DNA of 64,000 nt from NCBI RefSeq assembly GCF_000568815.1, contig NZ_CP007201.1, positions 1,178,001-1,242,000 on the forward strand, given 5' to 3'. Position numbers and translations under genes: made by a program. Under the pieces are notes generated by a model. It did not search any database. It saw only the letters and a program-made list of their open reading frames with translations, and had not been told where the DNA came from. Position 1 is the first letter of the stretch. Each line of letters opens with the position of its first letter. Below, piece by piece: positions 1 through 64,000 of this stretch. Source of the stretch: Sulfurospirillum multivorans DSM 12446 (GTDB lineage Bacteria > Campylobacterota > Campylobacteria > Campylobacterales > Sulfurospirillaceae).

Positions 1-766
1 CCAATTTAGTATGGGTTTTCATGGTTTCAAACTCTTCAGGTGTGAGTTTGTCTTGTTTGAGTAAGATTTTATCGGCAATACCAATTTTTCCTGCATCGTG
101 CATGGGAGCAGCGAGTTCAATTTTGCTAATCTCATCTCTGCTTAAGCCATACTGCTCCGCTAAAAGCGCACTGTAAAGTCCAACACGTTTGGTATGTTTT
201 GAAGTCTCTTGGTCTTTAAATTCCGCAGCGGAAGCGAGTTTATTGATGATTTTGGTTTGAGTGTCACGCAATCTATCGTACAAAATGGCATTTTCAATCG
301 CAGAAGCCGCATAGTTTGAGATCAGCAGTAAAAGCTCTGCATCCACGTTCGTGAAGATACTTACCTTTTTATTGAGGGCTTGGAAAACGCCAATGATCTG
401 GTCTTGATTATCTAAGAGTGGAACAGAGAGAATCGTATGTGTCAAATAGCCTGTGGCTTTATCAATCTCGGGGTTAAAGCGGTAATCATTGTAAGCATCC
501 ACAACAATTTGTGTCTCTTTGGACAGCGCTGCATAGCCTGCCACACCTCTTTGCGTGCTAAAGTGAATAGGATGGACTTCATGGGCAACTTTTGACCAGA
601 GCTCATCCTTTTCTTTATTGTAGACAAAAATGGAGCAACGATCTGCTTGTAAAATCTCTTTCGCAAAATGTGCCATGGACTCTAACACATCATCTAAACT
701 TTTGGTTTTGTTGATAACTTTACCAAATTCCATTAAAATTGAAAGCTGTTTTTCCGCTGAGTTCAT
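1..766 (-). CDS. GAF and HD-GYP domain protein (3' end outside window)
   Basis: Leftward gene whose start ATG is at 764-766 and which runs off the left edge. The N-terminal ~150 residues form a GAF sensor domain. They are followed by the start of an HD-GYP phosphodiesterase domain: a KHTKRVGLYS stretch, then AAPMHDAGKIGI, which carries the HD metal-ligand pair. HD-GYP proteins hydrolyse c-di-GMP; this one probably acts in the cytoplasm and senses a ligand through GAF. It is divergent from the response regulator at 888, and the 120 bp between them must hold both promoters. The GYP motif lies outside the window, so activity cannot be judged. Confidence 0.85.
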   Translation of the reverse strand, partial: MNSAEKQLSILMEFGKVINKTKSLDDVLESMAHFAKEILQADRCSIFVYNKEKDELWSKVAHEVHPIHFSTQRGVAGYAALSKETQIVVDAYNDYRFNPEIDKATGYLTHTILSVPLLDNQDQIIGVFQALNKKVSIFTNVDAELLLLISNYAASAIENAILYDRLRDTQTKIINKLASAAEFKDQETSKHTKRVGLYSALLAEQYGLSRDEISKIELAAPMHDAGKIGIADKILLKQDKLTPEEFETMKTHTKL

Positions 767-825
767 AATTTTCTCTTTGGTCGTAAATGATATGCGCGCA
801 TTATAACAAAGTTTTAAAATGATAT

Positions 826-853
826 TTGCAAAATCATGTGCTTTATGTATAAT
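826..853 (+). promoter_or_regulatory. sigma-70-type promoter of the response regulator at 888
   Basis: TTGCAA (826-831) and TATAAT (848-853) are separated by 16 bp, a near-consensus housekeeping promoter 35 bp upstream of the ATG at 888. A second TATAAT lies at 863-868. Confidence 0.6.
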
Positions 854-887
854 ACAAAATAATATAATGCTTGGAGTGTTTCTCAAA

Positions 888-1556
888 ATGCAAAAGAAAA
901 TTAAAGTTCTCTTAATAGAAGATGACTACGATGCGGCAGGTCAAGTCGCGCAGTATTTAGAGAGTGTAGGGTTTGAAATTGATATTTCTGAAACTGCCAT
1001 TGATGGGCTTTTAAAGCTTTCTGCACAGCAGTATGATATTTTATTGTTGGACTTAAGCCTTCCTGATTTTAGCGGTTTTGAAGTGATTAAACAGATCAAC
1101 AACCAAAGCAGTATTCCTATCATTGTCTTAAGCTGTCACTCCAATCTAGAAGCAAAAGTTCAAGCCTTTCGTTTTGGTGTGGATGATTATTTGTGTAAGC
1201 CTTTTATGCTTGAAGAGTTGGAAGTTCGCATGTGGGCAATTTTAAAACGCTGTTCGATGATTAAAATGGAATTTAATAAAAACAATCTTGCCATTGATTA
1301 CAACAACCAAACCATTCTACTCAATCAAAAACCCGTTTCGCTCACAGCGATTGAGTACAAAATCCTTTCTTTCCTCATAGAGAACAAAAATAGGGTGGTT
1401 TATCGCAATGTTTTAGCGATTCATCTCTCATCTTTGAGCTCACCGCAATCTTTAAATTACCATATTCAAAATATTCGTAAAAAGCTAGGCGACGACCCAA
1501 AGAAGCCACGTTATATTATGACGGAGTATGGAACAGGGTATCGTTTAGTGTTATAA
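888..1556 (+). CDS. OmpR/PhoB-family response regulator
   Basis: A 222-residue two-domain regulator. The receiver domain occupies residues 5-115, with an acidic pocket (EDD), phospho-acceptor Asp55 in LLLDLSLPD and the conserved Lys104 in YLCKPF. A winged-helix DNA-binding domain follows (residues ~125-220), ending in a typical YGTGYRL turn. The start at 888 is preferred over an upstream in-frame ATG at 819 because it begins directly before the first receiver strand (KIKVLLIEDD) and has GGAG upstream. No adjacent kinase is transcribed with it, although a kinase gene lies 2 kb downstream on the same strand. Its target genes cannot be deduced. Confidence 0.9.
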   Translation: MQKKIKVLLIEDDYDAAGQVAQYLESVGFEIDISETAIDGLLKLSAQQYDILLLDLSLPDFSGFEVIKQINNQSSIPIIVLSCHSNLEAKVQAFRFGVDDYLCKPFMLEELEVRMWAILKRCSMIKMEFNKNNLAIDYNNQTILLNQKPVSLTAIEYKILSFLIENKNRVVYRNVLAIHLSSLSSPQSLNYHIQNIRKKLGDDPKKPRYIMTEYGTGYRLVL

Positions 1557-1648
1557 AAGTGTTACATTTCTTAGAATCCTCATAATAAACGAATAATGAA
1601 CCATATTTTTGAGCTATAATCCATCTATTGATCCAAAAAATAAGGCAT

Positions 1649-3433
1649 ATGATGGATACATCAGCGATGGAGCGTCTCAAATCTCGTTGTAAAGAGATAC
1701 GAATTTTATACATTGAAGACGATGAGGTTACGAGAAAATATACGCATTCAATTTTAAGTGAATTTTTTGACTCCATTGATGTTGCCAGTGATGGGCAACA
1801 TGCGTATGATCTCTTTATTGATGCAGAACTTGATATTCCAGCCTTAGGTCTCTCGTGTGAGCCTCAATCGAGGCGTTATAATTTGGTGATTACCGACATT
1901 AAAATGCCCAAATTTGATGGCATTGCCTTGATTGCTAAAATTCGTAAAATTTGCAAAGAGACGGCGATTATTGTCACATCGGCGCACAATGATGTGGAGT
2001 ATTTGATTGAGACGATTCGTTTGGGTGTGGATGGGTACATCTTAAAACCAATTGAATTTGACCAATTGTTTGACTCACTTGCATCAACGGTTGAGACGAT
2101 TTTACTCAAAGAAGAGCGACGCGCTTATACAAGTTCACTCAAGCAAACCATTGTACTGCAACAATCGGCTCTTGAAGAGCAACTCCATACGGATGCATTG
2201 ACCAAACTCCCCAATAAAAATACACTCGACAGCATTTTAAGTCACATTCAACCCGTTGAAGTTCCCTCTTTGTTTCTCATCAACATCGATCGGTTTAAAA
2301 ATTACAACAAACTCTATGGTATTGAAGTAGGCAATCAGATTCTCAAAGAGTTTGCTCACCACCTCAAAGAGGTGGCTACATCGATGTGTTACAGTGTTTT
2401 TCGTGTCTCTTCCAATGAGTTTGCAATGCTGCATCTTGATACCGAGCTCAATCCTGAAAAAATTTACGAAGATATTAACCAAACACTGGAGCTTCTCAAT
2501 GGCATCGCGATTAAAGTTGAAGGGCTGAATGAGAGGATTCTGGTTCATATCTCTATGGGGGTTACTTTTGATCAAGAAAATCTTTTCAATAAAGCCTTCA
2601 CTGCGCTTGATTTTGCCAAGCAATCGGGAAAATCGTTTGTGGTATACACCAGCAATTTAGATGAAACAGAATCCCTTGCCAATGATTTTTACTGGCAAGA
2701 TGTGATTGCCGATACGCTGGATAAAGACAATGTGGTTCCTTTTTTCCAACCCATCTGCAACAAAGAGGGTGAAATTATTAAGTATGAAGCGCTGATTCGC
2801 ATCAAAACGAAGGACAAATTGGAGCAAGAACAATATGTCTCTCCGTACTACTTTTTAGACATTGCGCGTCGCACCAGACAGTACGATAGTCTGAGTCACA
2901 AGATGATCGAAAAAGTGTTGGAGTTGATGGTAACGCATCCCACTGTTACTTTTTCCATTAATATCAGTTTTCGTGACATGCTCAACAAAGAGATTCGCGA
3001 CCTTTTACGTTCAAAAATGGAGGCATTTCGCGCTCAAAATCAAGCGATTAATCTTGTCTTTGAAGTGGTTGAGAGTGAAAAAACGACCGATTTAAACACG
3101 GTGAAGAACTTTTTAAAATATATCCAATACGAAGAGGCACCCATCGCTATTGATGATTTTGGTACAGGGTATTCTAACTTTTCGCACGTCATGCAACTGA
3201 ATCCTGCGTACATTAAAATTGATGGTAGCCTGATCAAAGAGATCGATATGAGTGAGAAGACGCGTCTTCTTGTCCAAGGGATTGTCTCCTTTGCAAAAGC
3301 GTTACATGTAAAGACGATTGCAGAGTATGTGCACAGCCAGTTGATCTTTGATCAACTGGTGGAGATGGGAGTTGATGAGTTTCAAGGCTACTACATTGGT
3401 GAGCCTTGGTTGGAGTTGCCATGTCGTCTTTAA
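1649..3433 (+). CDS. Receiver-GGDEF-EAL protein (probable c-di-GMP phosphodiesterase)
   Basis: A 594-residue protein: receiver domain (residues 18-145, phospho-acceptor Asp83 in ITDIKMP), a GGDEF-like domain (~190-330) and an EAL domain (~345-590). The GGDEF signature is degenerate (SSNEF), so cyclase activity is unlikely. The EAL domain keeps its key blocks: YEALIR, NISFRD, FEVVESE, IDDFGTGYSN, KIDGSLIK and QGYYIGEP. It should therefore cleave c-di-GMP under control of receiver phosphorylation. ATG 1649 is chosen over an upstream TTG at 1628. The gene overlaps the following histidine kinase by 13 bp, making that kinase the likely partner. One in-gene copy of the TTACATGTAA palindrome lies near 3302. 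Confidence 0.88.
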   Translation: MMDTSAMERLKSRCKEIRILYIEDDEVTRKYTHSILSEFFDSIDVASDGQHAYDLFIDAELDIPALGLSCEPQSRRYNLVITDIKMPKFDGIALIAKIRKICKETAIIVTSAHNDVEYLIETIRLGVDGYILKPIEFDQLFDSLASTVETILLKEERRAYTSSLKQTIVLQQSALEEQLHTDALTKLPNKNTLDSILSHIQPVEVPSLFLINIDRFKNYNKLYGIEVGNQILKEFAHHLKEVATSMCYSVFRVSSNEFAMLHLDTELNPEKIYEDINQTLELLNGIAIKVEGLNERILVHISMGVTFDQENLFNKAFTALDFAKQSGKSFVVYTSNLDETESLANDFYWQDVIADTLDKDNVVPFFQPICNKEGEIIKYEALIRIKTKDKLEQEQYVSPYYFLDIARRTRQYDSLSHKMIEKVLELMVTHPTVTFSINISFRDMLNKEIRDLLRSKMEAFRAQNQAINLVFEVVESEKTTDLNTVKNFLKYIQYEEAPIAIDDFGTGYSNFSHVMQLNPAYIKIDGSLIKEIDMSEKTRLLVQGIVSFAKALHVKTIAEYVHSQLIFDQLVEMGVDEFQGYYIGEPWLELPCRL

Positions 3434-4635
3434 CCCTCTTCACAACAGTTTTTGTCATTGGATTTATCCTTCTGGTGGGTATTTTATGGATTTATCTGCT
3501 CTTGCAGCAGAAGCGAAAATTTAAGCAGCTGATCGATTTTGCCATTGAAGGTATGGTCGTCTCCCATAAAGGGTGTGTGATTGAGATTAATGTGCAAGCG
3601 TTGAAAATTTTTGGTGGAACCGATAAAGAAGAGATTTTAGGCAGACCATTGCTCGATTTTATCGCCCCTGAGTCGAAAGCTTTGATACAAGAACAGTCAA
3701 CAAAATCTCGTACGGAAATGTATGAGTGCATGCTTGTGCGCAAAGATGGCACAATTTTTCCAGGCTTGGTGCGAGGCGCTAGTGTCAAAGGGTTTGGAAA
3801 GACGGTGCGTATCTCAGCGATCATTGATCTTACCGAGCTGAAAGAGGCGCAGTATGCACTGCAAGCACTCAATGAAAACTTAGAAATGCAAGTCAAAGTC
3901 CAAATCGAAAAAAACCGCCAACAAGAGATGATGCTCTTTCAACAATCACGTCATGCCCAAATGGGCGAAATGATCAGTATGATTGCGCATCAATGGAGAC
4001 AACCCCTCAATGTTCTCTCTCTTTTAGCGCAAAACATTGTCTTTAAGTACAAACTTCAAAAATTAGATGAGCGTATCATGGATGAGTTTAAAGAGGACTC
4101 AATGCGCCAGATTGTGCAGATGTCTAAAACGATTGATGATTTTAGAGACTTTTTTAAACCCGACAAGTCGATCAAAGTGTTTGACATCAAGCAGCAACTT
4201 TCCCATGCCGTAGAGATGGTCAAGCCCATCGTTGCCGCGCATGGCATTGAAATTGGTTTTGAAAGCGAAGAGGGGCTGAAAATCGAGAGCTATCCCAATG
4301 AATTTGGGCAGTCCATTATTAATATCCTCAACAACGCCAAAGATGTGCTTTTAGAGAGTTGCGGAGAGTTTTCCAAACGGATCACGGTTCGTGCAAAACG
4401 ATGCGAGGCGGGGAAGATTATTATTCATATCGAAGACAATGGTGGGGGAATCGATGCGTTTGTGATGCCTTACATTTTTGAGCCCTATTTTTCAACCAAA
4501 GGGGCAAAACATGGAACAGGACTGGGGCTTTACATGAGCAAAATTATCCTTGAAGAGCACATGCAAGGTCACATCAGCGTTGAAAATACCGAGACAGGCG
4601 CAAAATTTGAGATTGTTTTGCAAGGGTTGCTGTAA
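3421..4635 (+). CDS. PAS-domain sensor histidine kinase
   Basis: A 404-residue kinase. One N-terminal membrane helix (residues 8-28) is followed by a PAS domain (~35-140), a coiled linker, a HisKA-type dimerisation region with His190 in MIAHQWRQPLN, and an HATPase_c domain with N box (NILNNAKD, ~302-309), G1 box (DNGGG, 339-343) and GTGLGL (365-370). The WRQPLN form of the H box is common in Campylobacterota kinases. Start 3421 has GGAG five bases upstream and overlaps the REC-GGDEF-EAL gene; the stop overlaps the next receiver gene by one base (TAATG). The three genes form one phosphorelay operon. The single short TM suggests cytoplasmic sensing by PAS. Confidence 0.9.
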   Translation: MSSLTLFTTVFVIGFILLVGILWIYLLLQQKRKFKQLIDFAIEGMVVSHKGCVIEINVQALKIFGGTDKEEILGRPLLDFIAPESKALIQEQSTKSRTEMYECMLVRKDGTIFPGLVRGASVKGFGKTVRISAIIDLTELKEAQYALQALNENLEMQVKVQIEKNRQQEMMLFQQSRHAQMGEMISMIAHQWRQPLNVLSLLAQNIVFKYKLQKLDERIMDEFKEDSMRQIVQMSKTIDDFRDFFKPDKSIKVFDIKQQLSHAVEMVKPIVAAHGIEIGFESEEGLKIESYPNEFGQSIINILNNAKDVLLESCGEFSKRITVRAKRCEAGKIIIHIEDNGGGIDAFVMPYIFEPYFSTKGAKHGTGLGLYMSKIILEEHMQGHISVENTETGAKFEIVLQGLL

Positions 4636-5057
4636 TGGATTTAGCGCTACTCAAAGGTATTCGTCCGTTGATTATTGAAGATGAAAAAGATATTTTAGAC
4701 TCATTTTTTACACTGTTTGATACGATTTTTGATGAATTTTACACCGCACGCAATGGCGAAGAGGGGTTGTATCGATTTTACCAAAATGCTCCCGATGTGA
4801 TTATTACCGATCTGCAAATGCCTTTTATGGGTGGCTTTCGCATGATGGAGCGCATTCGTATGGAAAATGCCGAGATTCCCATTATTATCACTTCCGCGCA
4901 CAGTGAAGAAGAACACCTTACCCGTGCCAAAGCGCTTAGGGTCGATGACTATCTTCGCAAACCTTTCGATATTGATGAACTCTTTGAAAAGATTTATACC
5001 TGCTGCATTGTTAAAAATGGCTCAGGCAAGATCAATTTCGACCATTTTACCCTGTAA
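4635..5057 (+). CDS. Stand-alone receiver domain response regulator
   Basis: A 140-residue single receiver domain: acidic residues in IIEDEKD, phospho-acceptor Asp59 in ITDLQMPFM, Lys109 in YLRKPF. No output domain follows, so it may act as a CheY-like diffusible regulator or an intermediate between the overlapping kinase (3421-4635) and the REC-GGDEF-EAL protein. Translation is coupled to the kinase by a TAATG overlap. Its 3' end overlaps the end of the convergent flavodiiron gene by 36 bp, so the two genes share terminal DNA. Confidence 0.88.
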   Translation: MDLALLKGIRPLIIEDEKDILDSFFTLFDTIFDEFYTARNGEEGLYRFYQNAPDVIITDLQMPFMGGFRMMERIRMENAEIPIIITSAHSEEEHLTRAKALRVDDYLRKPFDIDELFEKIYTCCIVKNGSGKINFDHFTL

Positions 5058-6254
5058 AATTTCTGCAAATTCTACCCCAAATTCATAGCAGGTTTCAAGC
5101 TCTGCCACACTGGGAATCAGTTTGATTTTCAGAGGTGTGAGTGGCGGTACACGAAGTTTAAGCGATTTGAGACGTGCCAAGATATGATCGACCGCTTCAC
5201 CACTCCAACCGTACGAACCAAAAGCGCCTGCACATTTGCCTTGTTTGTCTAAAAACATCAAGCAAGAGAGCAAGTCCCACACAGGTTTGGGCGCATCGGC
5301 ATTGATCGTGGGTGTGCCGATTAAAAAGCCATCGCTTTCTTCCAAAATCGCCATCATGTTTTGCTCTTCAATGGAAGCAAGATCGTACATATTGGCAACC
5401 ACGCCTTCGACACTCTCGCACCCCTCAAAAATAGCTTGCGCCATCTCTTGGGTGTTTTTATAGCTGGTAAGGTAGAAAATAGAGAGAATTTTTTTACCCG
5501 CTTTGTACTTTTCGACTTTATGGCTCCACTGACGGTAAGACTCAATATACTGCTGTGGATTTTCACGCAAAATAGGACCATGAAGCGGCGCAATCAGTGC
5601 TATGTCAAAACGTTCGTACAGTTTCAACGCACTTCTAACATAGCTTTGGAAAGGGCGCATGATGTGGTCATAGTAGTATTGAAACGCGTAGGAAAAGTCG
5701 CCTACTTTATCGTTAAAAAGGCGTTTGTCGTAGTAGTGAGCACCAAAAACATCGCCGCTAAAAAGGAGTTTATCCTCATGCACATAACTGCTCATTGTCT
5801 CTGGCCAGTGCAGATAAGGCGTCGTCAAAAAGGTAATCGTTTTGTCGCCCAACGTGAGCTGCTTGTTGGTCCAAATGGTCTCAAAGGTGATCTCAACACT
5901 GCCTGCAAGCGCTTTGAGCATCGTCGTGGCTTGAGGTGAGATGAGTACTTTGGCGTGAGGCGCTCTGGTTATGAGTTCAGGCAAGGCGCCTGAATGGTCA
6001 GGCTCGATGTGGTGGATAATGACGTATTTGATCTCATCGTACGAACAGAGTGCCTCTACATGTAAAAAGAAGTCGTCTTGAAACTCTTTTTTAACCGTAT
6101 CGACGATGATGACACCTTCGGTCGTTTTGATGAGATAGGCATTATAACTTGAACCATTGGCGGTTTTCATGACAATGTCAAAGGTACGAATATCGGGGTC
6201 AAAGACACCTATAAAATAGATGTCCTTAGCTAGGGTTATGGGAAGATGCGGCAT
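5022..6254 (-). CDS. Flavodiiron protein (FprA-type O2/NO reductase)
   Basis: 410 residues, the usual size of a class A flavodiiron protein. The N-terminal metallo-beta-lactamase domain carries the diiron ligand motif HxExDH (His82, Glu84, Asp86, His87 in HHIEPDHSG), a later His in LHWPETM, Asp in FSGDVFG and His in APLHGP. A flavodoxin-like FMN domain starts near residue 258 (ILSIFYLTSYKNTQE). These proteins reduce O2 to water or NO to N2O. It is the last gene of the fdxN-nifX operon and overlaps the nifX-like gene by 29 bp. That position suggests protection of nitrogenase from oxygen; the role is inferred. ATG at 6252-6254 has AAAGG upstream. Confidence 0.92.
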   Translation of the reverse strand: MPHLPITLAKDIYFIGVFDPDIRTFDIVMKTANGSSYNAYLIKTTEGVIIVDTVKKEFQDDFFLHVEALCSYDEIKYVIIHHIEPDHSGALPELITRAPHAKVLISPQATTMLKALAGSVEITFETIWTNKQLTLGDKTITFLTTPYLHWPETMSSYVHEDKLLFSGDVFGAHYYDKRLFNDKVGDFSYAFQYYYDHIMRPFQSYVRSALKLYERFDIALIAPLHGPILRENPQQYIESYRQWSHKVEKYKAGKKILSIFYLTSYKNTQEMAQAIFEGCESVEGVVANMYDLASIEEQNMMAILEESDGFLIGTPTINADAPKPVWDLLSCLMFLDKQGKCAGAFGSYGWSGEAVDHILARLKSLKLRVPPLTPLKIKLIPSVAELETCYEFGVEFAEILQGKMVEIDLA

Positions 6255-6609
6255 GGAGAAACCTTTGCATCCAAAGAGGCGGATTGCTGTTTTTTAATGT
6301 CAAGAGCGTGGTTAAAAGAGTGTCAATGCGCTCATTTTCTTTCTCAGACTTCAGCACAAAAATGCCCGATCCCTTGACCATGAGCGATGCGCGAGGTCCG
6401 ATGTGCGAAGCGCACAGAATGTTAGCATCTTCTAGGCATTCGATTTTGTAGGCGAGTTTATCGCCTTCTTCCGCGATCTCATTGGGTGATTCGAGGGCTC
6501 TTAGAAACACAAAAGAGTCCTCTTTGAGTTCGTAGAGGTAAAAGCATTTACACCAACCAAAATGGTCATTGACATGAATGTTATCGGTCGATGCAAATGC
6601 TATTTTCAT
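6226..6609 (-). CDS. NifX/NafY-family FeMo-cofactor-binding protein (copy 1)
   Basis: 127 residues of the dinitrogenase iron-molybdenum cofactor family (NifX/NifB C-terminal/NafY fold). It starts MKIAFAS and shows the usual NDHFGWC segment and the ASHIGPRAS loop. Members carry FeMo-co or its precursors between NifB, NifEN and apo-dinitrogenase. It starts 4 bases after the fdxN stop and overlaps the flavodiiron gene. A second member is encoded at 22500, so this locus carries two NifX-type carriers; this one has an extra C-terminal tail ending in SSHNPS. Confidence 0.85.
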   Translation of the reverse strand: MKIAFASTDNIHVNDHFGWCKCFYLYELKEDSFVFLRALESPNEIAEEGDKLAYKIECLEDANILCASHIGPRASLMVKGSGIFVLKSEKENERIDTLLTTLLTLKNSNPPLWMQRFLHAASSHNPS

Positions 6610-6613
6610 GATG

Positions 6614-6991
6614 TTATCCTGCTACAGGGGCGTGCGCTTGGCGATCAGCGATAGAGATCGCTTCGCGGTAAGGTTTTGGAGAGACCTCAGGAAACATAAT
6701 GCCGTTTTTCTTGTGTTCACGAATATTGTAAAGACCGCTCTCGTGACCTGCAACATAATACGCATTGTATTCAGGCGTATACGGCAAATCCCAAACGATA
6801 GCGCCCTCGGTAGGACAGGCGTCTGCGCATTTTGGTGTCGTACCATCCGAACACTCGATACATTTTTCAGGTTTAACATAGGTTGTGTCGCCATTGATCG
6901 GTGAATCGCTTGCACTAACGATTGCGGTTGCTGGGCACTCGTCGATACAACTGTCACAATTAATACATACTTCTGTAATTCTTACTGCCAT
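6614..6991 (-). CDS. fdxN: nif-associated 2[4Fe-4S] ferredoxin
   Basis: 125 residues with two [4Fe-4S] motifs: CINCDSCIDECP (Cys9, 12, 15, 19) and a second in which Cys45 and Cys48 are separated by eight residues from Cys57 and then Cys61-Pro. The longer insertion in the second motif is typical of ferredoxins found beside nif genes, which donate electrons to nitrogenase or to NifB/NifEN maturation. First gene of a leftward operon with nifX and the flavodiiron gene, preceded by a sigma-54-like promoter. The exact ferredoxin subgroup and the symbol are assigned by context. Confidence 0.88.
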   Translation of the reverse strand: MAVRITEVCINCDSCIDECPATAIVSASDSPINGDTTYVKPEKCIECSDGTTPKCADACPTEGAIVWDLPYTPEYNAYYVAGHESGLYNIREHKKNGIMFPEVSPKPYREAISIADRQAHAPVAG

Positions 6992-7124
6992 GATAAATCC
7001 TTTGATGGGAATGGATTAGTAACTCAAAAAATCCTTGCTGAAAAGTACCCACAACATGGAAGCGGGGGCAAACCACATTGTGAGTATCTAAGTAAGGGTT
7101 TTTAAAGGTACACGCTCCTCTCTT

Positions 7125-7140
7125 TGCAAGAGGTGTTCCG
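7125..7140 (-). promoter_or_regulatory. Candidate sigma-54 promoter of fdxN-nifX-flavodiiron operon
   Basis: On the minus strand CGGAACACCTCTTGCA places GG exactly ten bases from GC, matching the -24/-12 pattern GG-N10-GC of sigma-54 promoters. It lies about 135 bases before the fdxN ATG. Two further sites with the same GGAACAC core occur at 19686 and 22439, and rpoN is encoded at 25377. Confidence 0.65.
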
Positions 7141-7190
7141 TAAGAATTCTTTTGCATAAATTTTTAACAAGCATTAAAAGCCTCTTATAC

Positions 7191-7204
7191 GGAATGAATT
7201 GTGC
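7191..7204 (+). promoter_or_regulatory. Candidate sigma-54 promoter of nifE-nifN
   Basis: GGAATGAATTGTGC on the plus strand has GG-N10-GC spacing (GG 7191-7192, GC 7203-7204). It ends only 12 bases before the assigned nifE ATG at 7217, so the transcript would be nearly leaderless if both calls are right. Confidence 0.45.
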
Positions 7205-7216
7205 AAATTCATTACT

Positions 7217-8563
7217 ATGGTAAACAAAAAACTGATCAAGGATTTGTTAAACGAGAGTGCTTGTTCTCATAACAAAACCAAAAAAAGTAGCTGTGATAAA
7301 CCGAAACCTGGAGCGACGAGCGGAGGGTGTGCGTTTGAGGGAGCGCAAATATCACTTTTTCCTTATGCGGATGCTGTGCATTTGGTGCATGGTCCCGACA
7401 CTTGTCTTGGCGCTTCGTGGGAGACTCGAGCTACGCTTACAAGCTATGAAGGTGAAAACAACACGCCACTAGGCTATTGCACCAATGTTACGACTCAAGA
7501 CATCATTTTTGGTGGTGACAAAAAGCTAGCTGAGGCGTTGGCGTACATCGTGGAGCACAAAAAACCTAAGGCGATTTTTGTCTATGAAACCTGTGTGACA
7601 GCGATGATCGGGGATAATATTGACTTTACATGTAAAACCGCAGAAGAGCTGTTTCACATCCCCATCGTGCCTGTGCATTCACCCGGTTTTGTTGGCAGTA
7701 AAAACTTAGGCTCTCGTCTTGCAGGGGAAGCGGTTTTAGACGCGCTGGTGGGTACGCGTGAGCCTGAAAGCATTCATCCGTTTGGCATTAACTTGATCGG
7801 TGATTATAACGTCACGGGCGATATGTGGCAGTACAAGCCTATACTTGAACGTATCGGAATCAAAGTCATCTCTTCTCTCTCAGGAGATGGCAGACTCGAG
7901 CAGATACAAATGGCGCACACCGCAAAGCTCAATGTCATCGTCTGTGCGAAATCCTTAGTCACCTTGTGCCGAAAAATGCAAGAGCGCTACAATATCCCTT
8001 ATGTCAGCGTTTCCTTTTACGGTAAACGCGACACGTCCAATGCGATTCGCTCTATCGTGAACGCGTTTGGTGACGCAGAACTTATCACCAAAGCGGAAGT
8101 AATTATCGCCGAAGAAGAGGCGAAATTGGCGGAGCGTTTGAAGCCGTACCATCTGATGCTTAAAGGCAAAAAAGCGATTTTAAACACGGGTGGCAACAAA
8201 TCATGGTCGATCGCTTCAGCCCTTCAAGACATTGGCATCGAAGTGGTCGCAACCTGTGTGCAAAAAGCAACCGAAGAAGATGTGGCGATAGCGAGTGAAT
8301 ATGTGCCCATCGTCTTTAAAAACCCAGGTGTTGAACAGCCCAAACTCATTGATGAACACAAGGTTGACATCTTGCTTGCAGGTGGGCGCAGTCTTTACAC
8401 GGCGATTAAAAAGCGCATTGCCTTTGTCGATGTCAATCAAGAGAAAAAAGTGAGTTACGGTGCGTACGGTGGGCTTGAAAATTTGGCGAGTGATGTCTGT
8501 TCGGCTCTTGCAAATCCTGTCTTTAAACTGGTTGGAAAGGCTGCACCATGGGAGCTAGTATGA
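7217..8563 (+). CDS. nifE: Nitrogenase FeMo-cofactor scaffold protein NifE
   Basis: 448 residues, typical NifE length. NifE pairs with NifN as an alpha2beta2 scaffold on which the NifB product is matured to FeMo-co with Mo and homocitrate. Visible family features: GGCAFEGA near residue 36 (cluster Cys), GPDTCLGASW (~59-68), YCTNVTTQDIIFGG, ETCVTAMIGDN, and the C-terminal segment GAYGGLENLA. ATG 7217 starts the conserved protein; a TTG at 7199 lies inside the putative promoter. No clear Shine-Dalgarno is seen. nifN follows with a 4-base ATGA overlap. nifDK are absent from the window, so this is NifE rather than a misread NifD. Confidence 0.94.
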   Translation: MVNKKLIKDLLNESACSHNKTKKSSCDKPKPGATSGGCAFEGAQISLFPYADAVHLVHGPDTCLGASWETRATLTSYEGENNTPLGYCTNVTTQDIIFGGDKKLAEALAYIVEHKKPKAIFVYETCVTAMIGDNIDFTCKTAEELFHIPIVPVHSPGFVGSKNLGSRLAGEAVLDALVGTREPESIHPFGINLIGDYNVTGDMWQYKPILERIGIKVISSLSGDGRLEQIQMAHTAKLNVIVCAKSLVTLCRKMQERYNIPYVSVSFYGKRDTSNAIRSIVNAFGDAELITKAEVIIAEEEAKLAERLKPYHLMLKGKKAILNTGGNKSWSIASALQDIGIEVVATCVQKATEEDVAIASEYVPIVFKNPGVEQPKLIDEHKVDILLAGGRSLYTAIKKRIAFVDVNQEKKVSYGAYGGLENLASDVCSALANPVFKLVGKAAPWELV

Positions 8564-9840
8564 ATTTAAAAGAGCTCAGAACAATGAGCATGAAACCTTT
8601 ACATGTAAACCCTCTCAAGCTCTCTCAGCCGATGGGCGCGACACTGGCATTTTTAGGCATTAAAAACTGTATGCCTTTGATGCACGGGGCGCAAGGGTGC
8701 GCTTCCTTTACGAAAGTGCTTTTTACGAGACACTTTAACGATCCTATCGCCATTCAAACCACCGCGGTCAATGACATTACCGCCGTCATTGATGGCGGCG
8801 ATAAAGGCATCTCCGAAGCGGTTGAAAACATTACTAAAAAAGTAACGCCCGATCTGGTCGGGCTTTTTACAACGGGTATGACCGAGACTAAAGGCGATGA
8901 CATCAAGGGTGCGACACTGCTTTTAAAAGAGAAGCAAAAAATGGTCTATGTGCATACGCCTGATTTTGAAGGAGGGCTGGAGAGCGGTTGGAGTTTGAGT
9001 GTGCAAAACATCATTACGCAACTCATAGAGCCAACCACGCAAGTCAAAAAAGATAAAGTGCTCCTCATCCCCAATGTCAATTTTAGCCCCATCGAAGTCG
9101 AAAAACTCAAAGAAGCGTTAGAGCTTTTGGACTTGGTGGTCTTCGCACTCCCCGATCTCAGCGATTCGCTCGATGGTCACTTGGGCGTCAAACAAGGAGC
9201 ACTCAGCAGCGGTGGCATTAGTGTTTCCGACATCGAAAAACTAGGTGATGCGGGGGCTGTGATCACCATTGGGCGGTCGGTTAAAAAATGTGGCGAGCTC
9301 TTTTATGAGAAATTTCCTCAAAGCACGCATTTGCATTTTGATAGTCTCATCGGTTTAGAAGCAAGTGATGATTTCTATGCCAAAGTGTTTGAATTTTTAC
9401 AGTGCAAAAGTGTACCAAGCGTCGTCAAACGATGGCGTGCTCGCTTGCAAGATGTACTCTTAGATACCCATTTTACCCTTGGAAAAGCGAAGATTTTGAT
9501 CGCCGATGAACCCGATAGTGCGTATGCAATGTCTAAAGCGCTTAGAGAAGCAGGAAGTACGTGTGAAGCGTACATCGCGCAACGCAGTGAGATCCAAGAA
9601 GCCTTTACATGTAAAATGCAAATCGGCGATTTTGAAGAGGTGGAAAAGAGGCTTCCTGAGATGGATATGCTCATCGCCAACTACCACGGTGAACGTTTAG
9701 CCCATAAGCATCACAAAGCGCTTCTCATTCGAGGATTTCCCAATTACGAGCAGGTCGGCATCGGGCTTCGTTATAACATCTTGTATGAAGGCAGTTGCGC
9801 CTTTTTGTGTGAGGTGAACAATCTTTTAGCCCATCATTAA
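8560..9840 (+). CDS. nifN: Nitrogenase FeMo-cofactor scaffold protein NifN
   Basis: 426 residues, the beta-type partner of NifE in the NifEN scaffold complex. Characteristic stretch GIKNCMPLMHGAQGCASF lies near residues 34-51 and includes the cluster Cys; TAVNDITAVIDGG and the C-terminal LLIRGFPNYEQVGIG are family hallmarks. Start 8560 is preferred over an ATG at 8548: it has GGAG at 8551-8554 and overlaps the nifE stop as ATGA, implying translational coupling. Two copies of the TTTACATGTAAA palindrome lie in the coding sequence (near 8597 and 9602), read as L-H-V-N and F-T-C-K. Confidence 0.93.
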   Translation: MNLKELRTMSMKPLHVNPLKLSQPMGATLAFLGIKNCMPLMHGAQGCASFTKVLFTRHFNDPIAIQTTAVNDITAVIDGGDKGISEAVENITKKVTPDLVGLFTTGMTETKGDDIKGATLLLKEKQKMVYVHTPDFEGGLESGWSLSVQNIITQLIEPTTQVKKDKVLLIPNVNFSPIEVEKLKEALELLDLVVFALPDLSDSLDGHLGVKQGALSSGGISVSDIEKLGDAGAVITIGRSVKKCGELFYEKFPQSTHLHFDSLIGLEASDDFYAKVFEFLQCKSVPSVVKRWRARLQDVLLDTHFTLGKAKILIADEPDSAYAMSKALREAGSTCEAYIAQRSEIQEAFTCKMQIGDFEEVEKRLPEMDMLIANYHGERLAHKHHKALLIRGFPNYEQVGIGLRYNILYEGSCAFLCEVNNLLAHH

Positions 9841-9883
9841 ACGAGTGATGATAGTATTAGCTCATTAAAAAAAATGAGGATAA

Positions 9884-10822
9884 ATGATGAATCCTATTGA
9901 GAAAATACTCGAAAAGCAAAAAGTGCTGATCATTGACGGTGCATTTGGTACCGAGTTGGAGCGCAAAGGTTATGATATTAACGACTCTTTGTGGTCGGCT
10001 AAATTTCTGATGGAAAAACCAGAAGCGATTGCGGAAGTTCATTTGGATTACCTCAAAGCTGGCAGCGATTGCATTACGACGGCGAGTTACCAAGCGAGTT
10101 TTGAAGGGTTTATGAAGCGTGGCATGAGCGAAGAAGAGGCCAAAGAGCTGATACAATCTTCGATCACCATTGCGCAAAATGTGCGCGATACGTTTTGGGA
10201 AAACGAGCAAAACCATCTCAAACGAGAAAAACCTCTGGTTGCCGCTTCGGTGGGGCCTTATGGCGCTTACCTTGCCGATGGTTCTGAGTTTCGGGGCAAT
10301 TATGGGCTGAGTGTGGAAGCGTTGATGGATTTCCACCGTAAACGCCTTACCACACTTATCGAAGCCAAGCCTGATCTTTTGGCGTGTGAGACGATTCCCT
10401 GTTTGATCGAAGCGAAAGCACTGTGTAAACTCTTGGAAGAACACCCTACAATGTCAGCGTGGGTGAGTTTTAGCGCCAAAGATGGAACGCATATCAACAG
10501 CGGTGAGTCCATACGCGAATGCACGGCGTTTTTTGAGACGCAAAAGCAGATCGTTGCGATTGGCATCAACTGCACCGCTCCTCAATATATCGAATCGCTG
10601 ATCGACGAGATTAAAGCTGTTTCCTCAAAGCCGATTATCGTCTATCCCAACGGTGGATCGACCTACAATGCGCTGACCAAAACATGGGATGGCATCTCTC
10701 AAAGTTCTTCCTATGGCAAGATGGCGTATACGTGGTATCAAAAAGGGGCGCGTATCATCGGGGGATGTTGTCAAACGACACCTGAGGACATTGCTCAAAT
10801 TGCACAGTGGGTGAGAGCTTAG
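9884..10822 (+). CDS. mmuM: Homocysteine S-methyltransferase
   Basis: 312 residues, full length for the MmuM-type homocysteine S-methyltransferase family, which moves a methyl group from S-methylmethionine (or AdoMet) to homocysteine to give methionine. The zinc-binding cysteines are present: one in GINCTAP and the pair in GGCCQTTPEDI (Cys295, Cys296). The N-terminal GAFGTELERKG and the ITTASYQASFEGF segments match the family. GAGG at 9876-9879 precedes ATG 9884 and a second ATG at 9887. It lies 43 bp after nifN on the same strand; a link to homocitrate or nif metabolism is not evident. Confidence 0.88.
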   Translation: MMNPIEKILEKQKVLIIDGAFGTELERKGYDINDSLWSAKFLMEKPEAIAEVHLDYLKAGSDCITTASYQASFEGFMKRGMSEEEAKELIQSSITIAQNVRDTFWENEQNHLKREKPLVAASVGPYGAYLADGSEFRGNYGLSVEALMDFHRKRLTTLIEAKPDLLACETIPCLIEAKALCKLLEEHPTMSAWVSFSAKDGTHINSGESIRECTAFFETQKQIVAIGINCTAPQYIESLIDEIKAVSSKPIIVYPNGGSTYNALTKTWDGISQSSSYGKMAYTWYQKGARIIGGCCQTTPEDIAQIAQWVRA

Positions 10823-10913
10823 GGCGGAGTGTTTCTTTTCTTTACATGTAAGATTAAAAATGCACCAAAAATATTTTTTCTGATAACCGTTTACATTTGG
10901 CGAGTAGAATGGG

Positions 10914-10925
10914 TTTACATGTAAA
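10914..10925 (+). repeat. TTTACATGTAAA palindrome in the aldA leader
   Basis: A perfect 12-bp palindrome 20 bases upstream of the aldA start codon, between the candidate promoter region and the AAGGAG ribosome site. It is one of about thirty copies in the window; most others sit downstream of genes, so this upstream position is unusual. A second copy with one mismatch (TTTACATGTAAG) lies near 10842. Confidence 0.8.
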
Positions 10926-10944
10926 CTTATTTAAGGAGCATACC

Positions 10945-12393
10945 ATGGCAGAAACGAAAGTCTATCAGATGTATATCAATGGTGCGTTTATCGCTTCCAA
11001 AGAGACGATTCCCGTCACTAATCCTTCGACTAAAGAGGTGATTTCGTATATTCCAAAAGGCAGCGCGAGTGATGTTGCTGCGGCGGTAGAATCTGCTCAA
11101 ATTGCACAGCGCTTATGGGAAAAACTTCCTGCGATTGAGCGGGCTGGGTATTTGAAAAAGATGGCGCAAAAGATTAGAGACAATGCCGAAATGCTCGCTC
11201 GTACCATCACGGAAGAGCAGGGCAAAGTGTTGGGACTTGCAACGGTTGAGGTCAATTTTACCGCCGATTATATCGACTACATGGCTGAGTGGGCGAGGCG
11301 GTATGAGGGTGAGATTATTCAAAGTGATCGTCCTAATGAAAATATCTTTTTATTCAAACTTCCCATCGGTGTGGCAGCAGGCATTTTGCCGTGGAACTTT
11401 CCGTTTTTCTTAATCGCACGAAAACTAGCCCCCGCTCTTCTTACGGGCAATACGATTGTCATCAAACCAAGTTCTGATACGCCCAATAACGCCTTTGAAT
11501 TTGCCAAATTGGTCGACCAAATCGGACTTCCTAAAGGCGTTTTCAACCTTGTTTCGGGTTCTGGTTCACTGGTCGGGCATGCACTTGCAGGGCATGAAAA
11601 AGTGGGCATCGTGAGTTTCACAGGCAGTGTGGAAGCGGGTGTGAAAATCATGGAAGCGGCGGCCAAAAATGTCACGAAAGTCTCGTTGGAACTGGGTGGA
11701 AAAGCGCCTGCGATTGTGATGTGCGATGCGGACATCAACCTTGCCGTTGAAGCGATCAAAAATTCGCGCGTCATCAATAACGGTCAAGTCTGCAACTGCG
11801 CTGAGCGCGTCTATGTGCATAAAAGCATCGCGCAAGAGTTTTCGGATAAGATCACCAAAGCGATGGCGGCAACGACCTATGGCAATCCTCTCACTGAGAA
11901 AGTCGATATGGGACCGCTCATCAATGAAGCGGCGATAAAACATGTGCAAGCGTTGGTGGATAGTGCTCTTAACGCAGGGGCAAAACTCACGACGGGCGGT
12001 AAACGCGCGTCTCGTAGTGATGGTTTCTACTACGAACCAACGGTGTTGGTCGATGTCAAACAAGAGATGGGTGTGATTCAAGAGGAGATTTTTGGTCCCG
12101 TGCTTCCGATTATGACCTTCGATACGCTGGATGAAGTGATTGGCTTAGCCAATGATTGCCAGTACGGTCTGACCTCGTCCATCTACACGCAAAATCTCGA
12201 TGTCGCAATGCGTGCGTGCAAAGAGATCAAATTTGGAGAGACCTACATCAACCGTGAAAATTTTGAAGCGATGCAAGGATTTCACGCGGGATGGCGAAAA
12301 TCGGGAATTGGTGGAGCCGATGGAAAACACGGGCTTGAAGAGTTCTTGCAAACCAAAGTTGTTTACCTGCAATACAACCTCAATAAGCAATAA
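10945..12393 (+). CDS. aldA: Lactaldehyde/glycolaldehyde dehydrogenase (AldA-like)
   Basis: 482-residue NAD-dependent aldehyde dehydrogenase. The catalytic Cys283 (GQVCNCAERVY) and general base Glu249 (LELGGKAP) are in place, as is GILPWNFPFFLIARK for cofactor binding. The FTADYIDYMAEWARRYEGE block and the C-terminal YINRENFEAMQGFHAGWRKS closely resemble E. coli AldA from memory, so lactaldehyde or glycolaldehyde oxidation is likely. Start ATG 10945 follows AAGGAG. It has no obvious pathway partner nearby. A pair of inverted TTACATGTAA palindromes terminates the gene. Confidence 0.88.
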   Translation: MAETKVYQMYINGAFIASKETIPVTNPSTKEVISYIPKGSASDVAAAVESAQIAQRLWEKLPAIERAGYLKKMAQKIRDNAEMLARTITEEQGKVLGLATVEVNFTADYIDYMAEWARRYEGEIIQSDRPNENIFLFKLPIGVAAGILPWNFPFFLIARKLAPALLTGNTIVIKPSSDTPNNAFEFAKLVDQIGLPKGVFNLVSGSGSLVGHALAGHEKVGIVSFTGSVEAGVKIMEAAAKNVTKVSLELGGKAPAIVMCDADINLAVEAIKNSRVINNGQVCNCAERVYVHKSIAQEFSDKITKAMAATTYGNPLTEKVDMGPLINEAAIKHVQALVDSALNAGAKLTTGGKRASRSDGFYYEPTVLVDVKQEMGVIQEEIFGPVLPIMTFDTLDEVIGLANDCQYGLTSSIYTQNLDVAMRACKEIKFGETYINRENFEAMQGFHAGWRKSGIGGADGKHGLEEFLQTKVVYLQYNLNKQ

Positions 12394-12399
12394 AACCGC

Positions 12400-12431
12400 T
12401 TTACATGTAAGGATTTTTCCTTACATGTAAA
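12400..12431. terminator. Bidirectional terminator-like hairpin from two palindromes
   Basis: Two copies of the TTTACATGTAA palindrome lie head to head. Arms 12400-12413 and 12418-12431 are perfectly complementary over 14 bp around a TTTT loop. The hairpin lies between the convergent aldA and MscS genes and could end both transcripts. Confidence 0.6.
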
Positions 12432-12444
12432 CGCTTCTTAGGCT

Positions 12445-14313
12445 TTAAATTTGCGAAGCTTCCGACGCTTCTGGTCTTTCTTCAATGTGTTTGGGTTGAG
12501 ACTGAAAGAGCGCTAAAGCACTCTTCTCATCACTACTTTTAATGTGCACATCCTGTTGTGGAAACGGAATTTCGATGCCATGCGCGTTGAGCGTGTTGTA
12601 GATAATGATCAAAAATCTGGACATAGTTTTACTCGGTGCCAAAATTTCTTCACCATGAATCCACACTTGCAGTAAAAAATCAACACTACTGCTTCCCATA
12701 CCTGTCATAATGACGTTGGTGAATCTATCGTGTGCCTCAATAATATCGCTGTACCCGCTGTTTACAACGGCTTCTTTAATCACCGCAATTACGTGCTCAG
12801 GTTTAGTGCCATACGCAACGCCAAAAGGAATATCGAAACGTTTTATTTTATCGTGCATTGTCCAGTTAATCACATTGCCTTCGATAAAGTTGCGATTGGG
12901 AACGATGACATCGATGTTTCCGTTGGTATTGAGCGTGGTAGAGCGCATGCGAATGTCAGTGACGTGACCCCGCACGGTTCCAGAGAGTTCAACAAAATCA
13001 CCAATTTTAATGCTGCGCTCAAACATCAAAATGATGCCTGAAACAAGGTTGGAGACGATATTTTGCAGACCAAAACCGATACCCACCGAAAGGGCACCTG
13101 CAACAAGTGCGATCGAAGAGAGGTCGATGCCTAATACATTTAAGGCGATAAAAAAAGCGGCTAAGAGAATGACGTAATAGCCCATATTGGCTAAAATCGT
13201 ACGAGTTGCCAAATTGATCGATTTGCTATTGTTCGCAATTTTTTTAATGCTGGTTTTATAAAATCCACCGCCAAAAACGCCAATGAGAAAAATAAAGAGC
13301 GCTAAGATTAGTTTCAACGTTGTGATCGGCGTACCATTAGCTGTAAAAATAGGCTCGCTGAGCATGTTCCATGTCGATTTTACAATATTTTTGAACTCTT
13401 GTGTTGTGGAACCCGTGATCGTATCGAGCGTACCAAAATACTTTTTTTCCATCGCATGTAAAAGCGACGCCATGGATTCGTTCATAACGCCGGTCGAATC
13501 TAAAAGTGCTCCTTCATCAAGGATGCTTTTTTCTAAGGCAAATGCCTTTTCATTTTTGGACTTTAAGGCATTGGAAAACTCTAAAAACAAAGAGGTCATC
13601 GTTGCTCTTAATGCTTTCGCGTAGGCTTCTTCTTTGGCGCTGATGGTCGCAGCCGAAACGCCACGATCGAGGTTGTCTCCTAAAAGTTCAAAACGTTCTT
13701 TCTTCACTAAAAAATTATCGATGGTGGTGCGCAATTTTAAAGCGTCTTCGCGATTACTGGCTGTTTTTTTGACCTGATTTTCGGGATCAAAGGGTATGTT
13801 TTTCAACGATTCGGTTAACATTTTCTCAATGGAAAGCATCTCAGATGCTAACGCTTCACTTTGATCTTTAAATTCTTGCAGTGATTTTGTATAGAGCGCA
13901 TTTTGAAGTTGCAGAGTACGAACCGAAGTGCTATTGTTGTCCAAACTTTTAATCTCTTTTTCGAGCGTCTTGATTTTCAATGCAATTGAGTTGACTTTTT
14001 TATCAAGAGAGACTTTTCTCAGAGCATTGTCATTATAGCGATTAAAGAGATTACTGTATTCATCAATGGTTTCGGGGATGTTTACAGGAACCTTTGTGAT
14101 GGTAGAGGGTTGTGTGTTGATGAGCTTTTCAAGGAGCACTTTTTGTAAAGCAATTTCATCGTTCGCTATTTTTGACTCTTTGATGCTCTTGAGCAAATTA
14201 ACGTAAACGGCTTTGTCTGCATTCACTAAAGAGCTATTTTGGTCATCGGCAGAGGCAAGCGAAGAGAGCAATAATGCGACAACAATGAACGATTTAAAGG
14301 GATTTAACACCAT
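12445..14313 (-). CDS. MscS-family mechanosensitive channel with long N-terminal domain
   Basis: 622 residues. A signal peptide (ending LASADDQ) is followed by ~280 residues of predicted coiled-coil-rich periplasmic sequence. Then come hydrophobic segments near residues 330-355 and 375-400, the pore helix region LVAGALSVGIGFGLQNIVSNLVSG... (shown in part), and the MscS beta/alpha-beta cytoplasmic domain containing GHVTDIRMRSTTL and IPFPQQDVHI. Such large MscS/MscK-like channels relieve osmotic downshock. ATG at 14311-14313 has GGAG upstream. Convergent with aldA. Confidence 0.9.
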   Translation of the reverse strand: MVLNPFKSFIVVALLLSSLASADDQNSSLVNADKAVYVNLLKSIKESKIANDEIALQKVLLEKLINTQPSTITKVPVNIPETIDEYSNLFNRYNDNALRKVSLDKKVNSIALKIKTLEKEIKSLDNNSTSVRTLQLQNALYTKSLQEFKDQSEALASEMLSIEKMLTESLKNIPFDPENQVKKTASNREDALKLRTTIDNFLVKKERFELLGDNLDRGVSAATISAKEEAYAKALRATMTSLFLEFSNALKSKNEKAFALEKSILDEGALLDSTGVMNESMASLLHAMEKKYFGTLDTITGSTTQEFKNIVKSTWNMLSEPIFTANGTPITTLKLILALFIFLIGVFGGGFYKTSIKKIANNSKSINLATRTILANMGYYVILLAAFFIALNVLGIDLSSIALVAGALSVGIGFGLQNIVSNLVSGIILMFERSIKIGDFVELSGTVRGHVTDIRMRSTTLNTNGNIDVIVPNRNFIEGNVINWTMHDKIKRFDIPFGVAYGTKPEHVIAVIKEAVVNSGYSDIIEAHDRFTNVIMTGMGSSSVDFLLQVWIHGEEILAPSKTMSRFLIIIYNTLNAHGIEIPFPQQDVHIKSSDEKSALALFQSQPKHIEERPEASEASQI

Positions 14314-14444
14314 AAATTAACTCCAAGATTGAATAGAAAAAAACAGAGAAACACCATGGAATACTTTGTAAATTTTCATGTTTATTATACCCGTAAAGGG
14401 TTTAAGAAGCATTTTTCTTCAGGTCACACGCTTTACATGATTCG

Positions 14445-15536
14445 CTAATGAACTTTTTGCATTAAGTTTTTCATAATTTTTGGATAATCATGCAACAGCG
14501 TTTCGATCTGGGCAATGTCAAATGTATCGATTTTGTCCAGTAATGTTTGGCTGTACTGTTGAAGATACGTGATGGTGTGACGTGTTGATAGCTCTCGTAA
14601 AACTGAAGCAAATTGGGCAATAATCTTAAGATCATTTTGAGCAATAGCGTCTTGATATAAAGGTTCTATATCTAATTCGTGTAAGAAATTTTTTAAGTCC
14701 GCTGCATTGTCTACTTCAATGACTTCTTCGTGGGGTGCTTCTGATAATTTTGCTGTATATTTGAGAAATTTTGCAAGCTCATTAAAGAGTTCATTTTTGG
14801 AAACAGGTTTGCGCAAATACCCATCAAATCGTTGCTCTTTTATCTTCGTCAACTCCTCTAACATGATCGAAGCGGTCAAGGCAATAATAGGAATATCACA
14901 AGACTCTTTGATAATTCGTGTGGCACTGTACCCATCTAAGATAGGCATTCTAATGTCCATTAAAATTAAATCGATGGGATAAGTCTTGGTTTTTTCAATC
15001 GCCTCTTGCCCGTTGACGGCTTCGATAACCTCAATCAACGTCGAGTCAAAACTCTCTTTGATGAGTTGTCGGTTTTGGTCAACATCATCTGCCACTAAAA
15101 TCATTGCTTTTTCAAAATTGATTGCAGTGTGGTTTAGGGCAAGGTCACTTTGAACCGTCTCATTTTGCATAGACGCAATATCTAAATGGTTGAGTTTTAG
15201 AATAAAGACAGAGCCTTTTCCCACATCACTTTGCACGTCTAGTGAACCACCCATAAGCGTTGCTAATTTTTTGCTTATCGCCAGCCCCAGTCCGGTGCCT
15301 CCATATTTTCTTGCATCTTGATTCTCTTGCTGTTCAAACATATTAAAAATCTTACTTTGAGCCTCTTTTGGTATGCCAATGCCACTGTCTTGAACGCTTA
15401 TGACAATGTCTATTTTGCTGAGATGCTTATGGACACGATGCACGTCTACGATGACTTTGATAAATCCAACATCTGTAAATTTTAGAGCATTTCCGATGAG
15501 ATTCGTGATGATTTCTTTCACTCTAAAGGCATCCAC
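14445..15536 (-). pseudogene. Hybrid histidine kinase, C-terminal part after a frameshift
   Basis: Continuation of the kinase encoded at 15559-17556, in a different frame. It holds the HATPase_c domain (NLIGNALKFT, DSGIGIP, GGTGLGLAISK), a receiver domain (acceptor Asp in LILMDIRMP, Lys in YLRKPV) and an all-alpha tail of ~90 residues without an obvious Hpt histidine. The reading frame of this part extends upstream to about 15626: the sequence before the first ATG codes for A-T-F-A-L-H-A-E-Q-K-G-L-N-L-E-L-Q in register. It therefore lacks its own true start and is probably not made alone. Confidence 0.8.
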
Positions 15537-15558
15537 AAAGATGACTTCAGGTATTTTT

Positions 15559-17556
15559 TTATCGATCTGTAACTCTAAATTTAGACCTTTTTGTTCCGCG
15601 TGTAAAGCAAACGTTGCAATACTCTCTTAATAATTTTTTGATAGGGGTTGCTTTGGTGATAATCTCAAATTTTCCTGATTCAATTTTTGAGAGGTCTAAA
15701 ATATCATTGATTAACATGAGTAAACTCTCACCTGAACTTCGTATGGTTTTGATAAATGATTTTAGTTTTTTATCTTCTATCTTTTCATCCAACAGCTCGG
15801 CAAAGCCTAAGATGGAGTTCATTGGAGTCCGTATTTCATGGCTCATGTTGGATAAAAAGTTCGATTTTGCATTGGTAGCGCTTTGCGCTTCTTGGTTTGC
15901 AATAAGAAGCTTTTTATTTAATTCTTGTAATGCTAATTCGACTTCTCTTCTTTTTTCTATCTCAGAAGAGAGCTTACGATTCCAAAATAAAGTCCCCAGC
16001 ATAATCACTAAAAATGCCCCAGCAATCTGAAAAACGATGGTATAGTCAATGCTTTTATCGTATTTGACTTGTACCCATTGATTGTAGATACTATTTCTCT
16101 CGTCTTCAGAAATGGAGTCCAGCGCTTTATTAAGAACTGCTATGCCTTCACTATCCCAATCATTGCGCAGTGCCATATGAAATTTTGATTCGTACTTGCT
16201 AATGCCTGAAACTTTTAGATTGGAAAATCCATTTTTTTGGATGTAGCTACTTGCCACAGGTAACAGATCTATATAAGCATACGCGTCGCCTTCAACAACG
16301 GCTTTAAACGCATCCACAATATCTTTGACGACAACAGCATGTATCTGTGGATGTTCTTTTTGGATGAGTTCACTTTGTGCATAACTTTCCACTAAAGCAA
16401 CTTTTTTCCCGTATAACTCTTTAATATCCGTTATAAATTTAACATCATTTTGGGTAATAAAGACTTGTGGCATGGTGATATACGGTTGTGTAAAATTGAG
16501 AATGTGATCTCTTTGAGGTGTGCGTGTCAAACACGTATACATGTCAGCCTCATGTGCATTGACTTTTTCAACACTTTTTGACCATACGCTTGTGGGGATT
16601 CTCTTAAAATTTATTCCCGTTTTTTGACTGATGAGTGTTAAATAGCTACTCGCAATACCTGCGTGCGTGTTTCCATCTTTCGTGAGATATTCTAAAGGCT
16701 CAAAATGGTTATCGATAACATAGCGTATCTCTTTATGGGTATCGATCCACGCTTGTTCTGTTGGTGTAAAGTTTAAAAGTTCTTTGGATGTTTCTAAGGC
16801 TTTACTCCATTTAGCGTTGATAGCTTGAGCTTCTTTGGATGATATCTCTTTGAGTGTTTTTTGAATGATATTAAAAAGGAGTGCATTGTCTTTGTCTATA
16901 GCAAGGCTGATGGAGGTTTGAAATTCTTCCAGTTTAGCGACAATTTTGAGGTTATTGAGTAAGTATTGATTCATAATATACGTACTCACGGCGAGATTGC
17001 CCACATACGCATCTACTTTTCCCAATGAAAGCATCTCCAGAGAATCTTCATTCGATGTGGAGGGAAGAAGTTTTATGGAAGGATATTTTTCTTGGAGCCA
17101 TTCATGAATATAAGAGCCTTTGTTGATAGAGACGACTTTGCCTTTTAAATCATCCAGTGTTTTGATATCGTTCGTGTTGGTATTGGCAATAATCACCATA
17201 GGAACATTGAGATAGGGTTCGGTAAAAGAGAGGAATTTATCGCGCTCTTCAGTTTTAACGGCGCAGGTGAGCCCATCGTATTTTTTATCTTTCATATTTT
17301 GGATGGTTTCAGCCCAAATAGCAGGATAGATTTTAAACTGCAAGCCACTTTTTTGAGCAATCAGTTGGATATAGTCATAAGAAAGCCCTGTTGGAACGCC
17401 ATTTTTATCGACAAAATCAAAAGGTGGCCATTTATAATCCGAACCCAATGTGACGACAGAGTTGTTTTTAATGTAGGCTTGCTCTTCGGGTGTAAAAATA
17501 AGTGTAGCGTAGAGTGTTGAAAAGGTGATGAACAAGATGGCTAAAAAGCGCATCAT
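15559..17556 (-). pseudogene. Hybrid histidine kinase, N-terminal part (frameshifted)
   Basis: The part before the frameshift has a signal peptide, two tandem periplasmic SBP_bac_3 domains (residues ~20-255 and ~270-490), one membrane helix (~495-518), a coiled linker and a HisKA domain with the H box SHEIRTPMN. It then loses its frame near 15622-15627, where the minus strand has AGAGAG; one more AG (or loss of one base) would restore an open frame into the HATPase and receiver domains at 14445-15536. The out-of-frame tail ends in VTDR. This BvgS/EvgS-like kinase begins a few bases after the REC-HD-GYP gene, its likely operon partner, which is itself disrupted by an IS. Sequencing error cannot be excluded. 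Confidence 0.82.
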
Positions 17557-17560
17557 CGCT

Positions 17561-18212
17561 TTAAGACTTTTCTTCGATAATTTTTTTAAAGCTTTCTAGA
17601 TTATGGCTAAAAAGCTCTATGAGATAGGGGTCAAACTGGCTCCCTTTGCGCTCAATGATATACTTAGCCGCGGTATCAAAATCCCATGATTGTTTGTACA
17701 CTCGCACATGGGTTAGCGCATCTAAAACATCGGCAATCGCTACAATACGCGCATAGATATGAATTTCTTCTGCTTTAAGTCCTTGAGGGTAACCTGAACC
17801 ATCCCATTTTTCATGATGTTGATAAGCGATGATGTCGCCTGCTTTCATCAGTCTTCGGCTGGATTTTTTAAGCAGATTATGTGCATTGGTCGTGTGTGCT
17901 TGCATCGCATGAAATTCTTCATCGGTGAGTTTGCCATGTTTATGGAGTATCTCATAAGGAATCGTAATCTTGCCTATATCATGCAAAGGCGCTGCAAAAA
18001 AGATATCGTCTATCTCCATGTCAGACAAACTATGATGCAGTGTCGCTAATAACTTTGAGATATCGGCAACTCTTTTAATATGCTTTCCTGTTTCATCGGA
18101 GGTATCTTCCATCAGTTCTGTCAGTACGTATATGATCTCTTTTTGGCTGTTTTCAAGCTCTGATAAAAATCTTTTTTCACTTTGAAGAATCTTTACATGT
18201 AAATCTAAATTA
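17561..18212 (-). pseudogene. REC-HD-GYP protein, C-terminal part cut off by IS982-type insertion
   Basis: The HD-GYP domain of a response regulator: HIKRVADISKLLA, LHDIGKI (metal HD), HHEKWDGSGYPQG (the GYP motif) and IVAIADVLDALT. The upstream boundary is the insertion sequence at 18213. Removing the IS and one 7-bp copy of TAAATTA joins this part in frame to the receiver domain at 19145-19555 (reading V-L-Q-Q-N-N-L-D-L-H-V-K). An ATG inside the IS end could start a fusion reading frame to 18262 that adds ~16 IS-derived residues, so a stand-alone HD-GYP protein might still be made. The palindrome TTTACATGTAAA lies at 18192-18203. Confidence 0.85.
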
Positions 18213-19144
18213 ACCCAAACTGCTAGTTGAGAAGATGGTTTGAAAGTTGCTTTAAACTCCATAAAAAGCCGTGGGAGGCGAGATTATGGAGCGAGATATT
18301 ATAACCGTTTATTGTTTAATTGATGAGTATTTGAAGGTATCAGGGATAAAAGATGATGTTAGAGCTAAGATTAGTAATGCAGAAGTGCTGCTTATCGGGT
18401 ATATGGCAGTGAATGATTTTAATGGCAACTATTTCAAAGCACATCAGTATGTTAAGATGATGCACTTGGTGAAAGAGATTGACTACACGAGATTTTTGCG
18501 CCGCTTAGTAAAAATAAATGACGTGTTGTCCACACTTTTTTTGTTTTTAGGCTCATTGTTTCAGCGATTAAACGGTGCAAAGATTTACTCTGTTGATTCT
18601 TTTCCTGTTGAATTGTGCCAAATCACAAGGCAAAGCAGAGTCAGATTGTGGAGTGATCCATCTTTGAAGGGGTATAATGCATCCAAAGGAAGATTCTTTT
18701 ATGGGCTTAAAGTCCATATGGTAGTCACAGCCGATAAAGAGCCTGTAATGGTACATATCTCAGAAGGCTCCATACACGATGTTACGGCGGGGTATCAATT
18801 TATGCACTATCTACCCCAAAAATCAATCACGATTGGAGATAAAGGGTATGTTTCATCAAAGTTAGAAGCTTTTTTAAAACAGTTTGAGATTGTACTTTCA
18901 CCCATTGGGCGTAACAACATGCAACAAGAAAACAAAGAAGAGTATTTTACCAAGCGTAGAATTAGAAAAGGTGTTGAAACTGCCTTTTCTATGATCACTG
19001 CTAAGTTTGGTAAAGTGATTAAGGCTACAACCATTGGTGGCTTTTTAACAAAGCTTAGACTTTTCATCACTGCGTATGCTATCAACTGCTTTTTGAAGCT
19101 TAGTGATGACAAAAAAGCTCTTCTGTTTAACTAGCAGTTTGGGT
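18213..19144 (+). mobile_element. IS982-family insertion sequence
   Basis: A 932-bp element with near-perfect terminal inverted repeats (ACCCAAACTGCTAGTT at the left end and its complement at the right). It is flanked by a 7-bp direct repeat TAAATTA (18206-18212 and 19145-19151). It encodes one transposase and lacks the TTTACATGTAAA palindrome common in the host DNA. It splits a REC-HD-GYP gene. The intact ends and target duplication indicate a recent insertion. Confidence 0.93.
18286..19134 (+). CDS. IS982-family transposase
   Basis: 282 residues, a DDE transposase. The likely catalytic triad is Asp104 (YSVDSFPVELC), Asp185 (ITIGDKGYVS) and Glu231 (RKGVETAFSM). The order and the SVDSFP and GDKGY motifs fit IS982. 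ATG 18286 follows GGGAGG at 18273-18278. Both inverted repeats are present and the gene is full length with no frameshift, so the element may be active. It faces opposite to the gene it interrupts. Confidence 0.92.
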   Translation: MERDIITVYCLIDEYLKVSGIKDDVRAKISNAEVLLIGYMAVNDFNGNYFKAHQYVKMMHLVKEIDYTRFLRRLVKINDVLSTLFLFLGSLFQRLNGAKIYSVDSFPVELCQITRQSRVRLWSDPSLKGYNASKGRFFYGLKVHMVVTADKEPVMVHISEGSIHDVTAGYQFMHYLPQKSITIGDKGYVSSKLEAFLKQFEIVLSPIGRNNMQQENKEEYFTKRRIRKGVETAFSMITAKFGKVIKATTIGGFLTKLRLFITAYAINCFLKLSDDKKALLFN

Positions 19145-19555
19145 TAAATTATTTTGTTGCAATACTTTTTTAGCTCGGTAAAGTTCGATGTGCGTTTTAA
19201 CACGAGAGATCAGTTCATCTGCATAAAAAGGCTTTGTAATATAATCAACGGCACCGACTTTAAAGCCTTTTGAAAGAGAGTCCAAGTCGGCTTTTGCTGT
19301 TAAAAAGATGACGGGAATATCGTGTGTTTGAGGATCTTTTTTTAGATGTTCGCAGACTTCAAAACCATTCATTTGTGGCATCATAATATCGAGTAAAATA
19401 ATGTCAAAAGATTTTGTCTTGATAATTTCTAACGCTTGTTTGCCATTGAGCGCGAAAGAAAAATTGTAGTTATTCTCTTTTAAGATATTCATTGCCACCT
19501 TGATGTTATCACTAACATCGTCGACAATTAAAACATTATAATCAGCACTCATCAT
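19127..19555 (-). pseudogene. REC-HD-GYP protein, N-terminal receiver part
   Basis: The receiver domain of the split regulator: acidic pocket in IVDDVSDN, acceptor Asp in IILLDIMMPQMNG, and Lys in YITKPFYADE. The natural gene continues into the HD-GYP domain at 18212; here the last residues (T-Q-T-A-S and the stop) are read from the IS end. ATG at 19553-19555 has AGGATTA upstream. The truncated product is still a complete receiver and might be made, but it has lost its phosphodiesterase output. Confidence 0.85.
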
Positions 19556-19924
19556 TAATCCTTAATCATTCGTAGGATCATAACGCAAAGAATTACGGTT
19601 CAAATTCTAGCACAAATTTTTATAAGTTAAAATTACTGGCAAAATCCCCCTTCATAGCGTCCTAAAATAATCTTTGAAACAACTGTTTTCCTACGGAACA
19701 CTTCTTGTATAGTGTTTAAAAAAATGCCTTTTTTGAGTTAAATTGAGTATACGCTCTAAATCTTCTTAATCATTAGACTTCTTGCAAAACGTATTTACAA
19801 GAAGAAAAGCACCAAAGGTGCGCGGGCTTTTCGCCAAGGAAAACCTAGTGTTAACGTAGTTTTTAGAGCTTTGCTTTAAAAACGTATCAAGAGCTCTGCA
19901 AGAACTCTATCAAAAAGGATTATT
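19556..19924 (+). other. 369-bp intergenic region with promoter-like repeat and structured leader
   Basis: This gap separates the divergent receiver fragment and the Cache-CheW gene. It holds a sigma-54-like site at 19686-19709. Between 19775 and 19905 it has several inverted repeats: CTTCTTG/CAAGAAG around a 13-base loop, GCACC-AAA-GGTGC, GTTTTTA/TAAAAAC and AGAGCTCT/AGAACTCT. No known riboswitch class was recognised and no small gene is supported. Confidence 0.5.
19686..19709 (+). promoter_or_regulatory. Sigma-54-like promoter, copy 1 of a 24-bp repeat
   Basis: CTACGGAACACTTCTTGTA has GG and GT spaced ten bases apart, close to GG-N10-GC. The same 24 bases occur again at 22439-22462 before nifX, and a close variant with TTGCA lies before fdxN. 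It is about 215 bases upstream of the Cache-CheW gene. Confidence 0.5.
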
Positions 19925-22429
19925 ATGTCTGAGCAAAACAATACCACACGTTACAATGCCTACATCCCCGAAGTTGTTGCTTACCAAAAATCACTCGATC
20001 AGCTCTCCGAGAGATGGAATCTTCTCTCATTATTAGGTCAGATGAGTAATATCGGTATGGACATCTCAGAAACCAGACAAGCGTTTAGCAATCTCTCTGA
20101 ACAGCTTTTACAACGACTCAGCGAAGAGACGGTCAAAAAACTTTCCATAGAGCTTGGGGCTAAAGCGCAAGTGGCGATTGATATTTTAATCCGCAACCTC
20201 TTTGAACGTACCGCAGACATAGGCTTTTTGGCGATGGACATGATCATTTGTGATTTTGCAAAGCAAAGCAATGAAGAGCAAAAAAATGCACTGCCTGAGC
20301 TTCAAAACCGTTTTCACGAGTACATCGAAAAGTACAGTGTTTACAATGATGTGCTGTTGTTTAATCTTGAAGGTGTCTTGATCGCTTCCACCAAAGATGA
20401 AAAAATTGGCAAAAAGATCGACAGTGCTTTTATCTACGAGGCGATGCACACGTCCCAAGAGTATGTAGAGAGTTTTGGTATCTATCCTAGCATCAGCTCA
20501 AAAGAGAGTCTGCTTTACAGTTACCGTGTGTGTGATGAGAGTGGTACACCGCTTGCCGTGCTTTGCCTTGTGTTTAAGTTTCAAGATGAGATGCAGGTGA
20601 TTATCTCCAACTTGATTGAAAATGAGATATGGGCAGATATTTTACTCTTAGATGAAAAAGATCGTACCATTTACAGCAGTAACCCTTTTCATTATGCTCT
20701 GGGCGCTCCTCAAAAAACAGCCTTAAAACGTTTTGATATTATCCCTTTTTCAGGCAGTGAATATGTCGCTAAAACCCAAGCCACCAAAGGGTACCAAGGC
20801 TTTTACGGTCTGGGATGGAAAGGGCATGCGCTTATGCCACTATCTTTTGCTTTTGGGCAACAACAAGCCCACGTTCCTTTTACCGAAGAGCAGATCAAGA
20901 TCATCAAACACTCTTCACTCTTTTCAGAAGAGTTTACCAGCATTCCTACCAAAGCCGAAGCGATCCAAAGACGTCTTGATATGACGATTTGGAATGGTAA
21001 TGTACAAATCGCCAACCAAAAAAGTGGGGATAACTCCTTTTCAAAATCACTCCTCAATGAGATCTCACGCACAGGGGCACAAACCAAAAAAACCTTTGAA
21101 GAGTCCATCGGCAATCTCAATTGGACGGTTGTTGCTTCGTTTATCAACGGGGCTGCGTTTAAAGCAAAACTGGCGATTGATATTATGGATCGAAACTTGT
21201 ATGAGCGTGCCAATGACTGCAGATGGTGGGCTCTAAGTCCCGTATTCATTAAAGCATTTAGCGCTAAATACAAAGATTTTTCAACGATTCGCAAAGAGTT
21301 TGGGCATGAAATGACCGAAGTGCTCAGTGCCATCAATGCGCTCTACACCGTTTACAGCAATCTCTTTTTGTTCGACAATCAAGGCAGTGTCATTGCGGTG
21401 AGCCAAGAAAAATATGCCCATCTCATCGGCAAACGCATAGGTGCTCATTACATCGCACAAACCTTGGCGCTGAAAAGTTCCAAAGAGTATGTGGTGAGTC
21501 CGTTTGAGAAAACAGAACTTTACGATGGAAAACATACTTACATCTACAGTGCGCCTATTTTTATCGAAGGGGCGAAAGAGGCGCAAGGTGGCATTGGTAT
21601 TGTGTTTGATGCTGAGACACAGTTTGAAGCGATGCTAACCGATGTTGTAGGCGCCGATGAACGCGCTTTCGCGCTCTTTATCGAGACGAAAACCAATAAT
21701 GTGATTGCTTCTACAAACCCTGACATTGGCATGGGTGAGCGATGTGTTTTTTGTGATTCGTCTGAAAATATGGTGCTCATTAAGGATGATTATTACATTG
21801 TGGGCAAGGCGAAGTCTCAGGGGTATCGTGAGTATAAATGCAGCGATGGCTACAGCAATGATGTCACTGCCATTGTCTGCATTAAAGTTGCTAACAAAGA
21901 AGCCTGCGTTGAGCCTGTTGTCAAAAATGGCAAAAAACAGTACCTCTACCCAAAAGTGGGTGCGTCTGAGAAGACAGTTGAGCTCTCAACGTTTTGGATG
22001 AATGGCACGCTCTTTGCCATCGAGAGCCAATACATTTACGCCGCACTTGAAGGACAAGATGTCACCCAAGTGATCGGTTGCGATGAAATTTATGTGGGAA
22101 TGATTACGTGGAATAACAAAACGATCCCCGTAGCATCGCTCGCAAAATACTTTCACCATACGTGTGCGTACAACAAAGAGCTCCATCACATTATTGTGCT
22201 TAAAGGCAGTGAAGACAAACCCTTTGGCTTGGTGATCGACATGGTGCAAGACAGCCCCGAAGTACCACAGCGTTGTGTGGATGAAACTTCTCAGGCGATG
22301 ATGGGGCACCATACGCTTACCAAAGCGATTGTCAAATCAGACGTGGGACAAGAGAAGGCTGAAATGCTCTCGATTCTTGATCCTTTGAAGATCGAACGTT
22401 ACTTGATTGTAGAGAAAAACGCGCTTTAG
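19925..22429 (+). CDS. Soluble tandem Cache-like sensor with C-terminal CheW domain, nif-linked
   Basis: 834 residues with no membrane helix or signal peptide. Two similar modules follow each other. Each begins with a helical segment (NLFERTADIGF near residue 97 and NLYERANDC near 424) and continues into a Cache/PAS-like sensor (VLLFNLEGVLIAS, LFLFDNQGSVIAVS). A Cys-containing segment (CVFC, CSDGYSNDVTAIVC) precedes a CheW-like domain (~ residue 685 to end; VGMITWNNKTIPVASLAKYF). CheW domains couple receptors to CheA, so this may be a cytoplasmic sensor that docks to a chemotaxis array. It heads nif block B and shares its upstream 24-bp promoter repeat with nifX. The ligand is unknown. Confidence 0.7.
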   Translation: MSEQNNTTRYNAYIPEVVAYQKSLDQLSERWNLLSLLGQMSNIGMDISETRQAFSNLSEQLLQRLSEETVKKLSIELGAKAQVAIDILIRNLFERTADIGFLAMDMIICDFAKQSNEEQKNALPELQNRFHEYIEKYSVYNDVLLFNLEGVLIASTKDEKIGKKIDSAFIYEAMHTSQEYVESFGIYPSISSKESLLYSYRVCDESGTPLAVLCLVFKFQDEMQVIISNLIENEIWADILLLDEKDRTIYSSNPFHYALGAPQKTALKRFDIIPFSGSEYVAKTQATKGYQGFYGLGWKGHALMPLSFAFGQQQAHVPFTEEQIKIIKHSSLFSEEFTSIPTKAEAIQRRLDMTIWNGNVQIANQKSGDNSFSKSLLNEISRTGAQTKKTFEESIGNLNWTVVASFINGAAFKAKLAIDIMDRNLYERANDCRWWALSPVFIKAFSAKYKDFSTIRKEFGHEMTEVLSAINALYTVYSNLFLFDNQGSVIAVSQEKYAHLIGKRIGAHYIAQTLALKSSKEYVVSPFEKTELYDGKHTYIYSAPIFIEGAKEAQGGIGIVFDAETQFEAMLTDVVGADERAFALFIETKTNNVIASTNPDIGMGERCVFCDSSENMVLIKDDYYIVGKAKSQGYREYKCSDGYSNDVTAIVCIKVANKEACVEPVVKNGKKQYLYPKVGASEKTVELSTFWMNGTLFAIESQYIYAALEGQDVTQVIGCDEIYVGMITWNNKTIPVASLAKYFHHTCAYNKELHHIIVLKGSEDKPFGLVIDMVQDSPEVPQRCVDETSQAMMGHHTLTKAIVKSDVGQEKAEMLSILDPLKIERYLIVEKNAL

Positions 22430-22438
22430 CATCGGCAT

Positions 22439-22462
22439 TTTTCCTACGGAACACTTCTTGTA
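22439..22462 (+). promoter_or_regulatory. Sigma-54-like promoter of nifX operon, copy 2 of a 24-bp repeat
   Basis: Identical over 24 bp to 19686-19709. GG (22448-22449) and GT (22460-22461) are spaced ten bases apart. The site ends 37 bases before the nifX ATG and lies just after the stop of the Cache-CheW gene, so it would give nifX its own start point. Confidence 0.55.
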
Positions 22463-22499
22463 AAGGAATGAACAACGTTTAGGATAGGAGGATACAAAG

Positions 22500-22856
22500 A
22501 TGGTCAAGGTTGCGTTTTTTACAAACGATCTCAAGAATATTGATGCCCATTTTGGCTCTGGAGAGCAATTTGCCGTGTATGACGTGAATGCTGAGGGGTT
22601 TGCACTCTCAGGAGTCATCCCAACAGGTGAAGAGCGAACCGAGGGTCGCGTTGAGCTGTTACAGAATGAACATGTTGACATTATGTACTGTGTCGAGATT
22701 GGACCGGCTGCTGCTGCTAAAGTTGTCAATAGCAAGATATTCCCTATCAAATACAAAGAGGTTGTGAGCATTGAAACAGAACTTTCAAAGCTTCAAACAA
22801 TGATTGCAACCAATCCTCCACCGTTTATCAAAAAAATCTTAGAAGCAAGAGGATAA
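22500..22856 (+). CDS. nifX: NifX, FeMo-cofactor carrier
   Basis: 118 residues of the NifX family. It starts VKVAFFTNDLKNIDAHFGSGEQF, typical of NifX (cofactor-binding fold), with a YCVEIGPAAAAKV loop and the C-terminal NPPPFIKKIL. NifX binds NifB-co and VK-cluster intermediates during FeMo-co synthesis on NifEN. TAGGAGG precedes the ATG. It is followed after 4 bases by the DUF269 gene, the classic nifX-orf pair, which makes this the main NifX; a second paralogue is at 6226-6609. Confidence 0.92.
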   Translation: MVKVAFFTNDLKNIDAHFGSGEQFAVYDVNAEGFALSGVIPTGEERTEGRVELLQNEHVDIMYCVEIGPAAAAKVVNSKIFPIKYKEVVSIETELSKLQTMIATNPPPFIKKILEARG

Positions 22857-22860
22857 CGCT

Positions 22861-23292
22861 ATGAATGAGCTTGAAAAGTTGTTCATCGAAACACTCACTT
22901 CGCAAATTAGAGCACTTGATCAGTTTGGTACATGGGCGAAAAAGAGCGATGAAGAGGTGTTGAGTGATAAATACATTAAAACCAAAGAGCAACTTAAAAA
23001 CGTTCCTATCATTGCAGATATTGATGAGATGCAGATCAAAGATATTCGTCTGATTTTTCAATCGATTGCGTTGGCGTTTGAGCTCAAACTTGGCATTATG
23101 TGCTCCGTTGTTATGGAGATGAGTCACGAAGGTTTTGGACGCGCTGTGGTCTTGGCAGAAAAAATTGTTATCACCAACAAGTTTTTCAAAGATGCGCATC
23201 GTTACAGTTTTAGAACCTATGATGATCTCATTAAAGAGGGTGGCAAAATGTTAAAAGATGCCATCGAAATTTACGAAACTCATAAAAAATAA
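22861..23292 (+). CDS. NifX-associated nitrogen fixation protein (DUF269)
   Basis: 143 residues of the DUF269 family, nearly always encoded right after nifX in diazotrophs. The family pattern is visible: FIETLTSQIRALDQFGTW near the start and IADIDEMQIKDIRLIF in the middle. The biochemical role is not established. ATG 22861 lies 4 bases after the nifX stop and the next gene begins 12 bases after its end, so it belongs to the nifX-flavodoxin operon. Confidence 0.9.
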   Translation: MNELEKLFIETLTSQIRALDQFGTWAKKSDEEVLSDKYIKTKEQLKNVPIIADIDEMQIKDIRLIFQSIALAFELKLGIMCSVVMEMSHEGFGRAVVLAEKIVITNKFFKDAHRYSFRTYDDLIKEGGKMLKDAIEIYETHKK

Positions 23293-23304
23293 TCAGGATA
23301 GAAC

Positions 23305-23820
23305 ATGGCAAAGGTTGGTATATTTTACGCAAGTGCGGGCGGCAATACAACATTGGTAGCAGAGGCTTTAAAAGAGGCGTATGAGCTTGAAGATGATGAT
23401 TGTATTTTGATGGAAGATGATTTTGACAGTGTCGAGCAATTTGACAACTACGATGTGCTTTTCGTTGGCTCTTCAACATGGGGACAAGGCGATGTGCATT
23501 TTAGTTGGGTTGACCCACTCTTTGAAATCACTTCTGATAACATCAGTTTTGCAGGTAAAAAAGTTGCGTTTTTTGGCGCAGGTGACAGTAAAACACACGG
23601 TGAACATTTTTGTTCAGCTCTTGGTAAATTCAATCAAATTTTTACCAAAGCAGGTGCAAAGGTCATCGGTTTTGTGGATAAAGAAGGCTATAACTACACA
23701 GCTTCTTTGGCAGAATCAGGCGATAAACTGTGTGGTTTAGCCATTGATAACATCAACGAAAAAGAGAAAACAAGTGAGCGCATTGAGAACTGGATCGAGC
23801 AGTTACAAGGCGAGATATAA
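23305..23820 (+). CDS. nifF: Nif-linked flavodoxin
   Basis: 171-residue long-chain flavodoxin. The phosphate-binding loop is GIFYASAGGNTTLVAEA (in place of the usual T-G-N-T); FMN-ring segments are GSSTWGQGDVHFSW and FGAGDSKTHGEHFC. The ILMEDDFDSVEQFDNYDVLFVG pattern follows the NifF type. NifF gives electrons to nitrogenase Fe protein. The position between DUF269 and nifW supports that role; a housekeeping flavodoxin is the alternative. Confidence 0.88.
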   Translation: MAKVGIFYASAGGNTTLVAEALKEAYELEDDDCILMEDDFDSVEQFDNYDVLFVGSSTWGQGDVHFSWVDPLFEITSDNISFAGKKVAFFGAGDSKTHGEHFCSALGKFNQIFTKAGAKVIGFVDKEGYNYTASLAESGDKLCGLAIDNINEKEKTSERIENWIEQLQGEI

Positions 23821-23875
23821 TTGGTTGTACACACAACCCTTTAGTATATAAACTATTAAGGATAAAGGACATAAA

Positions 23876-24208
23876 ATGAGAACGCTTGAGCAATATTATG
23901 AACTGAAAGATGCAGAAGATTTTTTTGAATTTTTTGGTGTTGACTACGACAAACACATTGTGGAAGTCAAGCGTTTTCATATTATGAAAGAGTATGGAAC
24001 CCTCATTAAAAAAGGGTTTGAAAACTTTAACGGCGATGAAAAATACTTGATGGACTTTTTAAAGTTTGCTTTGATTCGTGTCTATATGGACTATAAACAT
24101 GGACATGCCCCAAGTGCTGCTGAGGTGTGGGGAATGCTTGAAGATGGTAAAGCCAAAGGCTGTTTGGCATGTACCACTGCAACGGAAGGAGGAAACTGTG
24201 CCTGCTAG
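23876..24208 (+). CDS. nifW: NifW, nitrogenase stabilising/protective protein
   Basis: 110 residues. The N-terminal half contains the NifW pattern: DAEDFFEFFGVDYD, then VEVKRFHIMKEYG. NifW helps protect or assemble the MoFe protein. The C-terminus carries a short cysteine-rich tail (CLACTTATEGGNCAC), an unusual extension with four Cys that is absent from the NifW I know. The stop overlaps the nifZ GTG start by 11 bp. Confidence 0.85.
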   Translation: MRTLEQYYELKDAEDFFEFFGVDYDKHIVEVKRFHIMKEYGTLIKKGFENFNGDEKYLMDFLKFALIRVYMDYKHGHAPSAAEVWGMLEDGKAKGCLACTTATEGGNCAC

Positions 24209-24560
24209 CGAAGAAGTTGTTTTACACAACAACGTGATGGCAAAACTTTCAGGTAAAGACGAAGCGAAAGCGAAGTTTTTTCTCGGTCAAAAGGTCAAAC
24301 TTTTGGAAGACGTCAAAAACGATGGTACCTATCCGTATCTCAAAATTGGCGATGTGATGATTAAAAAAGGCTCAGTCGGTTACATTCGTGGTATGGGTGA
24401 GTTTTTACAAGTCATTCGTGTGTATGAAGTCCATTTTTTAGATGCTGAAGCGGTTATTGAAGTCATTGGGTGTAGGGAACATGAGCTTGAAGCGATGGAA
24501 CCTTACCGTGATCTTGATGCGGAAGAGACAGAATGGATGATAGCTCATTATAAGCAATAA
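24198..24560 (+). CDS. nifZ: NifZ, MoFe-protein maturation factor
   Basis: 120 residues from a GTG start. The frame is open further upstream (to 24078), but GTG 24198 follows GGAGG at 24188-24192 with ideal spacing and overlaps the nifW stop by 11 bp, so it is the likely start. The NifZ domain is visible as GQKVKLLEDVKNDGTYPYLKIGD, then KKGSVGYIRGMGEFLQ and VYEVHFLDAEAVIEVIGCREHEL. NifZ acts in P-cluster formation of the MoFe protein. nifW and nifZ are translationally coupled. Confidence 0.88.
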   Translation: MPASEEVVLHNNVMAKLSGKDEAKAKFFLGQKVKLLEDVKNDGTYPYLKIGDVMIKKGSVGYIRGMGEFLQVIRVYEVHFLDAEAVIEVIGCREHELEAMEPYRDLDAEETEWMIAHYKQ

Positions 24561-24597
24561 CACCGTAATAAAAAAATCTTAGTAGGGAGGAAAAGTC

Positions 24598-24936
24598 ATG
24601 GCGAAAGTAATTTTTATGCATTTTGATGAAGAAAAAGATGGTATCTATGATGCCAAAATAGGCGAACCAGTGGTACGTCTAGCAAAAGAGAAAGGAATAC
24701 CCATTCCTTTTGATAGCAAAGACTATGCAAAATGTTTGGTCAGTGTTGAGAGTATTAGTGAAGAAGAGCCAACAAGCTACATGGAAGACGAAGAGCTTGA
24801 TGAACTTGTCAAACTTGGTGCAATTTCTCAAGAAGATGCTGATATCTGCCAACAGTTTACGGTTAGCCCAAAAGTACGCATCGCTTCAATGATGATGATT
24901 AAGGGCGATGTTTTGATTAAACCATTTAAAAAGTAA
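24598..24936 (+). CDS. [2Fe-2S] ferredoxin-fold protein lacking most cluster cysteines
   Basis: 112 residues. The stretch PFDSKDYAKCLVSVE lines up with PFGCRDGQCGTCVVE of the genuine ferredoxin in the next gene, but only one of the three clustered cysteines remains; one other Cys (in DICQQF) is C-terminal. The rest of the beta-grasp pattern (KVIFMHFDE at the start, then VRIASMMMIKGDVLIKPF at the end) is kept. It therefore probably cannot bind a normal [2Fe-2S] cluster. GGGAGG precedes the ATG. It lies in the nif operon 11 bases before the intact ferredoxin and may be its partner or a duplicated, repurposed copy. Confidence 0.75.
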   Translation: MAKVIFMHFDEEKDGIYDAKIGEPVVRLAKEKGIPIPFDSKDYAKCLVSVESISEEEPTSYMEDEELDELVKLGAISQEDADICQQFTVSPKVRIASMMMIKGDVLIKPFKK

Positions 24937-24946
24937 AGGATAAAGT

Positions 24947-25243
24947 ATGACAACAAGAGTAGAAATTATCAATGATTTTTTAGCAATCAATGTAAAACCG
25001 GGCGCAACCATTCAAGATGTCGTCGAAGCGAGTGGTAGTGCACTCCCTTTCGGCTGTCGCGATGGTCAATGCGGCACATGTGTGGTTGAAATCGTACAAG
25101 GTATGGAGTTCTTATCAGCTAAAAATGAGAAAGAATTCAAAGTTCTTAAAGAAGTATGTGCGGGCACATGTTCAGAGAATGCACGCCTTGCCTGTCAGAT
25201 GAAAATCGACAAACCAAACGGCGTTGTTCGTATTAAATACTAA
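24947..25243 (+). CDS. [2Fe-2S] ferredoxin, nif-associated
   Basis: 98-residue plant-type [2Fe-2S] ferredoxin. Cluster ligands are in GCRDGQCGTC (three Cys) and the final LACQM. The N-terminal VEIINDFLAINVKPGATIQD and the C-terminal VVRIKY complete the beta-grasp fold. Two further Cys lie in VCAGTC. Similar small ferredoxins occur in nif clusters as FdxB- or FdxD-like carriers; which one this is cannot be told from sequence alone. It closes the nifX-to-ferredoxin run before rpoN. Confidence 0.85.
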   Translation: MTTRVEIINDFLAINVKPGATIQDVVEASGSALPFGCRDGQCGTCVVEIVQGMEFLSAKNEKEFKVLKEVCAGTCSENARLACQMKIDKPNGVVRIKY

Positions 25244-25256
25244 GATTTTCCCTCGC

Positions 25257-25315
25257 TTGAACGCTTGTTCAAGGAGTTCTCTATCGAGGAGTTTTTCAGA
25301 AAACTCTTCTTCTTA
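25257..25315 (+). terminator. Possible terminators after the nif ferredoxin gene
   Basis: Two short hairpins: CTTGAAC-GCTT-GTTCAAG (25257-25274) and GAGTTTT-TCAG-AAAACTC, followed by TTCTTCTT, just before the rpoN leader. The second fits a weak Rho-independent terminator. Confidence 0.4.
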
Positions 25316-25334
25316 TGCGTAAAAAATAATCACC

Positions 25335-25371
25335 AATTATGCCCAAAATGAATCCATTTTTGGGCATAATT
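25335..25371 (+). promoter_or_regulatory. 14-bp inverted repeat directly before rpoN
   Basis: AATTATGCCCAAAA (25335-25348) is the exact complement of TTTTGGGCATAATT (25358-25371), with a 9-base loop. It ends 5 bases before the rpoN ATG and leaves no ordinary Shine-Dalgarno, so it may be an operator or a hairpin that controls translation. A terminator of the upstream nif operon is the other reading. Confidence 0.55.
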
Positions 25372-25376
25372 TATAC

Positions 25377-26603
25377 ATGAGAAGTATCAACCTAGAATTC
25401 AAACAGAAGCAGAGTTTAAACCTCTCTTTGAAGCTTTGGCTCCCACTGTTACAACTACCTCTTCAAGAGTTAAGTACGCACCTAGAAACATTGTCGTACG
25501 AAAACCCTTTTTTAGAAGTAAAACGCCCTTTTGAGCAAAACCTAGGTTCAAGCCATGGGATCGTTGAAGAGTTGGTACTTGGAAGCGAATCGTTGCATGA
25601 AAAAATCATCGAACAAATCGTTCCACCTCTTTTTCCAACACCTATTTCTCAAAAAGTAGCGCATGAAATTCTCTGTGATATCAACGAAGAGGGCTATTTT
25701 GATGGCGATATTGAAGCCATTGCCGTGACCTGTGGTGTTTATACCGAGTATGTTGAGCGCATTCGCCAACGCTTCTCCAAGTTAGAGCCTTATGGTATCG
25801 GCTCACGTGAGAGCCACGAATCGTTTGTCTTTCAACTTGATGCGCTCAGCGATGACATCGACGATGAACTCTATAACCTAGTGCTTAAGATGATCGACCA
25901 GATGGCAAAGGTCGATAAATTCTCCAGACATGGACGTTTTGAAGAGGCCAAAGCGATCATCAAAAAATTTGCCAATCCTCCTGCAATTGAGTATCAAGCA
26001 ACACCAAAACAGATTATTCCCGATTTTTACGTCGAGGTGGATGATGACATCAGGCTGCGCATTAACAACGACTATTATCCTGACATTTTGATTACCGATC
26101 CTTTTTCAAGCAAGAGTGAAAACATCAAAGAGAAGCTCAAAGAGGCGCGCGACATCGTCAATCTTTTGGAACTTCGCAAAACAACGCTTTACAAAATTGT
26201 GCTTTTAGTCGTTGAGCGTCAACTCTCCTTTTTTGTGGGGGGCGAGCTAAAACCTCTGAATATGAGCACGCTTGCCGAAGAGCTCTCGTTTGCAGAATCG
26301 ACCATTTCACGGGCGATTTCAAACAAATACATTGAATCCAAGCAGGGTATTTTCCCACTTAAATCGTTTTTCACCAATGCTGTCGCGACCAAAGAGCTCT
26401 CTTCGTCTGAGATCAAGAATTTTATCAATCAACAGATCGAATACGAAGATAAAAGTGAACCACTGACAGATGATGATCTTTTAGAGCGCATCGAGAAGCG
26501 CTTTAACATCAAGATGGTTAGACGCACCATCACCAAATATCGCAAATTGATGAACGTTGCTTCATCCAAAGAGCGCAAAAAAATCTATAAGGTACAAGCA
26601 TGA
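25377..26603 (+). CDS. rpoN: RNA polymerase sigma-54 factor
   Basis: 408 residues, the size seen in Campylobacterota. The N-terminal Gln/Leu-rich activator region (FKQKQSLNLSLKLW, LPLQELSTHLE) is followed by the core-binding region, the helix-turn-helix (LAEELSFAESTISRAISNKY) and the RpoN box VRRTITKYRKLM near the C-terminus. It reads GG-N10-GC promoters such as the candidates at 7125, 7191, 19686 and 22439. Most epsilonproteobacteria need RpoN for flagella; its place between nif ferredoxins and nifQ suggests either a nif-dedicated second copy or the sole copy in a nif context. It overlaps nifQ by four bases (ATGA). Confidence 0.93.
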   Translation: MRSINLEFKQKQSLNLSLKLWLPLLQLPLQELSTHLETLSYENPFLEVKRPFEQNLGSSHGIVEELVLGSESLHEKIIEQIVPPLFPTPISQKVAHEILCDINEEGYFDGDIEAIAVTCGVYTEYVERIRQRFSKLEPYGIGSRESHESFVFQLDALSDDIDDELYNLVLKMIDQMAKVDKFSRHGRFEEAKAIIKKFANPPAIEYQATPKQIIPDFYVEVDDDIRLRINNDYYPDILITDPFSSKSENIKEKLKEARDIVNLLELRKTTLYKIVLLVVERQLSFFVGGELKPLNMSTLAEELSFAESTISRAISNKYIESKQGIFPLKSFFTNAVATKELSSSEIKNFINQQIEYEDKSEPLTDDDLLERIEKRFNIKMVRRTITKYRKLMNVASSKERKKIYKVQA

Positions 26604-26962
26604 CCACAGCCACAGAAGAGAGCCTAACAAGCCGCTACAGTCAACTAGAGATGACAAAGCTTGAACGCGAAGTGATGGTTTTTTTGCAAGGCTATGCCAA
26701 AAATCGCTACTCAAAATACGTCATCGCCCCACACATCGCAGCCATGTCACTGAAAATGAACCACCTCTACGAAGCGATGGGGTTTAAAAATCGCGTGCAG
26801 ATGGGCAAATACATGAAATGCCACTTCCCTGAACTAGCTGGGCTCAAACCTGTCGATAAATTGTGGAAGAAATTCATCTACGATTCCATCAACCGAGTCG
26901 CACCTGCATGCTTTACATGTAAAGATCAAAGCAACTGCTTTGCCTGTCAATTAGCAGGATAG
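26600..26962 (+). CDS. nifQ: NifQ, molybdenum donor for FeMo-cofactor
   Basis: 120 residues, shorter than typical NifQ (~170-200). The C-terminal half carries the family signature: MGFKNRVQMGKYMKCHFPEL, then LWKKFIYDSI and a four-Cys motif (Cys104, 107, 113, 116) that holds the Mo-Fe-S cluster. NifQ passes molybdenum to NifEN/NifH. The ATGA overlap with rpoN implies translational coupling. A palindrome copy at 26920 encodes part of the Cys motif (F-T-C-K). The assignment rests on the pattern and context. Confidence 0.8.
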   Translation: MTTATEESLTSRYSQLEMTKLEREVMVFLQGYAKNRYSKYVIAPHIAAMSLKMNHLYEAMGFKNRVQMGKYMKCHFPELAGLKPVDKLWKKFIYDSINRVAPACFTCKDQSNCFACQLAG

Positions 26963-26988
26963 ATCGCCTTTAAAAAAAGGGTAAAATA

Positions 26989-27501
26989 ATGATTCGTTTT
27001 GCCACTGAACCTGATTTGGAAGCCATTTTAGCCATTTACAACGATGCAATTTTAACGACAACCGCCGTTTACACCTACAAAGCAAAAGACCTGCAAGAGC
27101 GTAAAGAGTGGTTTTTAGCCAAGCACGAAAAGGGCTACCCGATTTGGGTATATGAAAAAGAGCATCGTGTGGCAGGTTTTGCAACCTACGGTTCCTTTCG
27201 AGAATGGCCTGCTTACAAATATACGGTTGAACATTCTATTTACGTTCATAAAGATTTTCGCAATTATGGCATTGGAACTTCATTACTTAAAACTCTCATT
27301 GAAGATGCAAACGAAAAAGGATACACCACCATCGTTGCAGGCATTGATGCTTCAAATGCCAACAGTATTCATCTGCACGAAAAACTAGGCTTTTCCTCCG
27401 CGGGCATTGTCAAAAAAGCAGGGTATAAATTTGGTCAATGGCTCGATTTGGCATTTTACCAATTGATGCTTGATGGCCTGAAAAATCCTACGGAAGCGTG
27501 A
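26989..27501 (+). CDS. GNAT N-acetyltransferase, phosphinothricin-acetyltransferase-like
   Basis: 170 residues. The GNAT acetyl-CoA motif is HKDFRNYGIGTSLLKTLIE, preceded by EHSIYVH; the C-terminal GYKFGQWLDLAFYQLML and the EWPAYKYTVEHSIYV block match the Pat/MnaT group, which acetylates phosphinothricin, methionine sulfone and similar amino-acid analogues. ATG 26989 follows AAAAAAGGGTAAAATA. It is separate from nifQ (26 bases) and ends before a palindrome-containing gap. Confidence 0.87.
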   Translation: MIRFATEPDLEAILAIYNDAILTTTAVYTYKAKDLQERKEWFLAKHEKGYPIWVYEKEHRVAGFATYGSFREWPAYKYTVEHSIYVHKDFRNYGIGTSLLKTLIEDANEKGYTTIVAGIDASNANSIHLHEKLGFSSAGIVKKAGYKFGQWLDLAFYQLMLDGLKNPTEA

Positions 27502-27538
27502 TTTTTGACTTTACATGTAAAGATAAAATGAACTATTT

Positions 27539-27578
27539 ACGTACGCTATTTGACTTATAACGTACGCCATTGTATAAT
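27539..27578 (+). promoter_or_regulatory. Consensus promoter with repeated operator of a toxin-antitoxin pair
   Basis: TTGACT (27550-27555) and TATAAT (27573-27578) are 17 bp apart. ACGTACGC occurs twice, at 27539-27546 and 27560-27567, 21 bp (two helical turns) apart, one copy on each side of the -35 element. That arrangement fits an autorepressing antitoxin. Confidence 0.7.
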
Positions 27579-27605
27579 GCTCTTACTTTAATGAAAGGAG
27601 CTAAG

Positions 27606-27833
27606 ATGGTCGTAACACCCTCAAAACTTCGTGAAAATTTGTACAATCTTTTAGACAGTGTCATCGAAAAAGGTGAGCTTCTTGAGATTTCGCGCAAAGG
27701 TAAATTGTTGCGCATTGTACCCGAACAGCGTCCTTCTCGCCTCGATAAAATTGTTGCAAAAAACATCACCACCACAAGCGATGATGAACTCATCAACACA
27801 CCATGGGAGAGCGAATGGAAGCCCTTTATTTAG
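27606..27833 (+). CDS. Phd/YefM-type antitoxin
   Basis: 75 residues. The N-terminal VTPSKLRENLYNLLDSVIEKGELLEISRKG pattern (in part) fits Phd/YefM antitoxins: a small DNA-binding fold that dimerises, then a flexible C-terminal toxin-neutralising tail (DDELINTPWESEW). ATG 27606 follows GGAG at 27597-27600. It overlaps the PIN toxin gene by 19 bp. It should repress its own promoter through the ACGTACGC repeats. Confidence 0.82.
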   Translation: MVVTPSKLRENLYNLLDSVIEKGELLEISRKGKLLRIVPEQRPSRLDKIVAKNITTTSDDELINTPWESEWKPFI

Positions 27834-28198
27834 ACACGCACATTGTCGTATGGCTTAGGCAAAAGGAGCTTCAAAAATTCTCACCCAAAGCACTTGAAGC
27901 CATCGAGCAAGCAGGGCAACTTTTCATCTCTCCTATGGTCGAACTTGAACTAAAATTTTTATATGAAATTGGACGAATTTCAGAGACTTCCTATAATATT
28001 TTAGGAGATTTAGGCGCTATGATAGGACTTAAAATAGACGATCATAGTTTTAGCGAAGTCATCCAAAAAGCAATGCTCATCGACTGGACACGTGACCCGT
28101 TTGATCGCATTATCGTCGCACATGCCATGAGTCAGGAACGTAAACTTTTAACGAAAGACGAGAAGATTTTGAACTATTTTCACGATGCGGTTTGGTAG
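27815..28198 (+). CDS. PIN-domain toxin (VapC-like)
   Basis: 127 residues. The acidic residues expected for a PIN ribonuclease are visible: Asp7 in LYLDTHIVVW, Glu in MVELELKFL, and Asp in DWTRDPFDRIIVAHA. These toxins cleave tRNA or rRNA. ATG 27815 follows GGGAG at 27805-27809 and overlaps the antitoxin, as in Phd-VapC pairs. A start at 27803 (MGERMEAL) is possible but has weaker signals. Confidence 0.86.
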   Translation: MEALYLDTHIVVWLRQKELQKFSPKALEAIEQAGQLFISPMVELELKFLYEIGRISETSYNILGDLGAMIGLKIDDHSFSEVIQKAMLIDWTRDPFDRIIVAHAMSQERKLLTKDEKILNYFHDAVW

Positions 28199-28201
28199 GA
28201 A

Positions 28202-28220
28202 TACCTTTACATGTAAAGGT
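28202..28220. repeat. ACCTTTACATGTAAAGGT palindrome
   Basis: A perfect 18-bp palindrome with the recurrent TTTACATGTAAA core, just after the PIN toxin stop codon. Confidence 0.75.
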
Positions 28221-28297
28221 GCAGTAAAAAACCGAAAAAGTGTCTATAATCTATATTATTTGCGTGATAACAAGATTACGATTGTGGAGGAAATATA

Positions 28298-29494
28298 GTG
28301 GAAAAAAATGTTTCTTTTCAAATAGAAAGTACGCAATTTAATGGAAAAATAATATATAGTAATGCAGATAATTGCAATATCAAATGTACACTTGTAAAAC
28401 CAGATAGTTCCGTTCTCCAAAAGCTATTTGAGAATGGCAGTATTTTTGAGTTTAGTGGAATAGTGGAGGAGATAGGAGAATTTACAGCTTTAAATTGTGA
28501 TGTTAGAGATGGAATACATCCCTTCGCATATCTTATTATAGAAAATACAAGAGAATTAAATTATAAAATTGACATCGGTAAACTGTATTTAAATGCGTCT
28601 CATGTCAATGATGAAATGAAGGTCAAAAAAGTCGATGTTAGATTTTCATCTGTTGATGAATGGATACATAATGATGAGAGAAAAAAGACTTTTATTAAGC
28701 AAAACGATTGTTCTATTACTCTTGCAAATAGCTTTATTTCAATAGAACCATCATCTCCTATCACATTGCAGCAGTTGGATGAAATACTTTTTGATTTACA
28801 GGTATTTTTTGAAGTTCTTATTTTAAACAATAGCGTCAAAACCATCGAAAAATATATTTATACCATTGATGATACTAAAATTGAAGAAGTGATGCGTTAC
28901 AAGCAAGAACCGAAAGCTAATGAAGAATTTTTATTTAGATATGACACAAATAATATTGAAAGTGTTTTAAACCATTGGTTTGAAGCAAAAAATGTGTATG
29001 GAAAAATATTTAGCTATTTATCTGGCATTTTAAATGAGAGCTCAGCAGAATATTTAGACTTGAAATTTTTAATGTTGGCTCAGTGGATTGAGGCATATAG
29101 TAGAGAATTTCTAAATAATAAAGTCCAATCAAGCATAAATGAGTGTGTAGAAAATAGTGAGGCTAATACATATAGAAAAAATTTAAAACAATTATTTCAA
29201 ACTAAAAATATTGATGAAATTATTTTTGGTAATAGCTCTAGTCAAAAAAGAAACAAGCTAATTGACCAAATTATATGTTACAGAGATCATTTAGTTCATC
29301 TAAATGTAAAAGATGATTTAAATAGAACACAGATGGGCAATCTCTATGAGATTTTAAAAGACTTGATCTATATTTTTTTAATTAAAGAATTAGATGTAGC
29401 AATAGATGATAGGCGTATTAATGAAATAAGAAGAAAATATATGAGGTATCAAACTTTCTCAGAATCTATAGTAAAGTGTAGAAATAAACAGTAA
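28298..29494 (+). CDS. ApeA-like HEPN-domain protein (putative abortive-infection defence)
   Basis: 398 residues, AT-rich compared with its flanks. The N-terminal half is beta-rich and resembles the ApeA N-terminal domain; the C-terminal half is helical and holds the HEPN RNase motif R-X4-H as RDHLVH (Arg329, His334). HEPN RNases of this group act in phage defence by tRNA or RNA cleavage. GTG start follows GGAGG at 28287. It stands alone between two toxin-antitoxin pairs and has a strong A/T codon bias, which suggests transfer. The family assignment is by pattern and could be confirmed with profile searches. Confidence 0.65.
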   Translation: MEKNVSFQIESTQFNGKIIYSNADNCNIKCTLVKPDSSVLQKLFENGSIFEFSGIVEEIGEFTALNCDVRDGIHPFAYLIIENTRELNYKIDIGKLYLNASHVNDEMKVKKVDVRFSSVDEWIHNDERKKTFIKQNDCSITLANSFISIEPSSPITLQQLDEILFDLQVFFEVLILNNSVKTIEKYIYTIDDTKIEEVMRYKQEPKANEEFLFRYDTNNIESVLNHWFEAKNVYGKIFSYLSGILNESSAEYLDLKFLMLAQWIEAYSREFLNNKVQSSINECVENSEANTYRKNLKQLFQTKNIDEIIFGNSSSQKRNKLIDQIICYRDHLVHLNVKDDLNRTQMGNLYEILKDLIYIFLIKELDVAIDDRRINEIRRKYMRYQTFSESIVKCRNKQ

Positions 29495-29562
29495 AAAGGG
29501 ATTAAACTTTTATTTCAAAACTCTAACAATCTTTACATGTAAAAAATTCTTCCAAAAAAACA

Positions 29563-29604
29563 TTGAAATTATATGGTAAATTAACTATAATATTAACATG
29601 TTAA
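29563..29604 (+). promoter_or_regulatory. Promoter and palindromic operator of the second toxin-antitoxin pair
   Basis: TTGAAA (29563-29568) and TATAAT (29586-29591) have a 17-bp spacer. The perfect palindrome TTAACATGTTAA (29593-29604) covers the expected transcription start, as in autoregulated toxin-antitoxin operons. Confidence 0.65.
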
Positions 29605-29621
29605 TTAACAAAGGATTTTAG

Positions 29622-29933
29622 ATGACAGTTAAGTATGCTCCTGATGAGCTTTTGTCTATTACGGACTTTACTAAAAAGATTGCAGGTGTTTTAAAGGGTA
29701 TCAAAGACCAATCTATGGATAAAATTGGGATTTTGAAAAACAACAAACTTGAAGCGGTTGTGATCTCCACCGATGAATATGAGAGACTCAAATCACTTGA
29801 AGAGCTTTTTGAAACACTTGAACACAAAGAAATCTACGATGTCATTCAATCACGCCAAAATACACCACTATCGTCTTATGTGTCATTTGAAGATATGGCT
29901 CGTAAATTTAACATCGATACCAAAAAACTTTAA
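29622..29933 (+). CDS. Phd/RelB-like antitoxin
   Basis: 103 residues. A prevent-host-death-like core (SITDFTKKIAGVLKGI, KIGILKNNKLEAVVISTDEYERLKSLEEL) is followed by a long acidic/polar tail (residues ~65-103) that should wrap the toxin. ATG 29622 follows AAGG. The toxin gene begins 3 bases after its stop. Autoregulation by the TTAACATGTTAA operator is likely. Confidence 0.8.
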   Translation: MTVKYAPDELLSITDFTKKIAGVLKGIKDQSMDKIGILKNNKLEAVVISTDEYERLKSLEELFETLEHKEIYDVIQSRQNTPLSSYVSFEDMARKFNIDTKKL

Positions 29934-29936
29934 CGC

Positions 29937-30236
29937 ATGTATGCCATTAACAACCATCCTTTGGTAGAGGAAGATTTAAAAGCACTTGACCACTCATTTG
30001 TATTGCTTGTCTTTAAAAAACTCAAGCAACTTCAAAATGCTCCACAACAAGGAGAGCTTTTAGGCAATAAGCACAACATGGATTTAAGTGGTTACCGCAA
30101 AGTTTATGTTGCTAAGAAAAAAGTGCGTATTGTTTATCGAATTATCAATGATGAATTGGTTATTTATGTTGTTGCAATTGGAAAAAGAGAAGACATGGAA
30201 GTCTATCAAGAAGCAACACAGAGGCTAAAATCGTAA
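29937..30236 (+). CDS. RelE/ParE-family toxin
   Basis: 99 residues of the RelE/ParE fold: NHPLVEEDLKALDHSF at the start, DLSGYRKVYVAKKKVRIVYRI in the middle and the conserved VVAIGKREDMEVY at the end. Such toxins cleave mRNA on the ribosome or block gyrase. It starts 3 bases after the antitoxin stop and both are AT-rich. The exact subgroup cannot be set. Confidence 0.85.
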   Translation: MYAINNHPLVEEDLKALDHSFVLLVFKKLKQLQNAPQQGELLGNKHNMDLSGYRKVYVAKKKVRIVYRIINDELVIYVVAIGKREDMEVYQEATQRLKS

Positions 30237-30352
30237 CGAGAAGAATTAAAGGGTAGGCTACTTCAATCTTCACGTAGATATTTCAAATTGATATATTTTA
30301 AAACCTTCCTCTGAAAAATTGTTAAAATGTTCAAAAATCCTAAGGTAAATAC

Positions 30353-31204
30353 ATGAAACAAGAACTCATAGTAGATTTACAAAGTCGATTTAATGCGATA
30401 TCTCACAATACCAATGATGAAAATGTTGAGTTTTGGTATGCAAGAGATTTGCAAACAATATTAGGCTATGACAAATGGGAAAATTTTTTTAAAGTCATTG
30501 AAAAAGCTAAAATCTCTTGCGAAAATTCTCAAATAGAGGTTACTGACCATTTTCTTGATGTCAGGAAAATGGTAGAAATAGGCTCAAATGCTCAAAGAGA
30601 AATAGCAGATGTTGTTTTAACGAGATATGCATGTTATCTTATAGCTCAAAATGGTGATAGTTCAAAAGAACAGATAGCGTTTGCTCAAACCTATTTTGCC
30701 TTGCAAACACGAAAACAAGAGTTGATAGAACAACGTATAGAATTGGAAGATAGGCTAAAAGCAAGAAACAAACTCAAAAACAGTGAAACAGAACTCTCCA
30801 AAAACATCTATGAACGAGGCGTTGACGATAAGGGGTTTGGTCGCATTCGTTCACAAGGTGATGGTGCTTTATTTGGAGGGTATAATACCAAAGATATGAA
30901 AGACAAACTTGGCATTTCAAGTGGTAGAGTTTTGGCTGATTTTTTACCCACCGTAACCATCACAGCAAAAAACCTTGCTACTGAGATAACCAACCATAAT
31001 GTCAAACAAAACAATCTTTATGGCGAAAATTCTATAACCCATGAGCATGTAACGAATAACAAAAATGTCAGAAAACTATTGGTAGAGAGTGGTATCAAAC
31101 CTGAAGAACTTCCCCCATCTCAAGACTTGCAAAAGCTTGAGAGAAAAGTAAAATCGGATGAAAAAAAACTTATAAAAAGCAGTGCTTTGCCTAAAAAAGT
31201 TTAA
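30353..31204 (+). CDS. dinD: DinD-like protein with BRO-N-type domain
   Basis: 283 residues, the length of DinD. The N-terminal part (VEFWYARDLQTILGYDKWENF, EIADVVLTRYACYLIAQNGD) is the BRO/KilA-like domain seen in DinD; YERGVDDKGFGRIRSQGD and GISSGRVLADFLPTVTITAKNLATE are DinD hallmarks. E. coli DinD is SOS-induced and inhibits RecA. No LexA box was seen upstream. It closes the accessory island, so a phage- or plasmid-derived role is possible. Confidence 0.85.
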   Translation: MKQELIVDLQSRFNAISHNTNDENVEFWYARDLQTILGYDKWENFFKVIEKAKISCENSQIEVTDHFLDVRKMVEIGSNAQREIADVVLTRYACYLIAQNGDSSKEQIAFAQTYFALQTRKQELIEQRIELEDRLKARNKLKNSETELSKNIYERGVDDKGFGRIRSQGDGALFGGYNTKDMKDKLGISSGRVLADFLPTVTITAKNLATEITNHNVKQNNLYGENSITHEHVTNNKNVRKLLVESGIKPEELPPSQDLQKLERKVKSDEKKLIKSSALPKKV

Positions 31205-31219
31205 AAAAGGACGAGGCTA

Positions 31220-31630
31220 TTACTCTTCTGGTCCTATCGTCATAAAAGGGTTGTGAGCGATTTCCCACAAATGACCGTCGGGGTCTTTAAAGTAGCCACT
31301 GTACCCTCCCCAAAAAACTTTTTGAGGTTTCTGGGTAGGTGTTGCACCTGCTTTGATGGCTTCTTTAAAGAGGGCATCCACTTCCGCTTCACTGCCGAGC
31401 GTATGCGCTAATGTAAATCCTTTAAAGGTACTTTCATCAAACGTGACATTGGCATCTTCTGCGAGTGCTTTTTTCTCATAGAGCGCAAGCCACGTTCCTT
31501 TGAGCGTAAAGAAAGCAATGTTCTCTTCATAAGGCTCTCGCCTAGGAAATCCCAGCCCTTTTTGGTAAAACGCAATAGACTTTGCCATATCACTGACACC
31601 TAAGGTAATCATACTCATGTAGGGTTTCAT
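31220..31630 (-). CDS. VOC-family protein (glyoxalase/bleomycin-resistance fold)
   Basis: 136 residues with the paired beta-alpha-beta-beta-beta VOC fold: MITLGVSDMAKSIAFYQKGLG at the N-terminus and FKDPDGHLWEIAHNP, containing the metal-binding Glu, at the C-terminus. VOC proteins bind a metal and act on varied substrates; the substrate here is unknown. AGGAAAACA precedes the ATG. Flanked by palindrome-containing gaps on the right. Confidence 0.85.
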   Translation of the reverse strand: MKPYMSMITLGVSDMAKSIAFYQKGLGFPRREPYEENIAFFTLKGTWLALYEKKALAEDANVTFDESTFKGFTLAHTLGSEAEVDALFKEAIKAGATPTQKPQKVFWGGYSGYFKDPDGHLWEIAHNPFMTIGPEE

Positions 31631-31633
31631 TGT

Positions 31634-31716
31634 TTTCCTTTTTACATGTAAAACTCACCAACGAATTTGATTATCCGTTGGCGGGGTAATTCATCACTTT
31701 GTACCTTACATGTAAA
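31634..31716. repeat. Cluster of hairpins with two TTTACATGTAAA-type copies
   Basis: Contains TTTTACATGTAAAA (near 31640), CCAACG/CGTTGG around an 11-base loop, and CTTTGT/ACAAAG flanking a second palindrome (near 31704). Lies between two leftward genes and may end transcription of the lipoprotein gene. Confidence 0.5.
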
Positions 31717-31735
31717 GCACAAAGTTAATGTCTAA

Positions 31736-32731
31736 TTATTGATTTCTAATGTCAAACATCTCACTTTTAGGTGCGCCGAAAAGTTTGAGATACGCTTCCT
31801 CGCTTAACACGTTTTGATACTCTTTCAATTCTTCATTGAAAAGTTGATTTAACGCGTCAAAATCAAGCTGTGCTGATGGTGATTTTAAAGCTGCTTTATC
31901 GCTGCTCGCTCTTTTGATTCTATACTTTTGATCAATTTTAAAAAGAGTGGCTTTTTGCTCTTGTGAAATATCGCCAAGCTTCTCTTTGATATTAAGCTCA
32001 AACAGTTTTTTGAGGTAATCATCTTCTGCGGATGAGACCATACCGTTTTCGTTTGATTGTTGCGTATAGTTATGATAGAGCTCAATTCTTGGGTCAATGG
32101 GTTTTAGAGGACTTTTGAGATTGATCGCATTATTTGCACTCCAAGGCATCTTCTCTTGCACGTTGGTTAAACATTGAGACCACGCGTATCTCTTTTTTCC
32201 CTCTTCACACCTCGATGGACTGAGGCTATACCAACACGCACTGTTTGTATCGAGTCCATAGGTGCCATAAACTTTTTCGATGAGCGCATAAAAAGGAACG
32301 TTGTGTACGGTTTTTCCTGTGTAGTAGAGCCCTCGATTGGTTGCATTCCAGCAGACACCAACGATGGCATAATAGTGCTCATACGGCCAGATGCAAGGCG
32401 CTTCCGTCATAATGTAATTAAGCGTCGATAGATCGATACACGCTCCATCTTTATCGCACTTGGTAGTCGTATCGGCTAAAACATCTCCACCACTATCGCC
32501 GCCTAAGGCTTTCCATGCGTAGCGTGTTCCATTGTCATCGAAGGCTTCAGGGTAGGTATGGTGAGCGATTTTCTGCATCCATTTACCCCCTAAAGCGTAA
32601 TAGCGCACATCCATCTGGTCACCCATTTGATGCTGGTTTTCTGCACTCTCTTTGCTACTTGGATTTTTGAGCGAACAAGCACTCAGTATAAAACCAACCA
32701 AAACAATACTCATCATACGATAGGCTCTCAT
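31736..32731 (-). CDS. Putative lipoprotein of unknown function
   Basis: 331 residues. A lipoprotein signal with lipobox LSAC (Cys near residue 19) indicates membrane anchoring. The mature part is rich in Cys and Trp (CIWPYEHYYAIVGVCWNATNRG, ACWYSLSPSRCEEGKK), suggesting disulphides and a folded periplasmic domain, followed by a helical C-terminal third. ATG at 32729-32731 has AAGGAGG upstream. I do not recognise the family. It lies near the DUF711 gene on the same strand, 31 bases downstream, so co-transcription is possible. Confidence 0.72.
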   Translation of the reverse strand: MRAYRMMSIVLVGFILSACSLKNPSSKESAENQHQMGDQMDVRYYALGGKWMQKIAHHTYPEAFDDNGTRYAWKALGGDSGGDVLADTTTKCDKDGACIDLSTLNYIMTEAPCIWPYEHYYAIVGVCWNATNRGLYYTGKTVHNVPFYALIEKVYGTYGLDTNSACWYSLSPSRCEEGKKRYAWSQCLTNVQEKMPWSANNAINLKSPLKPIDPRIELYHNYTQQSNENGMVSSAEDDYLKKLFELNIKEKLGDISQEQKATLFKIDQKYRIKRASSDKAALKSPSAQLDFDALNQLFNEELKEYQNVLSEEAYLKLFGAPKSEMFDIRNQ

Positions 32732-32762
32732 CAAATACCTCCTTTTGGAATGAACGGCTTAT

Positions 32763-33995
32763 TTACGGAATGCGTAACACCATGCTATTGCAAAGATCAT
32801 CGCTTTCAAACTGTGTCATATCGCCTGCTTTAAGATTTGGAACGGGGAAGAGTCGTACCGTTAAAGGTTTGTTCAATCTAAAAGCCAGTGTTCCAGTATC
32901 TGCGCACATGGCGGCGATTTTTTCGGCAGGCGTATCGCCTTCGATGGGAACAGTATCGAGTCCGATGCCGCAGACTGAGGAGTATTGAAGCAAGGCTCTT
33001 AGATCAAACTCATTGCGTGTTGTGGCATCGGCTAAGCCTTGATCTTCCACCACGGCTAACATAAGCCCTGAAAAACCTATGAGCTCACACCCTTTTTGCG
33101 CTTTAAAAACCTTGGTTAATAGAGCAGAAGCCTCAAGTGTTCCTGCCGCACCAAAGAAGGGCACTCCAAGCAGTTTATACACATCGACCATTGAAGCGCA
33201 GTTTTTAGAAGGCGCGGCAGAGGTGTCGATGCCTGCAAAGAGCGTTTTAAACGGGTGTTCGTATGCGTTGGTAATGTCAAGAATCGTGGTGATGTGATGC
33301 TGCAACGCCTCTTTCATAAGGGTGTACGATTTTTGCATTTTGAGATTATGGTTTTTTTCTGCTCGTAAACTTTGGAGTGCTGCTACGAGAAGATCGGGCG
33401 TTTCAAGTCCTAAAGCAAAGCAATTTGCATCACTGCTTTTGTGATACGATGCAGGAAAATAGGGAATTAAGGGTTTGCAATTGTAGTTGATTGTGAAGTT
33501 AAAATTGCCTTCACCACGTGGTGTGATTTTGCCGATTTCAACAACCGCTTTAGCGCAACTGAGGGTTACGTCATGATCCACTATGCCTAGCTCATCAACA
33601 CCGACATTGACACAGACATTGCAAATGTCGCCAAACGCTTTGATCATCTCAGGCAAAAGGGCGATCTCTTCTTGATTTTTCGCCTCTCCAATGGCAAAAC
33701 GGATGCGAATATTGGGCATCGAAGGGCTTTTCAAGAGATTAGAGAGGATTTGCATTCCTTTGAAGACCGAGTGAAAGGAGGTTGTATTTAAGTATTCGCC
33801 AAAAGGATTGGTGACGATGCGAATGGACTGAACGCAATAGCCTTGTGCGTTAAATGCACCTGCCAAATCGCCACCAAACGTCGCTGCTTCACGAATCGTT
33901 TTCTCCCATGTGCTTTTATCTTTACTGAGCGTTACAAAGGAAGTAATCGTTCTTATTTTGCACAAATCTTTATTTTTGAGGCTCTCTTTGAGCAT
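32763..33995 (-). CDS. DUF711 (UPF0210) family protein
   Basis: 410 residues. It begins CKIRTITSFVTL and has SIRIVTNPFGEYL, GFSGLMLAVVEDQGLA and GIGLDTVPIEGDTPAEKIAAM, features of the DUF711 family, a widespread cytoplasmic group of unknown function with structural likeness to phospholipid/phosphate-binding enzymes. ATG 33995 (following AGGAAAAAGC) is preferred over an upstream ATG at 34034. It lies downstream of the leftward pfam10136-type gene and upstream of a lipoprotein gene. No function is assigned. Confidence 0.8.
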   Translation of the reverse strand: MLKESLKNKDLCKIRTITSFVTLSKDKSTWEKTIREAATFGGDLAGAFNAQGYCVQSIRIVTNPFGEYLNTTSFHSVFKGMQILSNLLKSPSMPNIRIRFAIGEAKNQEEIALLPEMIKAFGDICNVCVNVGVDELGIVDHDVTLSCAKAVVEIGKITPRGEGNFNFTINYNCKPLIPYFPASYHKSSDANCFALGLETPDLLVAALQSLRAEKNHNLKMQKSYTLMKEALQHHITTILDITNAYEHPFKTLFAGIDTSAAPSKNCASMVDVYKLLGVPFFGAAGTLEASALLTKVFKAQKGCELIGFSGLMLAVVEDQGLADATTRNEFDLRALLQYSSVCGIGLDTVPIEGDTPAEKIAAMCADTGTLAFRLNKPLTVRLFPVPNLKAGDMTQFESDDLCNSMVLRIP

Positions 33996-34072
33996 GCTTT
34001 TTCCTTGAGCACTTTTGTACAAAATCATAGCCAATTCAGTTTTACATGTAAAGCAACACTGACCTTAACGCA

Positions 34073-36052
34073 TCACGCTTCCTCCACCTTTTTAGGCGGA
34101 AAGAAAAGCGCTAGTGGTTTTCGTATTACTTCTTGGAAAAGCAGTTTTGCAAAAGAGAAAAAATTACCAAAATCAGCATCTCTGGATTTGAGTGAGACTT
34201 TGAGGGCGAGGGCAAAGCTGACGCTGAGATTGACCAAGCCTATCATCAAGACAAAGACTAAACCTATGAGAAAATCATGCAAAGGGAGTTCGCCTTGTGC
34301 AACGATGTAGCCGAGGTTGGCGGATGAAAAGGCAACGTGTCTGATGTCGAGTGGAAGCTCAAGCATATGCCCAACAAACGGGGTGACGCCTAGGAGAATT
34401 CCGAAGTAAAAATTGCCCATGATCGCACCGTGGTTGTTGTGTAGGTAAGTTGCGATTTTTGCTCTAACGGTCTCAGAAGTTATTTTCTTTAAAAAAGGAA
34501 GGTGCATGTACCGGCTTTTCAAGTCCAAATAGCTTGCACGGTTGTCGTAATAGCCTGCAATCAAACCCGATGTAAAGAGCCAAATACCTGCAATAGCGGC
34601 ATAGAAAAGTCCTGGTAAGGGATTGAAATTTTCTGTATAGTATTGGAGCTCTTCTTTGGAGAGAATCGGGATATGGTTCTGCGCGTAGATAAATCCAATC
34701 AAGCATGCAACGCCTAAAGCCAGTGTCACATTGCCCACAACCGCGGCAAATTGCGACCTGCTTACTTGCATGAACAAGGCTGCGAGTTTATGCTGGTCAG
34801 CGCGTTTTGTATCGGCTCTATCGACCGCTTTTGCAAAGGTTGAGGCGGTCATGGCGGGCTGTTTGGTGGCTACGGTAAAGCCCAAAAGATGGATCAGCAC
34901 AAAACCAAATCCGTAATTTAAACTGGCAAAAATAGTCTCAACGATGGGTGAAAAACCACGCTGCATCATCGTTATTTTAACAAGCGCCATCAATGCAATA
35001 ATAATGCCTGCGCCACTGGCACTTAAAAACATGCCGATGTACTCTTTGGTGGTATCAGCGATGTAGTGTTCGCCGTGCTCACTGGCATTGTTCGCGATAC
35101 TTTTGGCTAAGATTTTGATGTTTTGATTGAGCACATCGCTCAGTGAATTGCGTGAGCAGTTTTTCTCAACCACCTCTTTAAAGAGCGGTAACAAGGTCGC
35201 ATAAAAGGTATCGGTCTCAAATTCTTGGATGAGTTGAACACACTTTTGCGCTCTTTGGATGATCTGCTCTAGGCGTTCAAGGTTGTAGGTGAGCGAGACT
35301 AAAATGCCTTTATCGAGCGACTGTTTGCGTAAAAAAGCGACTTGGTCAAAACATTGGGTAATTAAAACATCAATATGCTGAAAATCAAGCTTTGTCATCT
35401 CCGCCTCAGGGTCTTCATTTTGAACCGTGAGAGAGAGACTGCTGATCTCTCGTTGCAACGCGATAAATGCAGAATCTTTGGTCAATAACGACCTATCTAG
35501 TCGTATATAATGCTCATCAAACTCTTCAGCCGCGATCCAAATTGCCAAAATCTCCGTCGCGTAGACAATCTCATGATACAGGTATGTTTTTGTCTTTACA
35601 TGTAAGGTTTCATTGTATAAAAGGATGCTCCAAAACTTTGCCCAGAGCGCATCATCGATGCCATTGACCCACAAAGAATCTTTTGTGTGAGGAAAAAGCG
35701 TGGCAAACAACGAGGTAAAATCGCCTTTTTTAGGTGCTTGCGGTAAAAATTTATTGTAAAGACGACTGCTCATCTCCTCTCTAAATCCTTGCTTGGAGAG
35801 AATGCCCAAGGAGGTGATATTGCTAGAAATTTTGGAGTGGATGAGCCATTCATTACATTCATACGAAAGCGTTTCTCTAAACTCTGGAAAGGCTTCAAGG
35901 TGGTGGATCATCGCTTCGATATTGGCGGTACTCTCTTCGTTATTTTTGAAGGATTTTGGGCGAATTTTGTTGATAATTTGTGTGAGTTTTTCAATCGCAG
36001 TTTCACTGCTTTCACTCAGCGTTTGTAAAAATTCTTCTAACGTCTGTTTCAT
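34073..36052 (-). CDS. Multi-pass membrane protein, 'site-specific recombinase Gcr' family
   Basis: 659 residues. The N-terminal half is soluble and helical; the C-terminal half has at least six hydrophobic segments (for example FLSASGAGIIIALMALV, LGVACLIGFIYA, GLFYAAIAGIWLF, FLIGLVFVLMIGLV). The family is annotated as a recombinase, but nothing here looks like a recombinase catalytic site, so a membrane role is more likely. ATG 36052 with AAGGAGC upstream is preferred to an ATG at 36106. A palindrome at 35596 is in-frame as L-H-V-K. Confidence 0.8.
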   Translation of the reverse strand: MKQTLEEFLQTLSESSETAIEKLTQIINKIRPKSFKNNEESTANIEAMIHHLEAFPEFRETLSYECNEWLIHSKISSNITSLGILSKQGFREEMSSRLYNKFLPQAPKKGDFTSLFATLFPHTKDSLWVNGIDDALWAKFWSILLYNETLHVKTKTYLYHEIVYATEILAIWIAAEEFDEHYIRLDRSLLTKDSAFIALQREISSLSLTVQNEDPEAEMTKLDFQHIDVLITQCFDQVAFLRKQSLDKGILVSLTYNLERLEQIIQRAQKCVQLIQEFETDTFYATLLPLFKEVVEKNCSRNSLSDVLNQNIKILAKSIANNASEHGEHYIADTTKEYIGMFLSASGAGIIIALMALVKITMMQRGFSPIVETIFASLNYGFGFVLIHLLGFTVATKQPAMTASTFAKAVDRADTKRADQHKLAALFMQVSRSQFAAVVGNVTLALGVACLIGFIYAQNHIPILSKEELQYYTENFNPLPGLFYAAIAGIWLFTSGLIAGYYDNRASYLDLKSRYMHLPFLKKITSETVRAKIATYLHNNHGAIMGNFYFGILLGVTPFVGHMLELPLDIRHVAFSSANLGYIVAQGELPLHDFLIGLVFVLMIGLVNLSVSFALALKVSLKSRDADFGNFFSFAKLLFQEVIRKPLALFFPPKKVEEA

Positions 36053-36119
36053 GCTACGCTCCTTCGCTTCGTGTTTCGCACGTGAATCACTCGAAGCAGA
36101 TTTCATTGTAGCACACTAG

Positions 36120-36152
36120 TGTAAACCAAATCTCTTTGGTTTACATGTAATG
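36120..36152. repeat. Palindrome-containing region between divergent genes
   Basis: A TTTACATGTAA copy at 36139 sits within AAACCAAATCTCTTTGGTTTACATGTAA; the outer AAACCAAA/TTTGGTTT arms add a second stem. It lies between the divergent pfam10136 and beta-lactamase genes, a place where a terminator is not expected. Confidence 0.5.
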
Positions 36153-36196
36153 CTAAAACGCTATAATTGTGGCTTAGTCTGCGTCAAAGGAAGTGC

Positions 36197-36970
36197 ATGG
36201 TTCAAAAATTTCTTTTTATGCTGGGTTTTGTCTGTTCCCTTTTGGCTGAAGATGCCACGATTGCAAAACTTTTTGAAAAAGATCATCTCAATGGCACGAT
36301 GCTCATTGAATCGCTGGATGGCAAAGAGCGGTACGTTTACAATGATGTGCGTGCTAAGATGCCACTCCTTCCAGCATCTACCTTTAAGATTCCCAATACA
36401 CTCATTGCCTTGCAAGAAGGTGTCATCACTGCCGATTCAATCATCGTTTGGGATGGCGTGCAGCGAAGTATCAAAGCATGGAATCAAGACCAAAATGTAA
36501 GCTCCGCGTTTAAAACTTCGTGTGTTTGGTGCTATCAACGGTTTGCGCGCACCATTGGGCTGAAAAAATACACGGAGTATCTGCACAAAATAGAGTATGG
36601 CAATGAAAAAACAGGCGTTGATGTTGAACATTTTTGGCTCGATGGAGCGCTTCGCATTAGTGCATACGAGCAGATTGCCTTTTTGAAAAAGCTCTACAAA
36701 AATGATTTACCCTTTGATCAAAAGCATCTGGATCTGCTTAAAACGATCATGATAGATGAACAAGGACAAAACTACACTTTAAGAGCTAAAACAGGCTGGG
36801 CAGTGCCTAAAGGTGCAGAGCATCATGGCTGGTACGTGGGGTATGTAAAGAGTTCTCGTGGCGTTTACTTCTTTGCAACCAACCTGCTCACACCATCTTC
36901 GGATGAACTGCCTTTGCGCAAACTGCTTACCCTTGAGGCGCTGAAAGCGAAAGGAATTTTGACTCAATAA
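36197..36970 (+). CDS. Class D (OXA-type) beta-lactamase
   Basis: 257 residues with a signal peptide (residues 1-17). All class D motifs are present: active-site Ser61-Thr-Phe-Lys64, Ser107-Cys-Val109, Tyr133-Gly-Asn, and Lys197-Thr-Gly. The carboxylated Lys64 makes it an active-type serine hydrolase of penicillins and oxacillin. The start at 36197 has GGAAGTGC upstream. It stands alone, followed by a terminator hairpin. Chromosomal OXA enzymes are known in Campylobacter and relatives, so this may be intrinsic; its substrate range is not predicted. Confidence 0.92.
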   Translation: MVQKFLFMLGFVCSLLAEDATIAKLFEKDHLNGTMLIESLDGKERYVYNDVRAKMPLLPASTFKIPNTLIALQEGVITADSIIVWDGVQRSIKAWNQDQNVSSAFKTSCVWCYQRFARTIGLKKYTEYLHKIEYGNEKTGVDVEHFWLDGALRISAYEQIAFLKKLYKNDLPFDQKHLDLLKTIMIDEQGQNYTLRAKTGWAVPKGAEHHGWYVGYVKSSRGVYFFATNLLTPSSDELPLRKLLTLEALKAKGILTQ

Positions 36971-37012
36971 ACTCCCACACCTTTACATGTAAAGCGTATG
37001 GGAGAGTTTTTT
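36970..37012. terminator. Terminator with a nested TTTACATGTAAA palindrome
   Basis: CTCCCA (36972-36977) and TGGGAG (36999-37004) flank CTTTACATGTAAAG (36981-36994), followed by a T run at 37007-37012. It ends the beta-lactamase gene and reaches the stop codon of the convergent GGDEF-EAL gene, so it may act on both. Confidence 0.7.
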
Positions 37013-39275
37013 AAGACGCGATAGTATGCGTTTCAAAAAAAGTTTTGAGCGTATCATACGCTAAAGGCTTGGCGTAAAAATAGCCTTGAAAACGGTCGCA
37101 TCCTAAGTTTTTGAGTATCACCTCTTGCTCTTTGGTTTCCACCCCTTCAGCTAAAATATACAAGTCCAAATTTTTACCAATTGTGATGATGTTTTGAACC
37201 ATTTTTTCAGCGGTGATGTCATTTAAAATCGTATCGACAAAGCTTTTATCGATTTTTAACTCATCAATGGGAAGCTTACGAAGGATGCTTAAAGAGGAGT
37301 ATCCTGTACCAAAATCGTCCATCGAAATGTGCAGTCCCATGTCGTGGATTTTGTTCAAGAGTGGCAAGATGTAGTCAATATCTTCGATAAACAGACTCTC
37401 GGTAATCTCCAAACAGAGCGAAACATGCGCTAGCTTAGCACGGTCGATCTCGTGAATCAGTTTTTCAAAGAAATGCGCTTCCATAAACTGTTTGATCGAA
37501 ATATTCAAAGAGGTTTGAAAGGTTATCCCAAGGGTGATTTGCAATGTTTTCATCTCTTGAAGCGTCGTATGGATGATAAAATGTCCCAGTTCAGGCATCA
37601 AACCCGATGCTTCGGCAATGGGGATGAATTTATCCGGAGGCACCAAACCCAACTCCTCGTTTTGCCAACGCACGAGCGCTTCAACGCCGTAAATAGCGCC
37701 AGTGTGATCCATTTGTGGCTGATACACCATATAAATTTCATGTTTGGCGAGCGCTTTACGCAACATCTGCTCCACATTGACACGGTTTAGGTAGCCTTCT
37801 TGCATCAACGGTACAAACAGCCGTACACTGTTTTTATACTTTTTCGCCTCATACATCGCAATATCCGAAGCGCGCAAAAGCGTATCGAGCGTATCACCGT
37901 GCTCTGGGTATTTGGCGATGCCCATACTCGCCCCGATGACAAAATTGAACTGTTGAACGTGGTAAGGCTGTGAAATTTCGTGCATGATCATTTGGGCGTG
38001 TGAGAGAAGTTCCTCATCACGGGTCAGATAACTCAAAATAACGAACTCATCGCCTCCTTGACGAATCACAATGCTCTCTTTGGGGACAACACGCAAAAGG
38101 CGTTTTGAAAATTCGATGAGTACTAGATCTCCAAAATGGTGACCAAAACTGTCATTGATGTTTTTAAAATGGTCCATATCGAGGTAAAAAAGGCTAAAAG
38201 GAGGTGCATTTTCACGCATCCACTCTTGCATGCACTGTTTAAAATAGCTCCGATTGGGGAGTTGAGTGAGTGAATCATGCGTTGCTTGGAAAACCAAATC
38301 CGAGCGTCGTTTATTTTCCGCATTGGCGATCAGTTTAAAGAGTAAAAAGAGAATGGCATGCACCACGATCAAAATCAGCACATAGGTGAGAAAGCTTTGA
38401 ACAAAATCGTGCACGATCGTTGGATGATTGACCTGCGAGAGTATCCAGAGTTCATAGCGAGGGTTGTATTTGAGGGCAATTTGGACACGCGTTCCATCTG
38501 CTGAGGAGACTTCAGCGTTGTAAATTTCACCTTTTTGCTTGATCTCATCAACTGAAATAGCGTATTTTTGTGCAATGCTTTTCAATGCGTTTTGCAAAAA
38601 ATCATCAGGCAGAGGTGCCTCATAAAGCGTTTTGGGAATTTCGTGATTGGAGGATTGGAACTGCACAAATTGGTCGCGATTGCGAATGAGTGTAACGCTG
38701 TTGTAATCCCCAAGCGAGAGATTTTCCGTGTAAAGTTTAAACGCACCTTCGATGCTAAGCCCTGCTGTCATGACGCCGAGGGCTTTGCCCGCATCATCAA
38801 AAACCGTTTTACGAATTGGAATACCCCAACGCCCGCTTCCCGCAATGAAGTAGGTTCTGCCTAGCACCATTTTCGTTTGGCTTAACGTGTAGTCAAAAGA
38901 CTCTCGTGTAATAGGTTCAGCCCTTAGACTAGGGCGTTTTGATTTGTCAAAGTTTGAACTGGTATAGAGGTAATTTCCCTCCGTATCGGCAAACCCAAAA
39001 GCGACAATGGATGGATTGAGCAGTAGCAAATCATCTAAAATACGTGGGTTGTGCTCTTTAACAATTTGATTGCCTAAAATGTTGAGCATCATCTCTTGCG
39101 TTAAAAGAAGCGAGTGTGTCGCGTTGGAGACGAGTTTGACAAGGTTCGTCTGATCGGTCATGTACTTTTCGTGAACACTATCCCATTTTGCGTAAGAGAC
39201 AATCCCTAAAAACGCAAGGGCGCTGATCAAGAGGATGTAAAAAATAGTCCAGATATTTTTTTGAATAATCGCCAC
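37011..39275 (-). CDS. Membrane dCache-GGDEF-EAL protein
   Basis: 754 residues. Two membrane helices (residues ~10-28 and ~290-310) bracket a periplasmic dCache sensor. The GGDEF domain has an intact signature (IRQGGDEFVIL) and the EAL domain has VEALVRW, NISIKQF, LEITESLF, MDDFGTGYSSLS, KIDKSFVD and QGYFYAKP. Both activities could be present; net effect depends on the sensed ligand. It starts at GTG 39275 with AGGAG upstream. Convergent with the beta-lactamase gene; the stop shares the terminator T run. Confidence 0.9.
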   Translation of the reverse strand: MAIIQKNIWTIFYILLISALAFLGIVSYAKWDSVHEKYMTDQTNLVKLVSNATHSLLLTQEMMLNILGNQIVKEHNPRILDDLLLLNPSIVAFGFADTEGNYLYTSSNFDKSKRPSLRAEPITRESFDYTLSQTKMVLGRTYFIAGSGRWGIPIRKTVFDDAGKALGVMTAGLSIEGAFKLYTENLSLGDYNSVTLIRNRDQFVQFQSSNHEIPKTLYEAPLPDDFLQNALKSIAQKYAISVDEIKQKGEIYNAEVSSADGTRVQIALKYNPRYELWILSQVNHPTIVHDFVQSFLTYVLILIVVHAILFLLFKLIANAENKRRSDLVFQATHDSLTQLPNRSYFKQCMQEWMRENAPPFSLFYLDMDHFKNINDSFGHHFGDLVLIEFSKRLLRVVPKESIVIRQGGDEFVILSYLTRDEELLSHAQMIMHEISQPYHVQQFNFVIGASMGIAKYPEHGDTLDTLLRASDIAMYEAKKYKNSVRLFVPLMQEGYLNRVNVEQMLRKALAKHEIYMVYQPQMDHTGAIYGVEALVRWQNEELGLVPPDKFIPIAEASGLMPELGHFIIHTTLQEMKTLQITLGITFQTSLNISIKQFMEAHFFEKLIHEIDRAKLAHVSLCLEITESLFIEDIDYILPLLNKIHDMGLHISMDDFGTGYSSLSILRKLPIDELKIDKSFVDTILNDITAEKMVQNIITIGKNLDLYILAEGVETKEQEVILKNLGCDRFQGYFYAKPLAYDTLKTFFETHTIAS

Positions 39276-39420
39276 AAGAATCTCCTAATGTCACAATGAA
39301 TAATCATAACATAATTTTTTTACCATGCCAAAAACGATAACAAAAAACGCTCAAAAAGAGGGGTTTTTAGCGTAAATGAGGTATGATTCGCAACGTATGT
39401 GTGCTTATAAAGGAAAACAA

Positions 39421-40092
39421 ATGAAATTAAAAAAAAGTCTCTTTTCACTACTGGCATTAGGTGTATTGATGGCACCGCTTAGTTTGAGTGCCGAGGTTGA
39501 TTTTGAGTGGCGTTTAAGCCTCAACAACCGCTATCATGCTGATCCGTACGGATACCGTTATGGACTAGCCGATCGCTTTCGTATGCCAGAATCTCGCGTT
39601 ATCGTCATCCTTGATAGCGTGCGCGAACCAGCCGATGCGTATATGATCTTTCGTTTAGCAGAGCTCTCAGGAAAGCCGTATGATTATGTGCTAAGCGTCT
39701 ACCGTCAAAACCGATACTCAAGCTGGGCAGAAATCGCCTCTTTGGTTGGTATCATCATCTCTTCCAATGATTTTAATACCCTAAGACATCGTCATGATTT
39801 ACGCGATGACTATCGCTACGATAGCAGACGCCAAAATCGTTATGAAGATAAACGTGTGGTGATAAAACGCGAAGAGATTTATATTCCTCAGGTCTACCAT
39901 GATCAGCAACAAAGGCACCGTGAACCTAACTATAAACAAAACGAGCCACAGCGTCATGACGCACGTGATGATCGAAAGGATGATCGCAAAGATGATCATC
40001 GAGATGACCGTAAAAATAATACTAACCATCCCGACAAACCAGACAAACCAGACAGAGATGATGACAGACGTGATGGAGGAGGAAGGCATTAA
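39421..40092 (+). CDS. Secreted charge-rich protein of unknown function
   Basis: 223 residues with a signal peptide (MKLKKSLFSLLALGVLMAP, then LSLSA). Residues ~25-125 are a folded-looking region with Tyr/Arg-rich stretches (RYHADPYGYRYGLADRFRM). The last ~80 residues are low complexity, rich in Asp, Arg, Lys and His, with RDD/RKDD repeats and a DKPDKPDRDDDRRDGGG end. Such tails can bind metal ions or polyanions. ATG 39421 follows AAAGGAAAACAA. No family recognised. Confidence 0.75.
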   Translation: MKLKKSLFSLLALGVLMAPLSLSAEVDFEWRLSLNNRYHADPYGYRYGLADRFRMPESRVIVILDSVREPADAYMIFRLAELSGKPYDYVLSVYRQNRYSSWAEIASLVGIIISSNDFNTLRHRHDLRDDYRYDSRRQNRYEDKRVVIKREEIYIPQVYHDQQQRHREPNYKQNEPQRHDARDDRKDDRKDDHRDDRKNNTNHPDKPDKPDRDDDRRDGGGRH

Positions 40093-40106
40093 CACCTTCC
40101 TCTTTT
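40079..40106 (+). terminator. Rho-independent terminator after the charge-rich gene
   Basis: GAGGAAGG (40079-40086) and CCTTCCTC (40095-40102) form a perfect 8-bp stem, followed by TTTT. The stop codon of the gene lies in the loop. Confidence 0.75.
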
Positions 40107-40126
40107 ACATCTCACCTTTTATTTCT

Positions 40127-40233
40127 CATAAAACATGTTTTATGAAGCTTTAGGAGGTGTCGGGGATATATCCCTGACCTTGAACAATGGGTTTTACTCA
40201 TTGTTCAAGATACCGTTACGCACACTGCGTAAC
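40127..40233. repeat. Array of four palindromes between convergent genes
   Basis: In 107 bp there are: CATAAAACATGTTTTATG (40127-40144, perfect), GGGATATATCCC (40163-40174, extendable), CTTGAACAATG/CATTGTTCAAG (40179-40209, 11-bp stem), and GTTACGCA-CAC-TGCGTAAC (40215-40233). The last lies just after the stop of the MotB-like gene. Four adjacent hairpins exceed what a simple terminator needs. Confidence 0.7.
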
Positions 40234-40237
40234 ATGG

Positions 40238-41311
40238 TTACTCTTTACGATTTAAAAAGGTTTCGATCTCTTCAATCGCTTTTTTGTTGGAGAGGTTGAA
40301 CTTAATCTCAATGCGCCTCGACGCCTCTTTATCTTCCACGCCATTTTTCAAAATAAGATCGCTGTACGATCGACCGTTTGCGCTCAGGTATTTTTGAAGT
40401 AGCGCCGTGCGTTTTTCATCGAGTGAATAGATAAACGCCATCACCGAATAGGCTCTCTTTTGCGAAAGATCCAAGTTGTGCATGTAGCTACCATCCGAAT
40501 CCGTATGTCCTTCAATGACGATGTGGTCGATGTTTTCTCGTATCGTATCATCGTTTAAAAGCACGTCAAGGTAAGGTTGCAGTGTCTCTTTGAGCTGTTT
40601 TTGCGCTTCGGGTTTAAGTTCGAACGAGCCCACGTCAAACAGTACAGAAGAGGGCAGACGAATCGCACCGCTGTTGGGGTCGATGTTGATCTTTTTACCC
40701 AGTTTACTTTTAAGCTCTTGCACCACTTTGATACGAATACCTGTCAAGTTTTTAATGCGCGATTTAGTGAGGTTCAGATCTTCGACCAACTGCTGATGTG
40801 ACGCGCTGTTTTCAAGCAATTTGGCACTTAAAAGCGCTAACTCTCCCTCTTTGAGTTTGAGTGTGTTGGTGGTCGTTCCAAGTTCCATTTGGCTGGCGAC
40901 AAGCTCACCTTTGACTTCATCGCGTGCCAGTTCGGTGTCAAGCAACAGTTTCTTAAGATTTTCGATCTCTCTATCTGAGAGTTGTAACCGTGCTGTTGCT
41001 TCGTCCAGACTTGACTCTTTTTGAGAGAGCAGTTCTTTCGCGATCTGCAACGAAGCACTCGTGACATTCATATCCGAGCGAAGCCTTAAGAAATCGCGTT
41101 GTTTTTGGGAGAGCTCCACTTGCGCGATGTGCAAAACTTTTTTTTGCGCTTCAAGATCATTTTTGATGCCTTTAAGATCGGTTTGCACATACACATATTT
41201 GACCACAATCGCCCCAATAAGCAAGATAAATACAAACAATAATCCTGCCATCAAGTCAGCATACGAGACCCAGAAGTTTTGATCAGAACTTCGTGAACGG
41301 TTGTAGCGCAT
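40238..41311 (-). CDS. MotB/OmpA-domain protein with long coiled coil
   Basis: 357 residues. The N-terminal SYADLMAGLLFVFILLIGAI contains the single helix with a MotB-like Asp (SYADL). A coiled coil of ~150 residues (about 45-195) links it to a C-terminal OmpA/peptidoglycan-binding domain (SSVLFDVGSFELKPEA, VIEGHTDSDGSYMHNLDLSQKRA). This is a stator-like peptidoglycan anchor. It overlaps the MotA-like partner by one base (TAATG). The long coiled coil is unlike flagellar MotB. No flagellar genes are near. Confidence 0.82.
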   Translation of the reverse strand: MRYNRSRSSDQNFWVSYADLMAGLLFVFILLIGAIVVKYVYVQTDLKGIKNDLEAQKKVLHIAQVELSQKQRDFLRLRSDMNVTSASLQIAKELLSQKESSLDEATARLQLSDREIENLKKLLLDTELARDEVKGELVASQMELGTTTNTLKLKEGELALLSAKLLENSASHQQLVEDLNLTKSRIKNLTGIRIKVVQELKSKLGKKINIDPNSGAIRLPSSVLFDVGSFELKPEAQKQLKETLQPYLDVLLNDDTIRENIDHIVIEGHTDSDGSYMHNLDLSQKRAYSVMAFIYSLDEKRTALLQKYLSANGRSYSDLILKNGVEDKEASRRIEIKFNLSNKKAIEEIETFLNRKE

Positions 41312-42504
41312 TATTTTAACGCATCCATTTTCTGGATGATCTCTTCGGTTTCAGCATCGATGATCTTCAAGCTCTCTTTGAGCGACTCAACTTCATCATT
41401 TGCAGCGGTGTCACTTTGTTGGGTTTCTTTGAGTGTGCGCAGAAGCTCTTCGTTGGTTTTGAGCATCGCTTCATTGCTGTGCATCAGCTTTACATGCAAA
41501 GAGGTGGTGCTCTCATTAAAGAGGCTTAGTTTGGTTAGGATGTCTTCGTGGATCACGGCTAAATCGCGCTGCCTATCTTGCGAGCGTGAAAGTGCTTCCA
41601 TCCCTTCTTTGATGTGTTCAGCGCCACGCTTAACCGCCATGGCTTCAAGGGTTAGCATCTCATCGAACAGTCCAAATTTGGTCTCGATACTTTTGCCAAG
41701 GCGTTCAAAAAAGTCATTGGAGCTTAGGCGTTCAAACATCTTGCCGATGCGCTCAAAGTTTTGAAGATTTTCTTGCAAGTAGGCTTGTTCAATCTCCTCT
41801 TTTGTCCAAAAAAGTGAAGCGGTAGCCTCTTGAACATGTGCGACATCGCGGTCAAAACGACTGAGTCCTCGTTTTTCAAAAAAGATCCACCACAGTGAGA
41901 GCAAAATACCGTAAATGGAGACATAAAACGCTGTTCCCACACCGCTTAAAAGAAGGCTTATTTCATTTTCCAACGCACCCGCACTTTGCGATGAAAAATC
42001 AGGAAGTGTTAACGCGATCGAGATAAACGTTCCCAAAATACCCATCGTTGGAAAGATACTTGCCGCAACAGAGGCATAATTGTCATTGCGAATGCCTTTG
42101 GCATAGGTGTCGATGAAATTTTCAAACGAAGCGTTGGACTTCATTTGTCCGCCAATAGGCATCAAATTCTTCGAGACATATTCGTGAAGTTCTGTTTGAA
42201 ACTCTTTGGAGTAGCGTCTAAATGTACACGCACCAAATTCGCCGTTGTGCTTGGCAAAAATAAGGGAAACGATGTAAATAAACCCGATGAGCACGACGCT
42301 ATGAATCCCCACTTTAAAATGTAAAATATCTAAATAACCGAGTAAAAAGTAGAGATATGCCACGGTTGGAAGCAAAATAAGCTTCAAATAAACCAAAGCG
42401 CAGTTACGTTTTGGAGCCTCTAATGCGGCTAAATTTTGGAATGTTTCGTTCATATTTTCTTGCATAAAAAGCCTTTGTAGAGTATTTATGATGTTTTCAT
42501 CCAT
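41311..42504 (-). CDS. MotA/TolQ/ExbB-family proton channel protein, long cytoplasmic tail
   Basis: 397 residues. Two hydrophobic segments lie near residues 40-85 and others at FPTMGILGTFISIALTLPDF and LLLSGVGTAFYVSIYGILLSL, which form the MotA/TolQ channel pattern. The last ~170 residues are predicted coiled coil (LSSNDFFERLGKSIETKFG onward). It pairs with the MotB/OmpA protein (overlap of one base). Together they should form a proton-driven stator linked to the cell wall. Start ATG 42504 is chosen over one at 42537 because it has AGAAG upstream; both are possible. Confidence 0.8.
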   Translation of the reverse strand: MDENIINTLQRLFMQENMNETFQNLAALEAPKRNCALVYLKLILLPTVAYLYFLLGYLDILHFKVGIHSVVLIGFIYIVSLIFAKHNGEFGACTFRRYSKEFQTELHEYVSKNLMPIGGQMKSNASFENFIDTYAKGIRNDNYASVAASIFPTMGILGTFISIALTLPDFSSQSAGALENEISLLLSGVGTAFYVSIYGILLSLWWIFFEKRGLSRFDRDVAHVQEATASLFWTKEEIEQAYLQENLQNFERIGKMFERLSSNDFFERLGKSIETKFGLFDEMLTLEAMAVKRGAEHIKEGMEALSRSQDRQRDLAVIHEDILTKLSLFNESTTSLHVKLMHSNEAMLKTNEELLRTLKETQQSDTAANDEVESLKESLKIIDAETEEIIQKMDALK

Positions 42505-42674
42505 TATAACGCTTCTTTTTATACCGATGGTTAACAAAACGTCAAAATGTTGAACATTAACGTGCGATTAATATTAAAAGACTACAATTTTTCATGTCAT
42601 TTACATCATGGTGAGAGATACAACACCTCGTATCGCCTCTAATGCCTTTTCCAAAGTCTCACAAGGGTTCATCC

Positions 42675-43562
42675 ATGTCTTCCAAAAAAGATTTTTTAGA
42701 ACGTCATAGCATCAAGCAGTTGCTTAAAACCACCCTACACCACAATCTTGAAAATATCACAACGCATTTAAAAGCGTTTTTGCACACCAAAGATCCTGAA
42801 AGCTTGCACCAGTACCGTGTTTACATTCGCACGGCGCGCTCCATCTGCTTGGAATTTAGCGATTTTATGGATGAAAAACGCCACGAATTACTCGACAAAA
42901 CCCTCAAAATCCTCCAACAAGAGACCAACGAGATGCGCGATCTGGATGTCTTTTTAGAGGCACTTGAAGGGTACAAACAAAGCGTTGATGAAGCGTATTG
43001 GGGTGATTTTGAGCAACTGAGAGCGAAGCTTTTGGCGGAAAAAGAGGTGGTGTACCGACATTTTGAAGAAAAATTTACCCCCAAACTGCAAGCTAAAATT
43101 TTTGATGAACTTGCCGCACTGCACAGCGATGAGAAGCTCTGCCTTGCCAAATCCGAAGAAAAACTTTTCAAGCACATCAAAGAAATCATCGAAAATCGCC
43201 TCAAAAAGATCGCTAAAGCCTCCAAAAAACTCAACATAGACTCTTCCAATGAACGGTTTCACAAACTCAGACTTCACTACAAAAAACTTCGCTACACCTG
43301 CGATGCATTATCACTCAAACAGTTTGCTAAAAGTTTTAAACCGATTCAAACCGCTTTTGGCAAAGTACAAGATAAAAACACTCAAATCGAGCGCATCAAA
43401 CGCTATAATAGCGCCAACAGTACAGCGCTGCAACAGATCATCGACCTTTTAGAAGAAGAGATCGTACGCGATAAGCAGGACTGCATCGAAAAATCCAGTA
43501 AGGAAGCCCTTCAAACCATGCACGAAAAATTTGAAAAAATCTTTACATGTAAAGCGTGCTAA
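42675..43562 (+). CDS. CHAD-domain protein
   Basis: 295 residues of the CHAD family: an all-alpha domain with conserved His and basic residues (ESLHQYRVYIRTAR, EMRDLDVFLEAL, NERFHKLRLHYKKLRYT) that bind polyphosphate. The N-terminal triphosphate-tunnel domain found in some relatives is missing. ATG 42675 has AAGGG upstream; an ATG at 42642 is possible. The last codons overlap the palindrome (F-T-C-K-A-C) and the gene overlaps the next one by 7 bases. Confidence 0.85.
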   Translation: MSSKKDFLERHSIKQLLKTTLHHNLENITTHLKAFLHTKDPESLHQYRVYIRTARSICLEFSDFMDEKRHELLDKTLKILQQETNEMRDLDVFLEALEGYKQSVDEAYWGDFEQLRAKLLAEKEVVYRHFEEKFTPKLQAKIFDELAALHSDEKLCLAKSEEKLFKHIKEIIENRLKKIAKASKKLNIDSSNERFHKLRLHYKKLRYTCDALSLKQFAKSFKPIQTAFGKVQDKNTQIERIKRYNSANSTALQQIIDLLEEEIVRDKQDCIEKSSKEALQTMHEKFEKIFTCKAC

Positions 43563-44068
43563 GCGTGCCAGATTTAACCTACATCGCCCATTACCCTGAA
43601 CATCTGATAGAACAAATTCGCCGTCTTATCACCGAAGAAAAACTGGGAAAATATCTGCTCTCCAAGTACCCAACCACGCACAATCTCACCAGCGATAAAG
43701 CCCTTTATACGTATACGATGGAGCTTAAAAGTACGCATCTGCGCAAAAGTGAGCCGATCACGAAAGTGCTGTATGATGGCAAAATTAACGACATCAACGA
43801 TGCGCTAGGCTTGCATCGCATCACAATCAAAAACCACGGCGGACGCCTACGCAGTAAAAGTGAAATCAGGGTCGCAACACTCTTTAAAAGCTCACCCGAG
43901 CCTTTTTTAAAAATGATTTGCGTACACGAACTCGCCCATCTCAAAGAGCGAGAACACAACAAAGCCTTTTACGCCTTGTGCGAAAATATGGAGCCAAACT
44001 ACCACCAATTGGAGTTTGATGTCAGGCTCTACCTCACGCATTTGGATCTGTTTGGGAAGTTGTATTAG
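43556..44068 (+). CDS. YgjP-like metallopeptidase (M48-type zinc motif)
   Basis: 170 residues from GTG 43556. The zinc-protease motif is HELAHLKEREHNKAFY (HExxH plus a downstream His), characteristic of the YgjP/DUF45 family. The N-terminal part contains GLHRITIKNHGGRLRSKSEIR. Substrates are unknown. It overlaps the CHAD gene by 7 bases, so the two may be coupled. A GTG a few codons later is another start. Confidence 0.8.
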   Translation: MLSVPDLTYIAHYPEHLIEQIRRLITEEKLGKYLLSKYPTTHNLTSDKALYTYTMELKSTHLRKSEPITKVLYDGKINDINDALGLHRITIKNHGGRLRSKSEIRVATLFKSSPEPFLKMICVHELAHLKEREHNKAFYALCENMEPNYHQLEFDVRLYLTHLDLFGKLY

Positions 44069-44136
44069 CTTTACATGTAAAAAAATCTCGCTTCTTAGTC
44101 TATAATGATCAAAATTTTATCTGAGGAAAATTACTC

Positions 44137-44766
44137 ATGTCTGAAACGACCATCCGCGTTGAATCCATGCAACCCAAACACTCCCAATCGTTGATCGAAC
44201 TGCTCATTTACACCTTTCGAAATCACTTTAAACAGTGCCAAAATTTAAGCGATGAACAGTTAACCCATCTGTTTGGAAAACGTTTAGAATCTGCGTCCAA
44301 CGAGGCATCAACGCACCGAATCATTGCATTGGAAGACGACAAAGTCGTCGGAACATTGTGTCTAAAATGGAAGCCTGAATCGGAACAGGCGAAAGCTAAA
44401 AACGTACTTTTTTCAAAAGAGATGGTGCAGGTATTGGGCAAATGGGAATGTGTCAAATTAGCGATCTCGTTGCATTTTCTAAAACACGAGCCTGCGCTTT
44501 ATGAGTGCTACATCGCCGATATTTCGGTGCATCCTGAGCATCAAGAACAAGGCATTGAGCCTCTTCTCATCCAATGGGCGTGTGATTTTGCAAAAAAAGA
44601 TACAAAATTTGATCTTATAACGTTATATTTAATGGACAAAAGCAAAGACACCGCACGCTTTTTCGAGAAGTTTTTCTTTAGAACCTGCCTCCAAAAAAAA
44701 AGCTTTGCACGGTCTGTTTTATTTGACGATTATCAATGGAATTATATGACTTTGCCTTTGAAGTAA
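44137..44766 (+). CDS. GNAT-family N-acetyltransferase
   Basis: 209 residues. The acetyl-CoA-binding region is YIADISVHPEHQEQGIEPLLIQWACDFA, with the usual beta strand and P-loop-like turn, though the R/Q-x-x-G-x-G/A signature is weak (EQGIEPL). The N-terminal part has the FRNHFKQCQNLSDEQL stretch of no known function. ATG 44137 follows TGAGG. The substrate is unknown. Flanked by palindrome-containing gaps. Confidence 0.78.
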   Translation: MSETTIRVESMQPKHSQSLIELLIYTFRNHFKQCQNLSDEQLTHLFGKRLESASNEASTHRIIALEDDKVVGTLCLKWKPESEQAKAKNVLFSKEMVQVLGKWECVKLAISLHFLKHEPALYECYIADISVHPEHQEQGIEPLLIQWACDFAKKDTKFDLITLYLMDKSKDTARFFEKFFFRTCLQKKSFARSVLFDDYQWNYMTLPLK

Positions 44767-44797
44767 TATCTATAGGTTTACATGTAAAAGGAAAATA

Positions 44798-45457
44798 ATG
44801 ATAGTTGAAAGTGACAAGATTGAATTATCACAAAATCAGATTTCTTTTAAATATCCCGATAATAGAGATAGTTTTATTGTAAAACAAATAGTGCTATTTC
44901 TCCTGATGGTATGCTTGCTTTTGTTTGCATATCATCAAAAAGAGTTGATTGGTCGAATATTTTTTGTGTTATTCTCTTGTGCTGTAGGAATAGAACTACT
45001 ATCTAATGCAAAAACTTTTTTCATAGATGAGATCATATTTGACGAAATATTTTTTATCTTGAAAAAAAAGAAAAAAATTCGCTTGCAAGAAGAGTGGTCA
45101 AATGTGGCTTTTAAAGTTACCCAAAACATAAACTATTTTTCTGAAAAAATTATTTTAGATTTTTATGCAATAACATCAAAAAAGCATATACTAAGAATTA
45201 CCAATAGAGATTTATCAGAAGATTTATTTACGGAATTTATAGAAAAATTGTCGACTATTAGTGGAAGAAATCAAAATGACTTTATTCAAACATCTCACAA
45301 CCAGTTATTAGCTTTTAATTTTGAGAAAACAGATGAAATAACGACATTGGGTGAATTTAATAAACTTACATATGATGCTGTTTTTTCAAAATATGGTATT
45401 TTGATTTTTACAGGAATGTTTATAGCGATTATTGCCATTTTGGTAATTATAAAATAA
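44798..45457 (+). CDS. Putative membrane protein of unknown function
   Basis: 219 residues, AT-rich and unlike its neighbours in base use. Hydrophobic segments occur at residues ~28-48 and ~50-70 (IVLFLLMVCLLLFAY; IFFVLFSCAVGIELL) and at the C-terminus (YGILIFTGMFIAIIAILVIIK). The central ~120 residues form a soluble domain with a Lys-rich stretch after the second helix. AAAAGGAAAATA precedes the ATG. No family recognised; the composition suggests a transferred gene. Confidence 0.7.
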   Translation: MIVESDKIELSQNQISFKYPDNRDSFIVKQIVLFLLMVCLLLFAYHQKELIGRIFFVLFSCAVGIELLSNAKTFFIDEIIFDEIFFILKKKKKIRLQEEWSNVAFKVTQNINYFSEKIILDFYAITSKKHILRITNRDLSEDLFTEFIEKLSTISGRNQNDFIQTSHNQLLAFNFEKTDEITTLGEFNKLTYDAVFSKYGILIFTGMFIAIIAILVIIK

Positions 45458-45483
45458 TGGATTAGATTTTAAGGAAATAAACC

Positions 45484-46290
45484 ATGACCTCCTCCCAACT
45501 CCCCATCTACATCATAGATGCCTTCACCAAAGAACTTTTCAAAGGCAATCAAGCCGCGGTTGTGCCACTTGAGCATTGGTTATCCGAATCCATGATGCAA
45601 AGCATCGCCTCTGAAAACAACCTCTCTGAGACGGCATTTTTTGTTAAAAATCCTGAGGGTGTTTTTGAGATTCGTTGGTTTTCACCTCTCAAAGAGATCG
45701 ACTTTTGTGGGCATGCAACGTTGGCGAGTGCGTATGTGATTTTTAACCATCTTGGCGAAAAAGGCATCCTTTCATTTTGGGCGAAAGCGGTGGATACCAT
45801 CGAAGTTCATGAGCGCGAAAAGGGGCTGATCGAGATGAGTTTTCCCAACCGTGCACCTGAGCGTGTGACCGAGAGTCCAGAAGCTTTAAGAACGGGGCTT
45901 TCCATTGCACCTCTTGAATTTTACAAGAACCAACAAGCCTATTTTGCAGTTTACGTGAGTGAGGATGACGTCAAAAATGTTGTGCCTAATCTTGAAAAAC
46001 TGACAACACTTGCACCCCTTGATGTCGTGGTAACAGCTCCAAGTAAAGAGTACGACTTTGTATCACGCTACTTTTGGCCTGCCAATGGTGGCGTGGAAGA
46101 TCCTGTTACGGGTTCGATTCATGCGGGACTTGCGCCGTTTTGGGCGAAGCGTTTGGGTAAGCAAAGCTTGGTTGCCTTGCAGGCATCGAAGCGCTCAGGT
46201 GTGCTTTATTGTCATGTGAGTGAAGAGCGTGTTTTTATTTCGGGTGCGTGTGTCGAGTATTTGAAAGGGACGATTGGGATTCGTGCTTAA
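45484..46290 (+). CDS. PhzF-family isomerase
   Basis: 268 residues, full length for PhzF/DapF-fold enzymes. The N-terminal YIIDAFTKELFKGNQAAVV and the active-site region NNLSETAFFV (with the general acid/base Glu), FCGHATLASAYV and GVEDPVTGSIHAGLAP match the family. AAGGAAATAAACC precedes the ATG. Its substrate is unknown. It shares little context with adjacent genes. Confidence 0.88.
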   Translation: MTSSQLPIYIIDAFTKELFKGNQAAVVPLEHWLSESMMQSIASENNLSETAFFVKNPEGVFEIRWFSPLKEIDFCGHATLASAYVIFNHLGEKGILSFWAKAVDTIEVHEREKGLIEMSFPNRAPERVTESPEALRTGLSIAPLEFYKNQQAYFAVYVSEDDVKNVVPNLEKLTTLAPLDVVVTAPSKEYDFVSRYFWPANGGVEDPVTGSIHAGLAPFWAKRLGKQSLVALQASKRSGVLYCHVSEERVFISGACVEYLKGTIGIRA

Positions 46291-46420
46291 ATCGTTACAC
46301 TTTTTATCAAAGAGCATAAATTTCTCACAATAACGTTATTATTTAGATCAAAATAATCCAAATGATAATAAAATTGGTACACGAGATAAGCAGCATCGCG
46401 CCAAAATTGAGGGGATAAAT

Positions 46421-46861
46421 ATGAAAAAATCTTTTGCAGTGGGTATGTGGTTCTTTGTAACGCCTCTTTTACTCTTAGCTTCGCCCTCTGTGGCGCTGGT
46501 CAAATCGCTTCACGGTGAGGTCTTGGTAACCCATGCTGACCATACAACGGTGCCCTTGAAACAAGGCGATAGAATCTTTGAGAAAGACTCCATTAAAACA
46601 GCTTCCAACAGTACCATTGGTCTTGTTTTTGAAGACAATACCTTGATCTCGATCGGTTCAAATGCTGAATTTTTGGTCGATGAGTATCTTTTTGAGCCTG
46701 AAAATAAAAACGTTAAATTTAAAAGCAATCTGTTTAAAGGGATTATGGCGTGCAAAACGGGGCTCATTCCTAAGATCAATCCTGACGCGATGGAGATCAA
46801 AGCAAAAACGGCGACCATTGGTATTAGAGGAACCTATTTTGTAGCGGAGGCAAAAGAATGA
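46421..46861 (+). CDS. Secreted FecR-domain protein
   Basis: 146 residues with a signal peptide (MKKSFAVGMWFFVTPLLLLA). The FecR domain covers most of the rest: VKSLHGEVLV, LKQGDRIFEKDSIKTASNSTIGLVF and TATIGIRGTYFV, the latter a common C-terminal motif of FecR-type periplasmic proteins. It overlaps the OmpA lipoprotein gene by 4 bases (ATGA) and is probably made with it as a cell-envelope pair. Not linked to iron uptake here. Confidence 0.83.
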   Translation: MKKSFAVGMWFFVTPLLLLASPSVALVKSLHGEVLVTHADHTTVPLKQGDRIFEKDSIKTASNSTIGLVFEDNTLISIGSNAEFLVDEYLFEPENKNVKFKSNLFKGIMACKTGLIPKINPDAMEIKAKTATIGIRGTYFVAEAKE

Positions 46862-47457
46862 GACGCTTAACGCTTTTAGGACTCTGTTTGGGAGTCGTTT
46901 TATTGTCAGGCTGTGCTTCAAAAGATGTTCAAATAACCCTGTTACCTGAGGATGAGGGCAAAGTAGGTGTCATCTCCGTTGCGGATCGTAAAGGCGACAC
47001 ACATACGATAAACAAAGCCTATGAAGCCTTAGATATTTCTCAAAAAGGTGAGATTGCATCCAAGCTTGAAACCGAAGAGAGTGTGAAACTAAAGTATGCG
47101 GAGGTGTTAAATGCCTTACCGCAAAAACCTCAAAGCTACCTCTTCTTTTTTAGTTTTGACAGTGCTGTTTTAGAGACAAAACAGCTTGAAGAGTTGAAGG
47201 TGCTGGCTCGATTGATTCGCGAAAATAGCATCGTCGAAATCATCAGTATCGGTCATAGCGATAGCGCAGGCGATAAAGAGTATAACAAAACGCTTTCACT
47301 CTTACGCGCTAAAAATGTTGCCGATAAACTAGCAGTTTATGGCGTGCCTAAGTCACTGTTGCAATTGCAGTATTATGGCGATGCCAATCCTTTGGACCCG
47401 ACCACCAACACTAAACCAAATGCGAAAAACAGAAGAGTAGAGCTTATTTTAAAGTAG
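46858..47457 (+). CDS. OmpA-family lipoprotein
   Basis: 199 residues. The lipobox LLSGC marks a lipoprotein signal (Cys near residue 19). After ~80 residues the OmpA domain begins (YLFFFSFDSAVLETKQLEELK), with ISIGHSDSAGDKEYNKTLSLLRAKNV and the C-terminal NRRVELILK, which binds peptidoglycan. It partners with the overlapping FecR-domain gene. The start overlaps that gene as ATGA. Confidence 0.88.
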   Translation: MRRLTLLGLCLGVVLLSGCASKDVQITLLPEDEGKVGVISVADRKGDTHTINKAYEALDISQKGEIASKLETEESVKLKYAEVLNALPQKPQSYLFFFSFDSAVLETKQLEELKVLARLIRENSIVEIISIGHSDSAGDKEYNKTLSLLRAKNVADKLAVYGVPKSLLQLQYYGDANPLDPTTNTKPNAKNRRVELILK

Positions 47458-47503
47458 TAGCCTTTGGTCTTATCCGTGTTTCTTAACGTTTACATGTAAA
47501 GTG

Positions 47504-47977
47504 CTAGAGTTTAATGCTGGGTAGCTCTTCGCGCTCGATGGTGGCGCTTAGTTTTTGATAAACACCCAAAGCGACGATTAAAATGGCGGAGACAAACAGC
47601 AAGAATGCAGGGTAGATTAACAGTGACATATCTTCTGTTCCTGCTTTAAAGATGTAGACCAATCCTTCGATACTGACAGCAATCGTAATGATGACGATGA
47701 TCTTGGTAAGGGTCCGTCTCGCTTCCCTTGGGTCGCGAAGTTCTTTGTTCATAAAGACCTCTTCTTCGATCATGTACTGCGCCACATCGATGATCGCCGC
47801 GGAAATAACGATGGCACCAACGGATTGAAGCATGCGTGGGATAAATTCACCCTTGAGTGGAATGCTCGCGATGACTTCATACACCGCCCAGCCCATAATG
47901 AGCAACGACATGATAATGAGCAGCAAAGCGGCAAAAAGGTGGATGGAATTGAGTAAAAAGACAAATAATTTTTGCAT
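47504..47977 (-). CDS. Small multi-pass membrane protein of unknown function
   Basis: 157 residues with four hydrophobic segments (residues ~8-32, ~48-68, ~87-110 and ~117-140). Between the second and third is a short polar loop with an acidic stretch (IEEEVFMNKELRDPREARR). It ends in IEREELPSIKL. I do not recognise a family. Palindrome copies flank it at 47489 and 48053. Confidence 0.7.
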   Translation of the reverse strand: MQKLFVFLLNSIHLFAALLLIIMSLLIMGWAVYEVIASIPLKGEFIPRMLQSVGAIVISAAIIDVAQYMIEEEVFMNKELRDPREARRTLTKIIVIITIAVSIEGLVYIFKAGTEDMSLLIYPAFLLFVSAILIVALGVYQKLSATIEREELPSIKL

Positions 47978-48066
47978 GAAAATTCCTTAGATGCGAGGTT
48001 TCTAGGTTGTTTTCATTATAGGCTTATGATACTTAAACGAAGCGTTCAGAGGGTTTACATGTAAAG

Positions 48067-48090
48067 CAGAGGCACCTCAAATGCCTCTGA
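48067..48090 (-). terminator. Terminator-like hairpin of the dehalogenase-like gene
   Basis: CAGAGGCA (48067-48074) and TGCCTCTG (48083-48090) form an 8-bp stem with a 7-base loop just after the stop codon of the leftward hydrolase gene; a TTTACATGTAAA copy lies next to it. Confidence 0.6.
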
Positions 48091-48099
48091 GATGGTGTC

Positions 48100-49017
48100 T
48101 TAGCCTTTAGGTTTTTTTGCTTCCAAAAACTGCAATAACGCTTCCAAAACAACCTGAGGCTTCTCTTCAGGTACAAAATGCCCACACTCTTTTACCCCAA
48201 AACCTTGTACATCAGAGGCGTATTTTTGCCAGCCTTCCAGCACATTCCAGATGTTTCCCACAACACCATTGGCTCCCCAAAGAACGAGGAGGGGCGTTTG
48301 GATGGTGAACGGCCGGTCGCGTGTGTCATGTTCCAAGTCAATGCTTGCGGATGCTCTGTAATCTTCGCTGATGCCATGTACGGTTTCAGGATTGGAGTAG
48401 TGACGAATATACTCTTGTAACACCTCTTCGGGGAAGTTTTTTTGCGTTTCGGGAGTCGCTTTTTTAAGCAGATTGTTGCGGATAAAATACTCAGGATCAG
48501 CTCCTAAAAAGCGCTCAGGAAAGTCGTAGGCTTGGATGTAGAAAAACCAGTGCCAGTATTTGGTCGCAAACTCGCAGTTGGTTTGCTCGTACATATCTAA
48601 GGTTGGGAGAATATCCATCATTGTACAGGTGAGCACTTTTTCAGGGTGGTCGAGCATCAAACGGTGGCAAACGCGCGCACCACGATCGTGTCCAACGATG
48701 TGGAACTTGGAAAAACCTAGCGTTTGCATCACGGTGACTTGGTCTTGCGCCATCACCCGTTTGGAGTAGTTGGAGTGATCACTCAAACCTTTGGGTTTGG
48801 AGCTATCGCCGTAGCCTCTAAGATCGGTGGCAACAACGGTGTACTTTTGCGCAAGGGTAGGGGCGATGTCGCGCCAAATGAGGTAACTCTCAGGATGCCC
48901 ATGAAGCAGTAAAATAACCTCTTCGCCACTGCCTCCGATGAGAGTGTTGATCTGTATATCATCACCCACGTTGATCATTTTTCGCTCAAATCCTTGGAAA
49001 TAATCCGTAATTGCCAT
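48100..49017 (-). CDS. Alpha/beta hydrolase, haloacetate dehalogenase-like
   Basis: 305 residues. The nucleophile elbow is GHDRGA (Asp111 followed by Arg112), which is typical of haloacetate and epoxide hydrolases. The oxyanion region HGHPESYLIWRD and DLRGYGDSSKP come earlier; the catalytic His is in KECGHFVPEEKP. Fluoroacetate/haloacetate dehalogenases of this type use Asp as nucleophile. ATG 49017 follows GGAG; a longer start at 49077 is less likely. The halide substrate is not proven. Confidence 0.83.
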   Translation of the reverse strand: MAITDYFQGFERKMINVGDDIQINTLIGGSGEEVILLLHGHPESYLIWRDIAPTLAQKYTVVATDLRGYGDSSKPKGLSDHSNYSKRVMAQDQVTVMQTLGFSKFHIVGHDRGARVCHRLMLDHPEKVLTCTMMDILPTLDMYEQTNCEFATKYWHWFFYIQAYDFPERFLGADPEYFIRNNLLKKATPETQKNFPEEVLQEYIRHYSNPETVHGISEDYRASASIDLEHDTRDRPFTIQTPLLVLWGANGVVGNIWNVLEGWQKYASDVQGFGVKECGHFVPEEKPQVVLEALLQFLEAKKPKG

Positions 49018-49115
49018 GATGCTACTCCATTGTGTAATATGTGATATGTTATCACGTTTGGGGAAAATAGCATTCAAAATCTTTACATGTAACGCTAAAA
49101 AAGCTTAAATGTGTT

Positions 49116-49991
49116 TCATTTTAGCAACAAAAAGGTTGCGATGGTAGAGATGGCTATGCCGACGCACACTTCGATCGAGAGCGTTCTCCCTTCAAAAATA
49201 TACAGCAATAACGCGATGCTTGCGGGATTGAGATAGATGTATGCCATCACCTTTTTTGGACCGATAAGCACCGTACTTTTTTGGTACAAATACGCAGTGA
49301 CAAAGGTCGCGATGATTGCAAGATAGAGCAAGTATTTCAGTGCAGTTAGATCAAGCGTTTCCCATTGTAAAGGAACGTCAAACACTACTTTCGCCCCCAA
49401 CATCCAAAACGATCCGCCCACTAACGTCATCAAAACAAGCACGAGCATATCGTCCTCTTTTTTGTGCAAAACTTTCATGCAAATCGCATAAGCGGACATG
49501 CAAAGAATGGCACCTAAAAAGATAAGCTCGCCACGTCCGAGTGAAAAGTGCAGTAAAAGATTGATGTCACCTTTAAAGACGACAATCAGTGTTCCGATGA
49601 TGCCACACACATAAATGAGCAGTTGCGTTTGGCTGATGCGTTCTTTGAAAAAAAAGATGCATAAAATAGCGGTTATAAGGGGTAAAAGCGTGTAAAGTGT
49701 GCCTGTGCTGAGCGCTGTTGTATATTCCAATGCTTGGAAAAAAAGGATGAAATAAAATGTGTAAAAAAAGCTAATAATAAGGGCTCTTCCAAGCGTATTG
49801 AAGATGCGTGCGCGTCTTTTAGCATCCAAAAGAACAAATGGCGCTAAGACGCAAGCGGCGATCAGAAAGCGCAGAAGATTAAGCGAAATGGGATGAATAA
49901 CGCCAGCGAGTTTTTTAGAGATGATGAAAGAACCTGCGACCAAAAACGTGGCGAGAAGCACCATAAGATGCGCTTTAAATGCGTTTGACAT
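49116..49991 (-). CDS. EamA-family DMT transporter
   Basis: 291 residues with ten predicted membrane helices and the two EamA repeats typical of drug/metabolite exporters (first half ends near residue 140; second half begins GELIFLGAILCMSAYA). The Crp/Fnr-type regulator gene lies directly upstream on the same strand (52 bases before the start). A role in amino-acid or metabolite export is likely; the substrate is unknown. AAAGGG precedes the ATG. Confidence 0.85.
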   Translation of the reverse strand: MSNAFKAHLMVLLATFLVAGSFIISKKLAGVIHPISLNLLRFLIAACVLAPFVLLDAKRRARIFNTLGRALIISFFYTFYFILFFQALEYTTALSTGTLYTLLPLITAILCIFFFKERISQTQLLIYVCGIIGTLIVVFKGDINLLLHFSLGRGELIFLGAILCMSAYAICMKVLHKKEDDMLVLVLMTLVGGSFWMLGAKVVFDVPLQWETLDLTALKYLLYLAIIATFVTAYLYQKSTVLIGPKKVMAYIYLNPASIALLLYIFEGRTLSIEVCVGIAISTIATFLLLK

Positions 49992-50043
49992 AAAAACCCT
50001 TTAACACAATATACCAGAATCGTAGCAGGATTTAAGGACGATG

Positions 50044-50646
50044 TCATTTACCTATGTTGAGACTTTTGCGAATGCGGCTTAGTTGCGTGGGCGTAATGCC
50101 AAGATGGCTTGCGATGTGGTGTTGCGAAGCTCTTTTTTCGATCTCTGGGTGTTTGTCTAAAAATTTTTGGTAGCGCGTGGTGGCATTATCGACAATAAGT
50201 GAGATCTCATTTCTCTCTTTTTCGATGATCCAGTTTTTCTCAAGGTAACGAAGGTAGAAATTTTTATACGATGCATGGGATTCGATGAGTGTTTTATACC
50301 CTAGATAGTTGATCTCCATAACTACACTTGGCTCAAGCGCTTCGATGCAAAGGTACGAGTTTTCCCCCGTAAGCAGTGAAACAACCGAAGCGGAGAAGTA
50401 GTTTTCATGAAAAAGATTTTTGGTGTAAAGCGCACCATTTTCACCCAAATAATAAGTCCGAAGTAGCCCTTCACAGATAAAATAGATCGCGTCAGCAGGT
50501 GAATAGGCATCTTGAAGTACTTCGCCTTTTTTGACAACTCTTAGCTTTAAGTAAGGTTTTAAAAGTGCAAATTCATCACGATTTATGGGTGCATAATGGT
50601 TCAATGCTTCGTAAAATTGCTCCCAAAATCTCGCTTCATTTTCCAT
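50044..50646 (-). CDS. Crp/Fnr-family transcriptional regulator
   Basis: 200 residues. The N-terminal cyclic-nucleotide-binding-like beta barrel (LRVVKKGEVLQDAYSPADAIYFICEGLLRTYY) is followed by a helix-turn-helix (ASQHHIASHLGITPTQLSRIRKSL). No Fe-S cysteine cluster is present, so it is not a classical FNR oxygen sensor. ATG 50646 has GGAG upstream. It sits directly upstream of the EamA exporter and probably controls it. Confidence 0.86.
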   Translation of the reverse strand: MENEARFWEQFYEALNHYAPINRDEFALLKPYLKLRVVKKGEVLQDAYSPADAIYFICEGLLRTYYLGENGALYTKNLFHENYFSASVVSLLTGENSYLCIEALEPSVVMEINYLGYKTLIESHASYKNFYLRYLEKNWIIEKERNEISLIVDNATTRYQKFLDKHPEIEKRASQHHIASHLGITPTQLSRIRKSLNIGK

Positions 50647-50784
50647 CGTTTCTCCTCTTTAAAAGCGCTCCATCATAACCAATTTTACTTTACATGTAAA
50701 GTTCAAAAGCCTACTTTTCAATCATGATTTTTGCGTGAGTCTAGGTATAATGGCACATCATTTATGGTGTAAGAAAGAGGTTTT

Positions 50785-51735
50785 ATGGTTGCTTTAATTG
50801 CTCTTGGTCTGCTCTCCGCGCTTTTTTTTAGCTCTACATTTGTGCTCAATCGTTTGATGAGTTTAGAAGGGGGGCATTGGATCTGGTCGGCGTCCTTGCG
50901 GTATGCTTTTATGATACTCTTTTTACTGATCGTGATTCGTCTCTTTCAGGGTAAAAAACCGCTTCACGCACTGTTCAAACTTTTTGCAGAACATTGGCTT
51001 TTTTGGACGGTTGCGGGGAGCATTGGGTTTGGCTGTTTTTACGCGCTTTTGTGCTTTAGTGCCGATTATGCCCCTGCATGGGTGATCGCCGCGACATGGC
51101 AGTTGACTATCATCGCATCCTTATTTGTTTTAATGCTTTTTGGTAGAACGTTTCCCAAACGTATTTGGATCTTTTCGACGATCATCGTCATCGGCGTTGG
51201 GCTGATCAACACCTCACATATCACAACGTTTCATTTTGTGGAGTTTGCCAAGGGTGCTTTTCCTGTGCTGATAGCCGCATTTTGTTATCCTTTTGGCAAT
51301 CAACTCGTCTGGGAGTCAAAACACGGGCATAAACTTTTCCCCAAGATCGACTCACCCTTACTGGAAAATGCGTTTAACAAAGTCTTTTTGCTCTGCTTAG
51401 GCTCACTCCCATTTTGGGTTGTTTTAGTGGCATTTATCAATCCACCGATGCCTTCGATGGGGCAAGTGCTTAACACCTCGTTGGTCGCACTGCTCGCAGG
51501 AGTGGTGGCAACCACGCTCTTTTTATTGGCACGACATCAGGCACACAAGTCCAGCGAACTCGCCGCTGTGGATGCGACTCAAGCAAGTGAAGTGATCTTT
51601 GCGCTCTTAGGGGAGATGCTCTTCTTAGGCGCCGCACTGCCCAACGCGCAAGCGTGGGCTGGGATGAGTTTGGTGTTTGTCGGGCTTGGATTTTTTATCT
51701 ATTTTCAAGAAAAAAAGAGTCTTGTTGATGATTGA
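50785..51735 (+). CDS. Multidrug-resistance-type DMT efflux transporter
   Basis: 316 residues, ten predicted helices. Its N-terminal half (ALGLLSALFFSSTFVLNRLMSLEGGHW) and GLGFFIYFQEK end match the EmrE-like drug/metabolite transporter family. ATG 50785 follows AGAGG. Its direction is opposite to the regulator at 50044, with 138 bp between starts, so the regulator could also control it. Substrate not known. Confidence 0.83.
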   Translation: MVALIALGLLSALFFSSTFVLNRLMSLEGGHWIWSASLRYAFMILFLLIVIRLFQGKKPLHALFKLFAEHWLFWTVAGSIGFGCFYALLCFSADYAPAWVIAATWQLTIIASLFVLMLFGRTFPKRIWIFSTIIVIGVGLINTSHITTFHFVEFAKGAFPVLIAAFCYPFGNQLVWESKHGHKLFPKIDSPLLENAFNKVFLLCLGSLPFWVVLVAFINPPMPSMGQVLNTSLVALLAGVVATTLFLLARHQAHKSSELAAVDATQASEVIFALLGEMLFLGAALPNAQAWAGMSLVFVGLGFFIYFQEKKSLVDD

Positions 51736-51786
51736 TTCATTAAAATGAGTTACAATACGGAAAATCGTTAGAAGGATCTTTTCGAA

Positions 51787-52311
51787 ATGAAAACGCTTAA
51801 AAAAGCATGGTGGATTATGGCAGTGTTCATAGGCGTATTAGCTTATGCTGAAAGCCCAAAAATGGCGCTCCCTTTTAATATCACACCAGAGATGTACGCT
51901 TCATTTATGGCGCAAAATTTAGCCAACAACCTTCCTCAGACCTTCAAACATAAAGATCTCTCTTTGGTCGTCACCAAAGTCTATGCGATGCAAAACAAAG
52001 TCTTTTTCCAATCGACCACAACCCAGTACAAACAAATTTTAGCAGAACTCAACACATACCACACACTGCCCGATGATCTTAAAAGGCAGTGTAAAGATTT
52101 TTCCAAAATTGCGATGGTCGACAAAGGCGTTGAGTACTACTTAAGTGTGGAAGAAGGAAGCAAAAAATTTGTTGCAAAATACGACAAAGAGGCGTGCTCC
52201 GAGAGTTTTGATCCTGCTCAGAAAATCTTCATTGGTGGGTATAACCGTTACGGTATGGATATGAACGGTGCGAGCAAAAAAGAGAATCTTGCCAAAAAAT
52301 CTTCCAAGTAG
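51787..52311 (+). CDS. Secreted protein of unknown function
   Basis: 174 residues with a signal peptide (ends near residue 23, LAYAESP). The mature region has two Cys (RQCKDFSK and KEACSES) that may form a disulphide, and a Lys-rich C-terminus (ASKKENLAKKSSK). I do not recognise a family. Its stop abuts that of the convergent GGDEF gene (adjacent bases 52311/52312). Confidence 0.7.
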   Translation: MKTLKKAWWIMAVFIGVLAYAESPKMALPFNITPEMYASFMAQNLANNLPQTFKHKDLSLVVTKVYAMQNKVFFQSTTTQYKQILAELNTYHTLPDDLKRQCKDFSKIAMVDKGVEYYLSVEEGSKKFVAKYDKEACSESFDPAQKIFIGGYNRYGMDMNGASKKENLAKKSSK

Positions 52312-53457
52312 TTAACGAACACAGTTACGCCCCTCATTTTTAGCAAGGTAAAGCTTTTCATCGGCTTGGATGTAGAGCTCATCGAGCCTTTTAATGCGCT
52401 CGCTTAGCATTGCTAATCCAATGCTGACGGTAAAGTTGAGAGTAAGCCCTCCATCGTAGGGAACACTCAGTTGACTCAGCTCGTCTTTGAGTTTTTCCAT
52501 CTTCGCTCTAGCGTGTTCTTCGTTTACATGTAAGAGTACAAACGCAAACTCTTCACCACCCAAACGTGCGATCAAGTCCGTCTCGCGCAAACTCTGTTTA
52601 CAATGCTGCGCTAACGCTTGAAGCACGGTATCTCCCACAGGATGACCCAGTGTGTCATTGATGCGTTTAAAATTATCAATATCCATGACTGCAAAACAGA
52701 GCGAAGCGTCATAACGCATCGCACGCTGAAGCTCTTTTTCTGCCAATTCCAAGAAATAGCCACGGTTGTACAGCGAAGTAAGTGTGTCAGTTTGGGCTAG
52801 GTGTTGAAGCTCTTTTTCAAGCACACGACGTCGCTCGATCTCCTCTTTGAGCAGTGCTTGCTCTAAAAAAAGAGCGTAATGCGTCTGCAAAGACTCTTTT
52901 TGATACCGTGCACGGTGGTACTCCACCCAACTGCTGATAAACGCAACGATCATATACGTAATGGCAAAACGAATTTGAAACGGAATGCTATAGACGGTGT
53001 GAATCTGTGGAACAAACAGAAAAAGCCCGGTGATCATGCCCAAAAAGAGATAACTGTACAAAAAGCCCAGACGATTTCCAAATAAAAAGATAACACTAAT
53101 AGGATAAATATAGGTCCAAAGGATGCGGGAATTTTCACTATCAAGATGCGAAACAACGTAAAGCATGAGAATCGCATACAGAAAATTGGCTCCGTGGTAC
53201 AGTAGGTACGTTTTTTTAATTTTAGAGATAAGAAAAAGCGAGCCGATCGTGTAAGAGGCAAAAAGCATGATCAAAAAAGCCAATATATAATTGGCACTAT
53301 ACGCATTGTAAACACAGGCAAAAAGAGAAACAGGAATCATCAAAAACGCAATCCATATGTAATGGTTGAGCCGTGAGAGCTCCTCCTCATCTAGCGAGGG
53401 AGATTTCTCAACAATAAGATCCACAAAATGCTGCATGTTTTTAGCCAGTGAAAGCAT
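52312..53457 (-). CDS. Membrane diguanylate cyclase (GGDEF)
   Basis: 381 residues. About six hydrophobic segments (residues ~25-175) precede a coiled linker and a GGDEF domain with active signature GGEEF (ARLGGEEFAFVLLH). There is a DxLT-type start (DTLTSLYNRGYF). It should make c-di-GMP in response to a membrane-sensed signal. ATG 53457 follows AGAGG; ATGs further upstream lie in poor context. A palindrome copy is inside the gene near 52525. Confidence 0.87.
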   Translation of the reverse strand: MLSLAKNMQHFVDLIVEKSPSLDEEELSRLNHYIWIAFLMIPVSLFACVYNAYSANYILAFLIMLFASYTIGSLFLISKIKKTYLLYHGANFLYAILMLYVVSHLDSENSRILWTYIYPISVIFLFGNRLGFLYSYLFLGMITGLFLFVPQIHTVYSIPFQIRFAITYMIVAFISSWVEYHRARYQKESLQTHYALFLEQALLKEEIERRRVLEKELQHLAQTDTLTSLYNRGYFLELAEKELQRAMRYDASLCFAVMDIDNFKRINDTLGHPVGDTVLQALAQHCKQSLRETDLIARLGGEEFAFVLLHVNEEHARAKMEKLKDELSQLSVPYDGGLTLNFTVSIGLAMLSERIKRLDELYIQADEKLYLAKNEGRNCVR

Positions 53458-53551
53458 GTTGCCTCTTTTTTTCTTATCATTGTACATTATTATCGTGACA
53501 AAGGCGTTGTATTTTACATGTAAACATAAAAAATTACACGATAAAGCATTA

Positions 53552-54937
53552 CTAAGCTTCAAGGGTTTTTAGCCATATTGTTTGAAGAAGCTCTATCGCT
53601 TCTTCGATCTCTCTCTCCGAGAGCCCTCCAAAGCCCATGCGAATCGCCTCCCACGTCTCACCGTAAAGATCACTCGCACAGTAAAGTTTGATACCTTGTT
53701 TGAGAGCATTGGCTTTTAATGTTTGCAGATCAATCGTGAGGGTTGGGCGTATCAAAATAGCAAGCCCACCACCTTCACTGATGATCTCTATCATAGGTCC
53801 TAACGTGCTTTTGAGTCGCTCTTTCATCAGGTCGTGTTTCTTTCGGTTCAGGGTGCGGATTTTGCGCAAGTGTCGCTCCCAATGACCACCTTTCATAAAC
53901 AGTTCCAAGGTTTTTTGAATGCACAGTGAGACAGGGCAGCGTTGATGGCGCATCTGACATACTTTCGTGTACGCGTTTAAATAGCGATGCGGAAGCACGA
54001 TGTAGCTCACACGAAGTGCGGGAGAAAGCGACTTGGAAAAGGTTCCAACATAGATGACACTCTCATCGTGATCCAGTCCTTGAAGCGAAGGAATAGGGCG
54101 GTTTTGGTACCTAAGCTCACTGTCGTAATCATCTTCGATAATAACACCCTGAATGCGTTTTGCCCAATCTAACAATTTCATACGGTTATGAATAGGCATT
54201 GTAACCCCTGTTGGGTACTGGTGTGAGGGGGTAATGTACACCAGTTTGGCTTTTGTTGCTTCTAGTTGGTCGATGTTTAAGCCGTTGTGATCGACTTCAA
54301 TGGGAACAAGGTCATAGCCATAATCTTCAAAGACCTTGCCCGTAGCAGGATACCCAGGATGCTCAATGGCGATTCGTTGAAAGTGCTCTTTAAAGAGTGC
54401 GGCAAGACGGTTCATGGAGTCTGTAAATCCACCGCAAACAACGATTTGCGCTGCGTCACAGTTGACACCGCGGGATGTGATAAGGTACTGTGCAATTTCA
54501 GCTCTAAGTCCCTGTTCGCCTTGAATGTCACCGTACGCCCCAAAATCCAAACTCTCTTTCATCGCTTTGATAAAAAGACGTTGCCACAGTTTCAAAGGGA
54601 ACGCATCATGCGTCAACCGAGCGGGAAAAAAATCATACCGAATCTGAGGCTTTGTTTCAGATATATTCAGAGGTGTCGTTAAAGTGAGTGTGCCATATTC
54701 GCGAAACGTATCGGCAACAAAATAGCCACTTTTAGGGATACTCTCAATGTAGCCTTCCGCATAAAGTTGTTTGTATGCTAGCTCAACGGTATTTTTGCTG
54801 ATGGTGTACTCCATCGCCACTTTTCGCACCGAGGGAAGTTTCGCTCCCAAAGAGAGGGAGTTTAAAATCTCCTCTTTCATGGCATCGTAGAACTGTATGT
54901 AGAGTGGTTTTGTGGCTTCTTTATCGAGGATATACAT
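53552..54937 (-). CDS. MocR/PdxR-family transcriptional regulator
   Basis: 461 residues. An N-terminal GntR-type winged helix (LPSVRKVAMEYTISKNTVELAYKQL) is fused to an aminotransferase-like domain holding a PLP-binding Lys in GTFSKSLSPALRVSY. MocR regulators sense PLP and often control vitamin B6 or amino-acid genes. The two PNPOx-like genes face it on the opposite strand from 55041, so they are the likely targets. ATG 54937 with AGAGGTC upstream. Confidence 0.88.
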   Translation of the reverse strand: MYILDKEATKPLYIQFYDAMKEEILNSLSLGAKLPSVRKVAMEYTISKNTVELAYKQLYAEGYIESIPKSGYFVADTFREYGTLTLTTPLNISETKPQIRYDFFPARLTHDAFPLKLWQRLFIKAMKESLDFGAYGDIQGEQGLRAEIAQYLITSRGVNCDAAQIVVCGGFTDSMNRLAALFKEHFQRIAIEHPGYPATGKVFEDYGYDLVPIEVDHNGLNIDQLEATKAKLVYITPSHQYPTGVTMPIHNRMKLLDWAKRIQGVIIEDDYDSELRYQNRPIPSLQGLDHDESVIYVGTFSKSLSPALRVSYIVLPHRYLNAYTKVCQMRHQRCPVSLCIQKTLELFMKGGHWERHLRKIRTLNRKKHDLMKERLKSTLGPMIEIISEGGGLAILIRPTLTIDLQTLKANALKQGIKLYCASDLYGETWEAIRMGFGGLSEREIEEAIELLQTIWLKTLEA

Positions 54938-55040
54938 AACTGACCTCTTAAATATTTCATTAACTGGCTCTTGTATTGAGTACAGATTGAGATTATAATA
55001 TCACAATATTAAAATTTAAACAAACGCATTGGAGGCGAAA

Positions 55041-55409
55041 ATGATCTCAGAAAAATTAAAATCGGTGATGCAAAAAGAGGGAGCGGTTGCCATTGTCGCG
55101 CAAGGGAAAAACTTCCCGCATGTTGTCAACACCTGGCATTCGTACGTGACACTCAACGACGATTATTTCATGCTTCCCGTAGCAGGAATGAACACGATGG
55201 AAGAGGCTTTGGCAAACGACAATAGGGTTTTGGTAACGGTTGGAAGCAAAGAGGTAGAGGGTTTGCACGGTGAGGGTGCTGGGTTTTTACTCAATGGAAA
55301 TGCAACGATTGTGTATGAGGGCGACGAATGCGACCACATGAAAGCGAATTTCCCGTGGGCAAGAGCGGTGATGAAAATCGAGATTAAAGATTTTATCCAA
55401 ACAACGTAG
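55041..55409 (+). CDS. Pyridoxamine-5'-phosphate-oxidase-like FMN-binding protein
   Basis: 122 residues, about half of a PNPOx; the split-barrel pattern (VVNTWHSYVTLNDDYFMLP, ANDNRVLVTVGS) places it in the FMN-binding PNPOx-like group. Start 55041 follows GGAGG. It is divergent from the MocR regulator, whose family uses PLP as ligand, which fits a B6-linked role. It lies 5 bases before the next PNPOx-like gene and shares its operon. Confidence 0.8.
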   Translation: MISEKLKSVMQKEGAVAIVAQGKNFPHVVNTWHSYVTLNDDYFMLPVAGMNTMEEALANDNRVLVTVGSKEVEGLHGEGAGFLLNGNATIVYEGDECDHMKANFPWARAVMKIEIKDFIQTT

Positions 55410-55414
55410 GAGTA

Positions 55415-56017
55415 ATGATGCGAAGAGCTGAATTTGAAGTGAAGGATACCAAATATATTGAAGCGCTATTGGCTGAGTGTGAATACGGAACACTCAGTTT
55501 GATGGATGATCATATGCCTTATGCCGTACCTCTCAATTTTGTCTGGTATGAGAAAAGCCTCTGTTTTCATGGCTCCAAGGAAGGGCGAAAAATGGAGCTG
55601 ATCGCTAAAAATCCAAAGGCGAGTTTCAGCGTAGTGAAGCCACTTTCCCTGATTCCTTCTTATTTTAGCAACACGCGCTCCGCTTCTCCAGCGACGCAAT
55701 TTTTTATCTCAGCGCATGTCACAGGGTTGATTGAAATCGTGAGCAATGCTGATCTAAAATGCTTGATGCTCACCGCACTCATGCAAAAGCTTCAACCCGA
55801 AGGTGGTTACGATGCCATCGAAGCGAGCAATCCCATTTATACAAAAATGATAGAGCAAACAGGGCTTTTTCGCTTAAATCCAGAATCGATCTCCCTCAAA
55901 TTTAAAGCAGGGCAAAACCTCACCGATGAGCGTAAAAAAAGCCTAATCGAAAAGTTACACGAGCGCGGAAATACCCTTGATCTCCTCACGATAGAGATGA
56001 TAAATCAGATGCGTTAA
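55415..56017 (+). CDS. Pyridoxamine-phosphate-oxidase-like protein (NimA-like)
   Basis: 200 residues. It begins MRRAEFEVKDT and has YGTLSLMDDHMPYAVPLNFVW and SLCFHGSKEGRKMELIAKNP, the pattern of NimA-type FMN proteins that bind flavin and can reduce nitroimidazoles. ATG 55415 or 55418 are both possible. It follows the smaller PNPOx-like gene by 5 bases, so both are controlled from the region facing the MocR gene. The physiological substrate is unknown. Confidence 0.82.
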   Translation: MMRRAEFEVKDTKYIEALLAECEYGTLSLMDDHMPYAVPLNFVWYEKSLCFHGSKEGRKMELIAKNPKASFSVVKPLSLIPSYFSNTRSASPATQFFISAHVTGLIEIVSNADLKCLMLTALMQKLQPEGGYDAIEASNPIYTKMIEQTGLFRLNPESISLKFKAGQNLTDERKKSLIEKLHERGNTLDLLTIEMINQMR

Positions 56018-56142
56018 AGTCGAAAAGAGGCTTTACATGTAAAGCGCTCTTTATCTGCGTTTACCAGTCATTAACGAAAGAAGATTAACATTCCCCCAAA
56101 TATAAATCATTATTATATTTAGAAACATTTTAAAGGAAAAAC

Positions 56143-57027
56143 GTGAAATCGTTTGCATTTGGTTTAAGTGTTGCATGTTTAATGGGAGCTAATCTCTTTG
56201 CGCAAGAGAATTATATTGAGATTGGTGGTGGCTTTTTAAGTGAAAAAAATAATTTTTCAACAGACTCAAAATCGACCATCTCGAATTATGGGGAATCGGA
56301 TAGTGATACAAGAGGAATTCCTTATGGTGCGTTTAATTACACCTATCATTACGATAATGCCATTGCGTTTTATCTCGACAGTAAAAAAGGTGATGTACGC
56401 GTTGGTTCGACTATCGATAACCTGAATTTTGGTTTTGTCATCAAACCTTTTGCAGAAGAAGAGTGGTCCAATCCCTACCTTCTCAATCAAAACAGGAGCA
56501 AAACCGATGTCTCAGAAATGGGTGGTTATGTAGGCTATACGTTCAAGGCAGATGCCTATAAATTGGCACTTGAATATCAAGTCACCACCGTGGATTATGA
56601 CAATGATGCGCTTCCTTCAACACTCAAAAGAGATGCAACACGTCATATTCTCTCAGCAAAAAACAGTTATAAAAATTATCTTCTTGGTTTGGAGTATGAA
56701 AAATACGATGCCGATGGTAAAGCCAGTGCTTACGATAAATACATGGCAGAAGTCGGCTATCAAGATACATTCTTTACAAATCTTTCGTTTTTTACAGCGT
56801 TGGGTGTCGGTGCAAAAGAGTATGACGCAACCAATCCAATACTGGGTAAAAAGATAGATGCAACGATTGTCAGTGCAACCGTTGCTCTAAAGCTGGACAA
56901 TCCAATGGACTTTGGCAAGAATACCTATGTATCGCTTGCGCTTAAAGCAACGCAAGAAGATGCCAATCATGACTTCTACGATAAAGAGCAAATTGCATCT
57001 ATTGTCAGTGTGGGATATAAATTTTAA
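56143..57027 (+). CDS. Outer-membrane beta-barrel protein
   Basis: 294 residues from GTG 56143. A signal peptide (MKSFAFGLSVACLMGANLFAQ) is followed by alternating polar/hydrophobic strands consistent with a beta barrel, ending in an aromatic residue (SVGYKF), as in outer-membrane porins. AAAGGA precedes the start. No close family recognised. It ends just before a perfect palindrome that may terminate it. Confidence 0.75.
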   Translation: MKSFAFGLSVACLMGANLFAQENYIEIGGGFLSEKNNFSTDSKSTISNYGESDSDTRGIPYGAFNYTYHYDNAIAFYLDSKKGDVRVGSTIDNLNFGFVIKPFAEEEWSNPYLLNQNRSKTDVSEMGGYVGYTFKADAYKLALEYQVTTVDYDNDALPSTLKRDATRHILSAKNSYKNYLLGLEYEKYDADGKASAYDKYMAEVGYQDTFFTNLSFFTALGVGAKEYDATNPILGKKIDATIVSATVALKLDNPMDFGKNTYVSLALKATQEDANHDFYDKEQIASIVSVGYKF

Positions 57028-57038
57028 GTTAGAGGAGA

Positions 57039-57062
57039 AGAGGCTTTACATGTAAAGCCTCT
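57039..57062. terminator. Perfect 24-bp palindrome with TTTACATGTAAA core
   Basis: A 24-bp perfect palindrome: the 12-bp core TTTACATGTAAA extended on both sides by AGAGGC and its complement. It lies between the convergent OMP and aminotransferase genes, where it can serve as a two-way terminator. Confidence 0.7.
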
Positions 57063-57069
57063 GAATCGT

Positions 57070-57924
57070 TTAGGCATTCGCCTCTTTAAGGGCAGCTTCG
57101 ACGTAAAGTGCGCGAAGTTTTTTAACCATTTCGCCAGGTTTTCCACTGCCGATAGGCTTACCATCAATCTCAATAATTGGAAGAACAAAAACCGTTGCAC
57201 TTGCCATAAACGCTTCATCTGCGTTTAACGCTTCTTCAATGGTGAAAAGACGCTCTTCGACTTTGATGTTGTTCTCTTTGGTGTATTCCATTAAGAGTTT
57301 GCGACGAATACTTGGCAAAATCGCATTGGAAAGCGGACGCGTGATAATCACGCCATCTTTCACGATAAATGCAGCCGAAGAAGTTCCCTCAGTCACAAAA
57401 CCATCTTCAACCATCCAACCCTCAAAGGCACCTTTTTGGTGGACTTCTTCTTTGGCTAAAACTTGACCCAAGAGCGAAATAGACTTGATGTCACGTCTTT
57501 TCCATCTAATGTCCGCACAACTCACAACTTTGATGCCTTTTTCAGCGAGAGGATGGTTAATGATCTCTTTTTTAAAGGTAAATGCCATAAACGTGGTTGG
57601 GGTATTTTCAGGAAAATAGAACTCACGAGGTGCGACACCACGTGTCACTTGCATGTAAATGCCACCTTCAACGATCTCATTTTTAGCAATCAAGGTATCT
57701 AAAATCGTAATAATCTCCGCTTTACAAAAAGGCGCTTTGAGAGCAATTTTATTCATGCTTGCATCAAAACGCTCAAAAAAAGGCTCTTTATCAATCACTT
57801 TGCCATTAATAACAGGTACAACTTCGTAGATGCCATCACCAAAAAGATACCCACGATCAAAAATCGATACTTTGGCATCTTCCTCTTTACAAAAATCTCC
57901 GTTTAGAAAAACAATACTGCTCAT
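57070..57924 (-). CDS. dat: D-amino-acid (D-alanine) aminotransferase
   Basis: 284 residues, fold-type IV PLP enzyme. The PLP Lys is probably Lys147 in RRDIKSISLLGQVLAK, matching the D-amino-acid aminotransferase pattern; VFLNGDFCKEEDAKVSIFDRGYLFGDGIYE is the typical N-terminal region (shown in part). It converts D-alanine and 2-oxoglutarate to pyruvate and D-glutamate. ATG 57924 follows GGAG. A branched-chain aminotransferase or 4-amino-4-deoxychorismate lyase is less likely. Confidence 0.87.
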   Translation of the reverse strand: MSSIVFLNGDFCKEEDAKVSIFDRGYLFGDGIYEVVPVINGKVIDKEPFFERFDASMNKIALKAPFCKAEIITILDTLIAKNEIVEGGIYMQVTRGVAPREFYFPENTPTTFMAFTFKKEIINHPLAEKGIKVVSCADIRWKRRDIKSISLLGQVLAKEEVHQKGAFEGWMVEDGFVTEGTSSAAFIVKDGVIITRPLSNAILPSIRRKLLMEYTKENNIKVEERLFTIEEALNADEAFMASATVFVLPIIEIDGKPIGSGKPGEMVKKLRALYVEAALKEANA

Positions 57925-58161
57925 TACAGACTCCAAAAAAAATAGTGATGAAATTGTACCAAAAGGTTTCTTAGGCATGTGTGCAATAAGTAGGCAAAAA
58001 CGCTTTTACATGTAAGAATATTGAAAAGATATAGCTTGCTTTTAAAGATGAAAGCGATATTATTTTTGACGGGTGTTGGAGTTTTGGTTGAATTGGCTTA
58101 AAGTTGTAAAGTCTAAAGCCTTGAAAACTAGTTCAATAAATCTAAATAAAAGGTAATTAGT

Positions 58162-58992
58162 GTGAAGGTTAAAATATCCGATAGAATGGTTTTCAAAGAC
58201 TTTTTAGAGAAGGTTTCAATAATATCTGCATTTTTCACAATAATTTTCATTTTTGTTGATATACCAAAACAATATAAAACGTGTACAGGACTGGTAGTCG
58301 CATTTATTTTTGTTTGTTTGTATCTAGGCTTGTGGTGGTGGGACAACAAACTAAAAAATGTAAATCTTCTCATAGAAGGAAGTAAAGTTGTAATAAAAAC
58401 AGGAGATATTTTTAAACAGTCAGGACTTAAAGCTATTGCTTTTAATGAATATTTTGACACTCAAGTAGATGACAAAATTATTTCAAAAAAATCTCTAAAC
58501 GGCATTTTCATAGATAAGTATTCAAATAAGTCATTGGATGAATTAAACCATTTAATAGATAGCTACCAATTTGATGAAGAAAACTTAATTGATAGTAACG
58601 TATCTAGATTGGGAAAGTCAAAGAAATACAAACTTGGAACAGTTTGTATTTTGGATGATTATCTTTTGGTTGCTTTTTCAAAATTTGATAGCAAAAATCA
58701 AGCAAATCTTACTATGCCAGAATATTTAGGTTTTTTGATAAACTTCTGGGATAATGTAAATAGAGTGTATTCACAGAAGGATGTGTCCGTACCTATATTT
58801 GGATCAGGAATAACCCGAATAAAAGAACATAAAAATATTAGTGATGAAAATCTCTTGAAAATCATGCTTTGGACATTCAGAATAAGTGAAATGCGATTCA
58901 AATACCCGGCAAAGTTAAGCATCATAATACACGAAGATAAAATAAACTCTATAAATCTATTAGATATAAAAGCAGCAGAGAATGGGCTTTGA
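58162..58992 (+). CDS. thsA: Macro-domain membrane protein, type II Thoeris ThsA-like
   Basis: 276 residues from GTG 58162. Two membrane helices (residues ~20-36 and ~42-60, IISAFFTIIFIFVDI; VAFIFVCLYLGLWWW) are followed by a Macro-like domain (~75-270) with IFGSGITRIKEHKNIS and NLTMPEYLGFLINFWDNV. The arrangement TM-TM-Macro matches the ThsA effector of type II Thoeris, where the Macro domain senses a TIR-made ADP-ribose signal and the membrane part kills the cell. It is AT-rich and its partner TIR gene follows after 67 bases. Assigned by architecture and neighbour; not proven. Confidence 0.75.
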   Translation: MKVKISDRMVFKDFLEKVSIISAFFTIIFIFVDIPKQYKTCTGLVVAFIFVCLYLGLWWWDNKLKNVNLLIEGSKVVIKTGDIFKQSGLKAIAFNEYFDTQVDDKIISKKSLNGIFIDKYSNKSLDELNHLIDSYQFDEENLIDSNVSRLGKSKKYKLGTVCILDDYLLVAFSKFDSKNQANLTMPEYLGFLINFWDNVNRVYSQKDVSVPIFGSGITRIKEHKNISDENLLKIMLWTFRISEMRFKYPAKLSIIIHEDKINSINLLDIKAAENGL

Positions 58993-59059
58993 AATTTATA
59001 AAAGCTGAGTTTATATTTTAAAGGAATTGATTTGGAAACTATTAATAGGAGTAAATATT

Positions 59060-59611
59060 ATGGCAAATAGAACCGGAACGTACATAGCATTTGATGGTCT
59101 TGGAAAGACTAATCCTACAGAATCTGATTTCAAGTATTATGCTACGATACAGGCTTGGAGTGCAAATAAAAATATCGATTTTAAGTTTGTTAATAGTCAT
59201 GATAAAACTGCAGCGGTTAGAGATGCAAGCCTTCGTAGTACACTAGAAAGCAGGATAAGGGAACGTTTAGCTGCATCCAAAAATTGTCTTGTCATCTTGA
59301 GTGCTGACACGAGGAAATCTGGCAGCATGTTATCTTATGAGATTGAACAAGCGGTTGATAAATACAAAATCCCACTAATATGTGTATATACTGACTATGA
59401 AACAATTTACAAACCAAAAGAGCTTTCAAATAGATGGCCTGATGCTTTAACAAAAAGAATTAACGATGGGACTGCTGATGCTATTCATATAGCTTTCAAA
59501 AAAGAAATTTTATTGACTGCAATGAGTCAATTTTCTGTAAATAATGACTCTCCTGGTAGTTCATTAGTTATATATACAAAAGAAACACAAGAACGATTGA
59601 ATTCTAAGTGA
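59060..59611 (+). CDS. thsB: TIR-domain protein, Thoeris ThsB-like
   Basis: 183 residues. It starts ANRTGTYIAFDGLGKTNPTESD; the DUF1863/TIR-like fold is visible in FKFVNSHDKT, LESRIRERLAASKNCLVILSADTRKSGSMLSYEIEQAV, with the conserved Ser-Tyr-Glu of SYEIE supplying the likely catalytic Glu94. ThsB makes an ADP-ribose-type messenger from NAD upon phage infection, which activates ThsA. AGGAG precedes ATG 59060; the preceding ThsA gene ends 67 bases earlier. The pair is bordered on the right by a mobile relic. Confidence 0.82.
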   Translation: MANRTGTYIAFDGLGKTNPTESDFKYYATIQAWSANKNIDFKFVNSHDKTAAVRDASLRSTLESRIRERLAASKNCLVILSADTRKSGSMLSYEIEQAVDKYKIPLICVYTDYETIYKPKELSNRWPDALTKRINDGTADAIHIAFKKEILLTAMSQFSVNNDSPGSSLVIYTKETQERLNSK

Positions 59612-59923
59612 TGAAGAGATATATTAAAGTAGCCTATTTTCTTTATCCTTCCCTTTATTTCTTTATTTACTGAATAAAATTATATGAGGAATCAAGATGA
59701 TAAAGCAACTGCTTCCACCACGAAACTGGGAAGAATTTGGAAAGCAAAAAGGTGACAGGCTACTTTAATGAAATTAAGCAATAAAATCTTTACATGTAAA
59801 GTGAAAAATTTAAAAAGTAGCCAGTGCTGAATGGCACATGGCTCAAACGCTTTTTTTCAACAAAACTGATGGATTACGTGGCACGAAAATCAAGTGATTA
59901 AAGCCCTAAAATAGGGCTTTAAC
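59612..59923. other. 312-bp gap with a small repeat-bounded relic element
   Basis: ATTAAAGTAGCCT (59623-59635) and its inverted copy AGGCTACTTTAAT (59757-59769) bracket ~147 bp. An open frame of 23 codons (59697-59768) ends in K-Q-K-G-D-R-L-L with its stop in the right repeat. Downstream the TTTACATGTAAAG palindrome lies at 59790-59804. The right end (25 bp, 59746-59770) recurs at 62231-62255. It looks like a worn mobile element such as a RAYT/IS200-type relic; this is not proven. Confidence 0.5.
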
Positions 59924-61558
59924 TTATGTTCTAAATTTATTGAGGATGGCGTTGAGTTGTGTGGTGAGTTCATTGAGGTGCTCACTCGCCCCTGCGATTT
60001 CTTCCACACTTCTGGTATTTTGCGTTGCTAACGTATTGATTTCTTCGATTTTGGAAACAATGGTATCGATTTTTTCACCTGTTTGAATGTAGTCATTGAC
60101 CGTTTTTTCATTGAGTTTAGTTGCAACATTCATCATAGAAACAGTGTTATCCAGTTTGCTTTCCACATCCCCCGCAAGTGTGTTTAATTCTTGGATTTGT
60201 GCTGAATTAACATTCATTCTCTCTGAGCTGTCCGTGATAGCTTGAACAATGACATTAATGGTTGCGTTGATTTCAACCAAACTTTTTTGGGTGCGCTCTG
60301 CTAAGGTGCGTACTTCATCGGCAACGACTGCAAAGCCTCTTCCATGCTCTCCCGCACGTGCAGCTTCGATAGCAGCATTGAGTGCTAGAAGGTTTGTTTG
60401 ATCAGCAATATCGCCGATGACGGTAAGAACATTTTTAACTTGGTCGGCATCAGAGTTAAGTTGTTGGATTTTTTGTGCAAGTTCTTGCTCTGTTTGCGCG
60501 CTCTCTTGAACACGCTGTCCTAGTTTTTGAAGGAACTTACGAGCACTTTGGAGTTCATTATTTGCTTTAACAATCTCTTCTTTTGAAGCTTTTGCTTCAT
60601 TGACGGAAGCGACAATTTCTTGTTTGGTCTCGCTTGACATGTGTGTGGCTTGAGAAATGATGCTTGAAGAGTCTTCCACGCGTTTGCCCACTTGCAGGGT
60701 TGTCGCAGAGAGCTCATGCGCAATCGATGCATTTTCAGAACTGGTGTCTTTTGCTAATTTGATGGTTGAGTGAACTTTATCGATAAATTGGTTAATCTCA
60801 TGGGAAGCATCACCAATTTCATCTTGATTTTTAATGGCTAATTTTTTGGTTAAATCACCATCACCCGTTGCCAAATCATGGGCAGTTTCTTTAAGGTTTA
60901 AAAGAGGTTTGGCAATCATACTGGTGGTAAGAAAATAGATTGCAATAATAGCCAGTAAAGCAACGATAACACCAACGACAATTTGCAATAAAGCATTATG
61001 GTAAAGTCGATCGCTCATATCTTTATCAAGCACCAACGCTTTAGCCAATATAATTTCTCGTGGTACTTGAATCAGAACAGCCCAAGGTTTACCCGTCGCT
61101 CCAAGCTTGATTGGCGCAACCGCTTCTATCATTCCACTATCATCGTTGATACGAACTAACGCTTTACCTGCTTGAATAGCTTCATAAATCTTTTCCCACC
61201 CTTTAGGTATCACTTGTTTAAAATGACCCCCGATCATATTAGGATTCTCGCTTTGGGCTACCAACAGACCATTGTCTGCAATGATAGATACCTGTCCATG
61301 AGCTTCAAACAATTCTGCATCAACTTTTTTGGCAATTTTCTGAACAAAATCTAAGTTATAATCCGCCCCTGCAACACCATAGAATTTACCATTGACATTA
61401 ATTGGCACAGACATCGTTGCGAGGAATACTTGCTTACCTTGTACGATATACGGCAAAGGTCCAAGCACGCTTTCTTTATTCTGCTCACGTGGGGTGATAT
61501 ACCATCCTCCTTTAAGAACACCGTTAGGATGTTTGTCGTAGGTGTCATACTCTACCAA
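59924..61558 (-). pseudogene. Methyl-accepting chemotaxis protein, main part after a frameshift
   Basis: The signalling part of a chemoreceptor. It contains the C-terminal half of a periplasmic Cache domain, a second membrane helix ([22 protein letters not shown]), a HAMP domain and the MCP signal hairpin (tip region around [22 protein letters not shown]). The frame here begins after the poly-G tract at 61601-61606 and reads back into the upstream part when one base is removed. It may be expressed from an internal ATG at 61558 but would then lack the first membrane helix. Confidence 0.85.
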
Positions 61559-61586
61559 AGGTTGAACGGCAATGTTGCCTTTATCA

Positions 61587-62066
61587 TCACGTGTCCAATA
61601 GGGGGGTAAAGCGCCCGGTAGTTGGATTGTTACCGTCTTTGTTTACACGGAAGTTCTCATCAGCCCCATCGATTGCATTTGGCTCCCAACAAGAGTAGGT
61701 ACCATTAAAGCTTGTGTTACGTTTTAATACATTAAGAAGTATAGCATTGAGCTGATCGCGGCCAATGTCCAGAGCACCTTTCCCATCTTTAGGTTTAAAT
61801 TTACTCACTTCAAAGGTGTTAGCCATGGTACGTGCAGCATCCAAAGCCAACGCCAATTCAGCCTGAATGGTACCACTTTGCTCGCCGGCTAAATTTTGCA
61901 GTCTCTCCATGTTGAGCTCAGTTAACAAAGAGGAAACTTCCGAGGAAACGACATCTTGTGTGCTTTTAGATGAATACAACCCGTAACCCACCAATAGGAT
62001 AACTGCTGAAATCAGGCAAAGCCCAGCTATCAAAACAATCTTAGTTTGAATCGACTTAAATATCAT
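61587..62066 (-). pseudogene. Methyl-accepting chemotaxis protein, N-terminal part before a frameshift
   Basis: The start of the same chemoreceptor: first membrane helix (IVLIAGLCLISAVILLVGYGLY) and the first part of the Cache domain (WEPNAIDGADENFRV). The reading frame breaks in a run of six C on the minus strand (GGGGGG at 61601-61606); with five, the code continues as [10 protein letters not shown] into the main part. As written it ends at P-L-L-D-T. A homopolymer error or a phase-variable tract are both possible. Confidence 0.85.
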
Positions 62067-62319
62067 CGTATGCCCCTTTTTATTATTATTTGTATATAAA
62101 AATATACAATTAATTATTTAAACTATCTTAGATGAAAATTGATTCAAAGTCAATTTGCCATATAGATATTGTGCTTTTTATTGAATTTTTTTTCAAAAGA
62201 GTGCTCCTACGAAACACACTATGCAAAGAGAAAAAGGTGACAGGCTACTTTAATGGATAACTCTTTTACATGTAAAGAAAAGAAGCGCTCTCTTTGAAAG
62301 ACAAAGAGAGCGAGGAGGC
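62067..62319. other. 253-bp gap with repeat copy, palindrome and terminator
   Basis: Contains the second copy of the 25-bp sequence (62231-62255) found at 59746-59770, a TTTTACATGTAAAG palindrome near 62266, and the terminator hairpin at 62286-62312. A further sequence CCTACGAAACACACTATGCA resembling the sigma-54 sites lies near 62210 but points toward the 3' end of the next gene. Confidence 0.5.
62286..62312 (-). terminator. Rho-independent terminator of the molybdoenzyme gene
   Basis: CGCTCTCTTTG (62286-62296) pairs perfectly with CAAAGAGAGCG (62302-62312), 11-bp stem and 5-base loop, with a T-rich tail on the minus strand. It directly follows the stop of the leftward oxidoreductase gene. 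Confidence 0.85.
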
Positions 62320-64000
62320 TTAGGCTCCTTTAGGAGCGGAGAATGCAGTCAGAGGAAGTGTTTTCCCCGTGTATTTTTCGATATTGACCAATGCGGTATG
62401 CGAAATATTTCCATTTGCCAGTTTGGACGTTGGAATATCAATCGTTAAAAGATTTGGACTGCCGTTTTTGCAGATGCTTCCTACCGCACCTGGTTTTTCA
62501 GGATCGTACCATACACCTTCATAAATACAAATGACGCCTTCGATCACATCGTCTGTTACGACAGCACCTGTTAAAATTTCGCCTCTTGCATTGAAAACAC
62601 GCACCGTATCACCGTTTTTGATCTGTTTTTTAGCCGCATCTTTGGGGTTGATATAAATCGGCTCATGATTGGCAACCGCATACGTGTCACGCAAACGTGT
62701 TTGATTTTGCTGTGAATGCAGACGATCGTATGGATGCGGGCTTAACATATGAAATTCTGCTGGTTTTTGTTTCATTCCCAGCCATTCAATCGGCTCAAAC
62801 CAACTTGGATACGCCCTACAATCGTCATAGTTCATTTTCGCGATCGTATCAGAGTAAATTTCAATCAAGCCTGATGGTGTACCAAGTGGTTGCAAGATCG
62901 GATCGTCCCTAAAATCTTTAAACTTCACGAAGCTTTCGTTTTCCATGCTACTGTTAAAAACAACGGGCTTATTTTCGCTCCAAAATCCTTTAAATGGTTT
63001 CATATCCGTCACAAGCTGTGGCGTTTTTAAGATCGTGTTGTAAGCGACGTTATAATACTCTTCGATCCAATCCATCTCTTTTTTGCCATTTTCGGTGTAA
63101 GCATTAAAAAGCTCTTTACCCGCATATGCCAAACATAAATCGCTGAAAATTTGATAGTCATCTTTGGCTTCAAATTGTTTTTCAACTAACTGTTTCATCG
63201 GTGAGATACCGTGTTTAGAGTAATCGCCGATCATCGCAATATCGTTTCTCTCATATTGGGAAGTTGCAGGGAAAACAATATCTGCCATTTTTGCGCTTGG
63301 TGTCCAGTAAATCGAATTCATAACGATCGTACGAGGTTTTTTCCACGCTTTGACAAGCTCATTGGTATTTTGATGGTGTGAAAAAGGATTGCCTCCGACC
63401 CAATAGATAAAGTCGATGTCGGGATAGGTAATCATCTTTCCGTTATGGTGTATCGTTTTTCCCGGATGTAACAATGCATCAGCAATTCTAGCAACAGGAA
63501 ACGATGAGGCAGAAACTTTTAGTTTCCAACTCTCCCCTGTACTAGCTGCGTCGTTTCCGCTACTTTTCGTGCCGATAAATTTACCGTTTTCGTCAAAATA
63601 ACCTAAACTTGCCGCATTGATACCGCCGATCGTTGCACCTTTGCGTGTCGGTACACCTGCTCCGCTGTAGTGATGTCCTAGTGAAAAACCACCGCCTTGA
63701 AGTCCGATTTGACCAAGCATTGATGCTAAGGTGACAAGCATCCAGTGCGGTTGTTCTCCGTGGTGTGCGCGTTGTATACCCCAACCGCTCATTATAAACG
63801 TTCGGTTGTCAAAAAAGAGTTCTGCTAATTCTTGAATCGTTTTTTCATCGATGCGGCAGATGCTGCTCGCCCATGCCGTCGTTTTGTCGATGCCATCGGT
63901 TTTTCCTAATAGATATGCGCTAAAGCGATCAAATCCGACCGTGTAGGTTTCGAGGAACTCTTTGTCATATTTCCTTTTTTTGTACAGGTAGTTTGCCATA
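62320..64000 (-). CDS. Molybdopterin oxidoreductase, TMAO/DMSO/biotin-sulfoxide reductase family (N-terminus outside window)
   Basis: About 560 residues of the C-terminal part; the N-terminal third lies beyond the right edge. Family segments: SGWGIQRAHHGEQPHWM, LGQIGLQGGGFSLGHHYSGAG, YWVGGNPFSHHQNTNEL, VMNSIYWTPSAKMADIVFPATSQYERNDIA, and the C-terminal dinucleotide-binding domain (MLSPHPYDRLHSQQNQTRLRD, NGDTVRVFNARGEILTGAVVTD). It belongs to the TorA/DmsA/BisC group that reduces TMAO or sulfoxides in the periplasm with bis-MGD; Asp/Ser ligand and twin-arginine signal are not visible here. The gene ends at a strong terminator. Confidence 0.88.
   Translation of the reverse strand, partial: MANYLYKKRKYDKEFLETYTVGFDRFSAYLLGKTDGIDKTTAWASSICRIDEKTIQELAELFFDNRTFIMSGWGIQRAHHGEQPHWMLVTLASMLGQIGLQGGGFSLGHHYSGAGVPTRKGATIGGINAASLGYFDENGKFIGTKSSGNDAASTGESWKLKVSASSFPVARIADALLHPGKTIHHNGKMITYPDIDFIYWVGGNPFSHHQNTNELVKAWKKPRTIVMNSIYWTPSAKMADIVFPATSQYERNDIAMIGDYSKHGISPMKQLVEKQFEAKDDYQIFSDLCLAYAGKELFNAYTENGKKEMDWIEEYYNVAYNTILKTPQLVTDMKPFKGFWSENKPVVFNSSMENESFVKFKDFRDDPILQPLGTPSGLIEIYSDTIAKMNYDDCRAYPSWFEPIEWLGMKQKPAEFHMLSPHPYDRLHSQQNQTRLRDTYAVANHEPIYINPKDAAKKQIKNGDTVRVFNARGEILTGAVVTDDVIEGVICIYEGVWYDPEKPGAVGSICKNGSPNLLTIDIPTSKLANGNISHTALVNIEKYTGKTLPLTAFSAPKGA

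Follow-up and report, generated by a model that had tools for sequence, protein, structure and literature searches.

The window, a stretch of 64,000 nucleotides of the 3,175,729-bp single-contig genome of Sulfurospirillum multivorans DSM 12446, carries a nif operon together with an open reading frame (19925-22429, + strand) for a protein of 834 amino acids in which two dCache modules are followed by a CheW domain. Downstream of this gene, at a distance of 71 bp, lies nifX (22500-22856, +; TIGR02663, E 1e-30, slightly under the cut-off), followed on the same strand by genes for a NifX-associated DUF269 protein (22861-23292; PF03270, E 3.7e-36) and a flavodoxin (23305-23820, profile match), nifW (23876-24208; PF03206, E 3e-16), nifZ (24078-24560 as the listed ORF, with the true start further in; PF04319, E 2.1e-24, residues 65-138), a 2Fe-2S ferredoxin gene (24947-25243; PF00111), rpoN2 for a sigma-54 factor inside the nif operon (25377-26603; TIGR02395 above cut-off) and nifQ (26600-26962; PF04891, E 1.8e-14). 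Behind the operon, two small gene pairs (27570-28198 and 29622-30236) resemble toxin-antitoxin modules as judged from their translations only.

Upstream, nifE and nifN (7199-9840, +), the neighbours of the gene in its relatives, are parted from it by about 10 kb of inserted genes, encoding a homocysteine methyltransferase, an aldehyde dehydrogenase, MscS, a broken histidine kinase and an HD-GYP protein interrupted by an insertion sequence. The kinase, a hybrid type with SBP_bac_3 sensor domains (14445-17556, -), is split into two ORFs, and as the intact homologue in locus L061 is a single frame of 1041 aa, it has been broken here by a frameshift near 15622-15647. The receiver-HD-GYP gene (17561-19555), one frame of 356 aa in L061, is disrupted by an IS transposase (18271-19134), with its halves flanking the insertion. 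Divergent from nifE, a 4Fe-4S ferredoxin, NifX-like and flavodiiron operon (5022-7146, -) has a nif-type promoter, and a flavodiiron gene also adjoins relatives of the Cache-CheW gene in two other loci (L182 and L231), which suggests oxygen or NO protection within the nif regulon. A second nifD-like cluster, possibly an alternative nitrogenase, is located about 400 kb off (G000:C1 1595902-1602796) and is also present in G002, G006, G014, G016, G019, G021 and G023.

Architecture of the Cache-CheW protein

Module 1 comprises residues 70-306 (20132-20842, +) and is preceded by a long N-terminal helix (48-103), and module 2 comprises residues 394-657 (21104-21895, +), with a helix at 371-435, the family signature DRNLYERANDCRWWAL and the most conserved block of the family. 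The first-pass annotation, made from the letters of the window, had proposed two related sensor modules, and the two are indeed homologous, with 28% identity over 191 aa (E 1e-13, residues 70-305 against 394-658). The Pfam dCache_1 match of the protein stays below the curated cut-off (35.6 vs 45 bits). An AlphaFold2 model built on an alignment of 80 family sequences (mean pLDDT 82, pTM 0.76) predicts a double PAS-like dCache fold with a long N-terminal helix for both modules, a long helix at the module start being the usual dCache stalk. In this predicted model module 1 matches the sensor domain of DctB (Z 17.1, rmsd 2.4, 211 residues), and module 2 resembles KinD (Z 15.7), the tandem CACHE of PscC (Z 14.2) and Tlp3 (Z 13.7). 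The sensor domains of DctB, CitA and KinD bind carboxylates, and since these are the nearest folds, carboxylates may serve as a lead, rather than as ligand evidence, in the search for what the modules could bind.

The sensor domains of DctB, KinD, PscC and Tlp3 share the predicted fold of both modules, but they are extracytoplasmic parts of membrane proteins, whereas the modules here stand in tandem and are predicted to be cytoplasmic. Location outside the cytoplasm between flanking membrane helices is usual, not universal, for dCache domains, and the 834-aa protein departs from it. Its highest 19-residue Kyte-Doolittle mean is only 1.37, too low to predict a membrane segment, in agreement with the earlier claim that a membrane helix is lacking, and the protein is predicted to be soluble. 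The Cys-rich segment pointed out in the same annotation is real (CVFC at residues 607-610, C639 and C652), but its CxxC motif (21743-21754, +) is limited to Sulfurospirillum: it occurs in 6/80 aligned family members, all six of them Sulfurospirillum, and one Sulfurospirillum sequence in that set is without it. Redox sensing via the CxxC was rejected because the motif is not kept outside the genus.

The C-terminal CheW domain (residues 683-828; 21971-22408, +) had also been predicted, and here profile and model agree: Pfam PF01584 matches residues 689-823 (E 6.8e-13, 48.9 bits against a curated cut-off of 23.5), and residues 682-833 fold in the predicted model like TtCheW (2qdl, Z 16.8) and the CheW of the E. 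coli core unit (6s1k_C, Z 16.8). The NLRG motif, whose arginine is typical of array-forming CheWs, is replaced by TWNN (MITWNNKTIPV), so that the protein lacks this mark of a canonical array-forming adaptor; within the same genome both stand-alone CheWs have NLRG and CheV has DLRG. At the interface position, arginine is found in 16/80 family members. Across the 80 aligned members of the wider family CheW is the least conserved part, and within Sulfurospirillum it has 66% invariant columns vs 51-55% for the Cache modules.

The lost arginine and the low conservation of CheW across the family, together with the position of the gene between nifN and nifX and the lack of an adjoining che gene, would fit a reuse of the CheW domain, in which a metabolite sensor has a nif component as its binding partner (NifEN, NifX or a kinase, for instance) and regulates nitrogenase assembly instead of motility. 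We consider this unlikely, as the domain is well kept at the genus level, its predicted fold is like that of an array CheW and the family is also found outside nif clusters.

Pfam returned Cache and CheW matches only. No MCP signalling domain (PF00015) was found in the protein and none of the 38 MCP domains of the genome falls in the gene; the protein also has no Pfam match to a receiver domain, and is thus not of the CheV type, nor to CheR, and is thus not of the CheWS type. AerC binds FAD through PAS domains, and the AerC-type combination of PAS/FAD and an MCP signal domain is likewise not seen in these Pfam results. CheV, like this protein, combines CheW with another signalling domain, which in CheV is a C-terminal receiver, and it has no sensor module. 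Short soluble Cache MCPs of 346 and 341 aa (L246 2668-3705 and L245 2698-3720), from plasmids of Burkholderia stagnalis and Methylobacterium currus, have one Cache that is matched by both modules; they differ in that the Cache is C-terminal and an MCP signal domain at the N-terminus provides the output.

The nif-type promoter and the place of the gene in Sulfurospirillum

A 27-nt repeat stands both before the Cache-CheW gene (19686-19712, +; TTTTCCTACGGAACACTTCTTGTATAG, about 215 bp before the ATG) and before nifX (22439-22465, +), with none expected in shuffles of the window, and its GG-N10-GT/GC spacing (GG-N10-GT before the gene) is that of a sigma-54 promoter of the -24/-12 type. The extended -24 box of this element, TTYYTACGGAACAC, has four exact copies in the whole genome, located before nifH, nifX, the leftward ferredoxin/NifX-like/flavodiiron operon (7125-7146, -) and the Cache-CheW gene, and the three sites with one mismatch are all within coding sequence. 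The nifH copy is kept in further Sulfurospirillum genomes and in a single more distant one, and the element or a near copy of it precedes the Cache-CheW gene in most Sulfurospirillum species that do not have the gene directly after nifN. A window-wide scan with the generic sigma-54 consensus (up to two mismatches) found 37 sites where 39 were expected and is thus uninformative, the real signal being the 27-nt repeat. Since the repeat is kept throughout the genus and stands before nifH and the flavodiiron operon as well as nifX, we rejected the idea that it marks an att site or a site of recombination.

We infer that in Sulfurospirillum the gene is driven by a nif-type sigma-54 promoter, and through this promoter or its place in a nif operon it would, as judged from sequence, belong to the nif regulon. 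The description of the gene as the head of the nif operon therefore stands in part. A nif-type promoter does precede it, but nifX has a promoter of its own, and elsewhere the gene lies right behind nifN; it only seems to be an operon head here because the inserted genes part it from nifN.

The gene was found in 15/24 Sulfurospirillum genomes, in all 15 within the nif cluster and co-directional with nif, and in four of them it starts 17-22 bp behind nifN. The survey of nif loci in the genus thus gave the association that had been anticipated, though 8/23 nif-bearing genomes are without the gene; one further genome has neither nif nor the gene. In other genera of the family to which Sulfurospirillum belongs (L088-L090) and in a Sulfuricurvum-group genome (L236), nifN and nifX are directly adjacent with nothing between them. 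We regard it as very unlikely that the interval between nifN and nifX is simply a hotspot for insertions and the gene a passenger in it that plays no part in nitrogen fixation. Genes for MscS, aldehyde dehydrogenase, histidine kinase, HD-GYP and an IS transposase do gather in the same interval, and the eight nif-bearing genomes without the gene would agree with such a passenger, but MscS and the kinase face opposite to nif, unlike the Cache-CheW gene, which also has either the nif promoter signature or a start close behind nifN, and its nif linkage recurs in other phyla.

The wider family and its association with nif

The genome scan gave at least 569 related loci, and the best 80 of these are from Campylobacterota (S. 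cavolei and S. diekertiae are among the relatives), Beta- and Gammaproteobacteria, Desulfobacterota, Deferribacteres and others; in plasmid records only distant partial relatives were found. Homologues of about 620-675 aa without CheW also exist. One of these tandem-Cache proteins (L231 2922-4817, G414) has its gene next to a flavodiiron gene and 202 bp away from nifQ, which shows that linkage to nif does not require a CheW domain.

Among 397 Campylobacterota genomes, nifD was present in 41/51 carriers of the CheW-fused form vs 35/346 others, and in only 3/25 genomes having just a CheW-less or partial form. In Sulfurimonadaceae, 43/47 carriers and 18/84 non-carriers have nifD (Fisher p 1.5e-15, a value that, like the other co-occurrence p-values, ignores the shared ancestry of the genomes). 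Outside Sulfurospirillum, nifE was found in 39/48 sampled carrier genomes, a sample chosen by similarity to the query protein. In two mutually unrelated genomes (L127 and L133) nifE directly follows the gene, which elsewhere is found near nifK in Gallionella (L150), near nifH in L123 and near NifQ in L129, L131, L134 and L170. On a tree of 105 rows nif linkage switches at least 10 times by a quick method in which gain and loss are indistinguishable, and no single constant partner gene of the whole family was found across the contexts compared. In members outside Campylobacterota, sigma-54-type sites stand upstream of 18/48 family genes vs 24/505 other genes of the same loci (p 2.5e-10), and there is no enrichment of NifA-type sites upstream of the family genes (2/18); these data fit sigma-54 control, with no particular activator implied.

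The family could also be a general sigma-54-dependent sensor for metabolic or energy taxis, frequent in diazotrophs because of a common micro-oxic, motile lifestyle, with the nif link a matter of regulatory convenience and not of purpose. This we regard as possible but rather improbable. It would account for the 10/51 CheW-fused Campylobacterota carriers that are without nifD, and for the sigma-54 sites that occur without NifA-type sites upstream. It would also agree with the gene order in two groups in which, for some of the carrier genomes, the label is a putative group assignment: in the Arcobacteraceae group (f9), nifD is present in 13/23 carriers and missing from 10/23, most carriers have no nif adjacency and in many the gene is in a housekeeping context beside secY/aspS/znuA, and in many Sulfuricurvum members it is beside selO/efflux genes, not nif. 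On the other hand, the promoter signature in Sulfurospirillum is limited to genes of the nif region, and such a sensor would not readily explain why the gene is right behind nifN in four genomes and right before nifE in two unrelated ones.

A proposed chemosensory input made together with nitrogenase

The earlier claim that CheA and receptors are absent nearby was correct: no CheA or intact receptor gene adjoins the Cache-CheW gene, the CheA gene being located at about 269.5 kb of the genome, outside the window, and the nearest MCP signal domain at about 60.1-60.5 kb of the window, in a seemingly broken gene. A Cache-HAMP-MCP receptor gene (59924-62066, -) looks split into two frames near 61570. 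As the genome encodes CheA, CheW and CheV in addition to its 38 MCP domains, an array is available for the CheW domain to join.

Our preferred explanation, to which we give a probability of roughly 55%, is a cytoplasmic protein that is produced along with nitrogenase and serves as a chemosensory input, steering taxis to conditions suiting nitrogen fixation. The gene would be expressed with the nitrogenase genes, from the nif-type promoter or as part of a nifEN operon, and the two dCache modules on their long helices, probably in a dimer, would bind an intracellular small molecule. The signal would then pass through the helices to the CheW domain, which would insert into the chemotaxis array and alter the activity of the CheA kinase, and swimming would be biased toward conditions favourable for nitrogen fixation. 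The nitrogen- or redox-linked cytoplasmic input suggested by the first-pass annotation is retained here in its nitrogen part, through the position, orientation and promoter signature of the gene, its co-occurrence with nif across phyla and its CheW output; the redox hint from the cysteines is not family-wide. Against the preferred explanation would count, at the level of sequence, the missing NLRG arginine, the weak conservation of CheW across the family and the eight nif-bearing Sulfurospirillum genomes without the gene, as well as the 10/23 Arcobacteraceae-group carriers without nifD, the housekeeping context and the lack of enrichment of NifA-type sites.

To our knowledge, very few proteins are known that couple the motility of diazotrophs to nitrogen fixation, AerC being the clearest. 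AerC of Azospirillum brasilense, a soluble chemoreceptor that binds FAD, is required for aerotaxis when the cells fix nitrogen (PMC6406031, PMC8561660, citing Xie et al. 2010), and so illustrates that the importance of a soluble taxis protein can be specific to nitrogen fixation. Both proteins are soluble and tied to nitrogen fixation, AerC by its requirement in aerotaxis, but AerC is a chemoreceptor, whereas the protein described here has Cache modules and a CheW output with no MCP signal domain. A sensory CheW is workable in the light of CheWS of Treponema denticola, a CheW-CheRlike SAM sensor which has been termed the first characterised CheW-fused chemotaxis sensor (PMC10653840). CheWS is likewise a soluble CheW-fused sensor and feeds an intracellular metabolite into the array, but it has one C-terminal CheR-like domain in place of two N-terminal dCache modules and no known nif link. 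Figure S10 of the same paper presents 30 further CheW architectures, and the word Cache is absent from its main text. In the part of the literature covered, which did not extend to that figure, we found no description of a Cache-CheW architecture or of its link to nif. CheW-fused soluble sensors as a kind are thus already known, and what is new is the Cache-CheW architecture and the nif promoter.

Extended to the whole cross-phylum family, the preferred explanation becomes more tentative, and we would put it at below even odds: soluble tandem-dCache CheW proteins, a family so far without a name, may be dedicated taxis sensors of nitrogen fixation, expressed with nitrogenase, which feed an internal carbon, nitrogen or redox metabolite signal into the array via an extra CheW position with no receptor of their own. 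A sensor with a nif promoter, in a family spread across several phyla, offers a gene with which a dedicated taxis input in nitrogen-fixing cells could be tested. If the explanation is true, it would strengthen the case, first raised by CheWS, for CheW as a site of input besides its linker role, and it would mean that dCache domains operate inside the cell.
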